Below, piece by piece: positions 1-64,000 of a stretch of 64,000 nucleotides of DNA. Within the stretch, counting starts at the first letter, position 1, and every line of letters starts with the position of its first letter. Under the pieces are notes generated by a model. That model made no database searches and was not told the origin of the DNA. It saw only the letters and a program-made list of their open reading frames with translations. This DNA comes from Methanoculleus receptaculi (lineage in GTDB: Archaea; Halobacteriota; Methanomicrobia; Methanomicrobiales; Methanoculleaceae): NCBI RefSeq assembly GCF_033472595.1, contig NZ_CP137642.1:806001-870000 (forward strand), written 5' to 3'. Both the position numbers and the translations under genes were made by a program.

Positions 1-78
1 GATGAAGAGGGGGTGCCCCCGCTACGTCTGGCATGTGGGCATTTCCCGTAGTTCGCCTCCTCTTTTCGTATGAAAATG

Positions 79-1362
79 TCAAAGGGGGTGGGTGGCCCTC
101 TCCGCTCTCACCCCCTTACCGGTTGACTTTTGGTTCTCAGGCGAGTAAATTCGGTACCCCGCACTCAACAGGGTTTCGACGGCATCATCAATCGAGATCT
201 TCGGCAGGGTCATGCGCGCCGGGAGTTTCCGCACCCTCTTGAGTCCCGGTTCGACGTAGGATTCCCGGTTCACCAGGAGATGCCACAGGATACTGAGGAT
301 CTTCCGGGCGAGAGCAACAATTGCCTTATTCCTCCCTCGGCGGTAGGCGATCCGCCGGAAGAAGGAGGAGAAGACAGTACCTGTAGTCCGGCTGGCCGCC
401 TGGGCCGCCTGCACCAGGATCCAGCGGAGACTCTTTGACCCCTGTTTCGTGATCTTGCCGCACACCTGGGTATCAGCAGATTGATAGACTGACGGTGCCA
501 ACCCAGCCCAAGAAACCAGATGACTCGCGGTGGAGAAATCCCGGACATCACCCAGTTCTGCGAGAATTGTTGTTGCTGCGGTGATGCTGATCCCCGGCAC
601 CGAGGTACAGATCGCGACTGCCTCCAGCTGGGGATCCTCGAGCGAGGCAAGGATCAACTCATCCAGATGAGCGATCTTCTCCTCGATCTCCTCAAGCAGA
701 TGCAACTGGGTCGTAAGGAGATGCAACTGGATGGGGGAGAGTGGGCTACCCTGGAGGATCTCCCGGAGTTGATCGGCACGGCGGAGGATCCGGGGCGAGG
801 GGATAGTCGCGAGGGTGGTCTCCAGGTCCTTCTGTTCGGCAAGACCTGAGAGGAGGTGACGACCTGATTTCCCGAAAAGATCTTTGAGCGCCAGGTTCAG
901 GCGGATACCCGCGCTATCCAGGATCTTATGAATCCGGTTCTTGATGGTTGTCCGGGTTCTGACCAGTGTCTCCCGGTTGCGGGTCAGATCCCGGAACTCA
1001 CGATCGCGCCGGGGAAAGATCCGGGAGGGCCGGATCAACCCGTGGAGAGCGAGTTCGGCAATCCATCGGGCATCGTTCATGTCTGTCTTGCGTCCTGGGA
1101 TACTCTTGATCTGACGCGCGTTGGCAACAATCGTTCGAATATCTGACTCGAGTTCCAGGAAGAGTCGATACCAGTAGATCCCGGTCGATTCCATGGCAAC
1201 GATCTCACACCCTTCAGCAAGCACAAGGTCTTTTAGTGCCAGAATCCCATTGAGAGTGTTGTGGAAGCGATGCTGAGAGGCTTCTCCAGATCGTGAGAGA
1301 ATGCAGACCTGGAGAAACATCTTGTGAACATCGATTCCACATACTATGGTTGGTTCCTTCAT
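79..1362 (-). CDS. IS110-family transposase (DEDD recombinase)
   Basis: This 427-residue protein is the recombinase of an insertion sequence. The N-terminal RuvC-like domain shows the four acidic residues: Asp11 in GIDVHK, Glu58 in VAMESTG, and Asp94 and Asp97 in KTDMNDA. The C-terminal Transposase_20 domain has SVPGIS and then KQGSKSLRW, whose serine is the expected nucleophile. The length is full for the family and no frame is broken, so the element may be active. The start is the ATG at 1362. IS110 elements lack classical terminal inverted repeats, so I cannot place the ends exactly. The left end may lie outside the window. It sits beside the trailer (old) end of CRISPR array 1. Confidence 0.93.
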   Translation of the reverse strand: MKEPTIVCGIDVHKMFLQVCILSRSGEASQHRFHNTLNGILALKDLVLAEGCEIVAMESTGIYWYRLFLELESDIRTIVANARQIKSIPGRKTDMNDARWIAELALHGLIRPSRIFPRRDREFRDLTRNRETLVRTRTTIKNRIHKILDSAGIRLNLALKDLFGKSGRHLLSGLAEQKDLETTLATIPSPRILRRADQLREILQGSPLSPIQLHLLTTQLHLLEEIEEKIAHLDELILASLEDPQLEAVAICTSVPGISITAATTILAELGDVRDFSTASHLVSWAGLAPSVYQSADTQVCGKITKQGSKSLRWILVQAAQAASRTTGTVFSSFFRRIAYRRGRNKAIVALARKILSILWHLLVNRESYVEPGLKRVRKLPARMTLPKISIDDAVETLLSAGYRIYSPENQKSTGKGVRAERATHPL

Positions 1363-1377
1363 AATACCTCACGAGAT

Positions 1378-1510
1378 GGGGTAGCTCCAAAACACTTCAG
1401 GAGCGTTTTCGTATACGCATTCGCTGATGCAGGTATGCTTCCGAAACGATGGCTGGGTTAGTTTTTTGCACGGGCTCAGGTCCCAAAAAGGGGTCAGCTT
1501 TCACTACCCC
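1378..1510 (-). ncRNA. Candidate IS110 bridge RNA region
   Basis: IS110-group elements encode a bridge (seeker) RNA in the non-coding end upstream of the recombinase gene. Here that is the stretch just right of 1362, read on the minus strand. The segment is closed by a 7-bp complement, CTACCCC at 1504-1510 against GGGGTAG at 1378-1384. Inside are short complementary stretches around 1400-1450. Two A/T-rich TATA-like boxes lie upstream. The RNA is inferred from family knowledge and these pairings only; its ends and guide loops are not resolved. Confidence 0.35.
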
Positions 1511-1761
1511 AGGAGAAATGGCCACCCGACTATTTTAATAGGGTATGCTTGTGGCCCAAAGGGCATCATGTAGTTTTTTATAGTGACCTGCCACTCAAAG
1601 ACGCGGAGGTCCTCCTCCCTTCTGGTCTCCTTTACATCTATAATACCGATTGTTCACGCATTACAGGGGCATTTTTGAAAAGAAAGTGATTTACGCCAGA
1701 ATTGGTGTAGGTAGGCGCCTGAACTTTCAGGGAGTTATGGTTCTACAGAACTGACTGCGGG
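1511..1761. other. Gene-free flank between the IS and CRISPR array 1
   Basis: No convincing gene is seen. The stretch holds the TATA-like boxes given separately, a GGAGGTCCTCCTCC palindrome at about 1605-1618, and the trailer-side flank of array 1. The right end of the IS110 element should lie somewhere in here. Confidence 0.5.
1575..1582 (-). promoter_or_regulatory. TATA-like box upstream of the IS110 gene
   Basis: The minus strand reads TATAAAAA here, a good archaeal TATA box, with a second weaker A/T box (TATTAAAATA) at 1531-1540. Either could drive the recombinase and any non-coding RNA in its leader. Distance to the start codon is about 210 nt, leaving a long 5' leader. Confidence 0.35.
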
Positions 1762-3284
1762 GTTGCAGTCCTTGTTTTGCTGGAAGGTCGTATGCAACTC
1801 CCGCAGGAGCATGCAGAGTATGCGAAAATGGGGCATTGGGAGGGTTGCAGTCCTTGTTTTGCTGGAAGGTCGTATGCAACGTGAAAAATTTCACTCGCTA
1901 CAACGGTGGGTGGATCAAGTTGCAGTCCTTGTTTTGCTGGAAGGTCGTATGCAACGGATATGATCGAATGTGGATTTGCAACTGAGAAAGAGTTGCAGTC
2001 CTTGTTTTGCTGGAAGTTCGTATGCAACCTACTACTACTACTGTACTAAACCATGTACAGATGTTGCAGTCCTTGTTTTGCTGGAAGGTCGTATGCAACC
2101 CACTGAGTACGCGTGTCTTCCGCCGCCGTGATACCGTTGCAGTCCTTGTTTTGCTGGAAGGTCGTATGCAACGTATCCTGATACACGGCGGTGAGGGTGT
2201 GGGTAAAACCAGTTGCAGTCCTTGTTTTGCTGGAAGGTCGTATGCAACTTAACGAGACTCTCATCAAGGAGACCAAACCTAAACGCAGTTGCAGTCCTTG
2301 TTTTGCTGGAAGGTCGTATGCAACTCAAACACGACCTGAGGCAACCGGATCGGATCCTGTGTTGCAGTCCTTGTTTTGCTGGAAGGTCGTATGCAACCTG
2401 AGCGGGAGAGTATAATCAAACCGCATTGACACAGTTGCAGTCCTTGTTTTGCTGGAAGGTCGTATGCAACCTGAGCGGGAGAGTATAATCAAACCGCATT
2501 GACACAGTTGCAGTCCTTGTTTTGCTGGAAGGTCGTATGCAACATTGAATTGGTTGAGGGGCACGGAACGCCCACAATGAGTTGCAGTCCTTGTTTTGCT
2601 GGAAGGTCGTATGCAACCTGAAGGGACTACAATGGCCGGGGAATACATTGATGTTGTTGCAGTCCTTGTTTTGCTGGAAGGTCGTATGCAACTAATCAAA
2701 GAGGTAGTAAACATGACAACAAGATATGATCGAAGTTGCAGTCCTTGTTTTGCTGGAAGGTCGTATGCAACTCAATTGAAGCTTTTACTGATGGCGCTGT
2801 TTTAATCGTTGCAGTCCTTGTTTTGCTGGAAGGTCGTATGCAACGCGTAGTAGACGTGTTGGTAGAACTGTCTGATGAGGTTGCAGTCCTTGTTTTGCTG
2901 GAAGGTCGTATGCAACGAATTAGGAAGTTTGGTGTGAAAGAATTGAAAAGAGGTGTTGCAGTCCTTGTTTTGCTGGAAGGTCGTATGCAACGAGAAGGAG
3001 GAGCTCTATAACATGAGTATAAGACAGAGTTGCAGTCCTTGTTTTGCTGGAAGGTCGTATGCAACTTGAAGAACATTCTGACCTTCCGATACCTTTATAG
3101 TGTTGCAGTCCTTGTTTTGCTGGAAGGTCGTATGCAACGATCAGGGCGTGAGACGCACGAGTCGAACCCACAAGTTGCAGTCCTTGTTTTGCTGGAAGGT
3201 CGTATGCAACAGTATCATGATGGCTTGGGAAAACGAACGTGAAAAAGGTTGCAGTCCTTGTTTTGCTGGAAGGTCGTATGCAAC
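1762..3284 (-). CRISPR. CRISPR array 1 (type III-A repeat, 21 repeats)
   Basis: I counted 21 copies of a 37-nt repeat, the first at 1762-1798 and the last at 3248-3284, with 20 spacers of about 35-45 nt. In transcript orientation (minus) the repeat begins GTTGCATACGACC and ends GGACTGCAAC, so its two ends are complementary. Read on the plus strand the repeats start with GTTGCAG. The copy at 1992 has one change (GGAAGTTCG for GGAAGGTCG), as expected of an old repeat. The leader is on the right, so new spacers enter near 3248. The spacer at 2398-2433 is repeated exactly at 2471-2506. The same repeat is used in array 2. Confidence 0.98.
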
Positions 3285-3396
3285 AGCAGAAAATTTGCTC
3301 CGATTCGATAAATACCTTTCCATATGGCTCCAATGATCACCCCTATTTAAAGAGAGTGAGCCACTTTTCGTGATCCCTTTATAAAGTCACTCCGCT
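3285..3396 (-). promoter_or_regulatory. Leader and promoter of CRISPR array 1
   Basis: This 112-nt A/T-rich stretch abuts the last repeat and is the same as 13709-13820 beside array 2, except for two substitutions (3340 and 3385). On the minus strand it has a TATA box TTTAAATA at 3344-3351 and a second one (TTTATAAAG) near 3375-3384. Transcription would start about 25 nt past the TATA box and run leftward into the repeats. Confidence 0.85.
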
Positions 3397-3467
3397 ACGG
3401 GCGAAGCGGTGCACCCTCCCTCTCCATCGCCCGTCCACGATCCACGATGGGAGACATCCCTCCCGGT

Positions 3468-3770
3468 CTACCCGATGATGACAAACGGCCTTCTCCGATA
3501 CTTGCTCCCATCGACCGGTTTTCCGAGGGTAATGAGACTCTTCTGGCATGAACCACAGAGTGTGCCAATCGCAACACTGTCCTCCTCCCCGCTGGCATCC
3601 TCTTCCATCTCACGGCGGATGAGCGATGCAAGCATCTGGAGTGTGGCCCGATCGGACTCGCCCAGGAATATGCTCTTCTGGAAACGGACAAGCCCGAGGT
3701 CTTTGCAGTGATCGGCGATGCGTGTTCTCAGGTTGTTATCGGAGATATCGTAGGCGACCCAGACGAACAT
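3468..3770 (-). CDS. cas2: Cas2 (type III-A locus)
   Basis: A small ferredoxin-fold adaptation protein of about 100 residues that bridges two Cas1 dimers in the spacer-integration complex. It begins MFVWVAYDI, with the conserved strand-1 Asp. A Cys-X2-Cys pair (LCGSCQKS) lies near residue 76. I chose the ATG at 3770, preceded by GGTGGGG, over a GTG three codons earlier. The start overlaps the stop of cas1, so the two are translationally coupled. It is the last gene of the operon. Its partner cas1 is frameshifted, so its function depends on whether Cas1 is made or supplied by the I-C locus. Confidence 0.9.
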   Translation of the reverse strand: MFVWVAYDISDNNLRTRIADHCKDLGLVRFQKSIFLGESDRATLQMLASLIRREMEEDASGEEDSVAIGTLCGSCQKSLITLGKPVDGSKYRRRPFVIIG

Positions 3771-4785
3771 CAACCCCACCTGTAGACAAACGGTTCAAAC
3801 ACCGCCCCTTCATTCAGGTAGTTAACAATGCTGCGGGCGTTCTCAAGGATGGCGCTTCTGAAAGAGGTCGTCCTGCCGCCAATCACCCTCTCCTCGTCCA
3901 GACGCTGAAGGGTCGAGGCAATTGCCTTCCGCCGCCCCTCCCCGACGAGATACCAGCGCTCGTCCGTGTCCTCCCTCTGCATCCGGCCCCTGACCGCCAG
4001 CGTTATAACCATCCTGTCAACGACGGGCTGCCTGAACTGCTCAATGACGTCGTAGACGAATGACCTCTTCCCGTATCGTTCGGCGTGCAGAAAACCGATG
4101 TAGGGGTCTAACCCGGCCAGGATACAGGCTCTCTCGACCTCATTGTAGAGGATGCCGTAACAGTAGTTGAGGTACGCGTTGAATACGTCCTCTGCAGGGT
4201 GCTGCGAGCGCCTGCCCCTGTAGAGGTCAGGGGGGATGACCAGGCGCTCAGGGCAGCGAAGTAAACCCGGGATGCCCGCCCCTCTATACCCCTGATAAGA
4301 GCACCCTGCATCGAAGGTGTCCCCTCCGGTGGTATCGCATCCGCAAGGCGCCCGATCTCTTCCGCGGCAGACCGGAGATCGTGGTTGTTGCGGCTCTTCC
4401 CAAGCGCTGCAAGCAGGTTTGCCATATTCGTGACCTTTGCAGAGACCATCGCCGCAGAGAGGAGGTAGCCTGCCGCCGTCGACGCTGCAGCGAGCTGATT
4501 CTTCCGGGTTGTAACGGTCCCGCAGGGCTCGCACGGATAGACTCTGCAGACCGGCATCCCGCTGCGCGAGAGGACAACGATATCAATCCCCTTCTCTGCA
4601 GCGAGTTTCATCGCCCCGCTGGTTATGCTGACCGAATCGGAGAGGATGAACTGTCTTACCATATCTGCGGAAAATTCCTGCACCTCTCCGCCATGATCGA
4701 GAACAAAACGATTGCCCTTCTTCCTGAGAGACGCTCCGTAACCGTTGACGACGATGTCCATGAGACTCACCGGCATCGTTGACAT
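3770..4785 (-). pseudogene. cas1: Cas1 (type III-A locus), broken by a 1-nt frameshift
   Basis: Cas1 is the metal-dependent integrase for new spacers. The first part (from 4785, or from 4761 where GGTGAG precedes an ATG) reads MDIVVNGYGASL and reaches the catalytic Glu in GIEGRASRVYF. Near 4243-4249 the frame is lost. The rest continues in another frame (VIPPDLYRGRRSQHPAED), with the catalytic His in GFLHAERYGKR and the acidic pair in DVIEQFR. The total span is one base short of a multiple of three, so one deleted base explains it. A run of six G lies at 4230-4235 just downstream. All catalytic residues remain. The break could be a real mutation or a sequencing error. Confidence 0.88.
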
Positions 4786-4879
4786 GCAACACGATACTGC
4801 TGCGGCCTCTCTCCAGACCCTACCAGACCCTGCCGGAGACTCAGAGGAATGCCCCGGGCATTACACTCTGGCATCCCCT

Positions 4880-5560
4880 TCAGGTCTCCTCGACATCTAT
4901 ATCCGGATTTTTCACGCGGTATAGCGTCCCAAACCCCTGGGAGACACCTTTCCCGATCCCGATGTAGTCCGGCAGACGGGCGTTGACCCTGAACTCCCCC
5001 AGAAACCCCGTCATCTCGATCCCCTTGTAGCGTGCCCGCATCGCATCCAGCCGTGAATGGACATACAACCGCCGATCGATGACAATCCCGAGCCCTTTTG
5101 CCAGACTCAGGATGTTCCCGATGAGGATGTTGTTGAGGAATTGCTTCTTCTCGCTCCAGTCTGCGATGGACTGGAACTCCTCGTAGTTTCGTGAGTTCAG
5201 GGCAAGCCAGGGGGAGAGAAACCGGTATTGCAGCGGCCTCCGGGTCGCCTCAATCTCAACCATATGTTCGTACATCACCTTTCCGGTCACACGGTAGGTG
5301 CGTGTGTGCAGGGCAATCTCGGTTATCTCGTCCGAGATCTCCTTCAGGAGCGCTGCCCCTTCATCAAGACCCAGGATGGCAGGGGTGCCCTCCAGCACCT
5401 TGTACTGCACCCGGGGATAGGTGAAGAGCGGGGTTTCGGCATGGTGGTGAAGGAGGGGGTAGCCCGCAAACCGGTTTCCAATATACCCACGCAGTCTGGT
5501 CGCGTCTTCCTGCATCGGCCTGTCGGTCTGCAGGACCATATAAAGCGTGCGTACCTTCAT
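4880..5560 (-). CDS. cas6: Cas6 pre-crRNA endoribonuclease
   Basis: Cas6 cuts the transcripts of the 37-nt repeat arrays into crRNAs. The protein (about 226 residues) begins MKVRTLYMVLQ and has a cluster of histidines near the N-terminus (LLHHHAETPLF) that can supply the catalytic His. It ends with the glycine-rich GIGKGVSQGFGTLYRV loop typical of the second ferredoxin fold. I chose the ATG at 5560; a GTG at 5572 is four codons upstream and overlaps csm5. It lies between csm5 and cas1. Confidence 0.9.
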   Translation of the reverse strand: MKVRTLYMVLQTDRPMQEDATRLRGYIGNRFAGYPLLHHHAETPLFTYPRVQYKVLEGTPAILGLDEGAALLKEISDEITEIALHTRTYRVTGKVMYEHMVEIEATRRPLQYRFLSPWLALNSRNYEEFQSIADWSEKKQFLNNILIGNILSLAKGLGIVIDRRLYVHSRLDAMRARYKGIEMTGFLGEFRVNARLPDYIGIGKGVSQGFGTLYRVKNPDIDVEET

Positions 5561-5564
5561 CGCT

Positions 5565-6725
5565 TCATGCACTGTGGAGGTTGGAATCGTCCGAGTTCAG
5601 CCACTCAAGCCAGCCGAGAAAATATCCCGCAGCCGTCATCTCGATGGTCTTGGGGTATGGCGGTTCAAGGCAACCCTCAGGGCTGACCGTCCCCCGGTAT
5701 CGCCCGATTTTGCTCGCGATCTCTGCCGCAAGTTCTGGATCCTTCTCCTCGATCAGTCCAAAGAGCGTCTGGTAGGTTGTCCCGACGCCGAACCCAACCC
5801 TGATGAGGTCACTCTTGCCAAGTCGATTCTCTATACCTTTCATCTTCTTTTCGATACCCTCGTCATGGGCCTCTTCGATCAACCTTCGTTCCTTCTCCAA
5901 ACAGCGGAGGTTGAACTCCCGCATAACCTTTTTCAGGTGGGGGATGACCGCGTCGGTATCGTCAGGGCTGTCCATCCCGAGGATCGCCAGTTTCTGCCCA
6001 AGATACCCGTATTCAGGGTGACGGATGGCCGCTGCGATCTGTTCAGAGACCCCGATCGTTCCCTCAAACGACCCGCTCACCGCCTCGACAAAGATCTCAA
6101 ACTTTTTCTCCTTCAGCTCCCCATCTCGCCTGAGTGAGAGCGTCCGCACCTTGTCGAGACGGATCTTGTTAACGGCTTTCGGCATGAAGTCGGATACAGC
6201 CAGGAACTTGAGAAGGTCATACGTCGGGTTGTATTTTTTATTACTGCAGTTGAAGACAGACTCCTCGTAACGCTTCCCGATCGTTCCCTTATTCACCGTC
6301 ACCCGTGCCTCCTCTCTTATGGCGCTTACAAACCTCTCATCGTCCTTTGCAACCGACCAGAGCAGAGCGGTCCTGAAAGCCCCTTTCAGGCTCGACCCCG
6401 GGATGTAGGCGCGGTCGGCCGTCTTGATGCACTCCCTAACAGCAGGGATGTGTGACTTCCCTGTGAAGTTCCTCACGATATAACGGCGCATCGGCCGAAG
6501 ATCCATGCCCTGCGCAAACCTTTTGAGATCGAAGTTCGTGTTGTTCACCGCCGCAACAAACTGGTCTCGTCTCTCTTCGCTGAGCGAGGAGAGGAACCGT
6601 GACGGGTCGATCCTCCAGAGCCAGTCCCTATTACCCTTATCCGTATTCAGAACAAACTCAAGCGGCGAGTACTCGATCCCGGTTCCGATATGTACCGGCG
6701 AGAGCGCTTTCAGCGTGATCCTCAT
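5565..6725 (-). CDS. csm5: Csm5, type III-A effector subunit
   Basis: A RAMP protein that caps the end of the Csm complex and helps mature the crRNA 3' end. It starts MRITLKALSPVHIGTG, the usual Csm5 opening, and carries YIPGSSLKGAFRTAL, the conserved RAMP loop, near residue 115. There are about 386 residues, normal for the family. The ATG at 6725 shares ATGA with the csm4 stop, and GGTGGTCGGG precedes it. Confidence 0.93.
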   Translation of the reverse strand: MRITLKALSPVHIGTGIEYSPLEFVLNTDKGNRDWLWRIDPSRFLSSLSEERRDQFVAAVNNTNFDLKRFAQGMDLRPMRRYIVRNFTGKSHIPAVRECIKTADRAYIPGSSLKGAFRTALLWSVAKDDERFVSAIREEARVTVNKGTIGKRYEESVFNCSNKKYNPTYDLLKFLAVSDFMPKAVNKIRLDKVRTLSLRRDGELKEKKFEIFVEAVSGSFEGTIGVSEQIAAAIRHPEYGYLGQKLAILGMDSPDDTDAVIPHLKKVMREFNLRCLEKERRLIEEAHDEGIEKKMKGIENRLGKSDLIRVGFGVGTTYQTLFGLIEEKDPELAAEIASKIGRYRGTVSPEGCLEPPYPKTIEMTAAGYFLGWLEWLNSDDSNLHSA

Positions 6726-7654
6726 CCCGACCACCGTATCCCGACGGGAAACGCCATCCCGTACTCGACAACCCTGGGCGAGTCCCTGACTGTCGCCATC
6801 GTGCCGTATGAGGGGCGGTGCAGGTTTGCAAAGACCGAACCCTCGGAAAGCATTCTGACACTCTTCTTCATGACGCCGTCACCGCTCCGTCCACGGATAG
6901 AGACCAGATCATACCACACACGCCCTTCGAAGGCTGCAAGCGACTCCGGAGCAAACCGCGAGAGGCTCATCAGGTATGGTGCTCCCGCATCCTCAGGGAT
7001 CTCCATCTCGCCGAACGAGAGCGAGAACTGCCCCTGTCCTCCGGAGGTTCTCGGGCCGACGCCCCGATCCTCCAGGAGCCGGAGGGCCGCTTCAACCGGA
7101 GCCTCCCAGGCCCTGTCGTAAAACCGGATCAGGAAGTATCTGCCGCCTCTCCTGAAAATCGAGCCATAGGTGTGGTAAAACTCCTCCGACTCGGAAGTGA
7201 TGCGGTTGATCCGGTTGTGAGGGATCTCCATCTCGGCCCTGTCCAGCGGGAGATACTCTCTTTTTCTGGCCAGCATCCCGCTTTCGACGGCGTAATTGTC
7301 TAGATCGCCTATGATGTCCTCGCGTTGGAGTTTGCCGCCGGCCAGGTCGTGGAAGACTGCTTCGTGGATATACCTGACCTTCTTGAACGCTTTGGCTTTA
7401 TCAAAGTCCTCCTCAAGCCGGATCTTCGGCGGCGGCAGCAGCGGTGATGGGAGGAGATGGTGGATCGCCCCTCCCGCGTTGAGGTACGGGAAGGCGGAGG
7501 AGAGAATGAACGCTGGATCCTCAGGGTAACGCTCGATCAGATCATCGAGATCGTAATCAAGGTCAAACAGTCCGGTGCAGATCGCCCCAAACAATGTGTT
7601 TGAGGGAAAGACTGATGGAAAGGTCGAATGCGGTGTGAGATAGACTGCTCGCAT
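6722..7654 (-). CDS. csm4: Csm4, type III-A effector subunit
   Basis: A Cas5-group RAMP subunit that binds the crRNA 5' handle and joins Cas10 to the Csm3 backbone. The 310-residue protein begins MRAVYLTPHSTFPS and has the glycine-rich TSGGQGQFSLSF loop near residue 205. It starts at ATG 7654, ten bases after the csm3 stop, and overlaps csm5 by four bases. Confidence 0.92.
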   Translation of the reverse strand: MRAVYLTPHSTFPSVFPSNTLFGAICTGLFDLDYDLDDLIERYPEDPAFILSSAFPYLNAGGAIHHLLPSPLLPPPKIRLEEDFDKAKAFKKVRYIHEAVFHDLAGGKLQREDIIGDLDNYAVESGMLARKREYLPLDRAEMEIPHNRINRITSESEEFYHTYGSIFRRGGRYFLIRFYDRAWEAPVEAALRLLEDRGVGPRTSGGQGQFSLSFGEMEIPEDAGAPYLMSLSRFAPESLAAFEGRVWYDLVSIRGRSGDGVMKKSVRMLSEGSVFANLHRPSYGTMATVRDSPRVVEYGMAFPVGIRWSG

Positions 7655-7663
7655 GGTGTCTGC

Positions 7664-8404
7664 TCACTCCGCGCTGAGCAGTCCGAGGATCTCGCGTGCG
7701 GTCGTCGCCCCATTGGTCTTTTCATGGGGTCTCCAGTCTGCTCCACTCCGGTAATCCTCTACCGTCTTCTCCATCAGAGCGAGATCGGTGAACCGTATCT
7801 TCCCGTATCCACGGCTGCCCGAGGCTCCAAGGTAGTTGTCCTCAAGGAGGGTCATCGCCTCAAGGACCAGTTTCAGGCGTCTTCCATCATCCACACCGTA
7901 TTGCGAGAATATGATCTCGAGATCGAAGGAAGACCCGGCAGGGACACGCTCGATAAACCTGGGTGTTGCCATCGAGGTGATCCGGTTGAGGAAGTTCTCA
8001 CCCTTCACCTCTGTCCCGTGCAGGATGTCCTCGGTTGAGTCCCAGAGCGCCCGGGTCTTCTGGTCGGGGTAGGAGTCGCGGACGATTATGCGTGTTGGCC
8101 CTCCCTCGATCTTCTCGGCTGCTGACCTGCCGAACGTGACACAGAGGTCGCAAGATGGCTCCTTGCAGGTGTGGACATCGCCGCCGTTCATGAGCCACTT
8201 GTCTGAGTGACGAACCTCAAGGAGCGATCGCATCTTCCCCTTCAGCGAGGAGCCAGGGATGTAGGGCAGGTTCAGGACACCGTCCATGATCACCGGCGAA
8301 TCGGTACCCCCGATCTTGAGTTCCTCAGCAATCCCGCCGATGTGCAGCCCGGTCAGACACTCGATCACACCGCAAATACGGTAATTGCGCTCAAATTTCA
8401 TCAT
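7664..8404 (-). CDS. csm3: Csm3, backbone subunit and target-RNA nuclease
   Basis: Csm3 forms the helical backbone of the type III-A complex and cuts target RNA every six bases. The protein starts MMKFERNYRICG. The catalytic-Asp region reads GGTDSPVIMDG around residue 35, followed by YIPGSSLKGKMRSLL, and the C-terminal glycine loop reads GASGSRGYGKIRF. It contains a Cys cluster (CKEPSCDLCVTFG) near residue 85, common in Csm3. GTG and ATG codons are stacked at the start, and I chose the ATG at 8404. The gene directly follows csm2. Confidence 0.94.
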   Translation of the reverse strand: MMKFERNYRICGVIECLTGLHIGGIAEELKIGGTDSPVIMDGVLNLPYIPGSSLKGKMRSLLEVRHSDKWLMNGGDVHTCKEPSCDLCVTFGRSAAEKIEGGPTRIIVRDSYPDQKTRALWDSTEDILHGTEVKGENFLNRITSMATPRFIERVPAGSSFDLEIIFSQYGVDDGRRLKLVLEAMTLLEDNYLGASGSRGYGKIRFTDLALMEKTVEDYRSGADWRPHEKTNGATTAREILGLLSAE

Positions 8405-8410
8405 CACCAC

Positions 8411-8836
8411 CTATCCTTTTCCGTAATATTTTGCGTATGCCACGATCGCTTTCATCAGGTCTACAAACCGGTCGTAGTTCTTTATTGTCTGGTCTTCGGT
8501 CCCCGCCGGGATCTTTTTCATGCAGGTGTCTACGAGGTCGAAGAACTCGTTTGGGATGAGCTTTCGGCCCTTCGCGTATGCAAGGCTTGGCCGGATCATG
8601 TGGAACTCGGCCCGTGCTGCAACCCAGCCCTTCTCCCGGATCTGTTCCTGGTTGCGAACGATGGTATCGAAGAACTTCCGAAGCTGAGTTGGTTTTAACT
8701 GGCCACTTAGCTCCCGAACAAACGATTCAGCGATCCCGTTTTCCTTTGTAATCTCTTCGATATCCAGGTCGGCAAGGTTTTTCAACTGCGCGATCTGTTT
8801 AATAGTATCCTGAGTTTTTCCGCCACCTTTATCCAT
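8411..8836 (-). CDS. csm2: Csm2, small subunit of the type III-A complex
   Basis: The small alpha-helical subunit that lines the inside of the Csm complex. It has 141 residues, typical for Csm2, with the conserved RKFFDTIVRNQEQ helix in the middle and PSLAYAKGRK later. The ATG at 8836 is preceded by a strong ribosome-binding site (GGAGAGGGTG). The first 14 or so codons (GGGKTQDTIKQIA) are copied in the gap upstream at 8859-8896, see the repeat entry. Confidence 0.92.
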   Translation of the reverse strand: MDKGGGKTQDTIKQIAQLKNLADLDIEEITKENGIAESFVRELSGQLKPTQLRKFFDTIVRNQEQIREKGWVAARAEFHMIRPSLAYAKGRKLIPNEFFDLVDTCMKKIPAGTEDQTIKNYDRFVDLMKAIVAYAKYYGKG

Positions 8837-8896
8837 GTTACACCCTCTCCTTCACTAAGCGATCTGTTTAATAGTATCCTGAGTTTTTCCGCCACC
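8790..8896. repeat. 38-bp direct repeat of the csm2 5' coding region
   Basis: The 38 bases at 8790-8827 (inside csm2) recur exactly at 8859-8896 in the non-coding gap between cas10 and csm2, 69 bases apart. The copy in the gap has no start codon of its own in frame. It looks like a local tandem duplication that pushed csm2 away from cas10; the present gap is 146 nt in an operon otherwise packed tightly. Confidence 0.92.
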
Positions 8897-8982
8897 CTCT
8901 CTCCGCCGGGTCGTCCCATCATAAGAGGATGGGGAGTAATTTGGTCTTGCCATGGTCATTTTCACCTGTTCTTTCCTTTTGA

Positions 8983-11409
8983 TCAGCGTCTCTCTTCTCT
9001 CAACCGCAGGCTTGTCCAGTAGACCGGGAACCTGATCCAGGGGAATACCGGCTGGACGAGGCGCTCGAGGCTTTCAAGGTCATCACGGGTCTTTGCGTGC
9101 CGTTTCATGACATACTTGAGATACGGCACGAAGCGTTTCCGCCGGATCCGCTCTTTTGTTTCCTCCTCGATGCTGCACGATTTCAGGTCGTCAAAGGTCT
9201 GGTTCCAGAGGACGAGGAGTGTGTAGACGAAACTCTTTGAGATCTTCTTGCTGGAGGTTGCCTGCTCGATCTCCCTGGCGGTCGTGATCAGGGTGTTGTA
9301 ACCCCTCTCGGCATACCCTGTATCGTCCCAGATCAGGCATTCGTCGAAGAGGACGATGCGGTTCTTGCCGCTCTCTTTGGCTCTCTCGAGAAGCCGGTCT
9401 GCCTTTGCAACCGCCCTACCGACGGGCAGGCGGGGGGTTGCCACGGCGACGCCGGCAGAGAGGGTGATATCGGGGTTGTTGCAGGTGAACCGGCGGAACT
9501 CGTCGTTGATCCGTCCCGCGAGGAGGATCGCTGCGTCCCAGGGGCCGATTATCAGGAGGTCGTCTCCTCCGGAGTAGGTGATGTAGAAGGGAGAGAGACT
9601 CTTTCGTGCGCACTCGTCACAGGGTCTCTCGATCTCGTAGTAGGTCTCCTTCCTCTCGATCCCTTCGTCGTCGGTCGTGGTGACGCTGATCTTGCGGGTC
9701 GCCCGCTCCCTGCAGCCTGCGCAGAGATCGTGGTATAGGAGGAACTCCCGGCAGATGGAGTTCAGGTAACCTGAGAAGAAGAACTCAAGTTTTGTGCTGA
9801 GAGTGTGTATTCTCGAGATGGTTCTCTGCTCTTCGGGCAGGCCGAAGGCAAAGATTCGGCCCAGGTTGTCGACGTCCGCCTTGATCACGCCGAGACGCTG
9901 TGAACCTCGGGCAAACCGGGCCATCTCACCGAAAGAGAGAACGCGGTCGCCCACCGTCGGCACGGTGTTTCCGAGGAATATGAACCCGTGCGTGAGATCT
10001 CCTTCGATGGGGAAGTCCGTGCTGTTGATCGAGAGGGCGGCGGTCAGGCCGCGGGTGGCGGGGATATCCGGCGTCAGGTCGTAACTGGTTCTCAGGCCGA
10101 GGTCTTCAAATGCTATCGGCAGCCCGCTGCCCCGAACCTGGTATCGTGCACGGGCGATCTTCTGACCAATCCTCTCGTGGAGGTCACAGACCTGACACCG
10201 GCCGGTCTCAGGTTCAAGCCTCTCTCCGCAGGAGGGGCAGCAACCCTCGATCGGCCAATTCTCACCCCGGGGCTCAAAGGAGATCTCGCAGTCGATGAAC
10301 TTCTGGGTTTTTGCTATTCCTGTTTTGTGGGAGAGCCGCTCGAGTGTATCCGAGAACGACTCGATCTCGCTCCGGCTACAGGTCAGCATACCGACGGCGA
10401 GGAAGAGCCTTCCCCCGTAACGCTCGAGGAGGCGCTGGTTGACCCGGCGTGCGATGGTCTCGACGCTATCCCTGTTTGTGGGCGTGTTCGGCGCTAGGAT
10501 TGCGAAGTTCCCACCGGTGTTCCAGAGCACGGAGGGCTCGAAGAGGCCGAATTCGCGGCTGATCTCCTGCGCCACCGCGTCCATCAGCAGCGAGAGCCAG
10601 TATGATCTCCCCCGGAGCCGTTTTGCCATCCGTTTTCGGGCGTCTTCGGGGGTGACGATTCCGTAGATGAAGTTCTGGATCCCGGATAGGTCGCCCTGGA
10701 TGAGGAGGAAGGGGTTCTCCTCGGTTGAGGCGGCGAGACAGTGGGCGATGGCCGCTGTGGTCTTGGCGTGATCGTAGAGGGGGATGTCGGGCCTGTTTAC
10801 ATAGACCGCCGACGGTATGGCCGAGGTGTACTTCTTCAGCAGCGCAAGCAGTGTGCCGATCGGCGGGGGGTTGTCGAGACGGTTGCAGCTGGACGCGAAG
10901 TCTTCCCAGAGGGTGCGATAGGCAGGTGTCAGTTTCCAGAGGTCGATCTCCCGGCGTGAGACGGGGAACGCATCTCTGGAGATGCTGAGCGGTTTCAGCG
11001 GGTAGACCCGCTCTGGCGGGGGTGTTTTCTCGCTCCTTTCCCTGGTAAACGATATGCTCGGGAAGATGCTCTCTAACGGTTCTTCTGCAACTTTCCCTTT
11101 CGATTCGCGTGTTCTTCTGTCCATCGCTGAGGAGAGGTGGTCTGCGTCCTGGATGATCTTTGCCTGGACGGGGTGAGATGAACGTGGGGGGTTGTGATGG
11201 TAGAGTATGAGGTCTTCGATGTATGGGTCTGGCAGGCATGAAGAGACAAAACTGGCTCCCCATTTGGCGTGGGCGCCGTGCTGGCCGTAGTCCTCCCCTG
11301 TCAGGCGGTCGTATCGCGGGTCGTGGGGAACACCTGTTCGCTGCATAAATTTGCCGATGTCGTGGAGCAGGGCTGCGATCACCAGCCCACGAATTTCTGT
11401 CTCATCCAC
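8983..11409 (-). CDS. cas10: Cas10/Csm1, signature subunit of type III-A
   Basis: The large subunit of the interference complex cuts DNA through its HD domain and makes cyclic oligoadenylate through its Palm domain. It has 808 residues. The N-terminal HD motif is ALLHDIGKF (His16-Asp17). A CxxC zinc finger (CCPSCGERLEPETG, with CQVC) lies near residue 400 and a second (CAGCRERA, CDEC) near 580. The catalytic GGDD of the Palm domain is near residue 614 (YSGGDDLLIIG). Both activities therefore look intact. The start is a GTG at 11409, about 21 bases past a TATA box, so the message may be leaderless. Confidence 0.96.
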   Translation of the reverse strand: MDETEIRGLVIAALLHDIGKFMQRTGVPHDPRYDRLTGEDYGQHGAHAKWGASFVSSCLPDPYIEDLILYHHNPPRSSHPVQAKIIQDADHLSSAMDRRTRESKGKVAEEPLESIFPSISFTRERSEKTPPPERVYPLKPLSISRDAFPVSRREIDLWKLTPAYRTLWEDFASSCNRLDNPPPIGTLLALLKKYTSAIPSAVYVNRPDIPLYDHAKTTAAIAHCLAASTEENPFLLIQGDLSGIQNFIYGIVTPEDARKRMAKRLRGRSYWLSLLMDAVAQEISREFGLFEPSVLWNTGGNFAILAPNTPTNRDSVETIARRVNQRLLERYGGRLFLAVGMLTCSRSEIESFSDTLERLSHKTGIAKTQKFIDCEISFEPRGENWPIEGCCPSCGERLEPETGRCQVCDLHERIGQKIARARYQVRGSGLPIAFEDLGLRTSYDLTPDIPATRGLTAALSINSTDFPIEGDLTHGFIFLGNTVPTVGDRVLSFGEMARFARGSQRLGVIKADVDNLGRIFAFGLPEEQRTISRIHTLSTKLEFFFSGYLNSICREFLLYHDLCAGCRERATRKISVTTTDDEGIERKETYYEIERPCDECARKSLSPFYITYSGGDDLLIIGPWDAAILLAGRINDEFRRFTCNNPDITLSAGVAVATPRLPVGRAVAKADRLLERAKESGKNRIVLFDECLIWDDTGYAERGYNTLITTAREIEQATSSKKISKSFVYTLLVLWNQTFDDLKSCSIEEETKERIRRKRFVPYLKYVMKRHAKTRDDLESLERLVQPVFPWIRFPVYWTSLRLREERR

Positions 11410-11429
11410 ACTGCAACATTTATCTATTG

Positions 11430-11438
11430 CTATATATG
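11430..11438 (-). promoter_or_regulatory. TATA box of the type III-A cas operon
   Basis: The minus strand reads CATATATAG here, and the GTG start of cas10 follows about 21-29 bases downstream. This spacing puts the transcript start at or next to the start codon, which fits a leaderless mRNA. No other gene-like start is in the way. Confidence 0.55.
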
Positions 11439-11712
11439 TCTTTTGAAAGATTTTTTTCCGCGGCTGTTGATCAACGGTGCAGTTTAACTCTAATACGGCG
11501 GCAAAACAAGGTTTAGTCCATGGTGTGGCCGGTTTTCCCCGGGAACTGGGGGTGGCAGCCGCAGTCTCTTCGCCCGCCGCGGCTGAGGCGGGATAACCCT
11601 CCAGTCAGACGGTCGCGAAGTTCTTCGGCGTAATCGAGTGCGGGTTGCTCTGCCGGGGGTGCAGGTGCAGCATCCACGTGGCTGGCCCGGATTTTGAATC
11701 ACTGATACCTGG
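11439..11712. other. Gene-free region between the cas10 promoter and array 2
   Basis: I see no gene. The stretch is the trailer flank of array 2. Around 11503-11514 the plus strand carries GGCAAAACAAGG, which matches the core of the CRISPR repeat in the orientation opposite to array 2 on this strand. It may be a decayed inverted repeat or chance. Confidence 0.4.
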
Positions 11713-13708
11713 TCTGAGGGCTCTGTTTTGGGGGAGGGTTGTATGCAACTCACTAATTAAAGTGCGCTTTACCTTGTTACTATCTGATTGCAGTCCTTGT
11801 TTTGCTGGAAGGTCGTATGCAACTTGTTGTAAATCACGATAACGGAAAGTTCCGGAATGAGTTGCAGTCCTTGTTTTGCTGGAAGGTCGTATGCAACTTG
11901 TTGTAAATCACGATAACGGAAAGTTCCGGAATGAGTTGCAGTCCTTGTTTTGCTGGAAGGTCGTATGCAACTTGTTGTAAATCACGATAACGGAAAGTTC
12001 CGGAATGAGTTGCAGTCCTTGTTTTGCTGGAAGGTCGTATGCAACCGGAAGAGCACGCGGAGGCTGCTCAGGACGGGGAATGGGAGTTGCAGTCCTTGTT
12101 TTGCTGGAAGGTCGTATGCAACGGAAAGACTTGAAAAAATTTTTCCTCAGGAGCGATTTTGTTGCAGTCCTTGTTTTGCTGGAAGGTCGTATGAAACGGT
12201 AAGAGTGCCGAAAAGGTAGAGAACCTAGAGGAAAGTTGCAGTCCTTGTTTTGCTGGAAGGTCGTATGCAACGGGAGCTGGTCTGCTCGGCCGGACGGCCG
12301 CTCTGCACAAGTTGCAGTCCTTGTTTTGCTGGAAGGTCGTATGCAACTCTCTGGTGCGGATTATTAGACATCAAAGCAGACTACGGTTGCAGTCCTTGTT
12401 TTGCTGGGAGGTCGTATGCAACGGATAACCCCTGTGTACGAGGTGGAAGAGGTACATGAAGCGTTGCAGTCCTTGTTTTGCTGGAAGGTCGTATGCAACT
12501 TAAGTGTGTTGCAATCAACTCCATACCCCCAAACGCGGTTGCAGTCCTTGTTTTGCTGGAAGGTCGTATGCAACGCGATGGTGAAATGATTGACTTGGAT
12601 TATGAGGATTAGTTGCAGTCCTTGTTTTGCTGGAAGGTCGTATGCAACTATATAACCGCTCTACATCGTAGATTGTTCCAGTATCATGGTTGCAGTCCTT
12701 GTTTTGCTGGAAGGTCGTATGCAACATTGTGCTCCATACAGTCCGCCGTGCGGGTGGACGGGTTGCAGTCCTTGTTTTGCTGGAAGGTCGTATGCAACGC
12801 AAGCGGGCGACCGCTCTGCACAATCGCGGAGGAGTTGCAGTCCTTGTTTTGCTGGAAGGTCGTATGCAACGTGGATGACAGCGGACGAAGTGTTCTCAGA
12901 AAATGAGGTTGCAGTCCTTGTTTTGCTGGAAGGTCGTATGCAACTTCATGATGTTTGAGGCGATCAAGTACCGGATCACATTCACGTTGCAGTCCTTGTT
13001 TTGCTGGAAGGTCGTATGCAACGGATCGACAAGAGCCGGACAAATGGGTACTCCCTGGTGTTGCAGTCCTTGTTTTGCTGGAAGGTCGTATGCAACCTGG
13101 CCGGGATGGCCGGGTCCCGGCTGGAGACGCTCCGTGTCCGGTTGCAGTCCTTGTTTTGCTGGAAGGTCGTATGCAACCCAGTATCTCGACGACGTCTGCC
13201 ACTTTGATAGTTTCCGTGTTGCAGTCCTTGTTTTGCTGGAAGGTCGTATGCAACCCGAATCAGTGGCGGTGAAACACAGTGGCGAAATTACAACGTTGCA
13301 GTCCTTGTTTTGCTGGAAGGTCGTATGCAACGATTTTTTAGGTAGTTTAGCGACTATCCCCCAGTTTTGTTGCAGTCCTTGTTTTGCTGGAAGGTCGTAT
13401 GCAACTGATCCTGCTCGGCCCTAACACGGTCCGCCTCTGCGAGACGTTGCAGTCCTTGTTTTGCTGGAAGGTCGTATGCAACAGAGAGTTAGGTGTCTCT
13501 CGTAATACAGTAGCAAAATGGGTTGCAGTCCTTGTTTTGCTGGAAGGTCGTATGCAACATCATGGAGCCAGAACGGTAAAATCCTCTCAGGAGAGAGTTG
13601 CAGTCCTTGTTTTGCTGGAAGGTCGTATGCAACTGCGAAAAGCTCTGTGGTATCCCGACGCGAAAAGATACGTTGCAGTCCTTGTTTTGCTGGAAGGTCG
13701 TATGCAAC
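11713..13708 (-). CRISPR. CRISPR array 2 (type III-A repeat, 26 repeats plus a degenerate one)
   Basis: I counted 26 copies of the same 37-nt repeat as in array 1 (11787-11823 through 13672-13708). A strongly decayed copy at 11713-11749 marks the old end. The copies at 11787, 12161 and 12386 each carry one change. The leader is on the right, so the array is transcribed leftward. The three oldest complete spacers (11824-11860, 11898-11934, 11972-12008) are identical to one another. The array shares its leader with array 1 and would use the same Cas6 and Csm complex. Confidence 0.98.
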
Positions 13709-13820
13709 AGCAGAAAATTTGCTCCGATTCGATAAATACCTTTCCATATGGCTCCAATGATCATCCCTATTTAAAGAGAGTGAGCCACTTTTCGTGATCC
13801 CTTTATAAGGTCACTCCGCT
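13709..13820 (-). promoter_or_regulatory. Leader and promoter of CRISPR array 2
   Basis: This stretch is identical to the array 1 leader (3285-3396) but for two bases, including the TATA box TTTAAATA at 13768-13775. Its outer ten bases overlap the stop codon and last codons of the CARF-HEPN gene, which is read in the same direction. Confidence 0.85.
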
Positions 13821-15046
13821 CCGTGGTCAGGCGGGGCGTTTGCCGTAAAGAACTTCTGTAAGCGTTTCGGCAGTCCCTTCGCCCGCCGTTCGAGACTTGT
13901 GACTCTGCTGGCCTCCCGGCTCATGCCACAGTGAGCGAGATCGTTTCGAAGCCCAGTTACCCAGTCCCAGGTTGCGGCCATCTCCTCCCACCCCTCCAGC
14001 ATCTCGAACCGGCTGGAGAGTTCTGTCGGTTCGAAACACTCCATCCGCTGCTTTTTCGCCCCACCAGCAAGCGTCCGCTCAACAACAGAACGGCACTCCC
14101 GATCGAGCCAGTCGGCGGCGTCACCGAACCTGACGATCAGGGTTGTCACCATCCACTCCCGGGCAAGGGTGGCAGCCTGGAGGTAGAGACCCTTCTCCAC
14201 CTGGTACTCGATCAACCGCAGCTGACGCTCCACGTGGCCCCAGTCCGGACCTCGCTGCGGATCAGGGGGAGCCGCAGCGAGCCGGTTCAGATCGCTGATC
14301 CGGTCCATCACAGGGTCAAGCGCCGGGACAAAGGCTGCGATCTCCTCCCCGACAGAATCAAGACCGCTGAAGATGTCTCTCGCGGCAGACAGGGCATCAA
14401 CCGGCCTCGATAGCCTGACGGCGGCGGTGAAGTTCTGCAGCCGCTTTGACCAGCCTGCAAGGTGCGTTGGCGGCGCCCCATCGCCCCTCTGCCGGTGTTC
14501 CTCTGCCTGGATGCCCGCGAGAAGGTCGCGGAGATAGGTTGCATCAACGTGCTCAACAAACGACCGAACAGCCGCAAACCAGTCAAGGATGCTGACGAAG
14601 CCCGTCAGGTCGAAGATGGGGGTGCCGGTCTCATCCCTGGCCTCGTATGCACCGTAGACCACCCTGCAGATCCTCACCTTTTTCGTATCTTTCAGGTACG
14701 CCATCGTCAGGAAGGCGACAAACGGAAGCGACCTGAACCCGTGTGTGATATCAAAGAGGATCTCATCACCGGGCTGAACCTCGTCGCAGATGATCCGGAA
14801 GATCTCCCAGAGCTCCTCCTCGTCCCTCCCATCCGGGATACCGACCTTCCGGCACCCTGGCACCCTCCCGGCAACCATGGGGTAGTTCGTTGCTGCGGCC
14901 CCCTCTGTGGTGAAGAGGACAACTTCATCCACGGGGAAGAACTGGAAGAGGGCCTCCTGGACGATGCTTGTCCGGCAGCACTCCCCCTCCCAGCAGTAGT
15001 TGGTCTCGTGGAGGTTGCCGCTCCCGACAAACGAGAGGCACTTCAT
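13811..15046 (-). CDS. CARF-HEPN ribonuclease (TM1812/Csx2-like)
   Basis: Predicted accessory ribonuclease activated by the cyclic oligoadenylate made by Cas10. The N-terminal half is a CARF-type ligand-binding domain (opening MKCLSFVGSGN, with DITHGFRSLPF near residue 100, the hallmark of the TM1812 family). The C-terminal helical half ends with LRNDLAHCG, an R-X4-H motif of HEPN RNases. It has 411 residues. It is read after, and overlaps by four bases, the second CARF gene, so the two form one transcript. Its stop lies in the array 2 leader. The exact cOA ring size it binds cannot be told from sequence. Confidence 0.85.
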   Translation of the reverse strand: MKCLSFVGSGNLHETNYCWEGECCRTSIVQEALFQFFPVDEVVLFTTEGAAATNYPMVAGRVPGCRKVGIPDGRDEEELWEIFRIICDEVQPGDEILFDITHGFRSLPFVAFLTMAYLKDTKKVRICRVVYGAYEARDETGTPIFDLTGFVSILDWFAAVRSFVEHVDATYLRDLLAGIQAEEHRQRGDGAPPTHLAGWSKRLQNFTAAVRLSRPVDALSAARDIFSGLDSVGEEIAAFVPALDPVMDRISDLNRLAAAPPDPQRGPDWGHVERQLRLIEYQVEKGLYLQAATLAREWMVTTLIVRFGDAADWLDRECRSVVERTLAGGAKKQRMECFEPTELSSRFEMLEGWEEMAATWDWVTGLRNDLAHCGMSREASRVTSLERRAKGLPKRLQKFFTANAPPDHGAE

Positions 15047-15795
15047 CGCCCCAGAATCACCTCCAGCAACGCCTCTCCGTGAGGGGTGAGCGTCACAGAA
15101 CTGCCGACTCGCTCAAAGATGCCATGCCGAACCAGGAGATCCCTGTCCTCCGCGGTGAGCCCGGCACCCCGCTCGAGCATCCCCTCGACAAGGTACTGGA
15201 GGTAGTCCACCGGGTAGGGGAGCGTAGGGATACGGATGATCTCGTACGTCCGCCGGTCGGGGAAGAGGAGGTGGTCAAAGTCCGCTTCATGCATCTCATA
15301 GAGTCTCTCGATCTCCTGCGGGTCATCCACGTCAGCAAAACCCATGATCTCGCTCCTGAACCGTTCCAGGCGTTCGTTTATCACGCTGATGTCACGGTTG
15401 ACGATATGGTATACACCGTCTGCCTGCAGGATCTGTCCGATGAGCGATAGAGTCATGCACATATTTTTCCGTCCGCCGGAGACGTTGAGATAGATGGCAT
15501 CGCAGTGGTGGATATCCCGTTCTTTCCGGAAAATTTTCGCCGCTATTGACATAAATTTGAAATTCTGCTCCTTTGTTGCGATATCGTCCCAGGGGAGCAT
15601 TTCGGTATGAACCCGCAGCCAAGGGTAGCGGCGTGCAAGCCCTGTTGTAAGCAGGCGGGCCCCGGCACGAACGCTCGCGTTGTTTGTTGTGAGCAGGACA
15701 AGATCCGATACAGGTTCGCCCAATCCGTCAATGAAGGTGCTGACAACCGGAGGGCTCATGCCCAGTGGGGCAATAACTGCTGTTTTCATATTCAC
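15043..15795 (-). CDS. CARF-domain protein with C-terminal winged-helix-like part (Csx14-like)
   Basis: A 250-residue protein. The N-terminal CARF fold starts KTAVIAPLGMSPPVV and has LNVSGGRKNM near residue 105, the ligand-binding loop typical of CARF proteins. The last 60 residues (GLTAEDRDLLVRHGIFERVGS) look like a small winged helix ending in a beta hairpin (VTLTPHGEALL). It could be a cOA-responsive regulator or a ring nuclease; no nuclease motif is obvious. It is the first gene of the pair and shares ATGA with the HEPN gene. Confidence 0.75.
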   Translation of the reverse strand: MNMKTAVIAPLGMSPPVVSTFIDGLGEPVSDLVLLTTNNASVRAGARLLTTGLARRYPWLRVHTEMLPWDDIATKEQNFKFMSIAAKIFRKERDIHHCDAIYLNVSGGRKNMCMTLSLIGQILQADGVYHIVNRDISVINERLERFRSEIMGFADVDDPQEIERLYEMHEADFDHLLFPDRRTYEIIRIPTLPYPVDYLQYLVEGMLERGAGLTAEDRDLLVRHGIFERVGSSVTLTPHGEALLEVILGR

Positions 15796-16166
15796 ACCTC
15801 AGAGCAACCCGCCTGATCATGGGTATTCTATGAGGGTGACCATAAGCCCTCCGATCGTGTCGGCGATCGATGCCATAGCAACATCCCGTATCTCACCCGC
15901 CCCGAAGGCGGTGTGGGACTGTATCCTGTATCTGCTGTAACCTCTTCCCGGCCCTGCGGCAATCGCAAGCGTCCGGCTCTAAGCCGGAGCCGCCGCCATG
16001 GGCGGTCTGCCGGCTGCGGATTGCGGCCCCGGTGGGGGCGTCCCTCGAGGGCTTGAGTTCGCGAAGGTGGCAAAAGGGAAAGGGGGATCGAGAGTTTCTG
16101 GAATACGATGAAAAGAGCTATGTTTATCTTATCTACATTGAACATTTTGATTCAGTGACCAGCGTC
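15796..16166. other. Divergent promoter region with clustered hairpins
   Basis: This gap separates the CARF pair (minus) from the I-C operon (plus). At 15959-16024 several complements nest: GCAATC (15959-15964) with GATTGC (16019-16024), CCGGCT (15973-15978) with AGCCGG (15982-15987), and CCGCC (15993-15997) with GGCGG (16001-16005). A second CCGGCT at 16010-16015 could pair with the same AGCCGG, so two folds compete. The stretch 16115-16160 is A/T rich and probably holds the cas3 promoter. An open frame continues upstream of cas3 from 16032 but lacks family similarity. Confidence 0.5.
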
Positions 16167-18350
16167 ATGTATTATGCACACTCTACGGACAGCCCCGACA
16201 AGAGATGCTGGCAGTTGCTTGGGGTTCACCTCAAGAATGTGGCTGACATCGCCTCGACGTTTGCCGATCGTTTCGATGCCGGTGATCTCGCCTATGCGGC
16301 GGGTCTATTGCACGACATCGGGAAGTATTCGATTGAATTTCAGCGGCGTCTGGAGGGTGCCAGTATTCGGGTTGACCATTCAACCGCCGGTGCGCGGGAG
16401 GCCCGGGCGCTGTACAACTGGCAGTTAAGCCGTTTACTGGAGTACATCATCACGGGGCACCACGGAGGGCTCTTAAATTACGGCAGCAGCGAGAGCGGGC
16501 TTGAGGAGCGCCTGGCAAACAAATATCTGCCGGATTATTCGGCATACCGTGAGGAGATCTCGGTCCCTGATCTAACAAATTTCCGCATCAAATTGCGTCC
16601 TATCAGGAAAAAGAAGGGCTTTTCGGTATCTTTCTTCACACGAATGCTTTACTCGTGCCTTGTCGATGCAGATTCCCTCGACACAGAATCTTTTGCAGAT
16701 CCCCGGTCGGCCCGTGCTCGTGGGCAGTATGAATCGTTCGAAAACCTTTCGAAGAAATTAGATGACTACATGGTCTCCCTCCACTCAAAAGCAGAGGACA
16801 CCGCGATCAACAGGTACAGAAGAGAGATTTATGAACGGTGCAGAGCAATGGCCACTCTCCCGCCACAGTTCTTTTCCCTGACCGTTCCGACCGGCGGGGG
16901 GAAGACTCTCTCATCGATGGCGTTTGCGCTTGACCACCTGAAATATCATGGCTTGGATAGGATCGTTTATGTAATCCCATATACCAGCATCATCGAACAG
17001 AACGCTGCGACGTTCAGGAAGGTCTTCGGAGGCCGGAACGTGCTGGAACATCACAGCAACTTCGACCCCGCGGCGATAGTCGACGACGATGTTGGCTCGG
17101 TGGAGCACTTTCTGAAACTCTCAGCCGAGAACTGGGACATGCCAATAGTTGTAACTACAAACGTCCAGTTTTTTGAATCTCTTTTCTCTAACAGGCGGTC
17201 AAGATGCAGGAAGATCCACAATTTAGCCCGGAGTGTCATCATACTCGACGAAGCCCAGATGTTACCAACGGAATACTTAATGCCCTGCCTGCAGGCTCTC
17301 TCCGAACTCGTCCGGAACTATGGCTCTACGGTTCTCATCTGCACGGCAACCCAGCCGAAACTTGGCGATCTTCTGGACAGGGAACTCAGGCCCGTTGAGA
17401 TCATGCATTCGCCTGAAGAACTCTATGAGGCTTTCCGCCGGGTGCGTGTAACCGATCTTGGATCCTTGAGCGACGAAGAACTCTCCGCGAGGCTGAAAGA
17501 GCATCGCCAGGTCCTGTGTATTGTCAATACCAGAGCCCATGCACAGAACCTGCATGCTGAACTCTCGAAACATGAGAAGTGTTTCCACCTGAGCGCCCGG
17601 ATGTGCCCGGTTCACAGGAGAAAGCAGCTCGGCGAGATCAGGAGACTGCTCAGGGAAGGTGCTGACTGCCGTGTCGTCTCAACCCAGTTGATAGAGGCCG
17701 GTGTGGATATAGATTTTCCAGTGGTCTACCGCGCGATAGCCGGTGTTGACTCCATTGCCCAGGCAGCCGGCCGGTGCAACCGTGAGGGAAAGAACGAGAG
17801 GGGGGATGTCTATATCTTCCGGTCAACCGAGCGCTACGGTCAGGCTACCACCAGCTGGCAGCGCCTGACTGCGGAGATTGGCCGGATGGTCATCGACACC
17901 CATGAAGATCCGCTCTCTCTTCAGACCGTTGAGGCATACTTCCAGAAGCTTTACTCGTATGAGGGTGAGGACGGACTCGATAAGAAAAAGATAATATTCT
18001 CATTTGAGAAGAGGGCTCGTGACCTCGCATTTCCGTTTGAGGATGTGGGGTGGGAGTTCAGCATCATCGAACAGGCTACAAAGGATCTCATCATCCCCTA
18101 CGGTGAAGAGGGGAGATCACTCCTCAATGACCTCAGGACCGGTGAGAATCCATGGAAGTATGCACGACGTCTCCAGGGGTATACGATCGGTATCTACCCC
18201 GACGAGTTCAAGGAACTTGAACGGGCAGATCTAATCGATCTGCTGGATGAGAGGTTCTATGTGCTCAATGACATGAGCAAATACTCCGAGGAGATTGGAC
18301 TTATAAACAGAAAAGGTATTGAAGAGGAAAGGTCACTACTGATTGTTTAG
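16167..18350 (+). CDS. cas3: Cas3 helicase-nuclease, type I-C
   Basis: Cas3 is recruited by Cascade, unwinds target DNA and degrades one strand. The HD nuclease motif is LLHDIGKYS near residue 50. Then come the SF2 helicase motifs: TGGGKTLSS (Walker A), LDEAQML (motif II) and QAAGRCNREG (motif VI). I chose the ATG at 16167 (MYYAHSTDS), giving 727 residues, because the frame upstream of it has no Cas3 resemblance. It opens the type I-C operon; cas5c follows five bases after its stop. Confidence 0.95.
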   Translation: MYYAHSTDSPDKRCWQLLGVHLKNVADIASTFADRFDAGDLAYAAGLLHDIGKYSIEFQRRLEGASIRVDHSTAGAREARALYNWQLSRLLEYIITGHHGGLLNYGSSESGLEERLANKYLPDYSAYREEISVPDLTNFRIKLRPIRKKKGFSVSFFTRMLYSCLVDADSLDTESFADPRSARARGQYESFENLSKKLDDYMVSLHSKAEDTAINRYRREIYERCRAMATLPPQFFSLTVPTGGGKTLSSMAFALDHLKYHGLDRIVYVIPYTSIIEQNAATFRKVFGGRNVLEHHSNFDPAAIVDDDVGSVEHFLKLSAENWDMPIVVTTNVQFFESLFSNRRSRCRKIHNLARSVIILDEAQMLPTEYLMPCLQALSELVRNYGSTVLICTATQPKLGDLLDRELRPVEIMHSPEELYEAFRRVRVTDLGSLSDEELSARLKEHRQVLCIVNTRAHAQNLHAELSKHEKCFHLSARMCPVHRRKQLGEIRRLLREGADCRVVSTQLIEAGVDIDFPVVYRAIAGVDSIAQAAGRCNREGKNERGDVYIFRSTERYGQATTSWQRLTAEIGRMVIDTHEDPLSLQTVEAYFQKLYSYEGEDGLDKKKIIFSFEKRARDLAFPFEDVGWEFSIIEQATKDLIIPYGEEGRSLLNDLRTGENPWKYARRLQGYTIGIYPDEFKELERADLIDLLDERFYVLNDMSKYSEEIGLINRKGIEEERSLLIV

Positions 18351-18355
18351 GGGAG

Positions 18356-19036
18356 GTGAGAGCAATTGGGTATGGAGTAAGACTGAAGGTCTGGGGCGAT
18401 TACGCCTGCTTCACCCGCCCGGAGATGAAGACGGAACGGGTGAGCTATGATGTCATGACCCCGTCAGCTGCTCGTGGGATTCTCGAGGCAATCCACTGGA
18501 AGCCTGCCATCCGGTGGAAGATCGACAAAATTCATGTCCTCAACCCGATCAAGTTTGATAACATCCGCCGAAACGAGAGATCCGGCAAGATCCCCGCAGC
18601 CAAAGTTAAGACTGCGCTCCGCGGCGGGGATGTGAGACTTTTTCAGGATGCGTCAGATGACGCCGTCCAACGGGCGTCACTGGTGCTGCGCGATGTCTGC
18701 TACGGCATTGAAGCGCATTTTGAACTGACCGGCGAGGCAGGTCCTGAAGATAGCGTCGAGAAGCACTACAGCATTGCGCTCCGCAGGATGCGGAAAGGTC
18801 AATGCTTCTACCAGCCTTACTTTGGCTGCCGTGAGTTCCCCGTTAGATTCGAACTCGTTGAAGGGGAGATGCCAAAGTCGTACTACACCGGAGAGAACGG
18901 CGGAGAGAAAGATCTCGGGTTTATGCTGTACGATATCGATTTCTCCAACGGCATGAAGCCAATTTTTTACCGGGCGGTCATGGTGGACGGCATTATCGAC
19001 GTGGAGCGGTGCCTTGGGTATGGAGGCGTGTCATGA
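18356..19036 (+). CDS. cas5c: Cas5c (Cas5d), pre-crRNA nuclease of type I-C
   Basis: In type I-C, which has no Cas6, Cas5 cuts the repeat transcript and stays bound to the crRNA 5' handle. The 226-residue protein has VWGDYACFTRPEMKTER near the start, and then YDVMTPSAARGILEAIHW, both typical of Cas5d. The start is unclear. A GTG at 18356 overlaps the ribosome-binding site GGAGGTGA (18352-18359), while an in-frame ATT at 18365 would be well spaced after it. It ends in ATGA, shared with cas8c. Confidence 0.93.
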   Translation: MRAIGYGVRLKVWGDYACFTRPEMKTERVSYDVMTPSAARGILEAIHWKPAIRWKIDKIHVLNPIKFDNIRRNERSGKIPAAKVKTALRGGDVRLFQDASDDAVQRASLVLRDVCYGIEAHFELTGEAGPEDSVEKHYSIALRRMRKGQCFYQPYFGCREFPVRFELVEGEMPKSYYTGENGGEKDLGFMLYDIDFSNGMKPIFYRAVMVDGIIDVERCLGYGGVS

Positions 19037-20925
19037 TCATACAGTCCCTCTGCCGGTATTATGATATTCTGGCGGAGGATGAGGATGCAGGGATCTCCAG
19101 GCCGGGGTACAGCAAGGGGAATGTGTCGTTTGCGCTTGTCCTCAGCCCGGAGGGTGAGTTATCTTATATAGTCGATCTCAGGATTGATGACAACAAGAGA
19201 AAGCGGCCAAGGGCTATGGATGTCCCCCAGCAGGGGGTTCGCTCCGCGGGAATAGCACCCAACGTTCTCTGCGATAACGCGAAATACATCTTTGGTGTTG
19301 AGAAGCTCAAACGAAGTGAGTTCGAAAAGAAGTTCGTGAAGTCTTCCGGAAAGGGCGCGTCGTCTGATTACAGGATCCTTGCTGAGACGGAGAAAGAGGT
19401 GGTTCTGGTTAACCAGCGGTCACGCGATTCATTTGAAGCCTTCAAGAACCTTCATCACAGGCTGTTTGACTCTCTGGACGATCGGGGTATCAGGGCTCTC
19501 CTGACCTTTCTGGACACCTGGAACCCCGAGGAGTTCGCCCGGCACCCGAAGATTGTGGAATACATGGACGAACTCCTTGGTGGTGGGAATTGTGTCTTTG
19601 AGTGTGAGGAGGTATTTCTGCACACGAAACCAGCCGTGATGGAGATCTGGGAGAATCACCTCACCCAGGAGGGGGATGATGAGGTTTTTACTACCCAATG
19701 CCTTGTAACCGGCAAGACTGCTCCTGTTGCGCGAGTGCACAACAAAATCGCTGGAGTTGTTGGTGCGCATCAGGCAGGTGCGTCGCTCGTCACGTTCAAC
19801 GATGTCTCATTCTGCTCTTACGGAAAAGAGCAGAGTTTTAACGCTCCTATCAGTAAATCGGCGATGTTTAAATACACCACCGCTCTTAACCACCTGCTTG
19901 CACATCAGGACTACCGTATACGAATTGCCGACACAACTGTCGTTTTCTGGGCGGAGACGAGTGGAACAGCCTGTGAAGAGGTTGCCAATCTCCTCTTCGA
20001 TCCACCGGATGTCTTTGAGGGCGATACGGGAGGGCAGGATCAGGACACGGAGAGGGTTCAGGACTGGCAGAAGATCGAGTTGATCCGGGACATCCTCGAT
20101 AAGGTCAGGAATGGTCGGAAGATCAATCTTGATGATATCGGGGCTGACCCGGAGACGAATTTCTACATACTTGGTCTGGCACCCAACAATGCGAGACTTG
20201 CAGTGCGGTTCTGGCATGTGGACAGTTTTGGCAATTTCGTCACAAAAGCAGCGCGTCATCACCTTGATATGGAGATCGTTAGAGGGGGTCGCGATCCACG
20301 ATACGTGTCGCTGTACCGCCTTCTGCGGGAGACTGTAGCACAGAGTGCTGAGAATAAGACCCCCGCACCGCTTCTTGGAGGCCTTGTTATGAGGTCGATC
20401 CTGAACGGTACACCGTATCCTGTTCAGATGTATGGTGCGATTCTCAGCAGGGTGAAGGTTGAGCGGTCGATCAACTCTGTCAGGGCGGGCTTCATTAAGG
20501 CCTACCTGCTGCGGCTTTCGAGAGCCGGTTTGACGAATTTAAAGGAGGATTTGATTAGCGTGAGCCTTAAAAAAGATAATCAGAATGTGCCGTATCGCCT
20601 CGGGCGGCTGTTTGCCATACTCGAGAAGGCACAGACTGATGCAAACAAAGATGTAAAGAGCACGATCAGCAGCAAGTACTTCAGCAGTGCGTCGACGACG
20701 CCAGCTGTGGTCTTCCCGGTTCTGCTGAAACTTGCACAGCATCATATAGCCAAGTCTGACTGGGGGTTCAAGACCGCCAGGGATATTGAGGAAGTGTTGG
20801 ATGGCGTGGATGAGTTCCCCGCATATCTGAGTCTTGAGGAGCAGGGGATGTTTATGCTTGGTTATTACCATCAGAGGAAGGCGAGTTTCACCAAAAAAGA
20901 GGATGTTGTGAGCGAGGAGGCGTAA
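19033..20925 (+). CDS. cas8c: Cas8c (Csd1), large subunit of type I-C Cascade
   Basis: The large subunit recognises the PAM and holds the target DNA. The start is the ATG at 19033 (MIIQSLCRYYDIL), overlapping the cas5 stop, with TGGAGG just upstream. The opening with RPGYSKGNVSFALVLSPEG is characteristic of Csd1. It has 630 residues, slightly above the usual size. In type I-C an internal start in this gene often yields a small Cas11c subunit from the C-terminal third. Methionine codons exist there, but I cannot pick one. Confidence 0.94.
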   Translation: MIIQSLCRYYDILAEDEDAGISRPGYSKGNVSFALVLSPEGELSYIVDLRIDDNKRKRPRAMDVPQQGVRSAGIAPNVLCDNAKYIFGVEKLKRSEFEKKFVKSSGKGASSDYRILAETEKEVVLVNQRSRDSFEAFKNLHHRLFDSLDDRGIRALLTFLDTWNPEEFARHPKIVEYMDELLGGGNCVFECEEVFLHTKPAVMEIWENHLTQEGDDEVFTTQCLVTGKTAPVARVHNKIAGVVGAHQAGASLVTFNDVSFCSYGKEQSFNAPISKSAMFKYTTALNHLLAHQDYRIRIADTTVVFWAETSGTACEEVANLLFDPPDVFEGDTGGQDQDTERVQDWQKIELIRDILDKVRNGRKINLDDIGADPETNFYILGLAPNNARLAVRFWHVDSFGNFVTKAARHHLDMEIVRGGRDPRYVSLYRLLRETVAQSAENKTPAPLLGGLVMRSILNGTPYPVQMYGAILSRVKVERSINSVRAGFIKAYLLRLSRAGLTNLKEDLISVSLKKDNQNVPYRLGRLFAILEKAQTDANKDVKSTISSKYFSSASTTPAVVFPVLLKLAQHHIAKSDWGFKTARDIEEVLDGVDEFPAYLSLEEQGMFMLGYYHQRKASFTKKEDVVSEEA

Positions 20926-20927
20926 AT

Positions 20928-21779
20928 ATGAGCGAACCTATTAAAAATCGGTATGAGTTTGTACTGTTGTTCGATGTAGAGAACGGTAATCCGAACGGCG
21001 ACCCGGATATGGGGAATATGCCGCGGGTCGATCCCCAGACCGGACATGGCATCGTTACCGATGTCTGTCTCAAGAGGAAGGTTCGGGATTACGTTGAAAT
21101 GGTAAAGGGTGATGCACCGGGCTATATGATCTACGTCAAATCTGGTGTGGTTCTGAACGATCAGCACAAGAAGGCGTATGATTACCTTGGCATCGAACCA
21201 AGCAGCAAAAAGCCGAAGGATAGTAGACTGACGAAGTTTATGTGCGATAATTTCTTTGATATTCGGACGTTCGGGGCCGTGATGACCACAGACGTGAACT
21301 GTGGGCAGGTTCGTGGACCGGTGCAGTTGAACTTCGCCCGAAGCATTGATCCGATATTTCAGCAGGAGGTTACAATTACCCGGCAGGCGGTTGCGAACGA
21401 AAGGGATGCCGAGAAGGGGCAGACAATGGGGAAGAAACAGATTGTCCCATACGCCCTGTATCGTGCTGAGGGGTACATCTCCGCTCACCTGGCCCAGAAG
21501 ACGACGGGGTTCTCGGAGGACGATCTGAAACTTTTCTGGGAGAGCCTGGTCAACATGTTCGAACACGATCATTCGGCCTCAAGGGGAAAGTTGTCCGCCA
21601 GGAAACTTATCGTATTCAAGCACGATACCCCGCTTGGATGCTGTCAGTCCCATATCCTGTTTGATAAGGTCAAAGTGGAGAGAGTTTCCGGTGATCGACC
21701 TCCACGCTCCATTGGAGATTACAAGGTCGCCGTTGACAGAGATGTGCCTGCTGGCGTAGAGGTAATCGAGTTCTTATGA
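20928..21779 (+). CDS. cas7c: Cas7c (Csd2), backbone subunit of type I-C Cascade
   Basis: Cas7 subunits line up along the crRNA spacer. The 283-residue protein starts MSEPIKNRYEFVLLFDVENG and continues NPNGDPDMGNMPRVD, the classic Csd2 opening. It later has the TTDVNCGQVRGPVQ loop near residue 125. The gene starts two bases after cas8c and overlaps cas4 by four. Confidence 0.95.
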   Translation: MSEPIKNRYEFVLLFDVENGNPNGDPDMGNMPRVDPQTGHGIVTDVCLKRKVRDYVEMVKGDAPGYMIYVKSGVVLNDQHKKAYDYLGIEPSSKKPKDSRLTKFMCDNFFDIRTFGAVMTTDVNCGQVRGPVQLNFARSIDPIFQQEVTITRQAVANERDAEKGQTMGKKQIVPYALYRAEGYISAHLAQKTTGFSEDDLKLFWESLVNMFEHDHSASRGKLSARKLIVFKHDTPLGCCQSHILFDKVKVERVSGDRPPRSIGDYKVAVDRDVPAGVEVIEFL

Positions 21780-22462
21780 GGGAGATGCGATACACCGACG
21801 ACGAATTGCTGGCGCTGTCGGGTATTCAGCATTTCTGTTTTTGTCGCCGACAGTGGGCGCTTATTCACATCGAGCGCCAGTGGGAGGATAACCTGCGGAC
21901 CGTGGAAGGGGAGGCGGTACACAAGCGGGTGAACGATCCATTTTTCGCCGAGAGCCGTGGCGATGTGGTAATTTCACGTGCGTTCCCTCTGGTTTCATAC
22001 GTTCTTGGTCTGTACGGTGTGGCGGATGTGGTTGAGTACGTCCGTTCTGAGGATGGTATTGCTCTTTCTGGTCGCGAGGGACTCTGGGCGATAAGGCCGG
22101 TGGAGTACAAGCGGGGGAAACCGAAGATTGATGAGCGTGATGAGGTTCAACTCTGTGCACAGGCGATGTGTCTTGAGGAGATGTTTGAGATCTATATCGA
22201 CCGTGGTGAGTTTTACTATAATGAGATCCGGAAAAGAGTGCCTCTTTTGTTCTCTGCTGAATTGAGGGACAAGGTCTGCTCGTTATCAGAAGAGATGCAT
22301 GTTCTCTTCAAAGAGGGTGTCACGCCGCCTGCAGATCCCTCTCGTAAGTGTAATCTATGTTCTCTCCAGGATGTCTGCATGCCAAAAATAACCAGGAAGA
22401 ATCTTTCCGTTCGCAGATATGTGCGCAAACACATTAAAGAGGCCTGTGTGGAGGATGTTTGA
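21776..22462 (+). CDS. cas4: Cas4, spacer-processing nuclease
   Basis: Cas4 trims prespacers and selects those with a correct PAM. It has an N-terminal cysteine in QHFCFCRRQW, a RecB-type nuclease core (EGEAVHKRV, then GVADVVEY and PVEYKRGK) and three C-terminal cysteines (CNLCSLQDVC) that close a 4Fe-4S cluster. It has 228 residues. Its start shares ATGA with cas7c; an ATG three codons later is also possible. It sits directly before cas1 and cas2, as is normal for type I-C. Confidence 0.95.
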   Translation: MREMRYTDDELLALSGIQHFCFCRRQWALIHIERQWEDNLRTVEGEAVHKRVNDPFFAESRGDVVISRAFPLVSYVLGLYGVADVVEYVRSEDGIALSGREGLWAIRPVEYKRGKPKIDERDEVQLCAQAMCLEEMFEIYIDRGEFYYNEIRKRVPLLFSAELRDKVCSLSEEMHVLFKEGVTPPADPSRKCNLCSLQDVCMPKITRKNLSVRRYVRKHIKEACVEDV

Positions 22463-22528
22463 CTGTTTAAGACGTCTCAGGGGCTGCGCTACCTGGAAAG
22501 GAACTCTGTATCCAGGAATGGTCTTTAA

Positions 22529-23560
22529 ATGAGGAAGTTGCTGAATACCCTTTACGTGACAACACCGGATGCTTACCTGGCCCGCGATGGGGAGAACTTG
22601 GTGGTAAGGGTTGGTAACGAGGAGAAATTCCGTATTCCGATCCACAACCTCGAGGGGGTCGTGTGTTTCGGCTACATGGGTGCGAGCCCTCATCTGATGA
22701 GGCTTTGTTCTGAAAATAATGTGGGCCTATCCTTTTTAACGCCGTCCGGGAAGTTTCTGGCCCGGGTTAGCGGGCGCGTCCGCGGCAACGTTCTGTTGCG
22801 GCGGACACAGTACCGGAAGGCGGACAATCGTCTGGAGTCGCTGGAGATATCAAAGTCTTTTATTATAGGCAAGATCGTAAACTGTAGAACTATCCTCGGA
22901 AGGGGTATCCGCGATCACAGTGCTGTAATCGATTGCGATCGGGTCAGGGGGGTGGATGCCCTGTTGATCGAGAACCTCCTGAAGATCGAGGATTGCGATT
23001 CTGCGGATACGCTGCGTGGGATTGAAGGGAATTGCGCAAAATTCTATTTCGTTGCACTTGATGATCTGATCCTCAGGCAGAAGGACGTTTTTTACATGCA
23101 TGAACGGAATCGGAGGCCGCCACTGGATAATATGAACACACTCCTCTCTTTTTTGTACACGCTTCTTGCTCACGATGTTGAGTCCGCACTGGAGACGGTC
23201 GGGCTTGATCCATATGTTGGATTTTTTCACACCGATCGTCCCGGGCGGCCCGGGCTGGCGCTGGATATGATGGAGGAACTGAGGCCGTATATGGCAGATC
23301 GTCTTGCGCTGAATCTTGTAAATTTAAATCAGGTCAACGGGGACGATTTTTATAAAAAAGAGAATGGAGGGGTTATTATGAAAGATGACGGACGGAAAAC
23401 GGTGATAGCCGCATGGCAGAAGAGGAAGCAGGATATGATCACGCATCCTTACCTGAACGAGAAGATCCCTATAGGTCTGCTCCCTTATGTGCAGGCAATG
23501 CTGATGGCCCGTTTTCTCCGGGGTGATATTGATGGTTATCCGCCGTTCTTTATGAATTGA
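22529..23560 (+). CDS. cas1: Cas1 integrase, type I-C
   Basis: An intact 343-residue Cas1. The catalytic residues are visible: Glu in GIEGNCAKFYF near residue 168, His in GFFHTDRPGRPG near 233, and the acidic pair in DMMEELRP near 247. With the cas2 that follows it makes the adaptation complex for the large array 3. Because the type III cas1 is frameshifted, this is the only clearly intact Cas1 in the window. It is separated from cas4 by a 66-base gap without a gene. Confidence 0.96.
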   Translation: MRKLLNTLYVTTPDAYLARDGENLVVRVGNEEKFRIPIHNLEGVVCFGYMGASPHLMRLCSENNVGLSFLTPSGKFLARVSGRVRGNVLLRRTQYRKADNRLESLEISKSFIIGKIVNCRTILGRGIRDHSAVIDCDRVRGVDALLIENLLKIEDCDSADTLRGIEGNCAKFYFVALDDLILRQKDVFYMHERNRRPPLDNMNTLLSFLYTLLAHDVESALETVGLDPYVGFFHTDRPGRPGLALDMMEELRPYMADRLALNLVNLNQVNGDDFYKKENGGVIMKDDGRKTVIAAWQKRKQDMITHPYLNEKIPIGLLPYVQAMLMARFLRGDIDGYPPFFMN

Positions 23561-23569
23561 GGTGCCTGT

Positions 23570-23860
23570 ATGATGGTTCTGGTAACTTATGATGTCAACA
23601 CAGAGACTCCAGAGGGAAAGAAACGGCTACGCAAGGTGGCGGCAGAATGTGTGAATTATGGGCAGCGTGTGCAGAACTCTGTGTTTGAGTGTCTCGTTGA
23701 CCCCGCACAGTTTGCCAGGCTTAAGTGTTCTCTCTGTGAATTGATTGATATGGAGAAGGATAGTCTCCGGTTTTACTACCTGGGGAAGAACTGGAAAAAC
23801 CGGGTGGAGCACTTCGGTGCGAAGGAGGGATACGATCCGGAAGGCTTATTGATTACATGA
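23570..23860 (+). CDS. cas2: Cas2, type I-C
   Basis: A 96-residue protein opening MVLVTYDVNTETPEGKKRLR, the standard type I Cas2 start with the conserved Asp. It has QRVQNSVFEC in the middle, also typical. It is the last cas gene before array 3 and starts nine bases after cas1. A double ATG leaves the first residue uncertain by one. Confidence 0.95.
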   Translation: MMVLVTYDVNTETPEGKKRLRKVAAECVNYGQRVQNSVFECLVDPAQFARLKCSLCELIDMEKDSLRFYYLGKNWKNRVEHFGAKEGYDPEGLLIT

Positions 23861-24155
23861 GTTTGCGAACCTCTGGTGAACAGCGGATCCCCCGGGAGGT
23901 TCGCGGGATTTTCCTTCATGTCCTATATTACCTTTATGGGGGTGGTCACTTCCCTGTCGGAGGTGAGTTCTTGATCTTGATTGATGAAGCACTGTCAAGT
24001 AATATCTCGATATAAATATTTTCAATAAGGGATATATTTTGATCTATCCGATTTTAGCGGGAACAACATTTATCACCCTCTAGATTCATTATCAAATGAT
24101 CTAGCGTCAGACCATATTCCATGAAATGGTTGAACGTTGATCTGGGTTGTTTGCA
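23861..24155 (+). promoter_or_regulatory. Leader of CRISPR array 3
   Basis: This gene-free, A/T-rich stretch lies between cas2 and the first repeat. A TATA box (TATAAATA) is at 24011-24018, with a second A/T block at 24031-24040. Transcription would run rightward through the array. No similarity to the leader of arrays 1 and 2 is visible. Confidence 0.75.
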
Positions 24156-27100
24156 GTCGCACCCTTCACGGGTGCGTGGATTGAAATTTCTTGCGCCGGT
24201 TGTATATCGTCACAACCACGAGTCGCACCCTTCACGGGTGCGTGGATTGAAATATTATGGTCAAGGCCCGGGACAAGCCGGCGATCGAGTCGCACCCTTC
24301 ACGGGTGCGTGGATTGAAATGATGGGTTCGGGCGGGGGCATCTTCGAGCCCGGCGGTCGCACCCTTCACGGGTGCGTGGATTGAAATGTGTTTTGATGAA
24401 TATATGAAAATGTATCGTGGAGGTCGCACCCTTCACGGGTGCGTGGATTGAAATTGCGGTAGGGATGGCTACCTCGCGATCGCCCACCGCGTCGCACCCT
24501 TCACGGGTGCGTGGATTGAAATAGTCGATCGCGATACCACGGGAGTGGGTGCCGCACGTCGCACCCTTCACGGGTGCGTGGATTGAAATTGGTCCCCGGC
24601 CCGCATCGGCGCGGTGATCGGGGCGTCGCACCCTTCACGGGTGCGTGGATTGAAATTCAAACCACTTTCTGGTCCCCGGCCCGCATCGGGTCGCACCCTT
24701 CACGGGTGCGTGGATTGAAATACCGGGCCGCTGCGCTGGTGCGGGTCTGCCGGGATGTCGCACCCTTCACGGGTGCGTGGATTGAAATTCGGTGGTGCGG
24801 ATGCGGCGGACGGAGCTCTTCGGTCGCACCCTTCACGGGTGCGTGGATTGAAATCCGATCATCAGGAGCCGGGACTGGTCTGACGTGAGCGTCGCACCCT
24901 TCACGGGTGCGTGGATTGAAATCGCCCCGCAGGCGAGGCGCGGCTCGACCTCTACAGTCGCACCCTTCACGGGTGCGTGGATTGAAATCCATTCACCCCC
25001 CACCTCAATACAGCGGGGTTCGAGTCGCACCCTTCACGGGTGCGTGGATTGAAATAACGAGACGGTCGATCTCCTCACGACCATCCGCGAGTCGCACCCT
25101 TCACGGGTGCGTGGATTGAAATCTCAAGGACTTGGCGTGTGCCCGGCTCCGGGCTGGTCGCACCCTTCACGGGTGCGTGGATTGAAATTCCAGGGCGAGG
25201 AAGAGGTTCGGCGGGTGCCGATGTCGCACCCTTCACGGGTGCGTGGATTGAAATCTCTTCAGTTGGTGGGGCTGTGTAGACCGTGCCCCGTCGCACCCTT
25301 CACGGGTGCGTGGATTGAAATTCCCATTTGTCGAGTAATTTCCATGTAAGATCTGCGTCGCACCCTTCACGGGTGCGTGGATTGAAATCATCAGGTGTTG
25401 CCACCCAGACCACCCACGACGAGTCGCACCCTTCACGGGTGCGTGGATTGAAATACCTGGCGTATCGGCCGCAACACCTTTGATCCTGGTCGCACCCTTC
25501 ACGGGTGCGTGGATTGAAATATCGTGGATGTCCCATGAGGTGCCGATGAATAGGTGTCGCACCCTTCACGGGTGCGTGGATTGAAATGCAGAGAGATACG
25601 ATGTCAACCACCGGTGAGGTGGGTCGCACCCTTCACGGGTGCGTGGATTGAAATAAGACATCTCACATCTGATTGGGAAACGAGTTTATGTCGCACCCTT
25701 CACGGGTGCGTGGATTGAAATATGTGCGCCCATGCCCAGAGATCAAACCACTCTTGTCGCACCCTTCACGGGTGCGTGGATTGAAATAGAAGCAATTGCT
25801 GCACCACCAATTGCAGTCCCAAGTCGCACCCTTCACGGGTGCGTGGATTGAAATAGGCAGGTACTCCAAGTACTCTATATGGGCTTCCAAGTCGCACCCT
25901 TCACGGGTGCGTGGATTGAAATGGCGAGGTGGAGGTGCCATATCCAATTATCGGCGCGTCGCACCCTTCACGGGTGCGTGGATTGAAATGAGATGCCGAA
26001 CTCCAAAATCGAAAACTTGCCGATGGTCGCACCCTTCACGGGTGCGTGGATTGAAATTCACAGGTGCGAAACTCACAATTAATCGCGAATGTCGCACCCT
26101 TCACGGGTGCGTGGATTGAAATCGGAGGGGAGGCGAGGATCGGCTCGGTCTTATCGAGTCGCACCCTTCACGGGTGCGTGGATTGAAATCGATAGGGATG
26201 ATTACCATGTGGTCTGGCTCGGTCGGTCGCACCCTTCACGGGTGCGTGGATTGAAATAAATTTAGACGATTTTAGAAAAAGAATTGTAAAGGTCGCACCC
26301 TTCACGGGTGCGTGGATTGAAATCATGAGTAGTATATCAGTAGTGAGTAGTATTATCCGGTCGCACCCTTCACGGGTGCGTGGATTGAAATAATCGATAT
26401 GGTGATTTGATTAATGAATTGCATTGTCGCACCCTTCACGGGTGCGTGGATTGAAATAGACGGCGCATCTTTTTAAGGCAGCCGCGTTAACGGTCGCACC
26501 CTTCACGGGTGCGTGGATTGAAATGTGAAACACACGCTGCGGTGCCAGCATTATATAGTCGCACCCTTCACGGGTGCGTGGATTGAAATTAGTCAAAAAC
26601 GGGAAGGAAGTTGTCAGGGTCGTGTCGCACCCTTCACGGGTGCGTGGATTGAAATCGGCTCTGATGTCATCCCTAACCATTTTGTTGTGTCGCACCCTTC
26701 ACGGGTGCGTGGATTGAAATATGTGGTCGGATAGCGAACTAAAAGCCCGAAACAAGGTCGCACCCTTCACGGGTGCGTGGATTGAAATTGATGATGGGGT
26801 ATCCGGCATCTGATAATTCCGGGCGGGTCGCACCCTTCACGGGTGCGTGGATTGAAATCCGGAACCATCACGATTGAGAATCCAGTACCGGAAGTCGCAC
26901 CCTTCACGGGTGCGTGGATTGAAATCCCCAAGGATGGATTATATCAGCCTCATGAAGATGTCGCACCCTTCACGGGTGCGTGGATTGAAATCACAGATCC
27001 GCGCGTACCGACCGCCGTACGCACTGTCGCACCCTTCACGGGTGCGTGGATTGAAATACCGCCTCCGCCCGACGAGATAGGCAATGCCTGCGTCGCACCC

Positions 27101-30100
27101 TTCACGGGTGCGTGGATTGAAATTCCAGATCTGTGGTTGTATTCAAGCACATCAAACCGTCGCACCCTTCACGGGTGCGTGGATTGAAATCCAGATACGC
27201 ACGTTATTAGCGTCGGTTGTTATGGTCGCACCCTTCACGGGTGCGTGGATTGAAATTACCACCTGCTCACCGCCTGGAATAGTACTCTCCGTCGCACCCT
27301 TCACGGGTGCGTGGATTGAAATCTGTAACCGTACTCAGTAGGTACGCACTCATTTTGTCGCACCCTTCACGGGTGCGTGGATTGAAATTCTATACAATAC
27401 TCTCTATGAAAGTGTCTCAAAAAGTCGCACCCTTCACGGGTGCGTGGATTGAAATCTATTGCACCTGCGACCTTGCCTGCTTTCAGTGCGTCGCACCCTT
27501 CACGGGTGCGTGGATTGAAATTCTTGCACTCTGCAATGATGGATCGGTTGTGGCGTCGCACCCTTCACGGGTGCGTGGATTGAAATGGGAGTGAGATCAC
27601 CGGAGGTTTAGGAAGGGAGATGTCGCACCCTTCACGGGTGCGTGGATTGAAATTTCTTGCGCCGGTTGTATATTGTCACAACCACGATAGTCGCACCCTT
27701 CACGGGTGCGTGGATTGAAATAAAACCGTTCCTGAATGATGCTCTTTGGCACTATCGTCGCACCCTTCACGGGTGCGTGGATTGAAATCGGAAGGCAGGC
27801 CGATCCACAAAGACCCCCCCGTCGCACCCTTCACGGGTGCGTGGATTGAAATTGGGAGCGTCCTGATCATCGACCCTGTGACTGAGACGTCGCACCCTTC
27901 ACGGGTGCGTGGATTGAAATTGAGGTGAAAAAATGCGATATACTGGAACAATCACGTCGCACCCTTCACGGGTGCGTGGATTGAAATAGCATCGCCACAC
28001 CAGGGAGGACCGTCGATCCTAGTCGCACCCTTCACGGGTGCGTGGATTGAAATGCTCCTACTGCGATCGCACTCTGGCATAGACGGGTCGCACCCTTCAC
28101 GGGTGCGTGGATTGAAATCTCACGATCGCACTCCCCATGATCATCGGGACGTTCGGTCGCACCCTTCACGGGTGCGTGGATTGAAATTACTCTTTCTCTC
28201 CACCAAAAACCGCTGTGCTTGAAGTCGCACCCTTCACGGGTGCGTGGATTGAAATCTAAAATCTCCCTGCCCAAAATCTCCTTACCTAAAGTCGCACCCT
28301 TCACGGGTGCGTGGATTGAAATTGTAATGCCATATAAAATAACTTAAACGTCATAGTCGCACCCTTCACGGGTGCGTGGATTGAAATCGGGAACGTTGCT
28401 GGGGGCGGTGCACAGTTTGCAGGTCGCACCCTTCACGGGTGCGTGGATTGAAATAATTTTTGGTGTATAATTAAGAGAGAGAACATATGTCGCACCCTTC
28501 ACGGGTGCGTGGATTGAAATCGTCATTATTGTCTACAAAATATTTTGCAGTTCGGTCGCACCCTTCACGGGTGCGTGGATTGAAATCAAGACTTGATGAT
28601 ATTTGAGCTCTCTGAGTAGTAGTCGCACCCTTCACGGGTGCGTGGATTGAAATTTTCATATGGTTTAGCATACCAACTTTGTATAAGTCGCACCCTTCAC
28701 GGGTGCGTGGATTGAAATTTGCATGAGTCGAGAAGGTGAACCAATCTCAAAGAAGTCGCACCCTTCACGGGTGCGTGGATTGAAATAGTGGAGGGTTGTA
28801 ATGGTTAAAACCGTCCTCACGTCGCACCCTTCACGGGTGCGTGGATTGAAATAATTCCAACCCGTCAACGTTCGACTCTCTCTGCGTCGCACCCTTCACG
28901 GGTGCGTGGATTGAAATCACGAGGTGCACATCCTTGTGATCGTCGACGAGGGTCGCACCCTTCACGGGTGCGTGGATTGAAATATTTCGTCTTTTGATTC
29001 GATGAGAACCTGGCCGCGTCGCACCCTTCACGGGTGCGTGGATTGAAATTCGTCTACCACTACCGAGTTTTTAACCAGCCCAAACGTCGCACCCTTCACG
29101 GGTGCGTGGATTGAAATCCGACCTCCTGCTTGGTGAGTAGTGGCACCTGGGTCGCACCCTTCACGGGTGCGTGGATTGAAATCTTGGCTTCAAGTATGTA
29201 TCAAAGCACACGGTGCATGTCGCACCCTTCACGGGTGCGTGGATTGAAATGCCGTGACCCGAGAGATCTCCACCGTACGGGGGTAGTGTCGCACCCTTCA
29301 CGGGTGCGTGGATTGAAATTCGTGACCAGATCGTGTGGGCAGAGGAAAACCCACAGTCGCACCCTTCACGGGTGCGTGGATTGAAATAAATTGTGACCGG
29401 CCGGCCACGCGGTGCATCTCTGGTCGCACCCTTCACGGGTGCGTGGATTGAAATGGACCTCGTGGATGCACCTTACAGGCACGTGCAGGGTCGCACCCTT
29501 CACGGGTGCGTGGATTGAAATCAAGTGTTACATGATATAATAGGTGTATGCACATGTCGCACCCTTCACGGGTGCGTGGATTGAAATACCACAGAGAGCC
29601 GCCGTCCCCCGTTTCACGTTGAAGTCGCACCCTTCACGGGTGCGTGGATTGAAATCGCGAATATTGGATGTCGGAAATTGCAGGCAAACGTCGCACCCTT
29701 CACGGGTGCGTGGATTGAAATGTCTTGTGGGGGAAGGGCGAGCCGATAGTTCCGAGTCGCACCCTTCACGGGTGCGTGGATTGAAATCAGAGGAACACGC
29801 CGAGGCGGCCTTTTGGTGCGGCGTCGCACCCTTCACGGGTGCGTGGATTGAAATCGGGGATACGTCGGGACTGGACACCCCAGGAGGATGTCGCACCCTT
29901 CACGGGTGCGTGGATTGAAATCGGTGGCTCATCATCTCCAGACAACCTTCGGGATGTCGCACCCTTCACGGGTGCGTGGATTGAAATCTGGTGAGACCGC
30001 CGCCGTGACGCAGGCACAACGTCGCACCCTTCACGGGTGCGTGGATTGAAATTTCTAACGGCCGCCACCCTTTGGGCCGCCGCGGAAAGTCGCACCCTTC

Positions 30101-32779
30101 ACGGGTGCGTGGATTGAAATAGCGCTGGCGGCGAACACAGGCCTCAACGATACCCGTCGCACCCTTCACGGGTGCGTGGATTGAAATACAGATATCACAA
30201 CGGCGGATAATCTCTCATCACGTCGCACCCTTCACGGGTGCGTGGATTGAAATCCCCGCCACTACAGGAGGGATGGTTCGAAGAATTCGTCGCACCCTTC
30301 ACGGGTGCGTGGATTGAAATGACAATTCGCCCAGGAACTTTGTAATGTCCTGTAGGTCGCACCCTTCACGGGTGCGTGGATTGAAATTAAAAAAGGAGGA
30401 ATTAAAGATACTGATCTCGTGAGTCGCACCCTTCACGGGTGCGTGGATTGAAATGGTAACGTTTGCGCTCCAGTATCAGAACGACATCGTCGCACCCTTC
30501 ACGGGTGCGTGGATTGAAATCCGGAGATCGACATCTCCACTACCGGGGCGACCGTCGCACCCTTCACGGGTGCGTGGATTGAAATAAAAATCTCTTTAGA
30601 TTATGGTCTTTTCTTGAAAAAGTCGCACCCTTCACGGGTGCGTGGATTGAAATCAATTATATTATATCCTGATGGAATTGAAATTGGAGTCGCACCCTTC
30701 ACGGGTGCGTGGATTGAAATCGTTCGGATGAACCGAACCCGGGCCCACAACATAGTCGCACCCTTCACGGGTGCGTGGATTGAAATCCCAAGGTGGGGGT
30801 AAAAATGATAATAACAATAAGTCGCACCCTTCACGGGTGCGTGGATTGAAATAAAACCACATTTTCGACACCTGAACAAGGAACCATTGTCGCACCCTTC
30901 ACGGGTGCGTGGATTGAAATAAGATGGAAAGAACGCTAATTACTTTTTTATTAGTCGCACCCTTCACGGGTGCGTGGATTGAAATTGTGAAAATGTTTAC
31001 GGCTATAATGGTGTAGACGTGTCGCACCCTTCACGGGTGCGTGGATTGAAATCCCAGCATTTCCGCCAGGATAAAAACTCCCAAGGTAGTCGCACCCTTC
31101 ACGGGTGCGTGGATTGAAATTATATATCTGATATTCTCTACATTTTGCGCCCAAGTCGCACCCTTCACGGGTGCGTGGATTGAAATTTTAATCTCATTTT
31201 TAAAAGCGCAATTCAATAAAGTCGCACCCTTCACGGGTGCGTGGATTGAAATTAAATTGTTATTTTGCCATTTTACCTTTAATATAGTCGCACCCTTCAC
31301 GGGTGCGTGGATTGAAATTTTTAACTCTATTATAAAATTCCAAAGCGAAAACGTCGCACCCTTCACGGGTGCGTGGATTGAAATTATACCAAAACTTGTC
31401 GTTATCTTTTTCTTTAAGTCGCACCCTTCACGGGTGCGTGGATTGAAATAAACATGACCGTGTGGTCGCTCATGAGGTATAGGACGTCGCACCCTTCACG
31501 GGTGCGTGGATTGAAATTCTAAAGCGCATAAAATCGTTGCTGAACCAGACAGTCGCACCCTTCACGGGTGCGTGGATTGAAATTCATTAGAGCCACATAT
31601 TAGCGATATAGAGCACGTCGCACCCTTCACGGGTGCGTGGATTGAAATAATAACATACAAGTTTTATAACAAGTAATATTGTGTCGCACCCTTCACGGGT
31701 GCGTGGATTGAAATCTTTGAATTGGAGCCAGAGGAATTCTGGCGTATAAGTCGCACCCTTCACGGGTGCGTGGATTGAAATCGCTACCGGCACGGGATGT
31801 CCTATCCCAAGGGCAGTCGCACCCTTCACGGGTGCGTGGATTGAAATTTGCCTGGGTAGAAGGTACAAGAGCACCATCACAGTCGCACCCTTCACGGGTG
31901 CGTGGATTGAAATCTGCAAAACGGGCGGATGGACGGCAGCAACATGCAAGTCGCACCCTTCACGGGTGCGTGGATTGAAATTTGATGGACTATCGCTGCA
32001 AGACATTACAAAGTTGTCGCACCCTTCACGGGTGCGTGGATTGAAATTGTCTCCGGTTGGCGCGTACCAATAGTCGCACAGAGTCGCACCCTTCACGGGT
32101 GCGTGGATTGAAATTTGATGAACGAATACACCCGGAAACCCACGTTAAGTCGCACCCTTCACGGGTGCGTGGATTGAAATTTATCGACGAGGTCGAGAAC
32201 ACTATCGCTTACCAATGTCGCACCCTTCACGGGTGCGTGGATTGAAATTGTCTCCGGTTGGCGCGTACCAATAGTCGCACAGAGTCGCACCCTTCACGGG
32301 TGCGTGGATTGAAATTGTCTCCGGTTGGCGCGTACCAATAGTCGCACAGAGTCGCACCCTTCACGGGTGCGTGGATTGAAATTAGGTGAAACGGCAATTT
32401 CCGTTGAACAATCGGGTCGCACCCTTCACGGGTGCGTGGATTGAAATCTTTATTTCTATCCCCAATATTACAAGGTATCGAGGTCGCACCCTTCACGGGT
32501 GCGTGGATTGAAATAGAGTTTTGAATTTCCACGTAATCGAGCCTGGAAGGTCGCACCCTTCACGGGTGCGTGGATTGAAATCAGGAGGCCTGTGCCTTGA
32601 CGACTGGTCACTGTAGTTGCACCCTTCACGGGTGCGTGGATTGAAATACCATCAACATCGCAGAGAAGTGTGCAAATTATGTCGCACCCTTCACGGGTGC
32701 GTGGATTGAAATTCATCAGTAACATCGCTGGCATCAATACACCGGACGTCGCACCCTTCACGGGTGCGTGGATTGAAAT
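24156..32779 (+). CRISPR. CRISPR array 3 (type I-C, 130 repeats, 129 spacers)
   Basis: I counted 130 copies of a 32-nt repeat, from 24156-24187 to 32748-32779, with spacers of about 33-37 nt. The repeat has a perfect 7-bp hairpin (CGCACCC, loop TTCAC, GGGTGCG) and ends GTGGATTGAAAT, matching the type I-C class except for the final T instead of C. The repeats hardly vary; the copy at 32616 has GTTGC for GTCGC, near the old end. New spacers enter at the left. The spacer at 32048-32082 recurs at 32249-32283 and 32316-32350. Spacers near the leader show overlapping and repeated sampling of the same target, see findings. Confidence 0.99.
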
Positions 32780-32906
32780 AAAATCCCGTTTGCCTCCCGC
32801 GGCTCCTGAAAACCTTCGTATCCTTTTTAGCCCTTGAACGCCGAGAACTATAGAGGGATGAATCAGGCGGTGTCAGGATTCGGCGCTGCCGCGGAGGCTT
32901 AACAGT

Positions 32907-33842
32907 ATGAGGGTCTGCGATCCAAGGCCGTTTTTGAAGTGGGCTGGCGGAAAAGGCCAACTCCTGGGCGAGTTTGAGGCGCGGCTTCCGCGGGCGGTGA
33001 GAGAGGGCCGCGCCTCTGCATACGTTGAGCCGTTTGCAGGCGGAGGGGCCGTTTACTTCCATATCACCAGTAAATACGCTTTTGACGAGTGTCACATCTT
33101 TGATACCAACGAGGATCTCATCCTGGCCTACACGGTTGTCAGGAATGACGTTGACGACCTGATTGAGGTGTTGAGGGGTATGGAGACCACATACCTGAAT
33201 TTAGACGCCAAAAAGCGAGAGGAGTTTTATTACACCGTCCGCCGCGAGTACAACAAAGAGAGATCCTCAATTCAGTTGAACAACTACAGCAAAGCATGGG
33301 TCCAGAGGGCTGCAGACCTCATATTCCTCAACAGAACCTGTTTTAACGGACTATTCAGGGTCAACTCAGAAGGCTCCTTCAATGTTCCGGCCGGCCGCTA
33401 CAGGAACCCGAAGATACTGCACGAGGAACTGCTGCGAAGCGATTCTGAACTGCTTGAAAACACAGGAATACACCATGGCGACTTCTCATCGTGTGCCCCC
33501 TTTGTCGATGAGAAGACCTTCGTCTACTTCGACCCGCCGTACCGCCCCCTGAACCGGTCATCGAGTTTTACATCATACTCAAAAGGCGGGTTTGGTGACG
33601 ATGAACAGCGGCGTCTTGCCGCGTTCTTCCGTGACCTGGACGCCAGGGGGGCGATGCTGATGCTCAGCAACTCCGACCCGAAAAATCAGGATCCCTCGGA
33701 TAACTTCTTTGACGAACTTTACGCCGGATATTGCATCGAGAGGGTGCCCGCCCGGCGCATGATCAACTCCAATGCTGACCGGCGCGGGGAGATCAACGAG
33801 GTCATAATCACAAACTACAGACCCGCGATCACCGATCGGTAG
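32907..33842 (+). CDS. dam: DNA adenine-N6 methyltransferase, Dam/D12 class
   Basis: Transfers a methyl group from SAM to adenine, probably in GATC as for the family. The SAM-binding motif reads FLKWAGGKGQLL near the start with EPFAGGGAVYF next, and the catalytic motif is FDPPYRPL near residue 210. The order of motifs is that of the alpha class. It has 311 residues, complete. No restriction endonuclease gene is next to it, so it looks like an orphan. It starts 127 bases after array 3. Confidence 0.93.
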   Translation: MRVCDPRPFLKWAGGKGQLLGEFEARLPRAVREGRASAYVEPFAGGGAVYFHITSKYAFDECHIFDTNEDLILAYTVVRNDVDDLIEVLRGMETTYLNLDAKKREEFYYTVRREYNKERSSIQLNNYSKAWVQRAADLIFLNRTCFNGLFRVNSEGSFNVPAGRYRNPKILHEELLRSDSELLENTGIHHGDFSSCAPFVDEKTFVYFDPPYRPLNRSSSFTSYSKGGFGDDEQRRLAAFFRDLDARGAMLMLSNSDPKNQDPSDNFFDELYAGYCIERVPARRMINSNADRRGEINEVIITNYRPAITDR

Positions 33843-33956
33843 ATCCCCCTCCATCCTCGATCCAGAACTCCTTCCCTCATTCCCCAATGCGCCCGGCCGC
33901 ACCCCTTCACAGACCGCCGTATCCTGGCGAGAGACGCCTGAGCGCCCCTCTACGCA

Positions 33957-35726
33957 CTATTTTGATATCTCGGTGTAGTAATACTCACCAGCAGCGACCT
34001 GCTCGCGGTCAAGGAACGATCCCGGCTTGTTGATCCGCGGCCTCCCGCTCTTATCCCGGCGGAACGTGATCCCGAGCGCCTTAAGGAACCTGTTCATGCC
34101 CGGCGCCATATCAAACGGCCCGGCGGCCCTGCCCTCCGCCCCGGGGTTGCCTTCAAAGACCAGGATCCTGTCGCTGATCATATCGATGACGTAGATGTCG
34201 TGATCGATCACGAGCGTGCTCGCCTCCCGGACCTCGGCGTGCTTACGGATCATCCGGGAGATCCTCACCCGCTGCTCCACGTCCAGGTGGGCGCTCGGTT
34301 CGTCAAGTATGTATAGGTCAGCGTCGCGGGAGAGGCAGACTGCTATCGCCACCCGCTGGAGTTCGCCGCCGGAGAGGGTGTTCACCGGCGCCTGGAGCAG
34401 TTGCGAGAGGGAGAGCGGCTCCAGAATCTCGTGCTGGTAGTAGGATGTATCAAACTTCGTCGTCGTCTGGCGGAGGATCTCCTCGACCGTCGCCTCCGTA
34501 TCCCCCTTCAGGTACTGCGGCTTGTAGGATATCCGCACCCTTTTGTCCATCGCCCCGGTGTCGGGCTCGATCACCCCGGCCAGGAGCCCTGCAAACGTGC
34601 TCTTCCCTATACCGTTTGCCCCGAGCACTCCCAGGACCTCCCCTTTGCGGATCTCCCCGCCCTCAACCGTGAGCGAGAACCGGCCGAACCGTTTGGTCAT
34701 CGCCGGAAACTCAAGCAGCACCTCCCGGTTGGTTGCGGCGGTGTGCGCCCGGGTTTCAAACGCCACGGCGTATGCGCGGAACCTGACGTTCTCCTCCGGA
34801 AGGAACCCCTCAAGGTACTGGTTAATCCCAACCCGGACACCCTTCGGGTGTGTGATGACGCCAAAGACCGCCGGCTCACCGTAGGCGATGTGCACGGTGT
34901 CGGCGAGCATATCGAGTATGGCAAGGTCGTGCTCGACTATCACAACCGGGCGCTCCATCGCGAGCTCCCGGACCAGGTTTGCGGCAGCCATCCGCTGGTA
35001 GACGTCAAGATACGGTGTGATCTCATCCAGGAAGTAGAAATCAGCATCGCGGGCGAAACAGGCGGCAAGCGCCACCCGCTGGAGTTCGCCGCCGGAGAGG
35101 GTCGTGATCGGCCGGTCGAGGAGATTCGTGAGCGACAGCCGCCCGAGATAGTAGCCAAGTCTGCCGCGCTCATCGGTCGTCGCCAGGAGTTCACGAACCG
35201 AACCCGAGAAGACCTTCGGGATCTGGTCAACGTACTGCGGTTTCACCGCAACCTTCACACTCTTCTGCGATAGCAGTTTGAGGTAGTCGAAGAGTTCGGT
35301 CCCCTGGTAGAGGTCGAGGACGTCGTCCCAGGAGATCTCTTCTTCGTTCCTCCCGAGGTTTGGAACCAGCATCCCGGAGAGTATCTTGACCGATGTGCTC
35401 TTTCCTATACCGTTTGGCCCGAGGATGCCCGTGACCTTACCCTCGATCGGGATCGGAAGACCATAGAGAACAAAACCGTTCCTTCCGTAGCGGTGGACAG
35501 GCTGGTCAAGGTGCTCGGGGAGGTTGACTATATCGATGGCATCAAAAGGGCACTTCTTCACGCAGATGCCGCAGCCAACACATAGCTCCTCGGATATGAC
35601 GGCTTTCTGGTCATCGCCTATGATGACGGTCTCATCGCCCGTCCTGACGCGCGGGCAGTAGATGATGCACTCTGTTCCGCACTTGACGGGATGGCATCTA
35701 TCGCGGTGTACAACGGCAATACGCAT
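33957..35726 (-). CDS. rli: ABCE1/Rli ribosome-recycling ATPase
   Basis: Splits ribosomal subunits after termination and during rescue. Two N-terminal 4Fe-4S clusters are seen (CHPVKCGTECIIYCP and CVGCGICVKKCPFDA). Two ABC modules follow, with Walker A GPNGIGKST and GANGIGKST, two copies of the signature LSGGELQRVA, and Walker B segments ending LDEITPYLD and LDEPSAHLD. It has 589 residues, full length. It starts six bases after the preceding membrane-protein gene, so the two are co-transcribed. Confidence 0.97.
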   Translation of the reverse strand: MRIAVVHRDRCHPVKCGTECIIYCPRVRTGDETVIIGDDQKAVISEELCVGCGICVKKCPFDAIDIVNLPEHLDQPVHRYGRNGFVLYGLPIPIEGKVTGILGPNGIGKSTSVKILSGMLVPNLGRNEEEISWDDVLDLYQGTELFDYLKLLSQKSVKVAVKPQYVDQIPKVFSGSVRELLATTDERGRLGYYLGRLSLTNLLDRPITTLSGGELQRVALAACFARDADFYFLDEITPYLDVYQRMAAANLVRELAMERPVVIVEHDLAILDMLADTVHIAYGEPAVFGVITHPKGVRVGINQYLEGFLPEENVRFRAYAVAFETRAHTAATNREVLLEFPAMTKRFGRFSLTVEGGEIRKGEVLGVLGANGIGKSTFAGLLAGVIEPDTGAMDKRVRISYKPQYLKGDTEATVEEILRQTTTKFDTSYYQHEILEPLSLSQLLQAPVNTLSGGELQRVAIAVCLSRDADLYILDEPSAHLDVEQRVRISRMIRKHAEVREASTLVIDHDIYVIDMISDRILVFEGNPGAEGRAAGPFDMAPGMNRFLKALGITFRRDKSGRPRINKPGSFLDREQVAAGEYYYTEISK

Positions 35727-35732
35727 GGATGA

Positions 35733-36098
35733 TCACATAAGGACGGTTGTCGTGAGGAAGATCGTCCAGGTCATAAACCAGAGTGCAAACGTCACAAAAC
35801 TCTGGTAGAACCAGTCTTTGGTGGAGAGTTCCATGTAATCGACGCCGATGAACATGAAGACATATTTCTGGAAGACAACGCCCGCAGCAAGGAGAAGTAT
35901 ACCGATAATAGCGTTCTCCTGAAGACCTGTTGCCGGGTCAGGTGTGCCTGAGAGGTAGAATGAGAGACCTCCGACCAGGATGCCCATGAAGCAGGCTACA
36001 AGCGTCCTTTTTATCCGATTCCTGTGCTCGACCTGTTTCTCGATACGGGTCTTCGGCCGTGTCTTATCGACCTCATCTCCTCCCGGTTTCTCGCTCAT
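35733..36098 (-). CDS. Small membrane protein, archaeal EMC6-like
   Basis: About 121 residues from the ATG at 36098. The first 35 residues are charged (KTRIEKQVEHRNRIKRTL), then three hydrophobic segments follow: LVACFMGILVGGLSFYL, IIGILLLAAGVVFQKYVFMF, and FVTFALWFMTWTIFLTTTVL. The arrangement recalls the archaeal relatives of EMC6, a subunit of the membrane-protein insertase complex, but I rely on topology and context only. A longer frame from a TTG at 36200 exists; its extra part looks non-coding. It is directly upstream of the ABCE1 gene. Confidence 0.7.
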   Translation of the reverse strand: MSEKPGGDEVDKTRPKTRIEKQVEHRNRIKRTLVACFMGILVGGLSFYLSGTPDPATGLQENAIIGILLLAAGVVFQKYVFMFIGVDYMELSTKDWFYQSFVTFALWFMTWTIFLTTTVLM

Positions 36099-36200
36099 CG
36101 TGACACCCGTGCTGCGCCGCTCCTGGAGATGAGACTCCTCCCGTGACGGCGGGCTGACGATGGAAAACCGCCTTTCCGGGTCACTCTCCTGGATTGGCAA

Positions 36201-36644
36201 ATTATTACAGTACTGGGAGTTCTCCGGTTATAAAAGTAGGTACCACCTTGCCGGCTGAGGCGGAGGGCATCAAACCACCACACACCTCCGTGGTTTGATA
36301 AAACCCCCTCCCGGCACGGGGAGAGAGACTGTACTCTGAGACGCGGAAGAAGAGAGGGGACGGCGATTCTCCATCGAAACCGTGCCGCAGGGTATGAGCA
36401 GTTCTCTGCCGCCAATGTAAACACCCTCCAGCAAAATCCTGTTTCCAGTTCCCTGCACCGCCATCGTGGAGCAGCCGCTGCGTGGGCATTCATCATCCAG
36501 GAGAGACGGGGCAGATCAAACCATGAGCAAACACGTCCGGCGGTCTCCGCGCATACTGTCGGGGTGGAGAGTTTTATGGCCTGTCTGCCTCCACCTTTTC
36601 CCTCAAACCGCCCCGACCTCCTCCGCCATGCCGTTATCCGGGCA
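36201..36644. other. Gene-free region with an inverted repeat and a dispersed element
   Basis: No gene is convincing here. A perfect 10-bp inverted repeat (36269-36278 with 36290-36299, loop 11 nt) reads ATCAAACCAC / GTGGTTTGAT and may end a transcript. The part from about 36370 to 36475 resembles by eye the non-coding stretch 44821-44930 in the triplicated unit, including CAATGT-AAC-CCCTC and AAATCC in the same order. Confidence 0.45.
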
Positions 36645-37673
36645 TCACTCGATCCTGTAGCGCAGGAGCGCCGCCATACCACCGATCGCCTCCAGGCGCT
36701 CTCCAGGCTCGAACTCGGTGCTCATCACCACTATCGTGGTGTTGATCTCCTCGGCCTGCTCGATGAGTGTTGCGGCCTCCTCATCCCGGAGCAGGGTGTC
36801 GGTGACCAGCACCGTCTCCGCGGCGCCGTATGTGACCGCTTTGCGGACATCCCTGATACCGTATGCAACGGCACCCCCGGTGGCGATCCGGAGCAGGACC
36901 TCCTCCATAAGCGTGACCTCCCTTCCAAGGTGGAGATCACCGAGCAGCCTCTCGATGACGCCCTGGCCGATGACCTCCTGCACAGCGCCCCGCCCGACCC
37001 GGCGCGTCTCGACGGCGGCCGTCCGCCCGGCGAGGTCGGGGTCGCGGGTCTTTACGTAACCCACGAACTCGTCCTTCACAAACCCGGGCCCCGCGACGAC
37101 GAGAGGCCCGGTTACCCCCGCTACCGCCTCGAGCGTCTTCTCAAAGAGCGCCGATCGGCTGCTGCCGGTTCCGGCGCCCTTGCTGCTGCCGACTGTTACG
37201 GTGGTCACCCACTCCGGGCCGAACTGGCGGAGGCGGTAGACCTGGGCCTCGCCCTCCTCGATGCTCACGACGTGAACCACACCGTACTCGGAGGCGGCGA
37301 CGGCGCGCCGGATCCGTTCACAGTCGACGGTGCGCCAGCGTTTTATGACCGAGATCTCAAACCCTGTCTCGAGATTCAGGGTGTGGTGTGCGGAGACGTC
37401 CACCCCGCTCTCGATGATGCCGGAGACCCGGAGACGGTTTGTGTGCTGGTGGAACTCCACTTTCTCGACGCGGATTCCGAGCCTGACCGGTCGTTTCTCG
37501 ACCTTCTCGGGACGGATCTTATCGGTCGCCATCTCCACGCCGCGGAATGTCGTCGCAAAGACGAGATCCCCCGGCCGGATAAGGTGGGAGAGGTGCCAGA
37601 GGTCGTCGAGTGTCTCAGGGAAGAGACGGATCTCGCCAAACTGGTTCTTCATCTCACGGACTTCGGCCTTCAT
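36645..37673 (-). CDS. pelA: Pelota (Dom34), ribosome-rescue factor
   Basis: Recognises stalled ribosomes and, with ABCE1, splits them. The start is the ATG at 37673 (MKAEVREMKNQFGEIRLFPE), which shares ATGA with the NFACT stop. It has 342 residues in the usual three domains: the N-terminal Sm-like domain with PETLDDLWHLSHLI, a central RNase H-like domain (VAGPGFVKDEFVGYV), and the C-terminal eL30-like domain (EAATLIEQAEEINTTIVVMS). A longer frame to 37754 is antisense-like and not used. Confidence 0.95.
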   Translation of the reverse strand: MKAEVREMKNQFGEIRLFPETLDDLWHLSHLIRPGDLVFATTFRGVEMATDKIRPEKVEKRPVRLGIRVEKVEFHQHTNRLRVSGIIESGVDVSAHHTLNLETGFEISVIKRWRTVDCERIRRAVAASEYGVVHVVSIEEGEAQVYRLRQFGPEWVTTVTVGSSKGAGTGSSRSALFEKTLEAVAGVTGPLVVAGPGFVKDEFVGYVKTRDPDLAGRTAAVETRRVGRGAVQEVIGQGVIERLLGDLHLGREVTLMEEVLLRIATGGAVAYGIRDVRKAVTYGAAETVLVTDTLLRDEEAATLIEQAEEINTTIVVMSTEFEPGERLEAIGGMAALLRYRIE

Positions 37674-39568
37674 GACTCTATGAGATCGGATCCCCCCGGC
37701 GGGACGAAAGCAGCAACCGCCTCGGTGTTCAGGGCGTTCTTGAGCCCTTTCCACTCGTCCTCCGGGAGTTTGTCCCTGAGCGCCCGGACAACCTTCTTTG
37801 CCGTGTCGTTTGGCTCAAACTGCCCCGGACGGAGTTCGACCCAGACACTGGCACGCCCGGCGACGGCAGCAGGCGGACCGCCGATGACGGCGACCTCCGG
37901 CGAGACCTGAAGACCGATGGCTACGGCCAGGGGGACGTCCCTGAAGTACTGCCGTTCACCCCTGACGACGAAAGCGCCTCGTGCCACGTACTCCCCGGAC
38001 TCGGCGGTCTTGCTCACCTGTTCGGGCCTGGCGGCATAGACGTCGGCGGTGAAATGCCCGGCCTTCCAGGCGTTGGAGTAGGATGCGGCGAACTGCGCGG
38101 CCTCGTCCATGCGTTCTGTCCTGCCCTTCACGATGACCACGCTCCCGCCATGGACATCGGCGTGGACGAAGAGGTCGCCGCCCTCCATGTACTTCCTGAC
38201 GAGTTCCTCGTTCTGGGAGGCGTCCCGGCCGCCGATGACAAGGACACCGTCGCTGGTGACGAACCAGCGGAACCGGTGGTACCACCGCTTCTTCTGGAGG
38301 GGAGTATCCCGTTTTGGCCGCGGTCTCTCCGGGACCGCCCGCTCCATCGCCGCAACTGCACCTGCCCTCTTCTTCTTGAACTTCTTGATCTGGTCGTAGC
38401 AGCGGCCGATGTTCTGCTCGATACTCTCGTGGACGTAGACCTTCACCCGCTCCCCCTGGAGGTCGAGTTCCACCGCTGCCTCGGCGGGATGCACCGCGCA
38501 GACCATCTTCGCTGCCGGGTTGTCGCGGTTTGACCTGAGTATAGCCTCGATCTCCTGCCAGGAACGGGTTCTGCTTGCCTCATCGAGCGCCGCCAGGATC
38601 CCGGCAACCGTTGTGTAGTTCTCGTAGATCGCCTCCACTACGCGTTCGTAGCGCTCAATCTTCTTCTCAAACCCCCTGATCGCCTCGGCCTGGCGCTGCC
38701 GGATCACCTCTTCCCGGGAGAGGCGGGGTTTTCCAGGTGCAGTCTCTTCTTTCTCGCCGGCTGCCGGCGGGTAGAACTCATCCAGCGCCTCGCTGAATGT
38801 CGAGAACCTCTCGATAACCTCTTCTCCTGGTAGTATCACCGGCCAGCATCCCGTGGCCGTGATCACCGGCTCCCGGTGGCCTTCAGCATCGGCTATGAGA
38901 TGGGCGAGCGCCTCCCTGACAGCCCCGGCATCGACATCCGCGGCAGGGGCGCTCTTATCCACCCCTGCCATCCGGCAGACCGCTTCGGCGTATGCGCCGC
39001 CGAGGAGACAGTCGACGGCGAGCGTCCGGACAATATCGCGGTCGGACGCAGCAAGCATCGCCTGGAACTCATCGGGGGAGAGGGTTGAGCAGTCAGGTCC
39101 TCCGGTGGCATATACCGCGCCGGGGACCACCTCCCGGCTCCTGAACCGGTGGTGCCATAGCGGTTTGATGATGGTATACCCCTCGTCGCAGAGGACGACG
39201 TTCCCCTCATCAAACAACTCAAAGATGAGGTGATAGGTCGTCTCCCTCTTCCCTATATCGAGGCATATCGCGCGTTCAAGCCCGAACTGATGTATGCCAA
39301 GCACCTTTCCGCCGTTCAGGTGCTTTCGAAGCAGCATCGCAAACCCTGGAGGGTGTTTTGGGGGTGTCGGGAACTCCGCGGTGAAATGAGCCCGTCTCCC
39401 GGCCTCCACGATCAGCAGGTATTTTGCCCGGTCCTCGCCGTTCAACCTGATGCCCAGGGTCTTTGCGTCGAACTGGTAGATCTTGCCGACCCAGAGAGGG
39501 AGGCGTTCGGAGGCCTCCCCAACGAGAGCCCGGAGGTCGATCCCGCTCATACCCTGTAGTGTCGCCAT
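37670..39568 (-). CDS. rqcH: NFACT protein, RqcH/Rqc2 family
   Basis: Member of the family that binds split large subunits carrying peptidyl-tRNA and, in bacteria, adds alanine tails. The NFACT-N domain spans about residues 1-220 (GIDLRALVGEASERLP, HQFGLERAICLDIG). Then come a helical and coiled-coil centre (EVIRQRQAEAIRGFEKKIERYE) and the NFACT-R domain (RWFVTSDGVLVIGGRDASQNE). The last 60 residues are the NFACT-C part. The start could be the ATG at 39568 or at 39550. It is coupled to pelota by an ATGA overlap. Confidence 0.92.
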   Translation of the reverse strand: MATLQGMSGIDLRALVGEASERLPLWVGKIYQFDAKTLGIRLNGEDRAKYLLIVEAGRRAHFTAEFPTPPKHPPGFAMLLRKHLNGGKVLGIHQFGLERAICLDIGKRETTYHLIFELFDEGNVVLCDEGYTIIKPLWHHRFRSREVVPGAVYATGGPDCSTLSPDEFQAMLAASDRDIVRTLAVDCLLGGAYAEAVCRMAGVDKSAPAADVDAGAVREALAHLIADAEGHREPVITATGCWPVILPGEEVIERFSTFSEALDEFYPPAAGEKEETAPGKPRLSREEVIRQRQAEAIRGFEKKIERYERVVEAIYENYTTVAGILAALDEASRTRSWQEIEAILRSNRDNPAAKMVCAVHPAEAAVELDLQGERVKVYVHESIEQNIGRCYDQIKKFKKKRAGAVAAMERAVPERPRPKRDTPLQKKRWYHRFRWFVTSDGVLVIGGRDASQNEELVRKYMEGGDLFVHADVHGGSVVIVKGRTERMDEAAQFAASYSNAWKAGHFTADVYAARPEQVSKTAESGEYVARGAFVVRGERQYFRDVPLAVAIGLQVSPEVAVIGGPPAAVAGRASVWVELRPGQFEPNDTAKKVVRALRDKLPEDEWKGLKNALNTEAVAAFVPPGGSDLIES

Positions 39569-39595
39569 TGATTCAGAATAGGTACGGCCCGCCAC

Positions 39596-40101
39596 CTAAA
39601 TAAGGACACGGCCGGGCCGGGGAGGCAGGGGTTGCCAAAACCCATGCCCTCAGGCCGGGCTCAGGTTTGATGAACCTTGCCATGGACGGGCTTACGGGTT
39701 CGGGGGTCTACCCCCTCCCGGCGAAGAGAGTCTCCTGTGGACAGGGTGAAACGTGGGCGGGGGCGTCCCCTCCCCCGCTGGCGATACCCCATCGACGCAG
39801 CGTCCGTGGAGGCGACAAACCCTGGATCGTCTCATTCCTGTTCCAGGCACGGCGCCATCGCCGATCACCGCGCACTTGCCAAAACCCCCCTCGCACTGTG
39901 GTCGGCGAAAGAGGTTCAACACGAGTGATCCGGGGCGCCGGGGAACTGGTTTGGCAACTCCCCCCCTCAATACCTGGAAACGTGGAGAGTAATCGTTGAT
40001 TTGATGGCTTCCCGGGGGCAGGGGATGAGCGGCGCCATCGCCGGGACAGTTACCCACCAGTGCAAAACCCTTCAAAAAAGCAAATTACAGGAGCGGAGAA
40101 T
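39596..40101. other. Gene-free, GC-rich region with hairpins
   Basis: No gene is supported. A strong hairpin lies at about 39755-39776 (GCGGGGG with CCCCCGC). The segment around 39815-39870 (TCCTGTTCCAG, GCGCCATCG) weakly resembles 36437-36475, and ATCGTTGATTTGATGGC near 39992-40008 resembles ATCGTTGATCTGATGGC at about 44986-45002. This hints at a degraded member of the same dispersed element. Confidence 0.4.
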
Positions 40102-40839
40102 TTACTCCTCCGACTCCCTGCTCTCTTCCATCTCAGCAGTCTCAGTCTTTTCTATCTCTGGCTCCAGCTCGGTCGAGGGCGGGCGGGTGAACGTCTCCTT
40201 CATGACGACCTTGCTGACCTCAGGATAGTATTCGAAGACCTGGCTGATCAGATTCCCCCGCCAGACCATCCAGCGCCGGTCATAGATGATATCATGAGGC
40301 AGCTCGAGTTCGACCGTCCCATCGGTGATCCTGAGATCGATATCGTTCCGGCGGGCGAAGATCCTGATGAGACCCCTGATCTGCTCCGCCTGATCCTCGA
40401 CCTTCTCGAGTATGCTGTAGGTGTAGTGCACGCTCTTCCCGGCGAAGGGATGGTTGAAGTCAACGACCGCGCGCCTCCCTATGACGCTGATGACCACACC
40501 CTCCCTGCCTTCGATGCTGACCCGCATCCCGGGTTCGGGCTTCTCGCGGAACTGCGTGACCGGGAAAGACCTCACCTCGTTCTCGTCGTGCTCTCCGAAC
40601 GCCTTCTCGGGCGGGATCTCGACCTCCCCTTCCGTGCCAACCTCCTTTCCGATCAGTTCCTCTTCAAGACCGGCAAGGATGTGGCGGCTTCCAAGGCGGA
40701 TGGTTACCGGGCCGTATTCCGCCATCTGATTGTAGATATCCTCTTCCTTTGCAATCTCCTCATCTGTAGTATCAAAAACGTCTCCACCGATACGCCCGGT
40801 GTATCTGATCCTGACAAAATCTCCTTCCTGAACTGCCAT
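40102..40839 (-). CDS. FKBP-type peptidyl-prolyl isomerase (SlyD-like)
   Basis: Speeds cis-trans isomerisation of proline bonds and acts as a folding helper. The FKBP core shows VQEGDFVRIRYTGRIGGDVFDTT at the start and VDFNHPFAGKSVHY near residue 150, with the insert-in-flap domain between them (AFGEHDENEVRSFP). A C-terminal extension of about 80 residues ends in an acidic tail. The long form is typical of archaeal FKBPs. I chose the ATG at 40839, six bases after GGTGA. Confidence 0.93.
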   Translation of the reverse strand: MAVQEGDFVRIRYTGRIGGDVFDTTDEEIAKEEDIYNQMAEYGPVTIRLGSRHILAGLEEELIGKEVGTEGEVEIPPEKAFGEHDENEVRSFPVTQFREKPEPGMRVSIEGREGVVISVIGRRAVVDFNHPFAGKSVHYTYSILEKVEDQAEQIRGLIRIFARRNDIDLRITDGTVELELPHDIIYDRRWMVWRGNLISQVFEYYPEVSKVVMKETFTRPPSTELEPEIEKTETAEMEESRESEE

Positions 40840-40989
40840 TTCCATTCACCATGGTTAGTTGGTGCACAGCAGCCTCCCGCTGCGGCATTCCCGCAGCGGT
40901 GCACCGCGCACTCCTGTCACATTGTTCCATTTCATTAGGATGGAATGGTATATATCATCATTCCAGAGAGCAAACCTGATGCGAGGGTT

Positions 40990-41517
40990 ATGCTAGAGGT
41001 GGAGGCAAAGTTTGCGGTCAGGGGTCTCGATGCCATCAGGTCCCGGCTGGAGGCGATGGGAGCGCGAAAGGGCAGGAGAGAACAGGAGCGGGACGTCTAT
41101 TACAACGCTCCGCACCGCGATTTCGGAGAGACCGATGAAGCGCTGCGGGTCCGGTACGATGATACCGGAGTCACCCTGACCTACAAAGGCCCGAAGGTTC
41201 GTGTTGGCGGCGCAAAGGCCCGGGAAGAGCATAACCTGGTGGTGAACTCCGGCGAGACCCTCGAGACGATGCTCTCCAGCCTTGGATTCCGGCGCGCAGC
41301 CACTGTCTCCAAGACGCGCGAGTTCTACTATATGGGAGGTGTGACCATAACACTCGACACCGTCGAGGGACTCGGGACGTTCATCGAGATCGAGATCCTG
41401 ACCGAAGACGGTAGAGACGATGCCGCCGCAAGGATTGGTGCGATTGCAAAAGAGGTGGGTGTAGATGGTCCACCGATCTACACCTCGTATCTTGAGATGC
41501 TGCTGTTCAAACGCTGA
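40990..41517 (+). CDS. CYTH-domain protein (class IV adenylate cyclase CyaB-like)
   Basis: About 175 residues forming a CYTH tunnel fold that binds triphosphate compounds. The defining E-X-E-X-K motif is at the very start (MLEVEAKFAV). Other family residues follow: ALRVRYDD, LTYKGPKV, and EIEILTEDG near the end. The family includes adenylate cyclase and thiamine triphosphatase, and the actual substrate is unknown. The ATG at 40990 is preceded by GAGGG. Its 3' end overlaps the convergent phosphoesterase gene by 11 bases. Confidence 0.88.
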   Translation: MLEVEAKFAVRGLDAIRSRLEAMGARKGRREQERDVYYNAPHRDFGETDEALRVRYDDTGVTLTYKGPKVRVGGAKAREEHNLVVNSGETLETMLSSLGFRRAATVSKTREFYYMGGVTITLDTVEGLGTFIEIEILTEDGRDDAAARIGAIAKEVGVDGPPIYTSYLEMLLFKR

Positions 41518-42148
41518 TCAGATCAATACGGATCTCTTTTGGCTCATTCCCGAAACGGATGAGAGCGCCGTATCCATCCGATGCAGGTCCCGGGTTGACG
41601 ATGGTGACACCGTCTGCCGTGGTGATCCCCCGTGCCTCATGGATGTGGGCGCAGCAGACCAGGTCGAAACCGGTCATGTGCTTTCTTATGCTCTGGCTGC
41701 CGACGTGGTTCGCGCCGACGGTGTCCAGCGTCTTGTATGGCGGCGCATGGCTGATCAGGACGTTGTGAACGTTCCGCTCCATGTACCTGACAATCCGCCC
41801 CAGTTCTTTATCGATCTCTTCTTCCGTCAGTTCAAACGGTGTGTCAAAGGGGGTCTTGTTCGAGCCCCCCAGCCCGGCGAATGTTACCTTGCCAAGGGAG
41901 ATCCAGGAGTTATGCAGACAGACCGCATCCGAACGCTCGAGCACGTCGACGATCTCGCGGGGATCGCAGTTGCCTGGTATTGCAAAACATGGCACCTCGA
42001 AGGAGGAGAGTAATGACTCTACAGGTTCAAGTGGACCGAAATTGGTTATGTCACCAGCGATTATGACCGCATCGTAGTCGTAGCCAAGAAAAGCGTCAAC
42101 TTTTCCGTAGTTTCCGTGCAGATCTGCTAGGAGGAGCACATCCATCAT
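41507..42148 (-). CDS. Metallophosphoesterase, YfcE-like
   Basis: A 213-residue calcineurin-like phosphoesterase. The metal-binding motifs are all visible and in order: LADLHGNY, AGDITNFG, IPGNCDP, ISHAPPY and CAHIHEARG. It probably cleaves phosphodiesters; the substrate cannot be told. It starts at 42148, three bases after the radical-SAM gene, so they may share a transcript. Confidence 0.92.
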   Translation of the reverse strand: MMDVLLLADLHGNYGKVDAFLGYDYDAVIIAGDITNFGPLEPVESLLSSFEVPCFAIPGNCDPREIVDVLERSDAVCLHNSWISLGKVTFAGLGGSNKTPFDTPFELTEEEIDKELGRIVRYMERNVHNVLISHAPPYKTLDTVGANHVGSQSIRKHMTGFDLVCCAHIHEARGITTADGVTIVNPGPASDGYGALIRFGNEPKEIRIDLISV

Positions 42149-42151
42149 GCT

Positions 42152-43264
42152 CTATAGATGAGGAGTGTGTCTAAAAAACCTTATCTCATGATCCATCCAC
42201 GAGCCGGTTATTCTGCCATCGAGCGCCAGTTTTCCAAGGACGCTCTCGGTCTCCGGAAGGAGCGGCCGGGGGCGGGCGTTTGAGAGCGGTGTCCCCGGCA
42301 GCGGCATGAAGTAGTGGATATGCGCCTTCCCGGCCCGCGTCACCTCCCTCACCAGGTCGAGCGTTGCGCGCTGGTCATCATCGGTCTCAAATGGCAGCCC
42401 CAGGATGAAATCGACGACCGGAACGAGCCCGTATTCGCGGCAGAGGTCGACGGCGGAAAGGACGTCCTGGACCGTATGCCCCCGGTGCAGACGGCGCAGC
42501 ACCGCATCACTCCCCGACTGCGCCCCAAAGTGAAGACGGGTGTTGGCGCAGTGGCCGGTCACGAGTTCAAGGGACTCTCGCGAGACGCACTCCGGGCGCA
42601 CCTCGCCCGGAAATGTGCCAAAGAAGACCCGCCGACCATCGAGTTGCCGGAGGAGCCGTTCTACCCTGTCAAGCCGCAGATGGATGCCGTCAGAGCCGTA
42701 GGCAAAGGCGTTCGGGGCTACGAACCGGATATCCCGGTAGCGCGAGGCGTAGCGGACGATCTCGTCGATGGAGCGGTGGCGCATACACCGCCCGAAGAGG
42801 CGCGGCGTCTGGCAGTAGCCGCAGGAGAATGGGCATCCCCTCGTTATCTCGACAAAACCCTTGATACGCGAGAAGGGCGGGTAACCGTCGAGGAGAACGG
42901 TGTGTTGTGCAGGGGTGTAGCCCGCAGAGGTGGCAACCCCTGGAGGAGCGTTCCGCCCATCCTCGATGGCGGCAAGAAGCGCCGGGAGGGTGTACTCGCC
43001 CTCCCCGACGACGACGTAATCGGCGTATTCGGCCACCTCACGGTAGCAGGCGGAGGCATGAGGCCCGCCGACAATCGTTATACAGTCTGCGCCGGCGATC
43101 TCATCACGGTAGACGCGCTCGTTGATAGAGTTCAGGCTGTAGATGGTGACGTCCGGCCGGGGGCCGTCCGCCACATCGAGTTCGTAGCCGTGCACCTCGC
43201 ACGCCGCAGCAAGCGCGGCGAGGGTGTTCCTCGCCTGGGGGATGTATCGCCAGTATACCCTCAT
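42152..43264 (-). CDS. B12-binding/radical SAM protein (MJ1487-like)
   Basis: The N-terminal part resembles a B12-binding Rossmann domain (DVTIYSLNSINERVYRDEI, ITIVGGPHASACYREV, VVVGEGEYTLPALL). The radical SAM core then carries the cluster motif CPFSCGYCQ, a Cys-X3-Cys-X2-Cys, near residue 155. The later DFILGLPFETDDD strand is typical of elongator-type radical SAM enzymes. The product is unknown. The ATG at 43264 (MRVYWRYIPQARN) is chosen over an earlier in-frame ATG. The first 49 bases of the gene are copied twice at the junctions of the triplicated region. Confidence 0.85.
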   Translation of the reverse strand: MRVYWRYIPQARNTLAALAAACEVHGYELDVADGPRPDVTIYSLNSINERVYRDEIAGADCITIVGGPHASACYREVAEYADYVVVGEGEYTLPALLAAIEDGRNAPPGVATSAGYTPAQHTVLLDGYPPFSRIKGFVEITRGCPFSCGYCQTPRLFGRCMRHRSIDEIVRYASRYRDIRFVAPNAFAYGSDGIHLRLDRVERLLRQLDGRRVFFGTFPGEVRPECVSRESLELVTGHCANTRLHFGAQSGSDAVLRRLHRGHTVQDVLSAVDLCREYGLVPVVDFILGLPFETDDDQRATLDLVREVTRAGKAHIHYFMPLPGTPLSNARPRPLLPETESVLGKLALDGRITGSWMDHEIRFFRHTPHL

Positions 43265-43302
43265 ATCACGGGTTTTGCGGGCGTGCCGGGTGCTCAAAGC
43301 GT

Positions 43303-43722
43303 TCAGACTGACTTCTCCCAGCCCTGGCCCATGTCAACGATCGGGCGGACCTCCGTGACCTCAAATGTCAGCGTGGCGTGCATCATCTTCGCCGCATCCT
43401 CGCCCAGTGCCGCTGCAACCTCTCTCTTGTAGTCCTCAAGTTTCTTACCCGAGGTCGCGCAGTCCTTCAGTTTCAGGTAGACCCGCAGACCCTTCCAGTC
43501 CATGAGGGTCTCCCCTGGTTCGAGGATGGTGTAGACGGCATGGGGATTCTGCTGCAGGTAGTCGAGAGTGCGGTTCTTTCCAAGCCCCATAACGACGGTC
43601 TTCTCGTCGACCATCTGCGGCGAGCCGAAGAGAGCTGCGTTTACCTTTCCCTCTCTGTTAGCGGTGCTCAGGATGCCTATCCTTGGCTGTTTGTTGAAGT
43701 AGTCCATCAATCTGGATGACAT
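43303..43722 (-). CDS. Pyridoxamine-phosphate-oxidase-like FMN protein, copy 1
   Basis: A 139-residue split-barrel protein of the PNPOx-like superfamily, likely binding FMN or F420 and reducing a small substrate. It starts MSSRLMDYFNKQPRIGILSTAN, the usual opening strand, with VVMGLGKNRTLDYLQQNP in the middle, a typical flavin-site stretch. It ends DMGQGWEKSV. It differs from copies 2 and 3 by Gln for Arg in SPQMVDEKT. It starts 38 bases before the radical-SAM start and reads in the same direction. Confidence 0.85.
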   Translation of the reverse strand: MSSRLMDYFNKQPRIGILSTANREGKVNAALFGSPQMVDEKTVVMGLGKNRTLDYLQQNPHAVYTILEPGETLMDWKGLRVYLKLKDCATSGKKLEDYKREVAAALGEDAAKMMHATLTFEVTEVRPIVDMGQGWEKSV

Positions 43723-43831
43723 AATTCTTTCCTCCTATCGATTCGAAAATTGTCACTTCTGGGTAAAAAAGGTATGGTTGAGTGCCCTTCCGGCGCGCAA
43801 ATGAAACATTTTCAGCCGCGTCCGCCCAGTT

Positions 43832-44638
43832 TCAGTAGCCTGTGGCGTAGTAGTAGCCGTTTTCTCTGTGGATATGAACCGGAACGCGGAAGAGTTCGCC
43901 GATATTTCTCTCAGTCAGCACCTCGGCCTTTTCGCGGTCCATCACGATCGCACCATCCCGCATCAGAACCACCCGCGAGATTTCCGGGATGATATCATGG
44001 AGGTTGTGCGTCACCAGGACGATTCCCGTCCCCGACCTGGCAATCTTTCTAAGGGTCTTTCGGAAGGAGTGGAGCGCGTGCAGGTCGAGACTGTTTGTGG
44101 GTTCGTCGAGTACGAGAGTGCCCGGGTCGTGGACGAGCGCCCTTCCGATCAGAAGCCTGCGGGCCTCACCCGAGGAGACCTCCGTCATCGGCCGGTCGGC
44201 GAGGTGGGCGACATCCAGGAACTCGAGGATATCGTCCGCCTTCTGCTCCATCGCCGGTGTCACCTCATGGTAGAAGAGCCCGATGCTCGAGAAGAACCCG
44301 GAGAGCACAACCTCGCGCCCCGAGATCCCGCGGGTGAAGGTATACTGGAGGTCGCCGGAGACGAGCCCGATGTGCGATCGGAGGTCAAAGGCATCCCATG
44401 TATCAAGCCCGCAGAACCGAAAGACAGTCTCCGAGCCCGGCGAGGAGGGGTAGTATTCCCGGGTGACCGCCCGGATGAGCGACGATTTCCCGGCGCCGTT
44501 TGGCCCGAGAATGGCGAGATGCTCGCCCTCCTGTATCGTGAGCGAGATGGAGTCAAGGAGTCTATGGCCGCCCCGGACAATGGTGACGTTTCGAAACTCG
44601 ATGAGCGGGTGGTGGGGAGAGTGGTCTTCAGCCGTCAT
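43832..44638 (-). CDS. ABC transporter ATP-binding protein, copy 1
   Basis: A 268-residue ABC ATPase from the ATG at 44638 (MTAEDHSPHHPLIEF). Walker A is GPNGAGKSSL, the signature is VSSGEARRLL, and Walker B is LVLDEPTNSLD with the switch His in VTHNLHD. No permease or binding protein is nearby, so it may be a stand-alone ATPase related to the YlmA/ModF group. The frame continues upstream of the ATG to 44953, but that part is non-coding in character. It has Pro in FRVPVHIH where copies 2 and 3 have Gln. Confidence 0.88.
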   Translation of the reverse strand: MTAEDHSPHHPLIEFRNVTIVRGGHRLLDSISLTIQEGEHLAILGPNGAGKSSLIRAVTREYYPSSPGSETVFRFCGLDTWDAFDLRSHIGLVSGDLQYTFTRGISGREVVLSGFFSSIGLFYHEVTPAMEQKADDILEFLDVAHLADRPMTEVSSGEARRLLIGRALVHDPGTLVLDEPTNSLDLHALHSFRKTLRKIARSGTGIVLVTHNLHDIIPEISRVVLMRDGAIVMDREKAEVLTERNIGELFRVPVHIHRENGYYYATGY

Positions 44639-45062
44639 CTTGACCGCTCCGTCGCGTGGGTGTTCTGGTAGAGGGATTCCATCGAACCTCGCCGCTCTGT
44701 ATGTTGGACGGCTCTCTTCAAAAGGTAACCTTCTCTCGTGGCGCGGGGCGGCGGGGTGTTCTGCAAGTATATACCGTTCCGGGGTATGCAGAGACGAGGG
44801 AGGGAAAGTTTCCTTTCCCCTCCATAGATACAGTGCCACCGTGGAGACCTCTTCTCTGGTGTCAATGTGAACGCCCTCACCGAAATCCCATTCCTGCCAA
44901 CGCGAACGACTCGATGGCATCGGTGAACCGGCTTGATAGCCCCCCGCATACAACCAGGAGACGCTGGCCGGGTTTGTGTCACAGAATCGTTGATCTGATG
45001 GCCTCTACTCGCCCATCGTGCAGACCATAAGATTAATCCCCCCTCCCCTGGAACAGAGCCAT
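44639..45062. other. Non-coding spacer of the repeated unit, copy 1
   Basis: This divergent promoter region lies between the ABC and DUF169 genes and recurs at 47166-47590 and 49694-50117. It has a 7-bp hairpin (GGGAAAG 44802-44808 with CTTTCCC 44813-44819). Its segment 44821-44930 resembles the intergenic region at 36370-36475, and 44986-45002 resembles 39992-40008. I see no gene in it. Confidence 0.5.
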
Positions 45063-45959
45063 ATGGACACAGAACTGCGCGACACCTACATCAGGCTTCA
45101 CGGGACCTGCTTCCCGGGAGCCGAACTCCCGATCACCTTTGAGGTCGGGGGAGCGACGGAGGGTGTGGAGGAGATCCCTCCCCCTAAAGGCTGGAGATGC
45201 TTCGTCTGTGACGTCGCCAGGGTGCGGAAGGGCCAGAGCCTCGCCTTCTCTGAAGACTCGATCGGCTGCCGCGGCGGGAGGTTTTACCTCGGTTACGACA
45301 CCGAAAGAGCTCCCGACTTCCGCTACTTCCTCTCATACGGCAAGCCAGGCGTCGTTGAGGGAGAGCGATACCGGCAGACTCCCGAACTGGTTGACGAACT
45401 CGACCGGGGGACAGCCCGGATACCGACGAAGGGAAAGAGCATCGTCTTCAAGCGCTGGGACAACCTGACCGCTGCAGACAACCCTGACGCCGTGGTCTTC
45501 TTCGTCCGGCCCGAGGTGATCTCCGGGCTCTTTACGCTTGCAAACTTCGATCGGCCCGACCCCTGCGGGGTTATCTGTCCGTTCGGCGCCGGGTGCAGCT
45601 CGGTCTTTCACTACCCCTGGCTTGAGCAGCAGAGCGATGACCCAAAGGCCGTTCTCGGGCTGTTTGACCCTTCGGCACGGCCCTGCGTGCCGGTTGATGT
45701 CCTGACGATGGCGTTCCCCATGAAGAAGTTTGAGAAGGTCAGCGGCGAGGGTGTTCCTCGCCTGGGGGATGTATCGCCAGTATACCCTCATATCACGGGT
45801 TTTGCTGGCGTGCCGGGTGCTCAAAGCGTTCAGACCGACTTCTCCCAGCCCTGGCCCATGTCAACGATCGGGCGGACCTCCGTGACCTCAAACGTCAGCG
45901 TGGCGTGCATCATCTTCGCCGCATCCTCGCCCAGTGCCGCTGCAACCTCTCTCTTGTAG
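45063..45959 (+). pseudogene. DUF169 protein, copy 1, 3' truncated and fused to foreign sequence
   Basis: The frame starts at ATG 45063 (MDTELRDTYIRLHGTCFPG) and is DUF169-like up to FPMKKFEKV near 45740. It then runs across the duplication junction into antisense radical-SAM and split-barrel sequence for about 72 codons. The natural end, present in copy 3, is lost. Conserved cysteines (CFVCDVARV and CGVICPFGAGC) remain. The tail overlaps the 3' end of split-barrel copy 2. It may be inactive, or it may make a 298-residue fusion protein. Confidence 0.8.
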
Positions 45960-46249
45960 TCCTCAAGTTTCTTACCCGAGGTTGCGCAGTCCTTCAGTTT
46001 CAGGTAGACCCGCAGACCCTTCCAGTCCATGAGGGTCTCCCCCGGTTCGAGGATGGTGTAGACGGCATGGGGATTCTGCTGCAGGTAGTCGAGAGTGCGG
46101 TTCTTTCCAAGCCCCATAACGACGGTCTTCTCGTCGACCATCCGCGGCGAGCCGAAGAGAGCCGCGTTTACCTTTCCCTCTCTGTTAGCGGTGCTCAGGA
46201 TGCCTATCCTTGGCTGTTTGTTGAAGTAGTCCATCAATCTGGATGACAT
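45830..46249 (-). CDS. Pyridoxamine-phosphate-oxidase-like FMN protein, copy 2
   Basis: Complete 139-residue copy, identical to copy 3 at the protein level and one residue from copy 1 (SPRMVDEKT). Its upstream region is the same as in copy 1, so the promoter should be equal. Upstream of its stop the sequence is the 49-base remnant of the radical-SAM 5' end (45743-45791). Confidence 0.85.
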   Translation of the reverse strand: MSSRLMDYFNKQPRIGILSTANREGKVNAALFGSPRMVDEKTVVMGLGKNRTLDYLQQNPHAVYTILEPGETLMDWKGLRVYLKLKDCATSGKKLEDYKREVAAALGEDAAKMMHATLTFEVTEVRPIVDMGQGWEKSV

Positions 46250-46358
46250 AATTCTTTCCTCCTATCGATCCGAAAATTGTCACTTCTGGGTAAAAAAGGT
46301 ATGGGTGAGTGCCCTTCCGGCGCGCAAATGAAACATTTTCAGCCGCGTCCGCCCAATT

Positions 46359-47165
46359 TCAGTAGCCTGTGGCGTAGTAGTAGCCGTTTTCTCTGTGGAT
46401 ATGAACCTGAACGCGGAAGAGTTCGCCGATATTTCTCTCAGTCAGCACCTCAGCCTTTTCGCCGTCCATCACGATCGCACCATCCCGCATCAGGACGACC
46501 CGCGAGATTTCCGGGATGATATCATGGAGGTTGTGCGTCACCAGGATGATTCCCGTCCCCGACCTGGCAATCTTTCTAAGGGTCTTTCGGAAGGAGTGGA
46601 GCGCGTGCAGGTCGAGACTGTTTGTGGGTTCGTCGAGTACGAGAGTGCCCGGGTCGTGGACGAGCGCCCTTCCGATCAGAAGCCTGCGGGCCTCGCCCGA
46701 GGAGACCTCCGTCATCGGCCGGTCGGCGAGGTGGGCGACATCCAGGAACTCGAGGATATCGTCCGCCTTCTGCTCCATCGCCGGTGTCACCTCATGGTAG
46801 AAGAGCCCGATGCTCGAGAAGAACCCGGAGAGCACAACCTCGCGGCCCGAGATCCCGCGGGTGAAGGTATACTGGAGGTCGCCGGAGACGAGCCCGATGT
46901 GGGACCGGAGGTCAAAGGCATCCCATGTATCAAGCCCGCGGAACCGAAAGACAGTCTCCGAGCCCGGCGAGGAGGGGTAGTATTCCCGCGTGATCGCCCG
47001 GATGAGCGACGATTTCCCGGCGCCGTTTGGCCCGAGAATGGCGAGATGCTCGCCCTCCTGTATCGTGAGCGAGACGGCGTCAAGGAGTCTATGGCCGCCC
47101 CGGACAATGGTGACGTTTCGAAACTCGATGAGCGGGTGGGGGGGAGAGTGGTCTTCAGCCGTCAT
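46359..47165 (-). CDS. ABC transporter ATP-binding protein, copy 2
   Basis: Complete 268-residue copy with the same Walker A, signature and Walker B motifs. It differs from copy 1 at several sites along the whole gene: LLDAVSLTIQ for LLDSISLTIQ, FRFRGLDTW for FRFCGLDTW, RAITREYY for RAVTREYY, and MDGEKAEV for MDREKAEV. None touches a catalytic motif. It is therefore the most diverged of the three copies. Confidence 0.88.
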   Translation of the reverse strand: MTAEDHSPPHPLIEFRNVTIVRGGHRLLDAVSLTIQEGEHLAILGPNGAGKSSLIRAITREYYPSSPGSETVFRFRGLDTWDAFDLRSHIGLVSGDLQYTFTRGISGREVVLSGFFSSIGLFYHEVTPAMEQKADDILEFLDVAHLADRPMTEVSSGEARRLLIGRALVHDPGTLVLDEPTNSLDLHALHSFRKTLRKIARSGTGIILVTHNLHDIIPEISRVVLMRDGAIVMDGEKAEVLTERNIGELFRVQVHIHRENGYYYATGY

Positions 47166-47590
47166 CTTGACCGCTCCGTCGCGTGGGTGTTCTGGTAGAG
47201 GGATTCCATCGAACCTCGCCGCTCTGTATTGTTGGACGGCTCTCTTCAAAAGGTAACCTTCTCTCGTGGCGCCGGGCGGCGAGGTGTTCTGCAAGTATAT
47301 ACCGTTCCGGGGTATGCAGAGACGAGGGAGGGAAAGTTTCCTTTCCCCTCCATAGATACAGTGCCACCGTGGAGACCTCTTCTCTGGTGTCAATGTGAAC
47401 AACCTCACCGAAATCCCATTCCTGCCAACGCGAACGACTCGATGGCATCGGTGAACCGGCTTGATAGCCCCCCGCATACAACCAGGAGATGCTGGCCGGG
47501 TTTGTGTCACAGAATCGTTGATCTGATGGCCTCTACTCGCCCATCGTGCAGACCATAAGATTAATCCCCCCTCCCCTGGAACAGAGCCAT

Positions 47591-48487
47591 ATGGACACAG
47601 AACTGCGCGACACCTACATCAGGCTTCACGGGACCTGCTTCCCGGGAGCCGAACTCCCGATCACCTTTGAGGTCGGGGGAGCGACGGAGGGTGTGGAGGA
47701 GATCCCTCCCCCTAAAGGCTGGAGATGCTTCGTCTGTGACGTCGCCAGGGTGCGGAGGGGCCAGAGCCTCGCATTCTCTGAAGACTCGATCGGCTGCCGC
47801 GGCGGGAGGTTTTACCTCGGTTACGACACCGAAAGAGCTCCCGACTTCCGCTACTTCCTCTCATACGGCAAGCCCGGCGTCGTTGAGGGAGAGCGATACC
47901 GGCAGACTCCCGAACTGGTTGACGAACTCGACCGGGGGACAGCCCGGATACCGACGAAGGGAAAGAGCATCGTCTTCAAGCGCTGGGACAACCTGACCGC
48001 TGCAGACAACCCTGACGCCGTGGTCTTCTTCGTCCGGCCCGAGGTGATCTCCGGGCTCTTTACGCTTGCAAACTTCGATCGGCCCGATCCCTGCGGGGTT
48101 ATCTGTCCGTTCGGCGCCGGGTGCAGCTCGGTCTTTCACTACCCCTGGCTTGAGCAGCAGAGCGATGACCCAAAGGCCGTTCTCGGGCTGTTTGACCCTT
48201 CGGCACGGCCCTGCGTGCCGGTTGATGTCCTGACGATGGCGTTCCCCATGAAGAAGTTTGAGAAGGTCATCGGCGAGGGTGTTCCTCGCCTGGGGGATGT
48301 ATCGCCAGTATACCCTCATATCACGGGTTTTGCTGGCGTGCCGGGTGCTCAAAGCGTTCAGACCGACTTCTCCCAGCCCTGGCCCATGTCAACGATCGGG
48401 CGGACCTCCGTGACCTCAAACGTCAGCGTGGCGTGCATCATCTTCGCCGCATCCTCGCCCAGTGCCGCTGCAACCTCTCTCTTGTAG
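47591..48487 (+). pseudogene. DUF169 protein, copy 2, 3' truncated and fused
   Basis: Same arrangement as copy 1. The DUF169 part runs from ATG 47591 to KKFEKVIG near 48273, and the frame continues into antisense sequence to 48487. It has Arg in VRRGQSLAF where copies 1 and 3 have Lys. The natural C-terminus is missing. The junction base differs from that of copy 1 (GTCATCGGCG against GTCAGCGGCG). Confidence 0.8.
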
Positions 48488-48777
48488 TCCTCAAGTTTCT
48501 TACCCGAGGTTGCGCAGTCCTTCAGTTTCAGGTAGACCCGCAGACCCTTCCAGTCCATGAGGGTCTCCCCCGGTTCGAGGATGGTGTAGACGGCATGGGG
48601 ATTCTGCTGCAGGTAGTCGAGAGTGCGGTTCTTTCCAAGCCCCATAACGACGGTCTTCTCGTCGACCATCCGCGGCGAGCCGAAGAGAGCCGCGTTTACC
48701 TTTCCCTCTCTGTTAGCGGTGCTCAGGATGCCTATCCTTGGCTGTTTGTTGAAGTAGTCCATCAATCTGGATGACAT
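48358..48777 (-). CDS. Pyridoxamine-phosphate-oxidase-like FMN protein, copy 3
   Basis: Complete 139-residue copy, same protein as copy 2. It lies in the left part of unit 3, which matches unit 2 at the sites where units 1 and 2 differ. Confidence 0.85.
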   Translation of the reverse strand: MSSRLMDYFNKQPRIGILSTANREGKVNAALFGSPRMVDEKTVVMGLGKNRTLDYLQQNPHAVYTILEPGETLMDWKGLRVYLKLKDCATSGKKLEDYKREVAAALGEDAAKMMHATLTFEVTEVRPIVDMGQGWEKSV

Positions 48778-48886
48778 AATTCTTTCCTCCTATCGATCCG
48801 AAAATTGTCACTTCTGGGTAAAAAAGGTATGGTTGAGTGCCCTTCCGGCGCGCAAATGAAACATTTTCAGCCGCGTCCGCCCAATT

Positions 48887-49693
48887 TCAGTAGCCTGTGG
48901 CGTAGTAGTAGCCGTTTTCTCTGTGGATATGAACCTGAACGCGGAAGAGTTCGCCGATATTTCTCTCAGTCAGCACCTCAGCCTTTTCGCCGTCCATCAC
49001 GATCGCACCATCCCGCATCAGGACGACCCGCGAGATTTCCGGGATGATATCATGGAGGTTGTGCGTCACCAGGATGATTCCCGTCCCCGACCTGGCAATC
49101 TTTCTAAGGGTCTTTCGGAAGGAGTGGAGCGCGTGCAGGTCGAGACTGTTTGTGGGTTCGTCGAGTACGAGAGTGCCCGGGTCGTGGACGAGCGCCCTTC
49201 CGATCAGAAGCCTGCGGGCCTCACCCGAGGAGACCTCCGTCATCGGCCGGTCGGCGAGGTGGGCGACATCCAGGAACTCGAGGATATCGTCCGCCTTCTG
49301 CTCCATCGCCGGTGTCACCTCATGGTAGAAGAGCCCGATGCTCGAGAAGAACCCGGAGAGCACAACCTCGCGCCCCGAGATCCCGCGGGTGAAGGTATAC
49401 TGGAGGTCGCCGGAGACGAGCCCGATGTGCGATCGGAGGTCAAAGGCATCCCATGTATCAAGCCCGCAGAACCGAAAGACAGTCTCCGAGCCCGGCGAGG
49501 AGGGGTAGTATTCCCGGGTGACCGCCCGGATGAGCGACGATTTCCCGGCGCCGTTTGGCCCGAGAATGGCGAGATGCTCGCCCTCCTGTATCGTGAGCGA
49601 GATGGAGTCAAGGAGTCTATGGCCGCCCCGGACAATGGTGACGTTTCGAAACTCGATGAGCGGGTGGTGGGGAGAGTGGTCTTCAGCCGTCAT
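48887..49693 (-). CDS. ABC transporter ATP-binding protein, copy 3 (mosaic)
   Basis: Complete 268-residue copy with all ABC motifs. Its C-terminal end has the copy 2 residues (GIILVTH, MDGEKAEV, FRVQVHIH), while its N-terminal two thirds have the copy 1 residues (LLDSISLTIQ, RAVTREYY, FRFCGLDTW). The switch falls between about 49076 and 49222. This is the mark of recombination between copies. Confidence 0.88.
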   Translation of the reverse strand: MTAEDHSPHHPLIEFRNVTIVRGGHRLLDSISLTIQEGEHLAILGPNGAGKSSLIRAVTREYYPSSPGSETVFRFCGLDTWDAFDLRSHIGLVSGDLQYTFTRGISGREVVLSGFFSSIGLFYHEVTPAMEQKADDILEFLDVAHLADRPMTEVSSGEARRLLIGRALVHDPGTLVLDEPTNSLDLHALHSFRKTLRKIARSGTGIILVTHNLHDIIPEISRVVLMRDGAIVMDGEKAEVLTERNIGELFRVQVHIHRENGYYYATGY

Positions 49694-50117
49694 CTTGACC
49701 GCTCCGTCGCGTGGGTGTTCTGGTAGAGGGATTCCATCGAACCTCGCCGCTCTGTATGTTGGACGGCTCTCTTCAAAAGGTAACCTTCTCTCGTGGCGCG
49801 GGGCGGCGGGGTGTTCTGCAAGTATATACCGTTCCGGGGTATGCAGAGACGAGGGAGGGAAAGTTTCCTTTCCCCTCCATAGATACAGTGCCACCGTGGA
49901 GACCTCTTCTCTGGTGTCAATGTGAACGCCCTCACCGAAATCCCATTCCTGCCAACGCGAACGACTCGATGGCATCGGTGAACCGGCTTGATAGCCCCCC
50001 GCATACAACCAGGAGACGCTGGCCGGGTTTGTGTCACAGAATCGTTGATCTGATGGCCTCTACTCGCCCATCGTGCAGATCATAAGATTAATCCCCCCTC
50101 CCCTGGAACAGAGCCAT

Positions 50118-50888
50118 ATGGACACAGAACTGCGCGACACCTACATCAGGCTTCACGGGACCTGCTTCCCGGGAGCCGAACTCCCGATCGCCTTTGAGGT
50201 CGGGGGAGCGACGGAGGGTGTGGAGAAGATCCCTCCCCCTAAAGGCTGGAGATGCTTCGTCTGTGACGTCGCCAGGGTGCGGAAGGGCCAGAGCCTCGCC
50301 TTCTCTGAAGACTCGATCGGCTGCCGCGGCGGGAGGTTTTACCTCGGTTACGACACCGAAAGAGCTCCCGACTTCCGCTACTTCCTCTCATACGGCAAGC
50401 CAGGCGTCGTTGAGGGAGAGCGATACCGGCAGACTCCCGAACTGGTTGACGAACTCGACCGGGGGACAGCCCGGATACCGACGAAGGGAAAGAGCATCGT
50501 CTTCAAGCGCTGGGACAACCTGACCGCTGCAGACAACCCTGACGCCGTGGTCTTCTTCGTCCGGCCCGAGGTGATCTCCGGGCTCTTTACGCTTGCAAAC
50601 TTCGATCGGCCCGACCCCTGCGGGGTTATCTGTCCGTTCGGCGCCGGGTGCAGCTCGGTCTTTCACTACCCCTGGCTTGAGCAGCAGAGCGATGACCCAA
50701 AGGCCGTTCTCGGGCTGTTTGACCCTTCGGCACGGCCCTGCGTGCCGGTTGATGTCCTGACGATGGCGTTTCCCATGAAGAAGTTTGAGAAGGTCATCGG
50801 GTTCATGGAGGAGAGTTTCCTGATCACGGGCACCTGGGAGAAGGTGATGAAGAAGATCGCACGGAGCAACGCGCTCCACTCACCCTGA
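50118..50888 (+). CDS. DUF169 protein, copy 3, complete
   Basis: The only copy with a natural end: 256 residues, closing KKFEKVIGFMEESFLITGTWEKV and then a short basic tail. DUF169 proteins are found in methanogens and some anaerobes, and their function is unknown. Conserved cysteines (CFVCDV; CGVICPFGAGCSS) could bind a metal or cluster. It has Ala in ELPIAFEVG and Lys in GVEKIPPP, where the truncated copies have Thr and Glu. Confidence 0.85.
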   Translation: MDTELRDTYIRLHGTCFPGAELPIAFEVGGATEGVEKIPPPKGWRCFVCDVARVRKGQSLAFSEDSIGCRGGRFYLGYDTERAPDFRYFLSYGKPGVVEGERYRQTPELVDELDRGTARIPTKGKSIVFKRWDNLTAADNPDAVVFFVRPEVISGLFTLANFDRPDPCGVICPFGAGCSSVFHYPWLEQQSDDPKAVLGLFDPSARPCVPVDVLTMAFPMKKFEKVIGFMEESFLITGTWEKVMKKIARSNALHSP

Positions 50889-51300
50889 TGATCTGGCATG
50901 GTGATGCTGCCAGGCAAGTTCCCGGATCTCCTCTAACATGGCACTCTTCGGAACCACGACGATGCTGTCGATGTGGTCTGGCCAGGGCGCGGTAGCGGCA
51001 AGCCGGCTCCTCGATCCCCCTTTTCATTGGCGGCCGGTCTCACGAGATCGTCTGAATCCAGGACAACCGGTGTGCCCGCCAGGTTGTGCCACACCCTCAC
51101 TAACCCGGCCATGCCGGCAACCTCTTCCTCCACGGTTGCAGTTTCTGGAGGAGGTAGTGTTCCGGTGGGGAATCCGTGCCGGTGGGCGCAGAAGATAGAA
51201 CCAGAAGGTATGCTCCCGCTCCGGCGTTGGAATGAGAGCGGATCACCTCCGGCGGCCGCATGCCGGCCGGGGGATCCGGTGACCGCCGCCAGCCCCCCGC
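50889..51300. other. Gene-free region right of the triplication
   Basis: I find no intact gene. On the minus strand pieces of plausible coding sequence (VVLDSDDLV near 51060, EEPACRYRALARP, then IVVVPKSAMLEEIRELAW near 50930) lie in three different frames, so a decayed gene is possible. The reading is too short to name a family. Confidence 0.35.
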
Positions 51301-52149
51301 TCACGTCGCGGCCGCTTTGGCCAGCTTCTCCTTGTATGACTCAAGGATCTGGATGATAAACCGCTGGTGCTCCTCCAGCGCCTGCTCATCAAGGGGTGAT
51401 GTCTCGATCCCGACTGCGTAGAGCAGGATGAGAGTGTTGTCCAGGTCAAGCGTGGCAGGGTCGTCGATCAGGTTCTCGGGGAGGTGGATGGCAAGATACT
51501 CGCTGTCCTCCTCCGTGAAGACGTGCTCGGGGTATGTCACCACCCGTGAGATGGCAAGACCCGACGCACGCTCACGCAGGATCAGGAGCGCACGCTCAAG
51601 CACCCCGGGGTATGGCTCGATCGCCTTGAGCCGGTCAAGCGCTTTGTTGCAGTTGTCAGTCGCGGACTCATACAGTCCAAACTTAAATCTCAACAGAGCC
51701 TGCGCAACAAGGTGACCGGTCTCCTCATCGACCCGCGAAAGGAGCGGCTCGATCCGCATGATATACTCATTCAACATCTGTTTCATCGTCTTCTTCTCCG
51801 TTTTTTTGACGTTAAACAACTTCTCCACCCGGACAGAAAGAAGGCTGATCGTCGCCGCAAAGACCACCTGCACGATCACCATCGACCCAACCTCATTTGG
51901 AAGAAGAAAGATGAGGACAGCGTAAAGTGGCGTAAAGAGCGAGACAAGATCCCGCCGCGGCTTGGAGTAGGCCTGGTAAAAGAGAAGGCACGAAGCGATC
52001 ACACAGCCGGCAATCCCCGCCCAGAAACCGTAGGAAAACTCCACAACCTCCATCAAGAGCAGACCGATCCCGATACCCCCAAATGAGACTGCAGGAACCG
52101 CCATCCAGAGACGTGACGCCGGCCCGGGTGTTATGGTGTTTGTGGTCAT
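51301..52149 (-). CDS. Uncharacterised membrane protein with a helical cytoplasmic domain
   Basis: I do not recognise this 282-residue protein. The first 110 residues hold about four hydrophobic segments (MAVPAVSFGGIGIGLLLMEV, FWAGIAGCVIASCLLFY, LFTPLYAVLIFLL, MVIVQVVFAATISLL). The remainder is soluble, helical and rich in charge (KKTEKKTMKQMLNEYI, ALLRFKFGLYESATDNCNKALDRLKAI), somewhat like a TPR. The start is the ATG at 52149. It lies 64 bases after the coiled-coil gene, and both read leftward. Confidence 0.75.
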   Translation of the reverse strand: MTTNTITPGPASRLWMAVPAVSFGGIGIGLLLMEVVEFSYGFWAGIAGCVIASCLLFYQAYSKPRRDLVSLFTPLYAVLIFLLPNEVGSMVIVQVVFAATISLLSVRVEKLFNVKKTEKKTMKQMLNEYIMRIEPLLSRVDEETGHLVAQALLRFKFGLYESATDNCNKALDRLKAIEPYPGVLERALLILRERASGLAISRVVTYPEHVFTEEDSEYLAIHLPENLIDDPATLDLDNTLILLYAVGIETSPLDEQALEEHQRFIIQILESYKEKLAKAAAT

Positions 52150-52213
52150 CGACTCCTCTCACAAGTCAGTTCGCCGCCGGAGATAAACATGGTTTCCATT
52201 CTCTACCGCGTGC

Positions 52214-53467
52214 TCAGGGTTGAGGCGGAAGGTCGACGATCGTAACCCTTGCCTCAAATCCCATCATTCGTGACCGCAGGTTCTCGCACTCCCGCGCATA
52301 CTCAGCCCGCAGGCTCTCCAGGCGGGTCTCCGCCCGCGCCTTCGCCGCGATCGCGACCTCGCGTCTCTTCTGCAGGTCCGGGAGCGCCGCTCTGAGACGC
52401 TCCTCCTCAACCACAACCTGCAGCGCCGCCAGGGCCGCCTCCTCCTTCTTTCGCTCCATTTCAAGGTCACGCCCGCGTTCAATAGCGTCCCTCAACGCGG
52501 CGGGCAGAGTCTCCGGGTCGGAGAAGAGACGGATCTCCTCCTGGTTCTTGAGGGCGAGGTCGCCCCGCCGGACCATATCCAGGACCACCGGCATCGCCGC
52601 CTCGATCCCCTCCTCCGCCTCAACCGCCAGGGAGATCGCCGCAACAGCAGCCCGGTCTCCGCTCCTCTCTGCCACCTTCCCGGCCTTTCGCAGAAGATGG
52701 GCGGCCGTGGACCGGAGCGACCCGATCTCTCTTCCGACCATCTCCTCTTTCGCCCTGATCTCGCGGATCCTCTCCTCCAGTTCTATCTTCCGGGCGTAAT
52801 CCGGGTGATCTCTCAGGGCGGCAAGCCCTTCCCCGGCCTTCCGGATCGCGTCTTCCAGTTCTCCAATCGCAGCGGCTTGGTCTCGGAGATTTGCGCTTAC
52901 GGCAGCATAATCATCCCGGATCCGGACAATGGCCTCATACGCCTCCCGCACCCCCTCCACCTGCTTCCGGCGCTCACGCGCCCGCCCGATCGCCTCCGTC
53001 ATCGCGTTGACCTCGCGCCCAAGGTCGCGGACAGCATCCCTCAACTCCCTGACCTCCCCGGGGTAAACGGACGAGAGATACTTCCCCTGCCCCTTCATCG
53101 TCTTGAGCACCCCCTTCAGGATCTCCGCGGCCGTCGCGTAGAAGGTCTCCGGGTCGCCGGACGGCTCGCGTGAAAGGATCTGTGACATCGACCTGGTGAA
53201 CCCGGGGAGCGTCTTCCGGGATATATCCCTGAGCCGGGGGTGGGTATCATCATCGGTCTCTGCCGTCTCCATCCTGGCGACCGCCTCCCGGAGCGAGACC
53301 AGCGTGGCGGAGATGGCGTCCCGTGACGATGCCGTCGCAGCCTCAAGGCCGCGGGCGATCTCCTCCTCGCGGGAGTCCAGCCAGGACGGGATGCCGTCAA
53401 ACGAGAGTTCCGGGTGCTCTTCCTCCGGTTCGGCCCGGCGAAAGATGTCGCGCAGTTGTTTGAACAT
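52214..53467 (-). CDS. Coiled-coil protein, function unknown
   Basis: About 417 residues from the ATG at 53467 (MFKQLRDIFRRAEPEEEHPE), which follows AGAAGAGA. Most of the protein is predicted coiled coil with many Glu, Arg and Ala. There are long heptads around RELRDAVRDLGREVNAMTEA and KIELEERIREIRAKEEMVGR, and again RLESLRAEYARECENLRSRM near the end. No membrane segment or catalytic motif is seen. A frame extension upstream to 53614 overlaps the NMN adenylyltransferase gene and is not used. Confidence 0.8.
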   Translation of the reverse strand: MFKQLRDIFRRAEPEEEHPELSFDGIPSWLDSREEEIARGLEAATASSRDAISATLVSLREAVARMETAETDDDTHPRLRDISRKTLPGFTRSMSQILSREPSGDPETFYATAAEILKGVLKTMKGQGKYLSSVYPGEVRELRDAVRDLGREVNAMTEAIGRARERRKQVEGVREAYEAIVRIRDDYAAVSANLRDQAAAIGELEDAIRKAGEGLAALRDHPDYARKIELEERIREIRAKEEMVGREIGSLRSTAAHLLRKAGKVAERSGDRAAVAAISLAVEAEEGIEAAMPVVLDMVRRGDLALKNQEEIRLFSDPETLPAALRDAIERGRDLEMERKKEEAALAALQVVVEEERLRAALPDLQKRREVAIAAKARAETRLESLRAEYARECENLRSRMMGFEARVTIVDLPPQP

Positions 53468-53510
53468 TTCTCTTCTAAGACTATGATCCCGGTCACCATC
53501 AGTCTTTTCT

Positions 53511-54787
<1,277 letters not shown>

Positions 54788-54835
54788 ACTTTGATAACAA
54801 AAATATGGGGTGGAGGTATAATATTACATCACATC

Positions 54836-55168
54836 ATGTCCTACTTCGTCTATATTGCATGGTTCGGCGTTGCCGTCACCGTTTTTCTATGGCTGCGCGA
54901 CCTGCGGATATTCTACCGTACGGGTCTTCCCAGTTACCGGAAAGCGGCGTATCATGGGGTTCCATATACGGCGCTTGCGCTCCTTGGGGCGTTCATCACG
55001 GTGTATGCAGAAGGCTGGGACCTTCTCGGTCTTGCGCTGATCCTGCTCGCACTCTACCTCCAGGACAGGGTTGAACGGGAGAACATATGGCATGGAAAAA
55101 GTGCCGTCGAGCGGTTCTTCGGCCGGGCGGAGCGCAGAAATGTTAAGGGTTCGCAGAAGAGACCATAA
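54836..55168 (+). CDS. Small membrane protein, hypothetical
   Basis: A 110-residue protein with hydrophobic segments SYFVYIAWFGVAVTVFLWL and ALALLGAFITVYAEG plus LLGLALILLALYL, and a basic tail (RENIWHGKSAVERFFGRAERR). I do not recognise a family. The ATG at 54836 follows a TATAATATT block, so the start region may hold its promoter. It reads toward hisS, 16 bases away, and probably shares its transcript. Confidence 0.75.
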   Translation: MSYFVYIAWFGVAVTVFLWLRDLRIFYRTGLPSYRKAAYHGVPYTALALLGAFITVYAEGWDLLGLALILLALYLQDRVERENIWHGKSAVERFFGRAERRNVKGSQKRP

Positions 55169-55184
55169 CAAGGGAGAATACTGA

Positions 55185-56417
55185 ATGCTTCAGAAACCAC
55201 GGGGCACACGGGACTTTTTGCCCGAAGAGATGGAACAGCGGCGATCGATCGAGCAGCGGATGCGGGAGGTGGCCCGGCGGTGGGGTTACCGGGAGGTCTG
55301 CACACCCGATTTTGAGCACCTCGAACTCTTCACGATGAAGTCCGGCGAAGGGATAATCCAGGAGATGTATGTCTTTGAGGACAAGAGCGGCAGGAAGATG
55401 ACTCTCCGGCCTGAGGTGACGGCAGCGGTGCTCCGGATGTATGTCAACGAGGGCAGGGTTCTCCCAAAACCCATCCGCTGGTGCTACTTTGCCGACTGTT
55501 TCCGCTACGAGCGCCCCCAGAAAGGCCGCTACAGGCAGTTCTGGCAGTTCGGCGCCGAACTCATAGGTGCGGACACCGCGCTTGCCGAAGCCGAGGTGAT
55601 CATGCTTGCCGACGATATACTCAGGTCAACCGGTGTCGCATTCGACCTCCACGTCGGCCATCTTGCCCCGATGAAGCACATCCTCTCCGGGCTTGACCCC
55701 GCTGACCAGGGGGTGATCATGGCCTGTCTCGATAAGCATGACCGGGAGGGGCTTGAGGCGGCGCTCGCCGCCCGGCGTCTCACCCACCTTGCCGAACCGC
55801 TTGCCGCTCTCTCCGATTGCAGCAGCGTGGAGGAGGTGTTTGAGGTCGCGGGGGACGTTCCCGAACGCGCCCGGATCGAGGAGATGTTTGCGATCCTTGA
55901 CTCCCAGGAGATCCGCTACCGGCCGGACTTCGGGATCGCCCGCGGGCTTGACTACTACACCGGGACGGTCTTTGAGGGGTTTGCCAGGAACCTTGGGGCG
56001 GAGAACCAGATACTTGGCGGCGGCGCCTACAGGCTCGCCCACCTTTTTGGCGGCGACGATGTCGCCTCGTGCGGGTTTGCGATAGGGTTTGACCGTGTCA
56101 TGGTCTCGCTCGGCGGGGTTGAACTCCCCCACGAGTCCGTTGTCGGGGTTGTCTGCACGCCCGGGGCCCGCGGCCGGGCGCTCCAGGTTGCCCGCGCCTT
56201 CCGGGAGGCCGGGATCCGGGCTGAGGCCGACCTTATGGAGCGGGGGCTCGCCGCCCAGGTTGCTCACGCCGCAAAGACCGCGGAGTTTGTCGTGATCATC
56301 GGCGAACGCGAGGTTGAGGCCGGCACGGTGACCCTGAAGGACCTCCGCACCGGGGAGCAGCAGGAGATGGGACTCGAGGACGCCATCGCCGGGGTGGCAG
56401 GGCATGGTCATCGCTGA
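55185..56417 (+). CDS. hisS: Histidyl-tRNA synthetase
   Basis: Charges tRNA-His. Class II motifs are in place: PRGTRDFLPEEM at the start, motif 2 around FRYERPQKGRYRQFWQ near residue 110, the His-specific signature IARGLDYYTGTVFEG near 250, and motif 3 in CGFAIGFDRVMVSLG. The C-terminal anticodon-binding domain ends the protein. It has 410 residues. The last 14 bases overlap the top6B start. Confidence 0.97.
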   Translation: MLQKPRGTRDFLPEEMEQRRSIEQRMREVARRWGYREVCTPDFEHLELFTMKSGEGIIQEMYVFEDKSGRKMTLRPEVTAAVLRMYVNEGRVLPKPIRWCYFADCFRYERPQKGRYRQFWQFGAELIGADTALAEAEVIMLADDILRSTGVAFDLHVGHLAPMKHILSGLDPADQGVIMACLDKHDREGLEAALAARRLTHLAEPLAALSDCSSVEEVFEVAGDVPERARIEEMFAILDSQEIRYRPDFGIARGLDYYTGTVFEGFARNLGAENQILGGGAYRLAHLFGGDDVASCGFAIGFDRVMVSLGGVELPHESVVGVVCTPGARGRALQVARAFREAGIRAEADLMERGLAAQVAHAAKTAEFVVIIGEREVEAGTVTLKDLRTGEQQEMGLEDAIAGVAGHGHR

Positions 56418-58206
56418 GGACCTGGCCAGAGAGCAGCGAAGCATCAGCGTTGCGGAGTTCTTCGAGAAGAACAAACACCTCCTGGGTTTTGACTCCCCGA
56501 CACGCGGGATCATAACCACCGTCAAAGAGGCGGTGGACAACGCCCTCGACGCCTGCGAGGAGGCTGAAGTCCTGCCGGACATATTTGTCGGAGTAAAGAG
56601 GGTCGAGGACGAGGTCTACCGTATAACCGTCGAGGACAACGGTCCCGGGATCGTGCCGGAGAACGTCCCCCCGGTCTTTGGGAAACTCCTCTACGGTTCC
56701 AGGTTCCACCAGATCCGCCAGAGCCGCGGGCAGCAGGGTATCGGGATATCGGCTGCGGTGCTGTATGCGCAGCTCACCACCGGCACCCCGGCCCGGATCA
56801 CCTCCCGGACGGGGGCAAAGACGCCTGCCCACCGGTTCGAGGTGATGATCAGGACGGAGACGAACGAGCCCGAGGTCATCAGCCACGAGAAGATCGAGTG
56901 GGACCGGACGCACGGGACAAGGATCGAGATCCAGTTCAGGAGCACCCTTGCCGCGAAGAAACGGCTGCTCGACTACCTGAGGCTGACGGCGATCGTAAAC
57001 CCGCATGCAAGGATCACCGCGGATATCGACGGTGAGATCACGGTCTTTGAGCGGGCAAGCGACGAGGTCCCGCCGTGCCCGAAACCCGTCCTCCCCCACC
57101 CGCACGGGATCGAGTTCGGTGCGCTGAAAAGGCTGGCGGCCGCGAGCAGGGGGACTGTGGAGGAGTTCCTGGTCGGCAGTTTCTCACGTGTCGGGAAGAA
57201 GACCGCAGAGGAGATGATCAGCCTTGCCGGGCTCAAACCCTCCCGGAAGGCAAACAAACTCGACTCAAACGAACTCAAGCGCCTCCTGGAGGCGATGCAG
57301 GCCGTGAGGGTGCCGGCCCCGCCGGCGCAGCAGTGCCTCTCACCGATAGGCGAGGACCTGATCTGCAGGGGGCTTGAGAAGGAGATCCACCTCGATTTCA
57401 TCAAGGCGCGGACGCGGCCGAGCGCGGTCTACGGCGGGCACTCGTTCATAGTCGAGGCGGCGATAGGCTATGGAGGCAGGATCCCGCCGGAAGGGAACGC
57501 CAGGATCCTCCGGTTTGCAAACCGCGTCCCCCTCCTCTACCAGCAGGGCGCCTGCGCCATCACAGACTGCGTATCCCAGGTGAACTGGAAGAACTACGGG
57601 CTCGCACAGCAGGGTCTACCGATGGGCCCGGTTCTGATCATGGTCCATGTGGCCTCCACAAACGTTCCCTTCACGAGCGAGAGCAAGGACGCGATCGCGT
57701 CAATCCCGGAGATCGAGCGCGAGATAGTCCTTGTCCTCCAGGAACTGGGGCGGGAACTGAAGCGGTATCTTTCCCGGCGGGAGAAGAAGAAACTGCAGGA
57801 CGACCGTGCCCGTGCGGTCTGCTCGATCATCCCGGAGATAGCAGCAAAGGTTAGCGAGATCGTTGAACTCCCGCCGGTCGATACCACCCCGATCGAGGGC
57901 AAAATTATGCGAAAAGTCGTTGCAAAGAAAAGGACGGTCGATGGGAAGGTCTCTATCGAGGTGAACAACTACACCGGAAAGGAGGTTGAGATCGTTATCT
58001 ACAGCCTCTCCCGCGATACGGCGGAGGACGCGGTGCCCCGGCCGGATTTTGTGGACAGCATCGACGGCGAATACAACAAGGTATGGCGGTGCGCCCTCGG
58101 TGCCGGCGAGGCCTGGCGCGTCCTCTACACCGGGACGGGTGAGGGGACGTTTGACCTGCGGGGGGTTGATGACGGGATGAAGGTGGTGGTGGATCTCGAT
58201 GTCTAG
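56404..58206 (+). CDS. top6B: DNA topoisomerase VI subunit B
   Basis: The ATPase subunit of archaeal topoisomerase VI. The GHKL fold shows the N box [13 protein letters not shown] near residue 40, [12 protein letters not shown] (G1) and [10 protein letters not shown] (G2), followed by the transducer with Lys in [13 protein letters not shown]. It has 600 residues with the usual C-terminal Ig-like extension ([19 protein letters not shown]). The ATG at 56404 is inside the end of hisS. Top6A starts within its last codons. Confidence 0.97.
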
Positions 58207-59287
58207 GGAAGAGATGGATGCGCGTGCAAAGGAGCGGCTTGTAGGTATCGCACGCGAGTGGTATGAACAGATGCGGGACGGCGTTGTGCCGTATATCCGG
58301 CTGCCGACGCGGACGAAGCGAAATCTTGAGTATGATGACGATAGCGAGGTCTGGAAGTACGGCGACCGGGAGAGCACGCGGTCGGCGGCAACGGAGAAGA
58401 GCGCCATCCATCTCCTGAAGATGGCCTACGTCATCGGGTTCCTGAAGCAGCAGCTCGTGGAGAACCGGTCGTCGACGCTGAGAGAGCTCTATTACATCTC
58501 CGAAGGCTGGAAGAAGGCGAAGTTTGCGGCCCAGGACGAGAGCAACCTCCTTATAGAGGACCTGGAGATCATCACCGAGATGCAGCGGGAGGCGTTCCAC
58601 CTCCGTCCGGAGGAGGACGGGGCCTCGATATTCGGGCCGCTCAGGCTTCGGGAGACCACCCGCCGGGGGGTGAAGGAGATCCACTGCCAGGAGGATGTCG
58701 GGGAGGCGGGATACCCCATCCCGAACAACGTCGACAACCTCGAGTTCACCGATCACGACGCGAAGTTTGTCATCGCCATAGAGACCGGGGGTATGTATGC
58801 CCGGTTGATGGAGAACGGGTTTGACCAGGACTACGGGGCGATCCTTGTCCACCTGAAGGGTCAGCCGGCGCGTTCGACGCGCAGGGTGCTGCGGCGTCTC
58901 AACGAGTCGCTTGGTCTGCCGGTGGTGGTCTTCACCGACGGCGATCCGTGGTCATACAGGATATATGCAAGCGTTGCCTACGGTTCGATCAAGAGCGCCC
59001 ACATATCGGAACTCCTGGCGACGCCTCAGGCGCAGTTTGTGGGGGTTCAACCCTCAGACATCTCGGACTACAACCTCCCCGCAGACAGGCTCACAGAACA
59101 GGATATCAATGCCCTTAAAGCGGAACTCACCGATCCGAGGTTTGCGACCGAATACTGGCGTAACCAGATCCGCCTGCAGCTCGATATGAGGCTGAAGTCG
59201 GAGCAGCAGGCGTTTGCAAGCAGGGGGCTTGACTTTGTGACGAAGGAATACCTGCCGACAAGGCTGTCGGAGATGGGGGTTATCTAG
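58199..59287 (+). CDS. top6A: DNA topoisomerase VI subunit A
   Basis: The Spo11-like subunit that cuts DNA. The catalytic Tyr is in [14 protein letters not shown] near residue 100, on the winged-helix domain. The Toprim domain shows [13 protein letters not shown] (Glu) and [15 protein letters not shown] (DxD), which bind magnesium. It has 362 residues, standard length. It overlaps top6B by eight bases, so the two subunits are made in step. Confidence 0.97.
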
Positions 59288-59295
59288 AGGGGGCC

Positions 59296-59520
59296 ATGGA
59301 ATTGGGGTTTGACCGGGAGAAGAACCGGCAGGAGCGGCTGGCCTTTGTCCGGAGACATGCTCTCTGGGTCAGGCGTGTCCCAAACGAGGTCTGGAGCCGC
59401 GAGCAGGCCGATCTGATCGATGCGTTCCTGGCGAACGCCGGGAGTTACGCCCTTTCCCGTGCCCGGTACCTCGAGATGCACCAGGCTCTCGCGAAACGGC
59501 GGCACCCTGGATCTTCGTGA
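59296..59520 (+). CDS. Small conserved-type protein after top6A
   Basis: A 74-residue protein (MELGFDREKNRQERLAFVRRH) starting eight bases after top6A, so likely in the same operon. It is charged and helical, with RVPNEVWSREQADLIDAFLANA in the centre, and has no membrane segment. I do not know its function. Spacing, composition and codon use like its neighbours speak for a real gene. Confidence 0.6.
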   Translation: MELGFDREKNRQERLAFVRRHALWVRRVPNEVWSREQADLIDAFLANAGSYALSRARYLEMHQALAKRRHPGSS

Positions 59521-59732
59521 TCCCCAAAGACCTCATGGCGGTGTTCTCCGGCGCGATCATCTTACTGCGCGGTGATGAGGATTGGTGCAGATAGCGATTG
59601 AGTACCCCGCGAAGGAGCGTTGGTCTCTGTCGCGGTGAAAGGGTTAGTGACCGGGGAACAACCTTCTTTGCCGGGAGATCCGGGCCTCTCCCCCATCCTT
59701 TCTGGTCGATGCCCCCTCATTCCCGGCGCTCT

Positions 59733-61370
59733 TCAGTCGGGAAGGAACGCTCTCATCGCCCTCGCCTTGTTCCGGATCGATGGTCGCTCAACGCCGAAGA
59801 AAGAACTGATCTCCTGCCCGAGGGGAGGGGCACCCCTTCCCGGCCGGATAAGATCCTCATCCTGGCAGGCTGCATACACGATCGCCGCACTCCAGAGAAC
59901 CGCGTCTCCTCGCGCGAGCGGTGCGGCCGGATGATCGAAGAGGTCCTTGACGATCCTTCTGCAATGCTCCAGAATGGTGTTATCCGGAAAACGTTGGCAG
60001 AAGTCCTCGCACCTCTCAAAGATCATGGCGGCGCGTATATTGCCGGCGAGCGCTTCCGGTGTTCTGCCCTCAAGCAGGTTGGAGAGTTCCTTCTGGACCT
60101 CTTCGTTGTCGAGGTCAAACCCGGCCATCTCGACGAGTTCTCTCACCGCGAAATTGAAGAATGCATCGAGGTCGTCCGTGTCGACGCCTGCCTCCTCCGC
60201 TTTCATGAGGATAAACTTGAAGATGGCCTGGCCTTTCTCCGGGCTCGTGGCTGCTTTCTGAAAGGCGGGTTCCGCTTCTTTGAGGGCGGCGATGAGTTCA
60301 GAAGCGTTTATGAGGTGGCCGGATGCTTCCATATGCGTCAGGAACCGGCAGAGGATCGGGACGGCGTTCTCCGGCCAGTCTTCCGGGAAGATCGGGTTTT
60401 GCGACAGTTCATCGACCAGGCACCTCTGCACGGACAAGGCATCCCATGCATCGATCTTCACTTTGTAGACGATATACATGAAACTACAGAAGGCCATGAC
60501 GGTATCCCCGGCCATACAGGCAATTCCTTCTCCGTATGCGGCCCTCTCCGCCTCAACAAACTCGTTGATATCAGGTCCGATATCCTGGATGACGGCAGCC
60601 ATCGCGGCGTTCACCTCGGTTTCGTCATCAAGCGGGATCTCATCCAGGAGCTCACCCGGTTCTTCGGGAACGATCTCATCCGCGCTCCATCCCGGGGGAT
60701 ACCAGTGGAGTGCGGTGATGGCGTCCTCGGCATAGCCACAGACGCCGTTTCTCGGAGAGTTGGCAATGAGGTCTACACGGTCGGGATCGTATTCGGTCGA
60801 TGAGAGGCATTCACGGCAGTAATAATGTTGGAAATCCTCGTCAAAATCGTTCAGGGCAAGTTCGGCCTCGCCGCCGCAGAGGTCGCAGGGGATAATTGGC
60901 CGGTCGTTCCGCGCGATCAGGCAGAGCGGGCCGTCCCTCGGGGCAACGGACGTCTCCCCGATCACCTTCAGGTCCAGCGATGTGGGGGAGCCGAAGTCGT
61001 AGTCATAGGTGAACGTGCTGCCCGGAGCGATGAGGTGCGAGAGAGGGACATTCATGTCGTTTGTAAAACGCTCGGCGTCCGAGTCGTATGTGGCCCCGCC
61101 GATCCGGAAGGAACTGAGATGCTCGCAACACTCCACCCACACATCGCGGATCAGCTGGTCGAGATCTCCAAGCCGGGCGTCGTGTCGTGCGAGAACCACC
61201 AGCCAGTATTCCTTATGGTACCGCCCCTGTATCATGATGAGGAGCGAAGGTTCCTCTCCGATGGGCCAGCCCGACGCCTGAAGGCATTCCGTGCCGTGTT
61301 TAAGGGCCTTCCGTTTTGTTACGGGAGCCCTGCAGAGCAGGCAGGTACCGGGTGAGACCTTTGATGTCAT
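59733..61370 (-). CDS. Plasmid pRiA4b ORF-3-like domain protein
   Basis: A 545-residue protein. A short zinc-knuckle-like start (CLLCRAPVTKRKALKHGTEC) leads into a pRiA4b ORF-3-like domain (about residues 40-150, with TFTYDYDFGSPTSLDLKV). Two further cysteine pairs follow (CDLCGGEAE and CRECLSS). The C-terminal half is helical and resembles DUF6398 (EALAGNIRAAMIFERCEDFC, then GDAVLWSAAIVYA and RPSIRNKARAMRAF), which is often joined to this domain. The role is unknown; the family is common on mobile elements. Confidence 0.75.
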   Translation of the reverse strand: MTSKVSPGTCLLCRAPVTKRKALKHGTECLQASGWPIGEEPSLLIMIQGRYHKEYWLVVLARHDARLGDLDQLIRDVWVECCEHLSSFRIGGATYDSDAERFTNDMNVPLSHLIAPGSTFTYDYDFGSPTSLDLKVIGETSVAPRDGPLCLIARNDRPIIPCDLCGGEAELALNDFDEDFQHYYCRECLSSTEYDPDRVDLIANSPRNGVCGYAEDAITALHWYPPGWSADEIVPEEPGELLDEIPLDDETEVNAAMAAVIQDIGPDINEFVEAERAAYGEGIACMAGDTVMAFCSFMYIVYKVKIDAWDALSVQRCLVDELSQNPIFPEDWPENAVPILCRFLTHMEASGHLINASELIAALKEAEPAFQKAATSPEKGQAIFKFILMKAEEAGVDTDDLDAFFNFAVRELVEMAGFDLDNEEVQKELSNLLEGRTPEALAGNIRAAMIFERCEDFCQRFPDNTILEHCRRIVKDLFDHPAAPLARGDAVLWSAAIVYAACQDEDLIRPGRGAPPLGQEISSFFGVERPSIRNKARAMRAFLPD

Positions 61371-61665
61371 TCACCAGAATGGTATGATTGCCATAAGATA
61401 ATGAATGATCGTGGTCTGTTGTCTTCTCCGGGAACGCGATCAGGACGCCACTCCGCATGCCCGGACTACTGGGGCATGTCACCGTATTGTGTGGGTCCAG
61501 AGGCATGGGAGTGATCACTACCTCACCCAGAAGGTCGCGAAGACGAAGCGGTCCACAACGGATCTTCCGCGCGTCTGCATGACCGCTCCGGGGGGCCCCG
61601 GCAACTACCCCTTATGGGTGGGGCTCTTTCGTCAGGATTACTTTCGCCCCGCACGGCACACTTTA
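61371..61665. other. Gene-free divergent region
   Basis: No gene is seen. The stretch separates two genes that read apart and should hold both promoters. GGGGGGCCCCGG at about 61589-61600 and CTACCCCTTATGGGTGGGGC at 61605-61624 form GC-rich hairpins. Confidence 0.4.
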
Positions 61666-62004
61666 ATGCCTGACCAGGGCGATAGCAAATCCATGCTACG
61701 AACCAGGATTGTGATCGACAGGGTCCGGAAGGATGGACTTGTTTTCGCCTCTGACTACTCGGACTGCGACCATTCGATGGAGGGTTTCAGGAAGGTTATG
61801 TTCCGGGCGAAGGAGGTGACTCCCCTCAAAACCGGGGCGGCGTACTCGCTTGAGTATGAGACGGAGGATATCCTCAAACCCTTCGTGCAGAAAAGCCGGA
61901 GCGGGAAGACAACCTACAGTTATCCCCAGCGGTTCTACCACAAGATAACAAACGTCACTCTTGTATCAACCGATCCCGACCCGGACCTCCTGCTGGACCT
62001 CTGA
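61666..62004 (+). CDS. Hypothetical protein
   Basis: About 112 residues from the ATG at 61666, or 103 from 61693 (MLRTRIVIDRVRKDGLVFAS). It has no membrane segment. It alternates short beta strands and charged stretches (SLEYETEDILKPFVQKSRSG), ends with TDPDPDLLLDL, and looks like a small beta-rich fold. I do not recognise it. The upstream part of the frame (from 61405) is not used. Confidence 0.6.
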   Translation: MPDQGDSKSMLRTRIVIDRVRKDGLVFASDYSDCDHSMEGFRKVMFRAKEVTPLKTGAAYSLEYETEDILKPFVQKSRSGKTTYSYPQRFYHKITNVTLVSTDPDPDLLLDL

Positions 62005-62146
62005 CCCCCCACGAATCCCTCTGCACGGTCTATCGGAACGACACAGCATCCCGAATCCGGAGGAGTGGTGCTGCGAGCGGTCGGCAACCCTGTAGCGGCC
62101 CGGCAGCTCATGTTACCTGGGCGCACACAGAGGTTCCAGAAAGGCG

Positions 62147-63436
62147 TCACAGTTCTTCCAGCCATTCAGCGATCGGGACAGTGTGGACGGCCCGCCCGTC
62201 GACGGTCGTCTCCGCCGATTCCGACGCAGTGACGATCGTTCCTTCGTCAAGGCCGTGTGCGTCCATCGCCTCGAGAAGGCCGCGCATCTCCCGCTGCCTC
62301 GTAGCGTCGTCCTGCAGGGACTGCGTCACCTGGACGGCCTGGACAATCGTCCGGCCTGACCTGACCAGGAAGTCGCACTCGTAGCGGTCCCGGTGGTAGA
62401 AGATGTCGCCGTACTTCTTCATCAGGGCGATGAAGACGATGTTTTCCAGGAGTCTTCCACGATTTTCGGAGAATGCAAATGCAACTGCGTTTATCAGGCC
62501 GGGATCCACGAAATAGATCTTTTTTGGGTTTGCAACCTGTTTTTTAACGGAATAATCGAACTTCATCAGAGGGTAGAGGAGAAACGCGTTCCCGGCGTAC
62601 TCGATGTACTCCCTCACCGTATCTGGTGCGATATTGAGAGTCCTGGCAATCTGGTTGTACGAGACGGCGTTCCCGGCATTTGATATGAGGTAATAGAGCA
62701 GGTCTGTAACCTCACTGTTCTTCCGCACCCTGTTTGGATAGATGATGTCCTTGAGATAGATCGTCTCGTAGTAGTTTTTGAGGATCTGCATCTTCAGGTC
62801 TTCGTCTTTTTCAAGGACCACCCGGGGGAAACCGCCGTATTTCAGGTACATCTCAAAATAATGCCTCTTCTCGATGATTGTCGGGTTTAGAATGCCCTGA
62901 ATGCGGAGAAATTCAGGGAACGAGAGAGGGTACACGGTACAGGAAAAATACCTGCCGGAGAGGAGGCGACTGCTATCCTGCCTGAGCAGCGAGGATGTGG
63001 AGCCGGTCAGGATGCATTTGACCGTACTCTTCGTGTCATAGAGGGTCTTGATGGTAGGCACCCAGGAGGGGTAGTGCTGGACCTCGTCGATGCAGAGATA
63101 GAGCCGTTCGAGACCGGGATGACGTGCGAGATGGTCCTCGACGATGCGACGGATCAGCCAGGGGTCGTCTGCCATCGAGAGGAGGAGTGGTTCGTCCATG
63201 GTGATGAAGAGGATAGCCCTGCCAGGCACACCTCTTCCGAGAAGGGAACTGATGATCTGGTACAGTAGCGTCGACTTCCCTGTCCTGCGCGCGCCGATGA
63301 GGAGGAGCACCTCCGGTGCATCAAGATACTGCATCAGGGAGGGAAAGAAAGAAAGCCGTTCAACGCCGGTTTCGAACTCTTTTCCGAACCACCAGGGGTT
63401 CTGGCTCTCGAGTGCGATCTGCAGTTTTTCATCCAT
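62147..63436 (-). CDS. AAA-family ATPase with DUF4143 domain
   Basis: A 429-residue protein of the archaeal AAA_14/DUF4143 group. Walker A is IGARRTGKSTLLYQ near residue 50, Walker B is LYLCIDEVQHYPSW near 115, and sensor ILTGSTSSLL follows. The C-terminal DUF4143 domain has a winged-helix part (NAVSYNQIARTLNIAPDTVREY) and a nuclease-like end (YHRDRYECDFLVRSG). The cellular role is not known. Such genes are frequent in archaeal accessory regions. It is read alone. Confidence 0.92.
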   Translation of the reverse strand: MDEKLQIALESQNPWWFGKEFETGVERLSFFPSLMQYLDAPEVLLLIGARRTGKSTLLYQIISSLLGRGVPGRAILFITMDEPLLLSMADDPWLIRRIVEDHLARHPGLERLYLCIDEVQHYPSWVPTIKTLYDTKSTVKCILTGSTSSLLRQDSSRLLSGRYFSCTVYPLSFPEFLRIQGILNPTIIEKRHYFEMYLKYGGFPRVVLEKDEDLKMQILKNYYETIYLKDIIYPNRVRKNSEVTDLLYYLISNAGNAVSYNQIARTLNIAPDTVREYIEYAGNAFLLYPLMKFDYSVKKQVANPKKIYFVDPGLINAVAFAFSENRGRLLENIVFIALMKKYGDIFYHRDRYECDFLVRSGRTIVQAVQVTQSLQDDATRQREMRGLLEAMDAHGLDEGTIVTASESAETTVDGRAVHTVPIAEWLEEL

Positions 63437-63709
63437 TTATCGATTATAGTCGACGGTAATCGATAAAAGTGTCGATTATGATCTATGATTCACCCTGTCC
63501 CGGAAAGAGCGTCCGGAGAACTCCCCCTGCGCACGCCGGGGAATGGAAGCGGTGCCCTTTCGTCTGGTTCACAATTCCCCCCATGGCGAATCTACACGCC
63601 AGAGGTGGTCAGACACGATACTTGCAGGTGTGGATCAGCGCTGCTTGAGCCTGTGGATCTGTTGGGGGAATGATTGCCGCCAAAGCCCCGCCCTCGCGGA
63701 CGGTGTAGT

Positions 63710-64000
63710 TCACAGCACACAATCATGACAGTCCTGTGCCCCACACGCAAGGTTATCGATCTTCCACCTGAGCGCCCACCGCTTGATCTCCCTGATCACC
63801 TCAACGAGCCCAAGCCCGCTCCCGGTGAGCGTGTACTCGCTTCTGACGGGGACAGATCCTGCGTCGACCATCTTCTCAACGAGACCTTCCTCCTCAAGTT
63901 CCTTCAACCTGGCCGAGAGAACCTTCGCTGTGATCCCTGGGAGATGCTCCTTCACCTCGGTGAACCGGCGGGTGTAGTTCTCCCCCTTGTAGAGTTCGAG
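63710..64000 (-). CDS. HxlR-type transcription regulator, cut by the window end
   Basis: The last 97 codons of a winged-helix regulator. The DNA-binding part reads YTRRFTEVKEHLPGITAKVL and then SARLKELEEEGLVEKMVD, the HxlR pattern, and a wing ending YTLTGSGLGLVEVI follows. It closes with CGAQDCHDCVL, three cysteines that could sense redox state or bind metal. The frame is open at 64000, so the start lies outside. Confidence 0.88.
   Translation of the reverse strand, partial: LELYKGENYTRRFTEVKEHLPGITAKVLSARLKELEEEGLVEKMVDAGSVPVRSEYTLTGSGLGLVEVIREIKRWALRWKIDNLACGAQDCHDCVL

Follow-up and report, generated by a model that had tools for sequence, protein, structure and literature searches.

Spacers 1 and 53 of the type I-C CRISPR array of Methanoculleus receptaculi are near-identical, and we consider it very probable that they represent the same PAM-flanked site of one invader lineage, captured twice and at different times by the type I-C adaptation machinery. 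Both lie in the window, the 64,000-nucleotide stretch of genomic DNA analysed here (Table 1). Written in the same register, the two agree at 33 of 34 bases; the sole substitution, at position 21, is C in spacer 1 and T in spacer 53, the latter being longer by two 3'-end bases, TA. An earlier note on this DNA had described the pair as near-identical, with the C/T difference and unequal lengths, and its coordinates, numbering and lengths proved exact; its statement that the first 20 bases are the same is true but understates the likeness. Chance is excluded as an explanation: across all spacer pairs, about 3e-15 matches as good as this one and in one register are to be expected, and the best pair score is 31 in the real array (spacers 1 and 53) against 11 in three shuffled arrays. 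The host genome holds the sequence at zero mismatches in two places, which are the two spacers themselves, and no further match was found outside the array at up to three mismatches. The two occupy unrelated positions in the array, separated by 51 other spacers; their neighbours, spacers 2 and 54, are unrelated to each other, and no other pair links the surroundings of the two.

Table 1. Features of the window considered in the text (all positions are those of the window).
Feature	Position	Strand	Remarks
Type I-C cas operon	16032-23860	+	cas3-cas5c-cas8c-cas7-cas4-cas1-cas2, NCBIfam matches
cas3	16032-18350	+	NCBIfam match
cas5c	18356-19036	+	NCBIfam match
cas8c/csd1	19009-20925	+	NCBIfam TIGR01863 Cas8c, 1.6e-134
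cas7/csd2	20928-21779	+	NCBIfam match
cas4	21776-22462	+	NCBIfam match
cas1c	22529-23560	+	NCBIfam TIGR03640 Cas1c, 9.3e-146
cas2	23570-23860	+	NCBIfam match
Leader region	23861-24155	+	about 295 bases, from cas2 to the first repeat; assigned by position only
CRISPR array	24156-32779	+	130 repeats, 129 spacers; first repeat begins at 24156; 129 repeats perfect, 1 with one substitution
Spacer 1	24188-24221	+	34 nt; C at position 21; adjoins leader
Spacers 7 and 8	24590-24689 (7, 24590-24624; 8, 24657-24689)	+	protospacers overlap, 13-base offset, 20 of 20 bases common
Spacer 53	27654-27689	+	36 nt; T at position 21; extra 3' TA
Spacers 93 and 118	30321-32015 (93, 30321-30355; 118, 31982-32015)	+	opposite-strand end overlap, 18 of 20 bases, E about 0.001
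Spacers 119, 122 and 123	32048-32350 (119, 32048-32082; 122, 32249-32283; 123, 32316-32350)	+	identical 35-nt copies near the old end
Variant repeat (GTTGCACC...)	32616-32647	+	the only variant repeat, one substitution; near the leader-distal end

The type I-C cas operon on the plus strand is complete, all seven genes scoring above the NCBIfam curated cut-offs. No other array of the genome uses this repeat, since a genome-wide count at up to three mismatches gave 130 forward and 0 reverse occurrences, which is the array's own repeat number. Over these 130 repeats of 32 bases (4160 bases) there is one substitution and no change of length. Spacer 1 had been taken for the newest spacer, a view consistent with its place next to the leader and by the variant repeat and exact spacer copies at the far end, 'newest' resting here on the usual leader polarity of the array. 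Cas1-Cas2 inserts new spacers at the leader end, exactly where spacer 1 stands. The G+C content of the spacers forms layers from one end of the array to the other (lag-1 correlation 0.35, with none of 10,000 permutations as high), as if capture had proceeded in batches from different invaders. Around these features, a gene for a Dam-family adenine methyltransferase lies directly 3' of the array (32907-33842), and a Csm1/Cas10-type gene (type III CRISPR) is found upstream of the type I-C operon on the minus strand (8983-11409). A 2.53-kb unit is repeated in tandem at 43215-50800, in three copies that are about 99% identical; its genes encode an ABC-transporter ATPase of 373 to 383 aa, a product of 139 aa and a DUF169 protein.

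Other spacers of the array show that relatives of Methanoculleus virus Blf4 attack this host. Blf4 is a published virus of a biogas Methanoculleus, and in the type I-U array of that Methanoculleus six imperfect spacers are directed against it (PMC8540584). Five of the 129 spacers match Blf4 with at most seven mismatches (spacer 12 at 2; spacers 7, 13 and 16 at 4; spacer 8 at 7), and weaker matches were obtained for spacer 74 at 9 and for spacers 30 and 115 at 10; shuffled controls (five sets of 129 spacers) gave 11 or more. These matches by themselves would point to a Methanoculleus as the host. The peptides encoded by spacers 12 and 13 are those of Blf4, and therefore their differences from it are silent in that frame. 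A scan of another 31 IMG/VR loci that carry a related terminase brought spacer 74 down to 7 mismatches in one of them (L005). The Blf4 terminase was sought in 40 genomes of the host's family and found in none; in relatives a single Blf4-like contig, G058:C59, was detected, and this through its spacer matches.

As written, spacers of this array have their PAM side at the 5' end. Spacers 7, 12 and 30 have Blf4 matches preceded by TTC; this trinucleotide also precedes the protospacers of spacers 7 and 8 on contig G058:C59, and it can be read within spacer 8 just before the base at which spacer 7 starts. It is present at three of the eight Blf4 matches, or at four once the other relative is counted, being absent from the Blf4 matches of spacers 8, 13, 16, 74 and 115; such absences would be expected if the relative had diverged or if some assignments were wrong. 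Spacers 1 and 53 share their PAM-side end, a common start that follows from the PAM fixing that end, and differ at the far end (34 against 36 nt); two random spacers of this array are of unequal length with a probability of 0.73.

On the preferred reading, Cas4-Cas1-Cas2 would first have captured a TTC-flanked site of a recurring invader lineage as spacer 53 and, after at least 51 further acquisitions, a second capture would have been inserted at the leader as spacer 1. The PAM would have set the common start, and loose trimming of the far end would have left 36 and 34 nt. The C/T difference would then go back to the source molecules, which would have varied at this base; in the simplest case, related invaders carried two alleles of a coding gene. 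Signs of independent acquisition have been published for Sulfolobus islandicus, namely offset, unequal length and SNPs (PMC2946923), and spacers 1 and 53 display two of them, unequal length and a SNP. The Sulfolobus islandicus cases are alike in that matching spacers stand at unrelated array positions, with 41 pairs listed of which 37 are offset, but they occur mostly between strains, whereas here the two spacers belong to one type I-C array and have the same start (PMC2946923). The earlier note had proposed that the same site was sampled again, from a relative carrying one substitution, in a return attack. The re-sampling is well supported by the common PAM-side end, the unequal far end, the place next to the leader, the silence of the change in two of five open frames and the unlikeness to true in-array copies; the relative and the viral return, and with them a viral source, the existence of two alleles and a second event that was a later encounter, are what we infer from this pattern.

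The reading frames bear on the nature of the source. Six-frame translation of spacers 1 and 53 leaves five frames open and one, on the reverse strand, with a stop. Of the open frames, three encode a different residue after the change at position 21 and two are unaffected by it, the change being silent; in both of these it falls at the third codon position: a forward frame (FLRRLYIVTTT; ATC/ATT, Ile) and a reverse frame (VVVTIYNRRK; ACG/ACA, Thr). This silence is weak evidence for a coding source.

Searches for the protospacer of spacers 1 and 53 covered several collections, which may omit near relatives of the host. Five degenerate patterns (forward frame 1, one reverse frame, and third-position-free in all three codon phases) gave no match in IMG/VR, and one third-position-free phase together with the exact core gave none in the GTDB species genomes. 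Among 232 genomes of the host's order there was no protospacer match, the host itself excepted, and a blastn comparison of spacer 53 with phage and plasmid records returned partial matches only (E 4 to 5). One IMG/VR match to an 18-base core was rejected as chance, only 21 of 36 bases agreeing and TTC being absent. An origin in Blf4 was likewise rejected: the best alignment, in the primase/helicase gene, has 22 of 34 bases and no TTC, and shuffled spacers score equally. Translated against viral loci, the two spacers reached a best score of 38, within the shuffled range (maximum 43). Since Blf4-like loci thus show no match above the shuffled level, the two spacers may derive from a different virus or from a plasmid.

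Two other origins for the pair have to be weighed. The first, which we regard as improbable, is that a single element carried two near-identical sites, in a repeated gene or an insertion sequence, each of them sampled once; there would then be no second relative and perhaps no return. A common start and one SNP would look alike under this account, but the 51 intervening spacers indicate that the captures were probably not simultaneous, and a search of the host genome at up to three mismatches gave no match beyond the array.

The second, more improbable still, is copying within the array, whereby a copy of spacer 53 would have been placed at the leader by recombination, or by re-integration of an excised unit, and would then have lost two bases and gained one substitution. 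Copying does occur in this array, spacers 119, 122 and 123 being identical, and the prior favours it: a published survey of duplicated spacers assigned 695 of 805 candidates to duplication and 8 of 805 to reacquisition (PMC11472070), although nearly identical spacers are grouped together in that survey. The marks of in-array duplication (the same sequence and length, usually in adjacent positions or as a block) are seen in spacers 119, 122 and 123 and are lacking in spacers 1 and 53; the array's known copies keep both sequence and length. Likewise, the duplication by repeat misalignment described in that survey resembles our case in placing nearly the same spacer twice in one array, but sequence and length are expected to be kept, whereas here both have changed and the newer copy is at the leader (PMC11472070). 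Copying would require, in one unit, a substitution and a two-base loss exactly at the border of spacer and repeat, where the 130 repeats record but one substitution and no length change; a hand estimate for a copy with a substitution (about 0.8%) and a border deletion (less than about 1 in 130) gives a chance below 1e-4, even before placement is considered, for the copied unit would need to land exactly at the leader. Unequal crossing-over would also have dragged neighbours along, and spacers 2 and 54 are unrelated. Recombination within the array, the alternative that the earlier note had itself named, is accordingly judged unlikely, because the sequence, length and neighbours of spacers 1 and 53 all differ.

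Repeated capture of the same region is not confined to this pair. Spacers 7 and 8 overlap with an E of 7e-7, and the two differences within the overlap of spacers 93 and 118, of third-codon type, are both silent, in the forward frame NFVMSC and in the reverse frame LQDITK; the latter pair is likely to be a second case of sampling relatives of one invader. Both pairs appear to show repeat sampling of one region, in line with the re-capture proposed for spacers 1 and 53. TTC occurs 877 times in the 37078 bases of Blf4, counting both strands. In a hand calculation that adopts this density for a pool of G bases, a random pair of spacers comes from the same site with a probability of about 42/G and from an overlapping neighbour with about 43/G, and the three overlapping pairs among 127 distinct spacers place G near 230 kb, within wide limits of about 80 kb and 1 Mb. 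A pool of about 230 kb would yield one same-site pair, and therefore no hot spot is required; where the invaders amount to a few hundred kilobases, it is to be expected that sites are now and then sampled again, and no special mechanism is needed.

A parallel to a second capture comes from the type I-C system of Legionella pneumophila Toronto-2005, in which two spacers target overlapping regions of LME-1 and were taken at different times, and in which one plasmid protospacer was taken twice independently under priming (PMC5071653). It resembles our array in subtype and in PAM (GAA downstream there corresponding to TTC upstream here), and there too an earlier and a later spacer of a single array are directed at overlapping targets, in that case in the mobile element LME-1; it differs in that the target has been identified and the earlier spacer is mismatched at the PAM or in the seed, while the difference here lies outside the seed (PMC5071653). 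The type I seed comprises positions 1-5, 7 and 8 (PMC5071653). Because position 21 falls outside it, recognition of the new allele by spacer 53 has probably been kept, at least in part, and therefore the second capture need not have been an answer to escape. Priming by the old spacer 53 is possible. We entertain only tentatively, as a rather unlikely elaboration of the second capture, that spacer 1 is a refreshed memory. Spacer 53, weakened by its age, its distance from the leader and its one mismatch, would have primed the type I-C machinery on a drifted relative, whose current allele of the same PAM site was then recorded anew at the leader; if this were true, one array would hold a dated allele pair of one viral site.

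Spacers 1 and 53 thus provide a clean but ordinary case of an already known phenomenon, repeat sampling with SNPs or length differences. Spacer pairs of this kind calibrate how small the invader pool of a host is. Two dated alleles of one site in a single array would be a direct, if small, record of change in an invader between encounters, and the pair would also record that this host met the same invader lineage again.

Follow-up and report, generated by a model that had tools for sequence, protein, structure and literature searches.

The chromosome of Methanoculleus receptaculi contains a 2.5-kb unit three times, head to tail (2527, 2528, and 2527 bp), and this array is a real tandem gene amplification, well preserved and ordinary in kind, with its copy number as assembled. 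The units were defined by a direct-repeat search and end-to-end alignment in a stretch of 64,000 nucleotides (the window) of the genome, which is a single contig of 1,980,381 bp with 99.8% completeness in the genus Methanoculleus. When the whole genome was searched, exactly three near-full-length copies were found and none elsewhere. The preliminary description had proposed a tandem triplication, and it stands, as three copies lie at the proposed place with equal start-to-start spacing (2527/2528 bp) and a common junction of DUF169 with radical-SAM sequence. Head-to-tail direct repeats with an identical novel junction characterize tandem amplification by unequal homologous recombination.

Table 1 Features of the array and its genes (positions in the window)
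Feature	Position	Strand	Remarks
Unit copy 1 (a)	43216..45742		2527 bp; left edge runs on into intact radical-SAM gene
Unit copy 2 (b)	45743..48270		2528 bp; right two thirds most divergent; extra T at 47229
Unit copy 3 (c)	48271..50797		2527 bp; mosaic; right edge runs on into intact DUF169 gene
Junction 1	45738..45750		GTCAGCGGCGAGG; one substitution vs junction 2
Junction 2	48266..48278		GTCATCGGCGAGG; CGG overlap
Radical-SAM/B12-binding protein, intact	42152..43297	-	TIGR04013, MJ_1487 family; 474 bits, cut-off 251
PNPOx-like split-barrel flavoprotein, copy 1	43303..43722	-	139 aa, complete; derived R36Q
Flavoprotein, copy 2	45830..46249	-	complete
Flavoprotein, copy 3	48358..48777	-	complete; DNA same as copy 2
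ABC ATPase (ModF-like), copy 1	43832..44638	-	268 aa, complete; single ABC domain, no adjoining permease
ABC ATPase, copy 2	46359..47165	-	complete
ABC ATPase, copy 3	48887..49693	-	complete
DUF169, truncated copy 1	45018..45959	+	~241 native + 72 unrelated residues; without conserved C-terminus
DUF169, truncated copy 2	47546..48487	+	fusion same as DUF169 copy 1
DUF169 protein, intact	50073..50888	+	271 aa; COG2043; PF02596 100 bits vs gathering score 27

The unit borders agree with the breakpoints described earlier, inside the radical-SAM gene on the left and inside DUF169 on the right. With a slash at the border, the left native end of the array reads ...AAGCG/CGGCGAGG and the right native end ...GTCAT/CGGGTTC. 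At both junctions, the DUF169 codons ending in ...KKFEKV run into the antisense strand of the 5′ end of the radical-SAM gene. Because both junctions are the same, one founding duplication was followed by expansion. The previously noticed CGG at both native ends, common to GTCATCGGGTTC on the right and AAGCGCGGCGAGG on the left, is a real overlap, although a match of at least 3 bp has a computed chance of ~5% at a random junction, and the 3-bp overlap alone is weak evidence.

The flavoprotein and the ATPase are the two genes repeated in full, and their reading frames are open in all three copies. The flavoprotein scores 19 bits against PNPOx_N (cut-off 28), with a weak match in 13/13 homologues (best E 2e-6), and a profile search of PDB returned the FMN-binding protein 3in6 (E 3e-6). 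Its predicted model has low confidence (pLDDT 44) and is of no use for the fold. From these sequence comparisons, the flavoprotein appears only distantly PNPOx-like. The ATPase was also considered as a true ModF (PRK10938, with two ABC domains and a cut-off of 459), but it scores 163 bits with one domain, and is called ModF-like only. Between ATPase copies 1 and 2, there are 8 synonymous and 8 non-synonymous changes; non-synonymous changes among the ATPase copies are not strongly depleted, the numbers being too small to tell. Incidentally, the flavoprotein homologue of UBA206 (L075:5261-5683) has an in-frame stop at a tryptophan that is conserved in 13 aligned homologues, which reflects either a pseudogene or a sequence error, and one TAG was also seen in the flavoprotein of another genome (G120) from the search of the order.

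DUF169, on the other hand, is not supported as part of a dosage unit as had been proposed, as two of its three copies are without the invariant C-terminus and it is not amplified as a working gene. Near the C-terminus, S, F, L, T, and W show no variation among 22 homologues (Methanoculleus, Bacteroidales, Chloroflexota, and others), and these residues (SFL, T, and W) are absent from copies 1 and 2, where the match ends after residue 241. In a predicted model of the protein (pLDDT 82), the cut would fall inside a helix and the final helix would be lost. Truncated copy 1 also passes the PF02596 threshold, but such a match does not amount to an intact gene because the C-terminus with the invariant residues is lost. 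The radical-SAM gene is intact once, and units 2 and 3 each contain a stub duplicated from its 5′ end. DUF169 and the radical-SAM gene, with one intact copy each, are passengers.

A PDB fold search with the DUF169 model gave no match with E below 0.7, and a literature search for DUF169 function found none. DUF169 is an occasional neighbour of SepRS genes (PMC8762117), and interruption of a Desulfovibrio member raised fitness with nitrate (PMC4001038). For the spacer between the ATPase and DUF169 (44820-45010), which is shorter in the nearest relative, partial matches of 72-94% identity lie at ~13 other sites of the genome; the spacer is perhaps a decayed dispersed repeat.

A single-copy ancestral state in relatives is another mark of tandem amplification, and relatives have the single copy that the preliminary description anticipated. 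In the nearest relative from the genus search (G030), which is ~84% identical to each unit, the whole region is collinear and the unit is single-copy. Among the other sampled genomes of the genus, all 27 with a flavoprotein hit have the gene once, compared with three times here. Across the order, it was found in 59 of 150 genomes (E 1e-15), and three copies occur in this genome only. Two distant genomes of the order have two copies, but on different contigs, so these were not seen in tandem.

The three copies were said to show few differences, which holds only in part. They are not nearly identical: the aligned units have 41 variable columns and differ by 0.8-1.4% per pair. Over 2527 sites, the substitutions number 36 (1.4%) between copies 1 and 2, 24 (0.95%) between copies 2 and 3, and 20 (0.8%) between copies 1 and 3. 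When the sites were labeled by the odd copy, they fell into 8 runs, compared with a mean of 24.6 in shuffled orders, and 0 of 100,000 shuffles gave so low a number. The odd one is copy 1 at 43279-44020 (with one exception), copy 2 at 44168-44962 and again up to 45560 after a copy 3 block, and copy 3 at 45025-45171. At 43237-44100, there is 1 difference in 864 positions between copies 2 and 3, whereas copy 1 differs from them at 15-16. At 44100-45000, copies 1 and 3 have no difference in 900 aligned columns, and each differs from copy 2 at 15. Copy 3 is a mosaic whose left third resembles copy 2 and whose middle resembles copy 1.

This block arrangement of the variable sites results from recombination or gene conversion between copies, and block-wise allele sharing beyond chance is what identifies gene conversion between paralogues. 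The pattern points to both crossing-over and gene conversion between the units. A plain unequal crossover of two units predicts a hybrid middle unit, with a left part matching copy 3 and a right part matching copy 1. This prediction holds for the left block and the one at 45025-45171, while the middle block needs later conversion between copies 1 and 3.

The age of the array was examined using a homologue in UBA456 (contig L058), a metagenome-assembled genome titled Methanocorpusculaceae, where the block is present once and 98% identical. With derived alleles polarised with G030 as root, UBA456 shares those of copy 2 at 5 sites, of copies 2 and 3 at 3 sites, and of copies 1 and 2 at 2 sites. 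All three copies have just 1 derived allele in common that UBA456 lacks. The homologue thus nests within the variation of the three copies, so their alleles separated from one another before the homologue separated from them. The array had been called recent, but fresh copies are not supported, as local divergence between the alleles reaches ~2% and the homologue from UBA456 branches among them. The array appears fairly long-lived, with alleles that are not very recent. Either the duplication is that old and was partly homogenised, or a younger array received a mixture of alleles from two strains.

The overall sequence of events is probably as follows. The ancestor would have had a single-copy locus of radical-SAM, flavoprotein, ABC ATPase, and DUF169 genes, as in G030. 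End-joining or replication slippage would then have linked the DUF169 interior to the radical-SAM interior at the 3-bp CGG match. We infer this order, and also that the two 2.5-kb copies became three by homologous unequal crossing-over; the present mosaic would have come from subsequent gene conversion among the units. Misassembly would instead have expanded a single copy falsely to three, and 2.5-kb repeats are a known trouble for short reads. A false expansion would, however, yield identical copies. Here the genome is one 1.98-Mb contig, the 41 variable columns are patterned in blocks, and the junction base occurs in two versions, while a mixture of strains cannot make the junction of DUF169 with radical-SAM sequence. 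An artefact is thus very improbable.

We consider that the array would most likely be retained by extra dosage of the flavoprotein and the ATPase, although our confidence in this is evenly balanced. Selection for dosage is plausible but unproven. At a mutation rate of 3e-10 to 1e-9 per site and generation, assumed here, the 36 substitutions would need about 7-24 million generations. In Pseudomonas aeruginosa, a 2.6-kb duplication is lost at ~1e-4 per generation and lasts for thousands of generations; without selection, its amplifications stabilize at 2-3 copies (PMC12607827). The earlier statement that such amplification usually means selection is therefore too strong, and a three-copy 2.5-kb array alone is no sign of selection, because the P. 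aeruginosa amplifications reach the same numbers unselected. Accordingly, the array could be a neutral passenger that gives no dosage benefit and decays slowly, which is only somewhat less likely than retention by dosage. Half-lives of thousands of generations are nevertheless far shorter than the millions needed, unless the alleles came from elsewhere or recombination is far rarer in this archaeon, and the open frames of both genes also speak against neutrality. If the differences arose after the duplication, the array would have outlived a P. aeruginosa-type half-life by orders of magnitude, which, by this analogy across domains of life, would favor selected retention.

The differences may, however, have come from outside. 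A young array could have imported its ~2% allelic differences by homologous recombination with other strains of the species, a possibility we rate slightly below that of the neutral passenger. The uneven allele sharing with UBA456 looks like two mixed standing haplotypes, and the Methanoculleus fragments of UBA456 are 92-98% identical to this genome, which makes 2% a strain-level diversity. On the other hand, a duplication that preceded divergence from the UBA456 donor, with partial homogenisation by gene conversion, gives the same pattern.

The array resembles the P. aeruginosa constructs (PMC12607827) in its ~2.5-kb unit, head-to-tail order, and 2-3 copies with a number changed by homologous recombination. 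Unlike them, it is natural and archaeal, started at a 3-bp match, and has 1-2% divergence and conversion mosaics, with no known selection. As in the concerted evolution of prokaryotic paralogues (PMC6053082), including a methanogen mtrA pair (PMC4632066), tracts are shared within a genome by gene conversion. In contrast to those cases, the array has adjacent multi-gene units in one lineage and partial tracts, and no long-lasting homogenisation across species. It is a clear natural case of a small persistent archaeal tandem amplification, in which the breakpoints can be read, an outgroup has the single copy, and conversion tracts are visible. The candidates relevant for dosage are narrowed to the PNPOx-like flavoprotein and the ModF-like ATPase.

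A functional link of the three genes had also been suggested. Across the genus, the genes stay in the order flavoprotein, ATPase, DUF169, but the intervals mostly span 1.3-2.7 kb and 1.3-5.9 kb and contain other genes. The link is weak because the order is kept mostly with this 1-6 kb spacing. An operon triad was rejected, as these intervals in other Methanoculleus are occupied by further genes, and DUF169 lies on the opposite strand. In M. sediminis, a gap holds what we take, from inspection, to be an F420-type LLM oxidoreductase. Here and in G030, the genes may lie close together because those between them were lost.

The UBA456 contig has its own peculiarities. In its segment L058:2443-9055 (G035/G085), Methanoculleus-like fragments that match six distant places of this genome at 92-98% identity form a patchwork, and the pieces overlap by 7-10 bp where they join (5196-5202, 5401-5407, and 6219-6228), whereas the right flank of the contig is true Methanocorpusculaceae. 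The flavoprotein/ATPase/DUF169 block there starts 21 bp inside the left breakpoint of the unit. At its right edge (L058:9025-9055) is a 31-bp sequence starting TTAACTTGCGGGGGTGAAGGGGGC, with ~20 occurrences in this genome (also L105-L109), resembling the end of an IS200/IS605-type element. The patchwork represents either transfer of shattered DNA or a chimeric contig. It is unlikely, but conceivable, that the flavoprotein-ATPase(-DUF169) block is a selected, spreading methanogen module that was amplified here and moved into UBA456 within the patchwork.

Viral contigs yielded no match to the junction and a single weak relative of the flavoprotein, and a search for RNA families within 40-52 kb found none. 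Beside the array, a 282-aa protein encoded at 51301-52149 is conserved in G030 and has no Pfam or NCBIfam match. Elsewhere in the window, long CRISPR-like arrays lie at 1761-3309, 11786-13823, and 24155-32251, with two repeat types, GTTGCAGTCCTTGTTTTGCTGGAAGGTCGTATGCAAC and GTCGCACCCTTCACGGGTGCGTGGATTGAAAT. The array of the second type is very large. Two spacer-repeat units are themselves tandemly repeated, one at 2361-2506 and another at 11787-12007.
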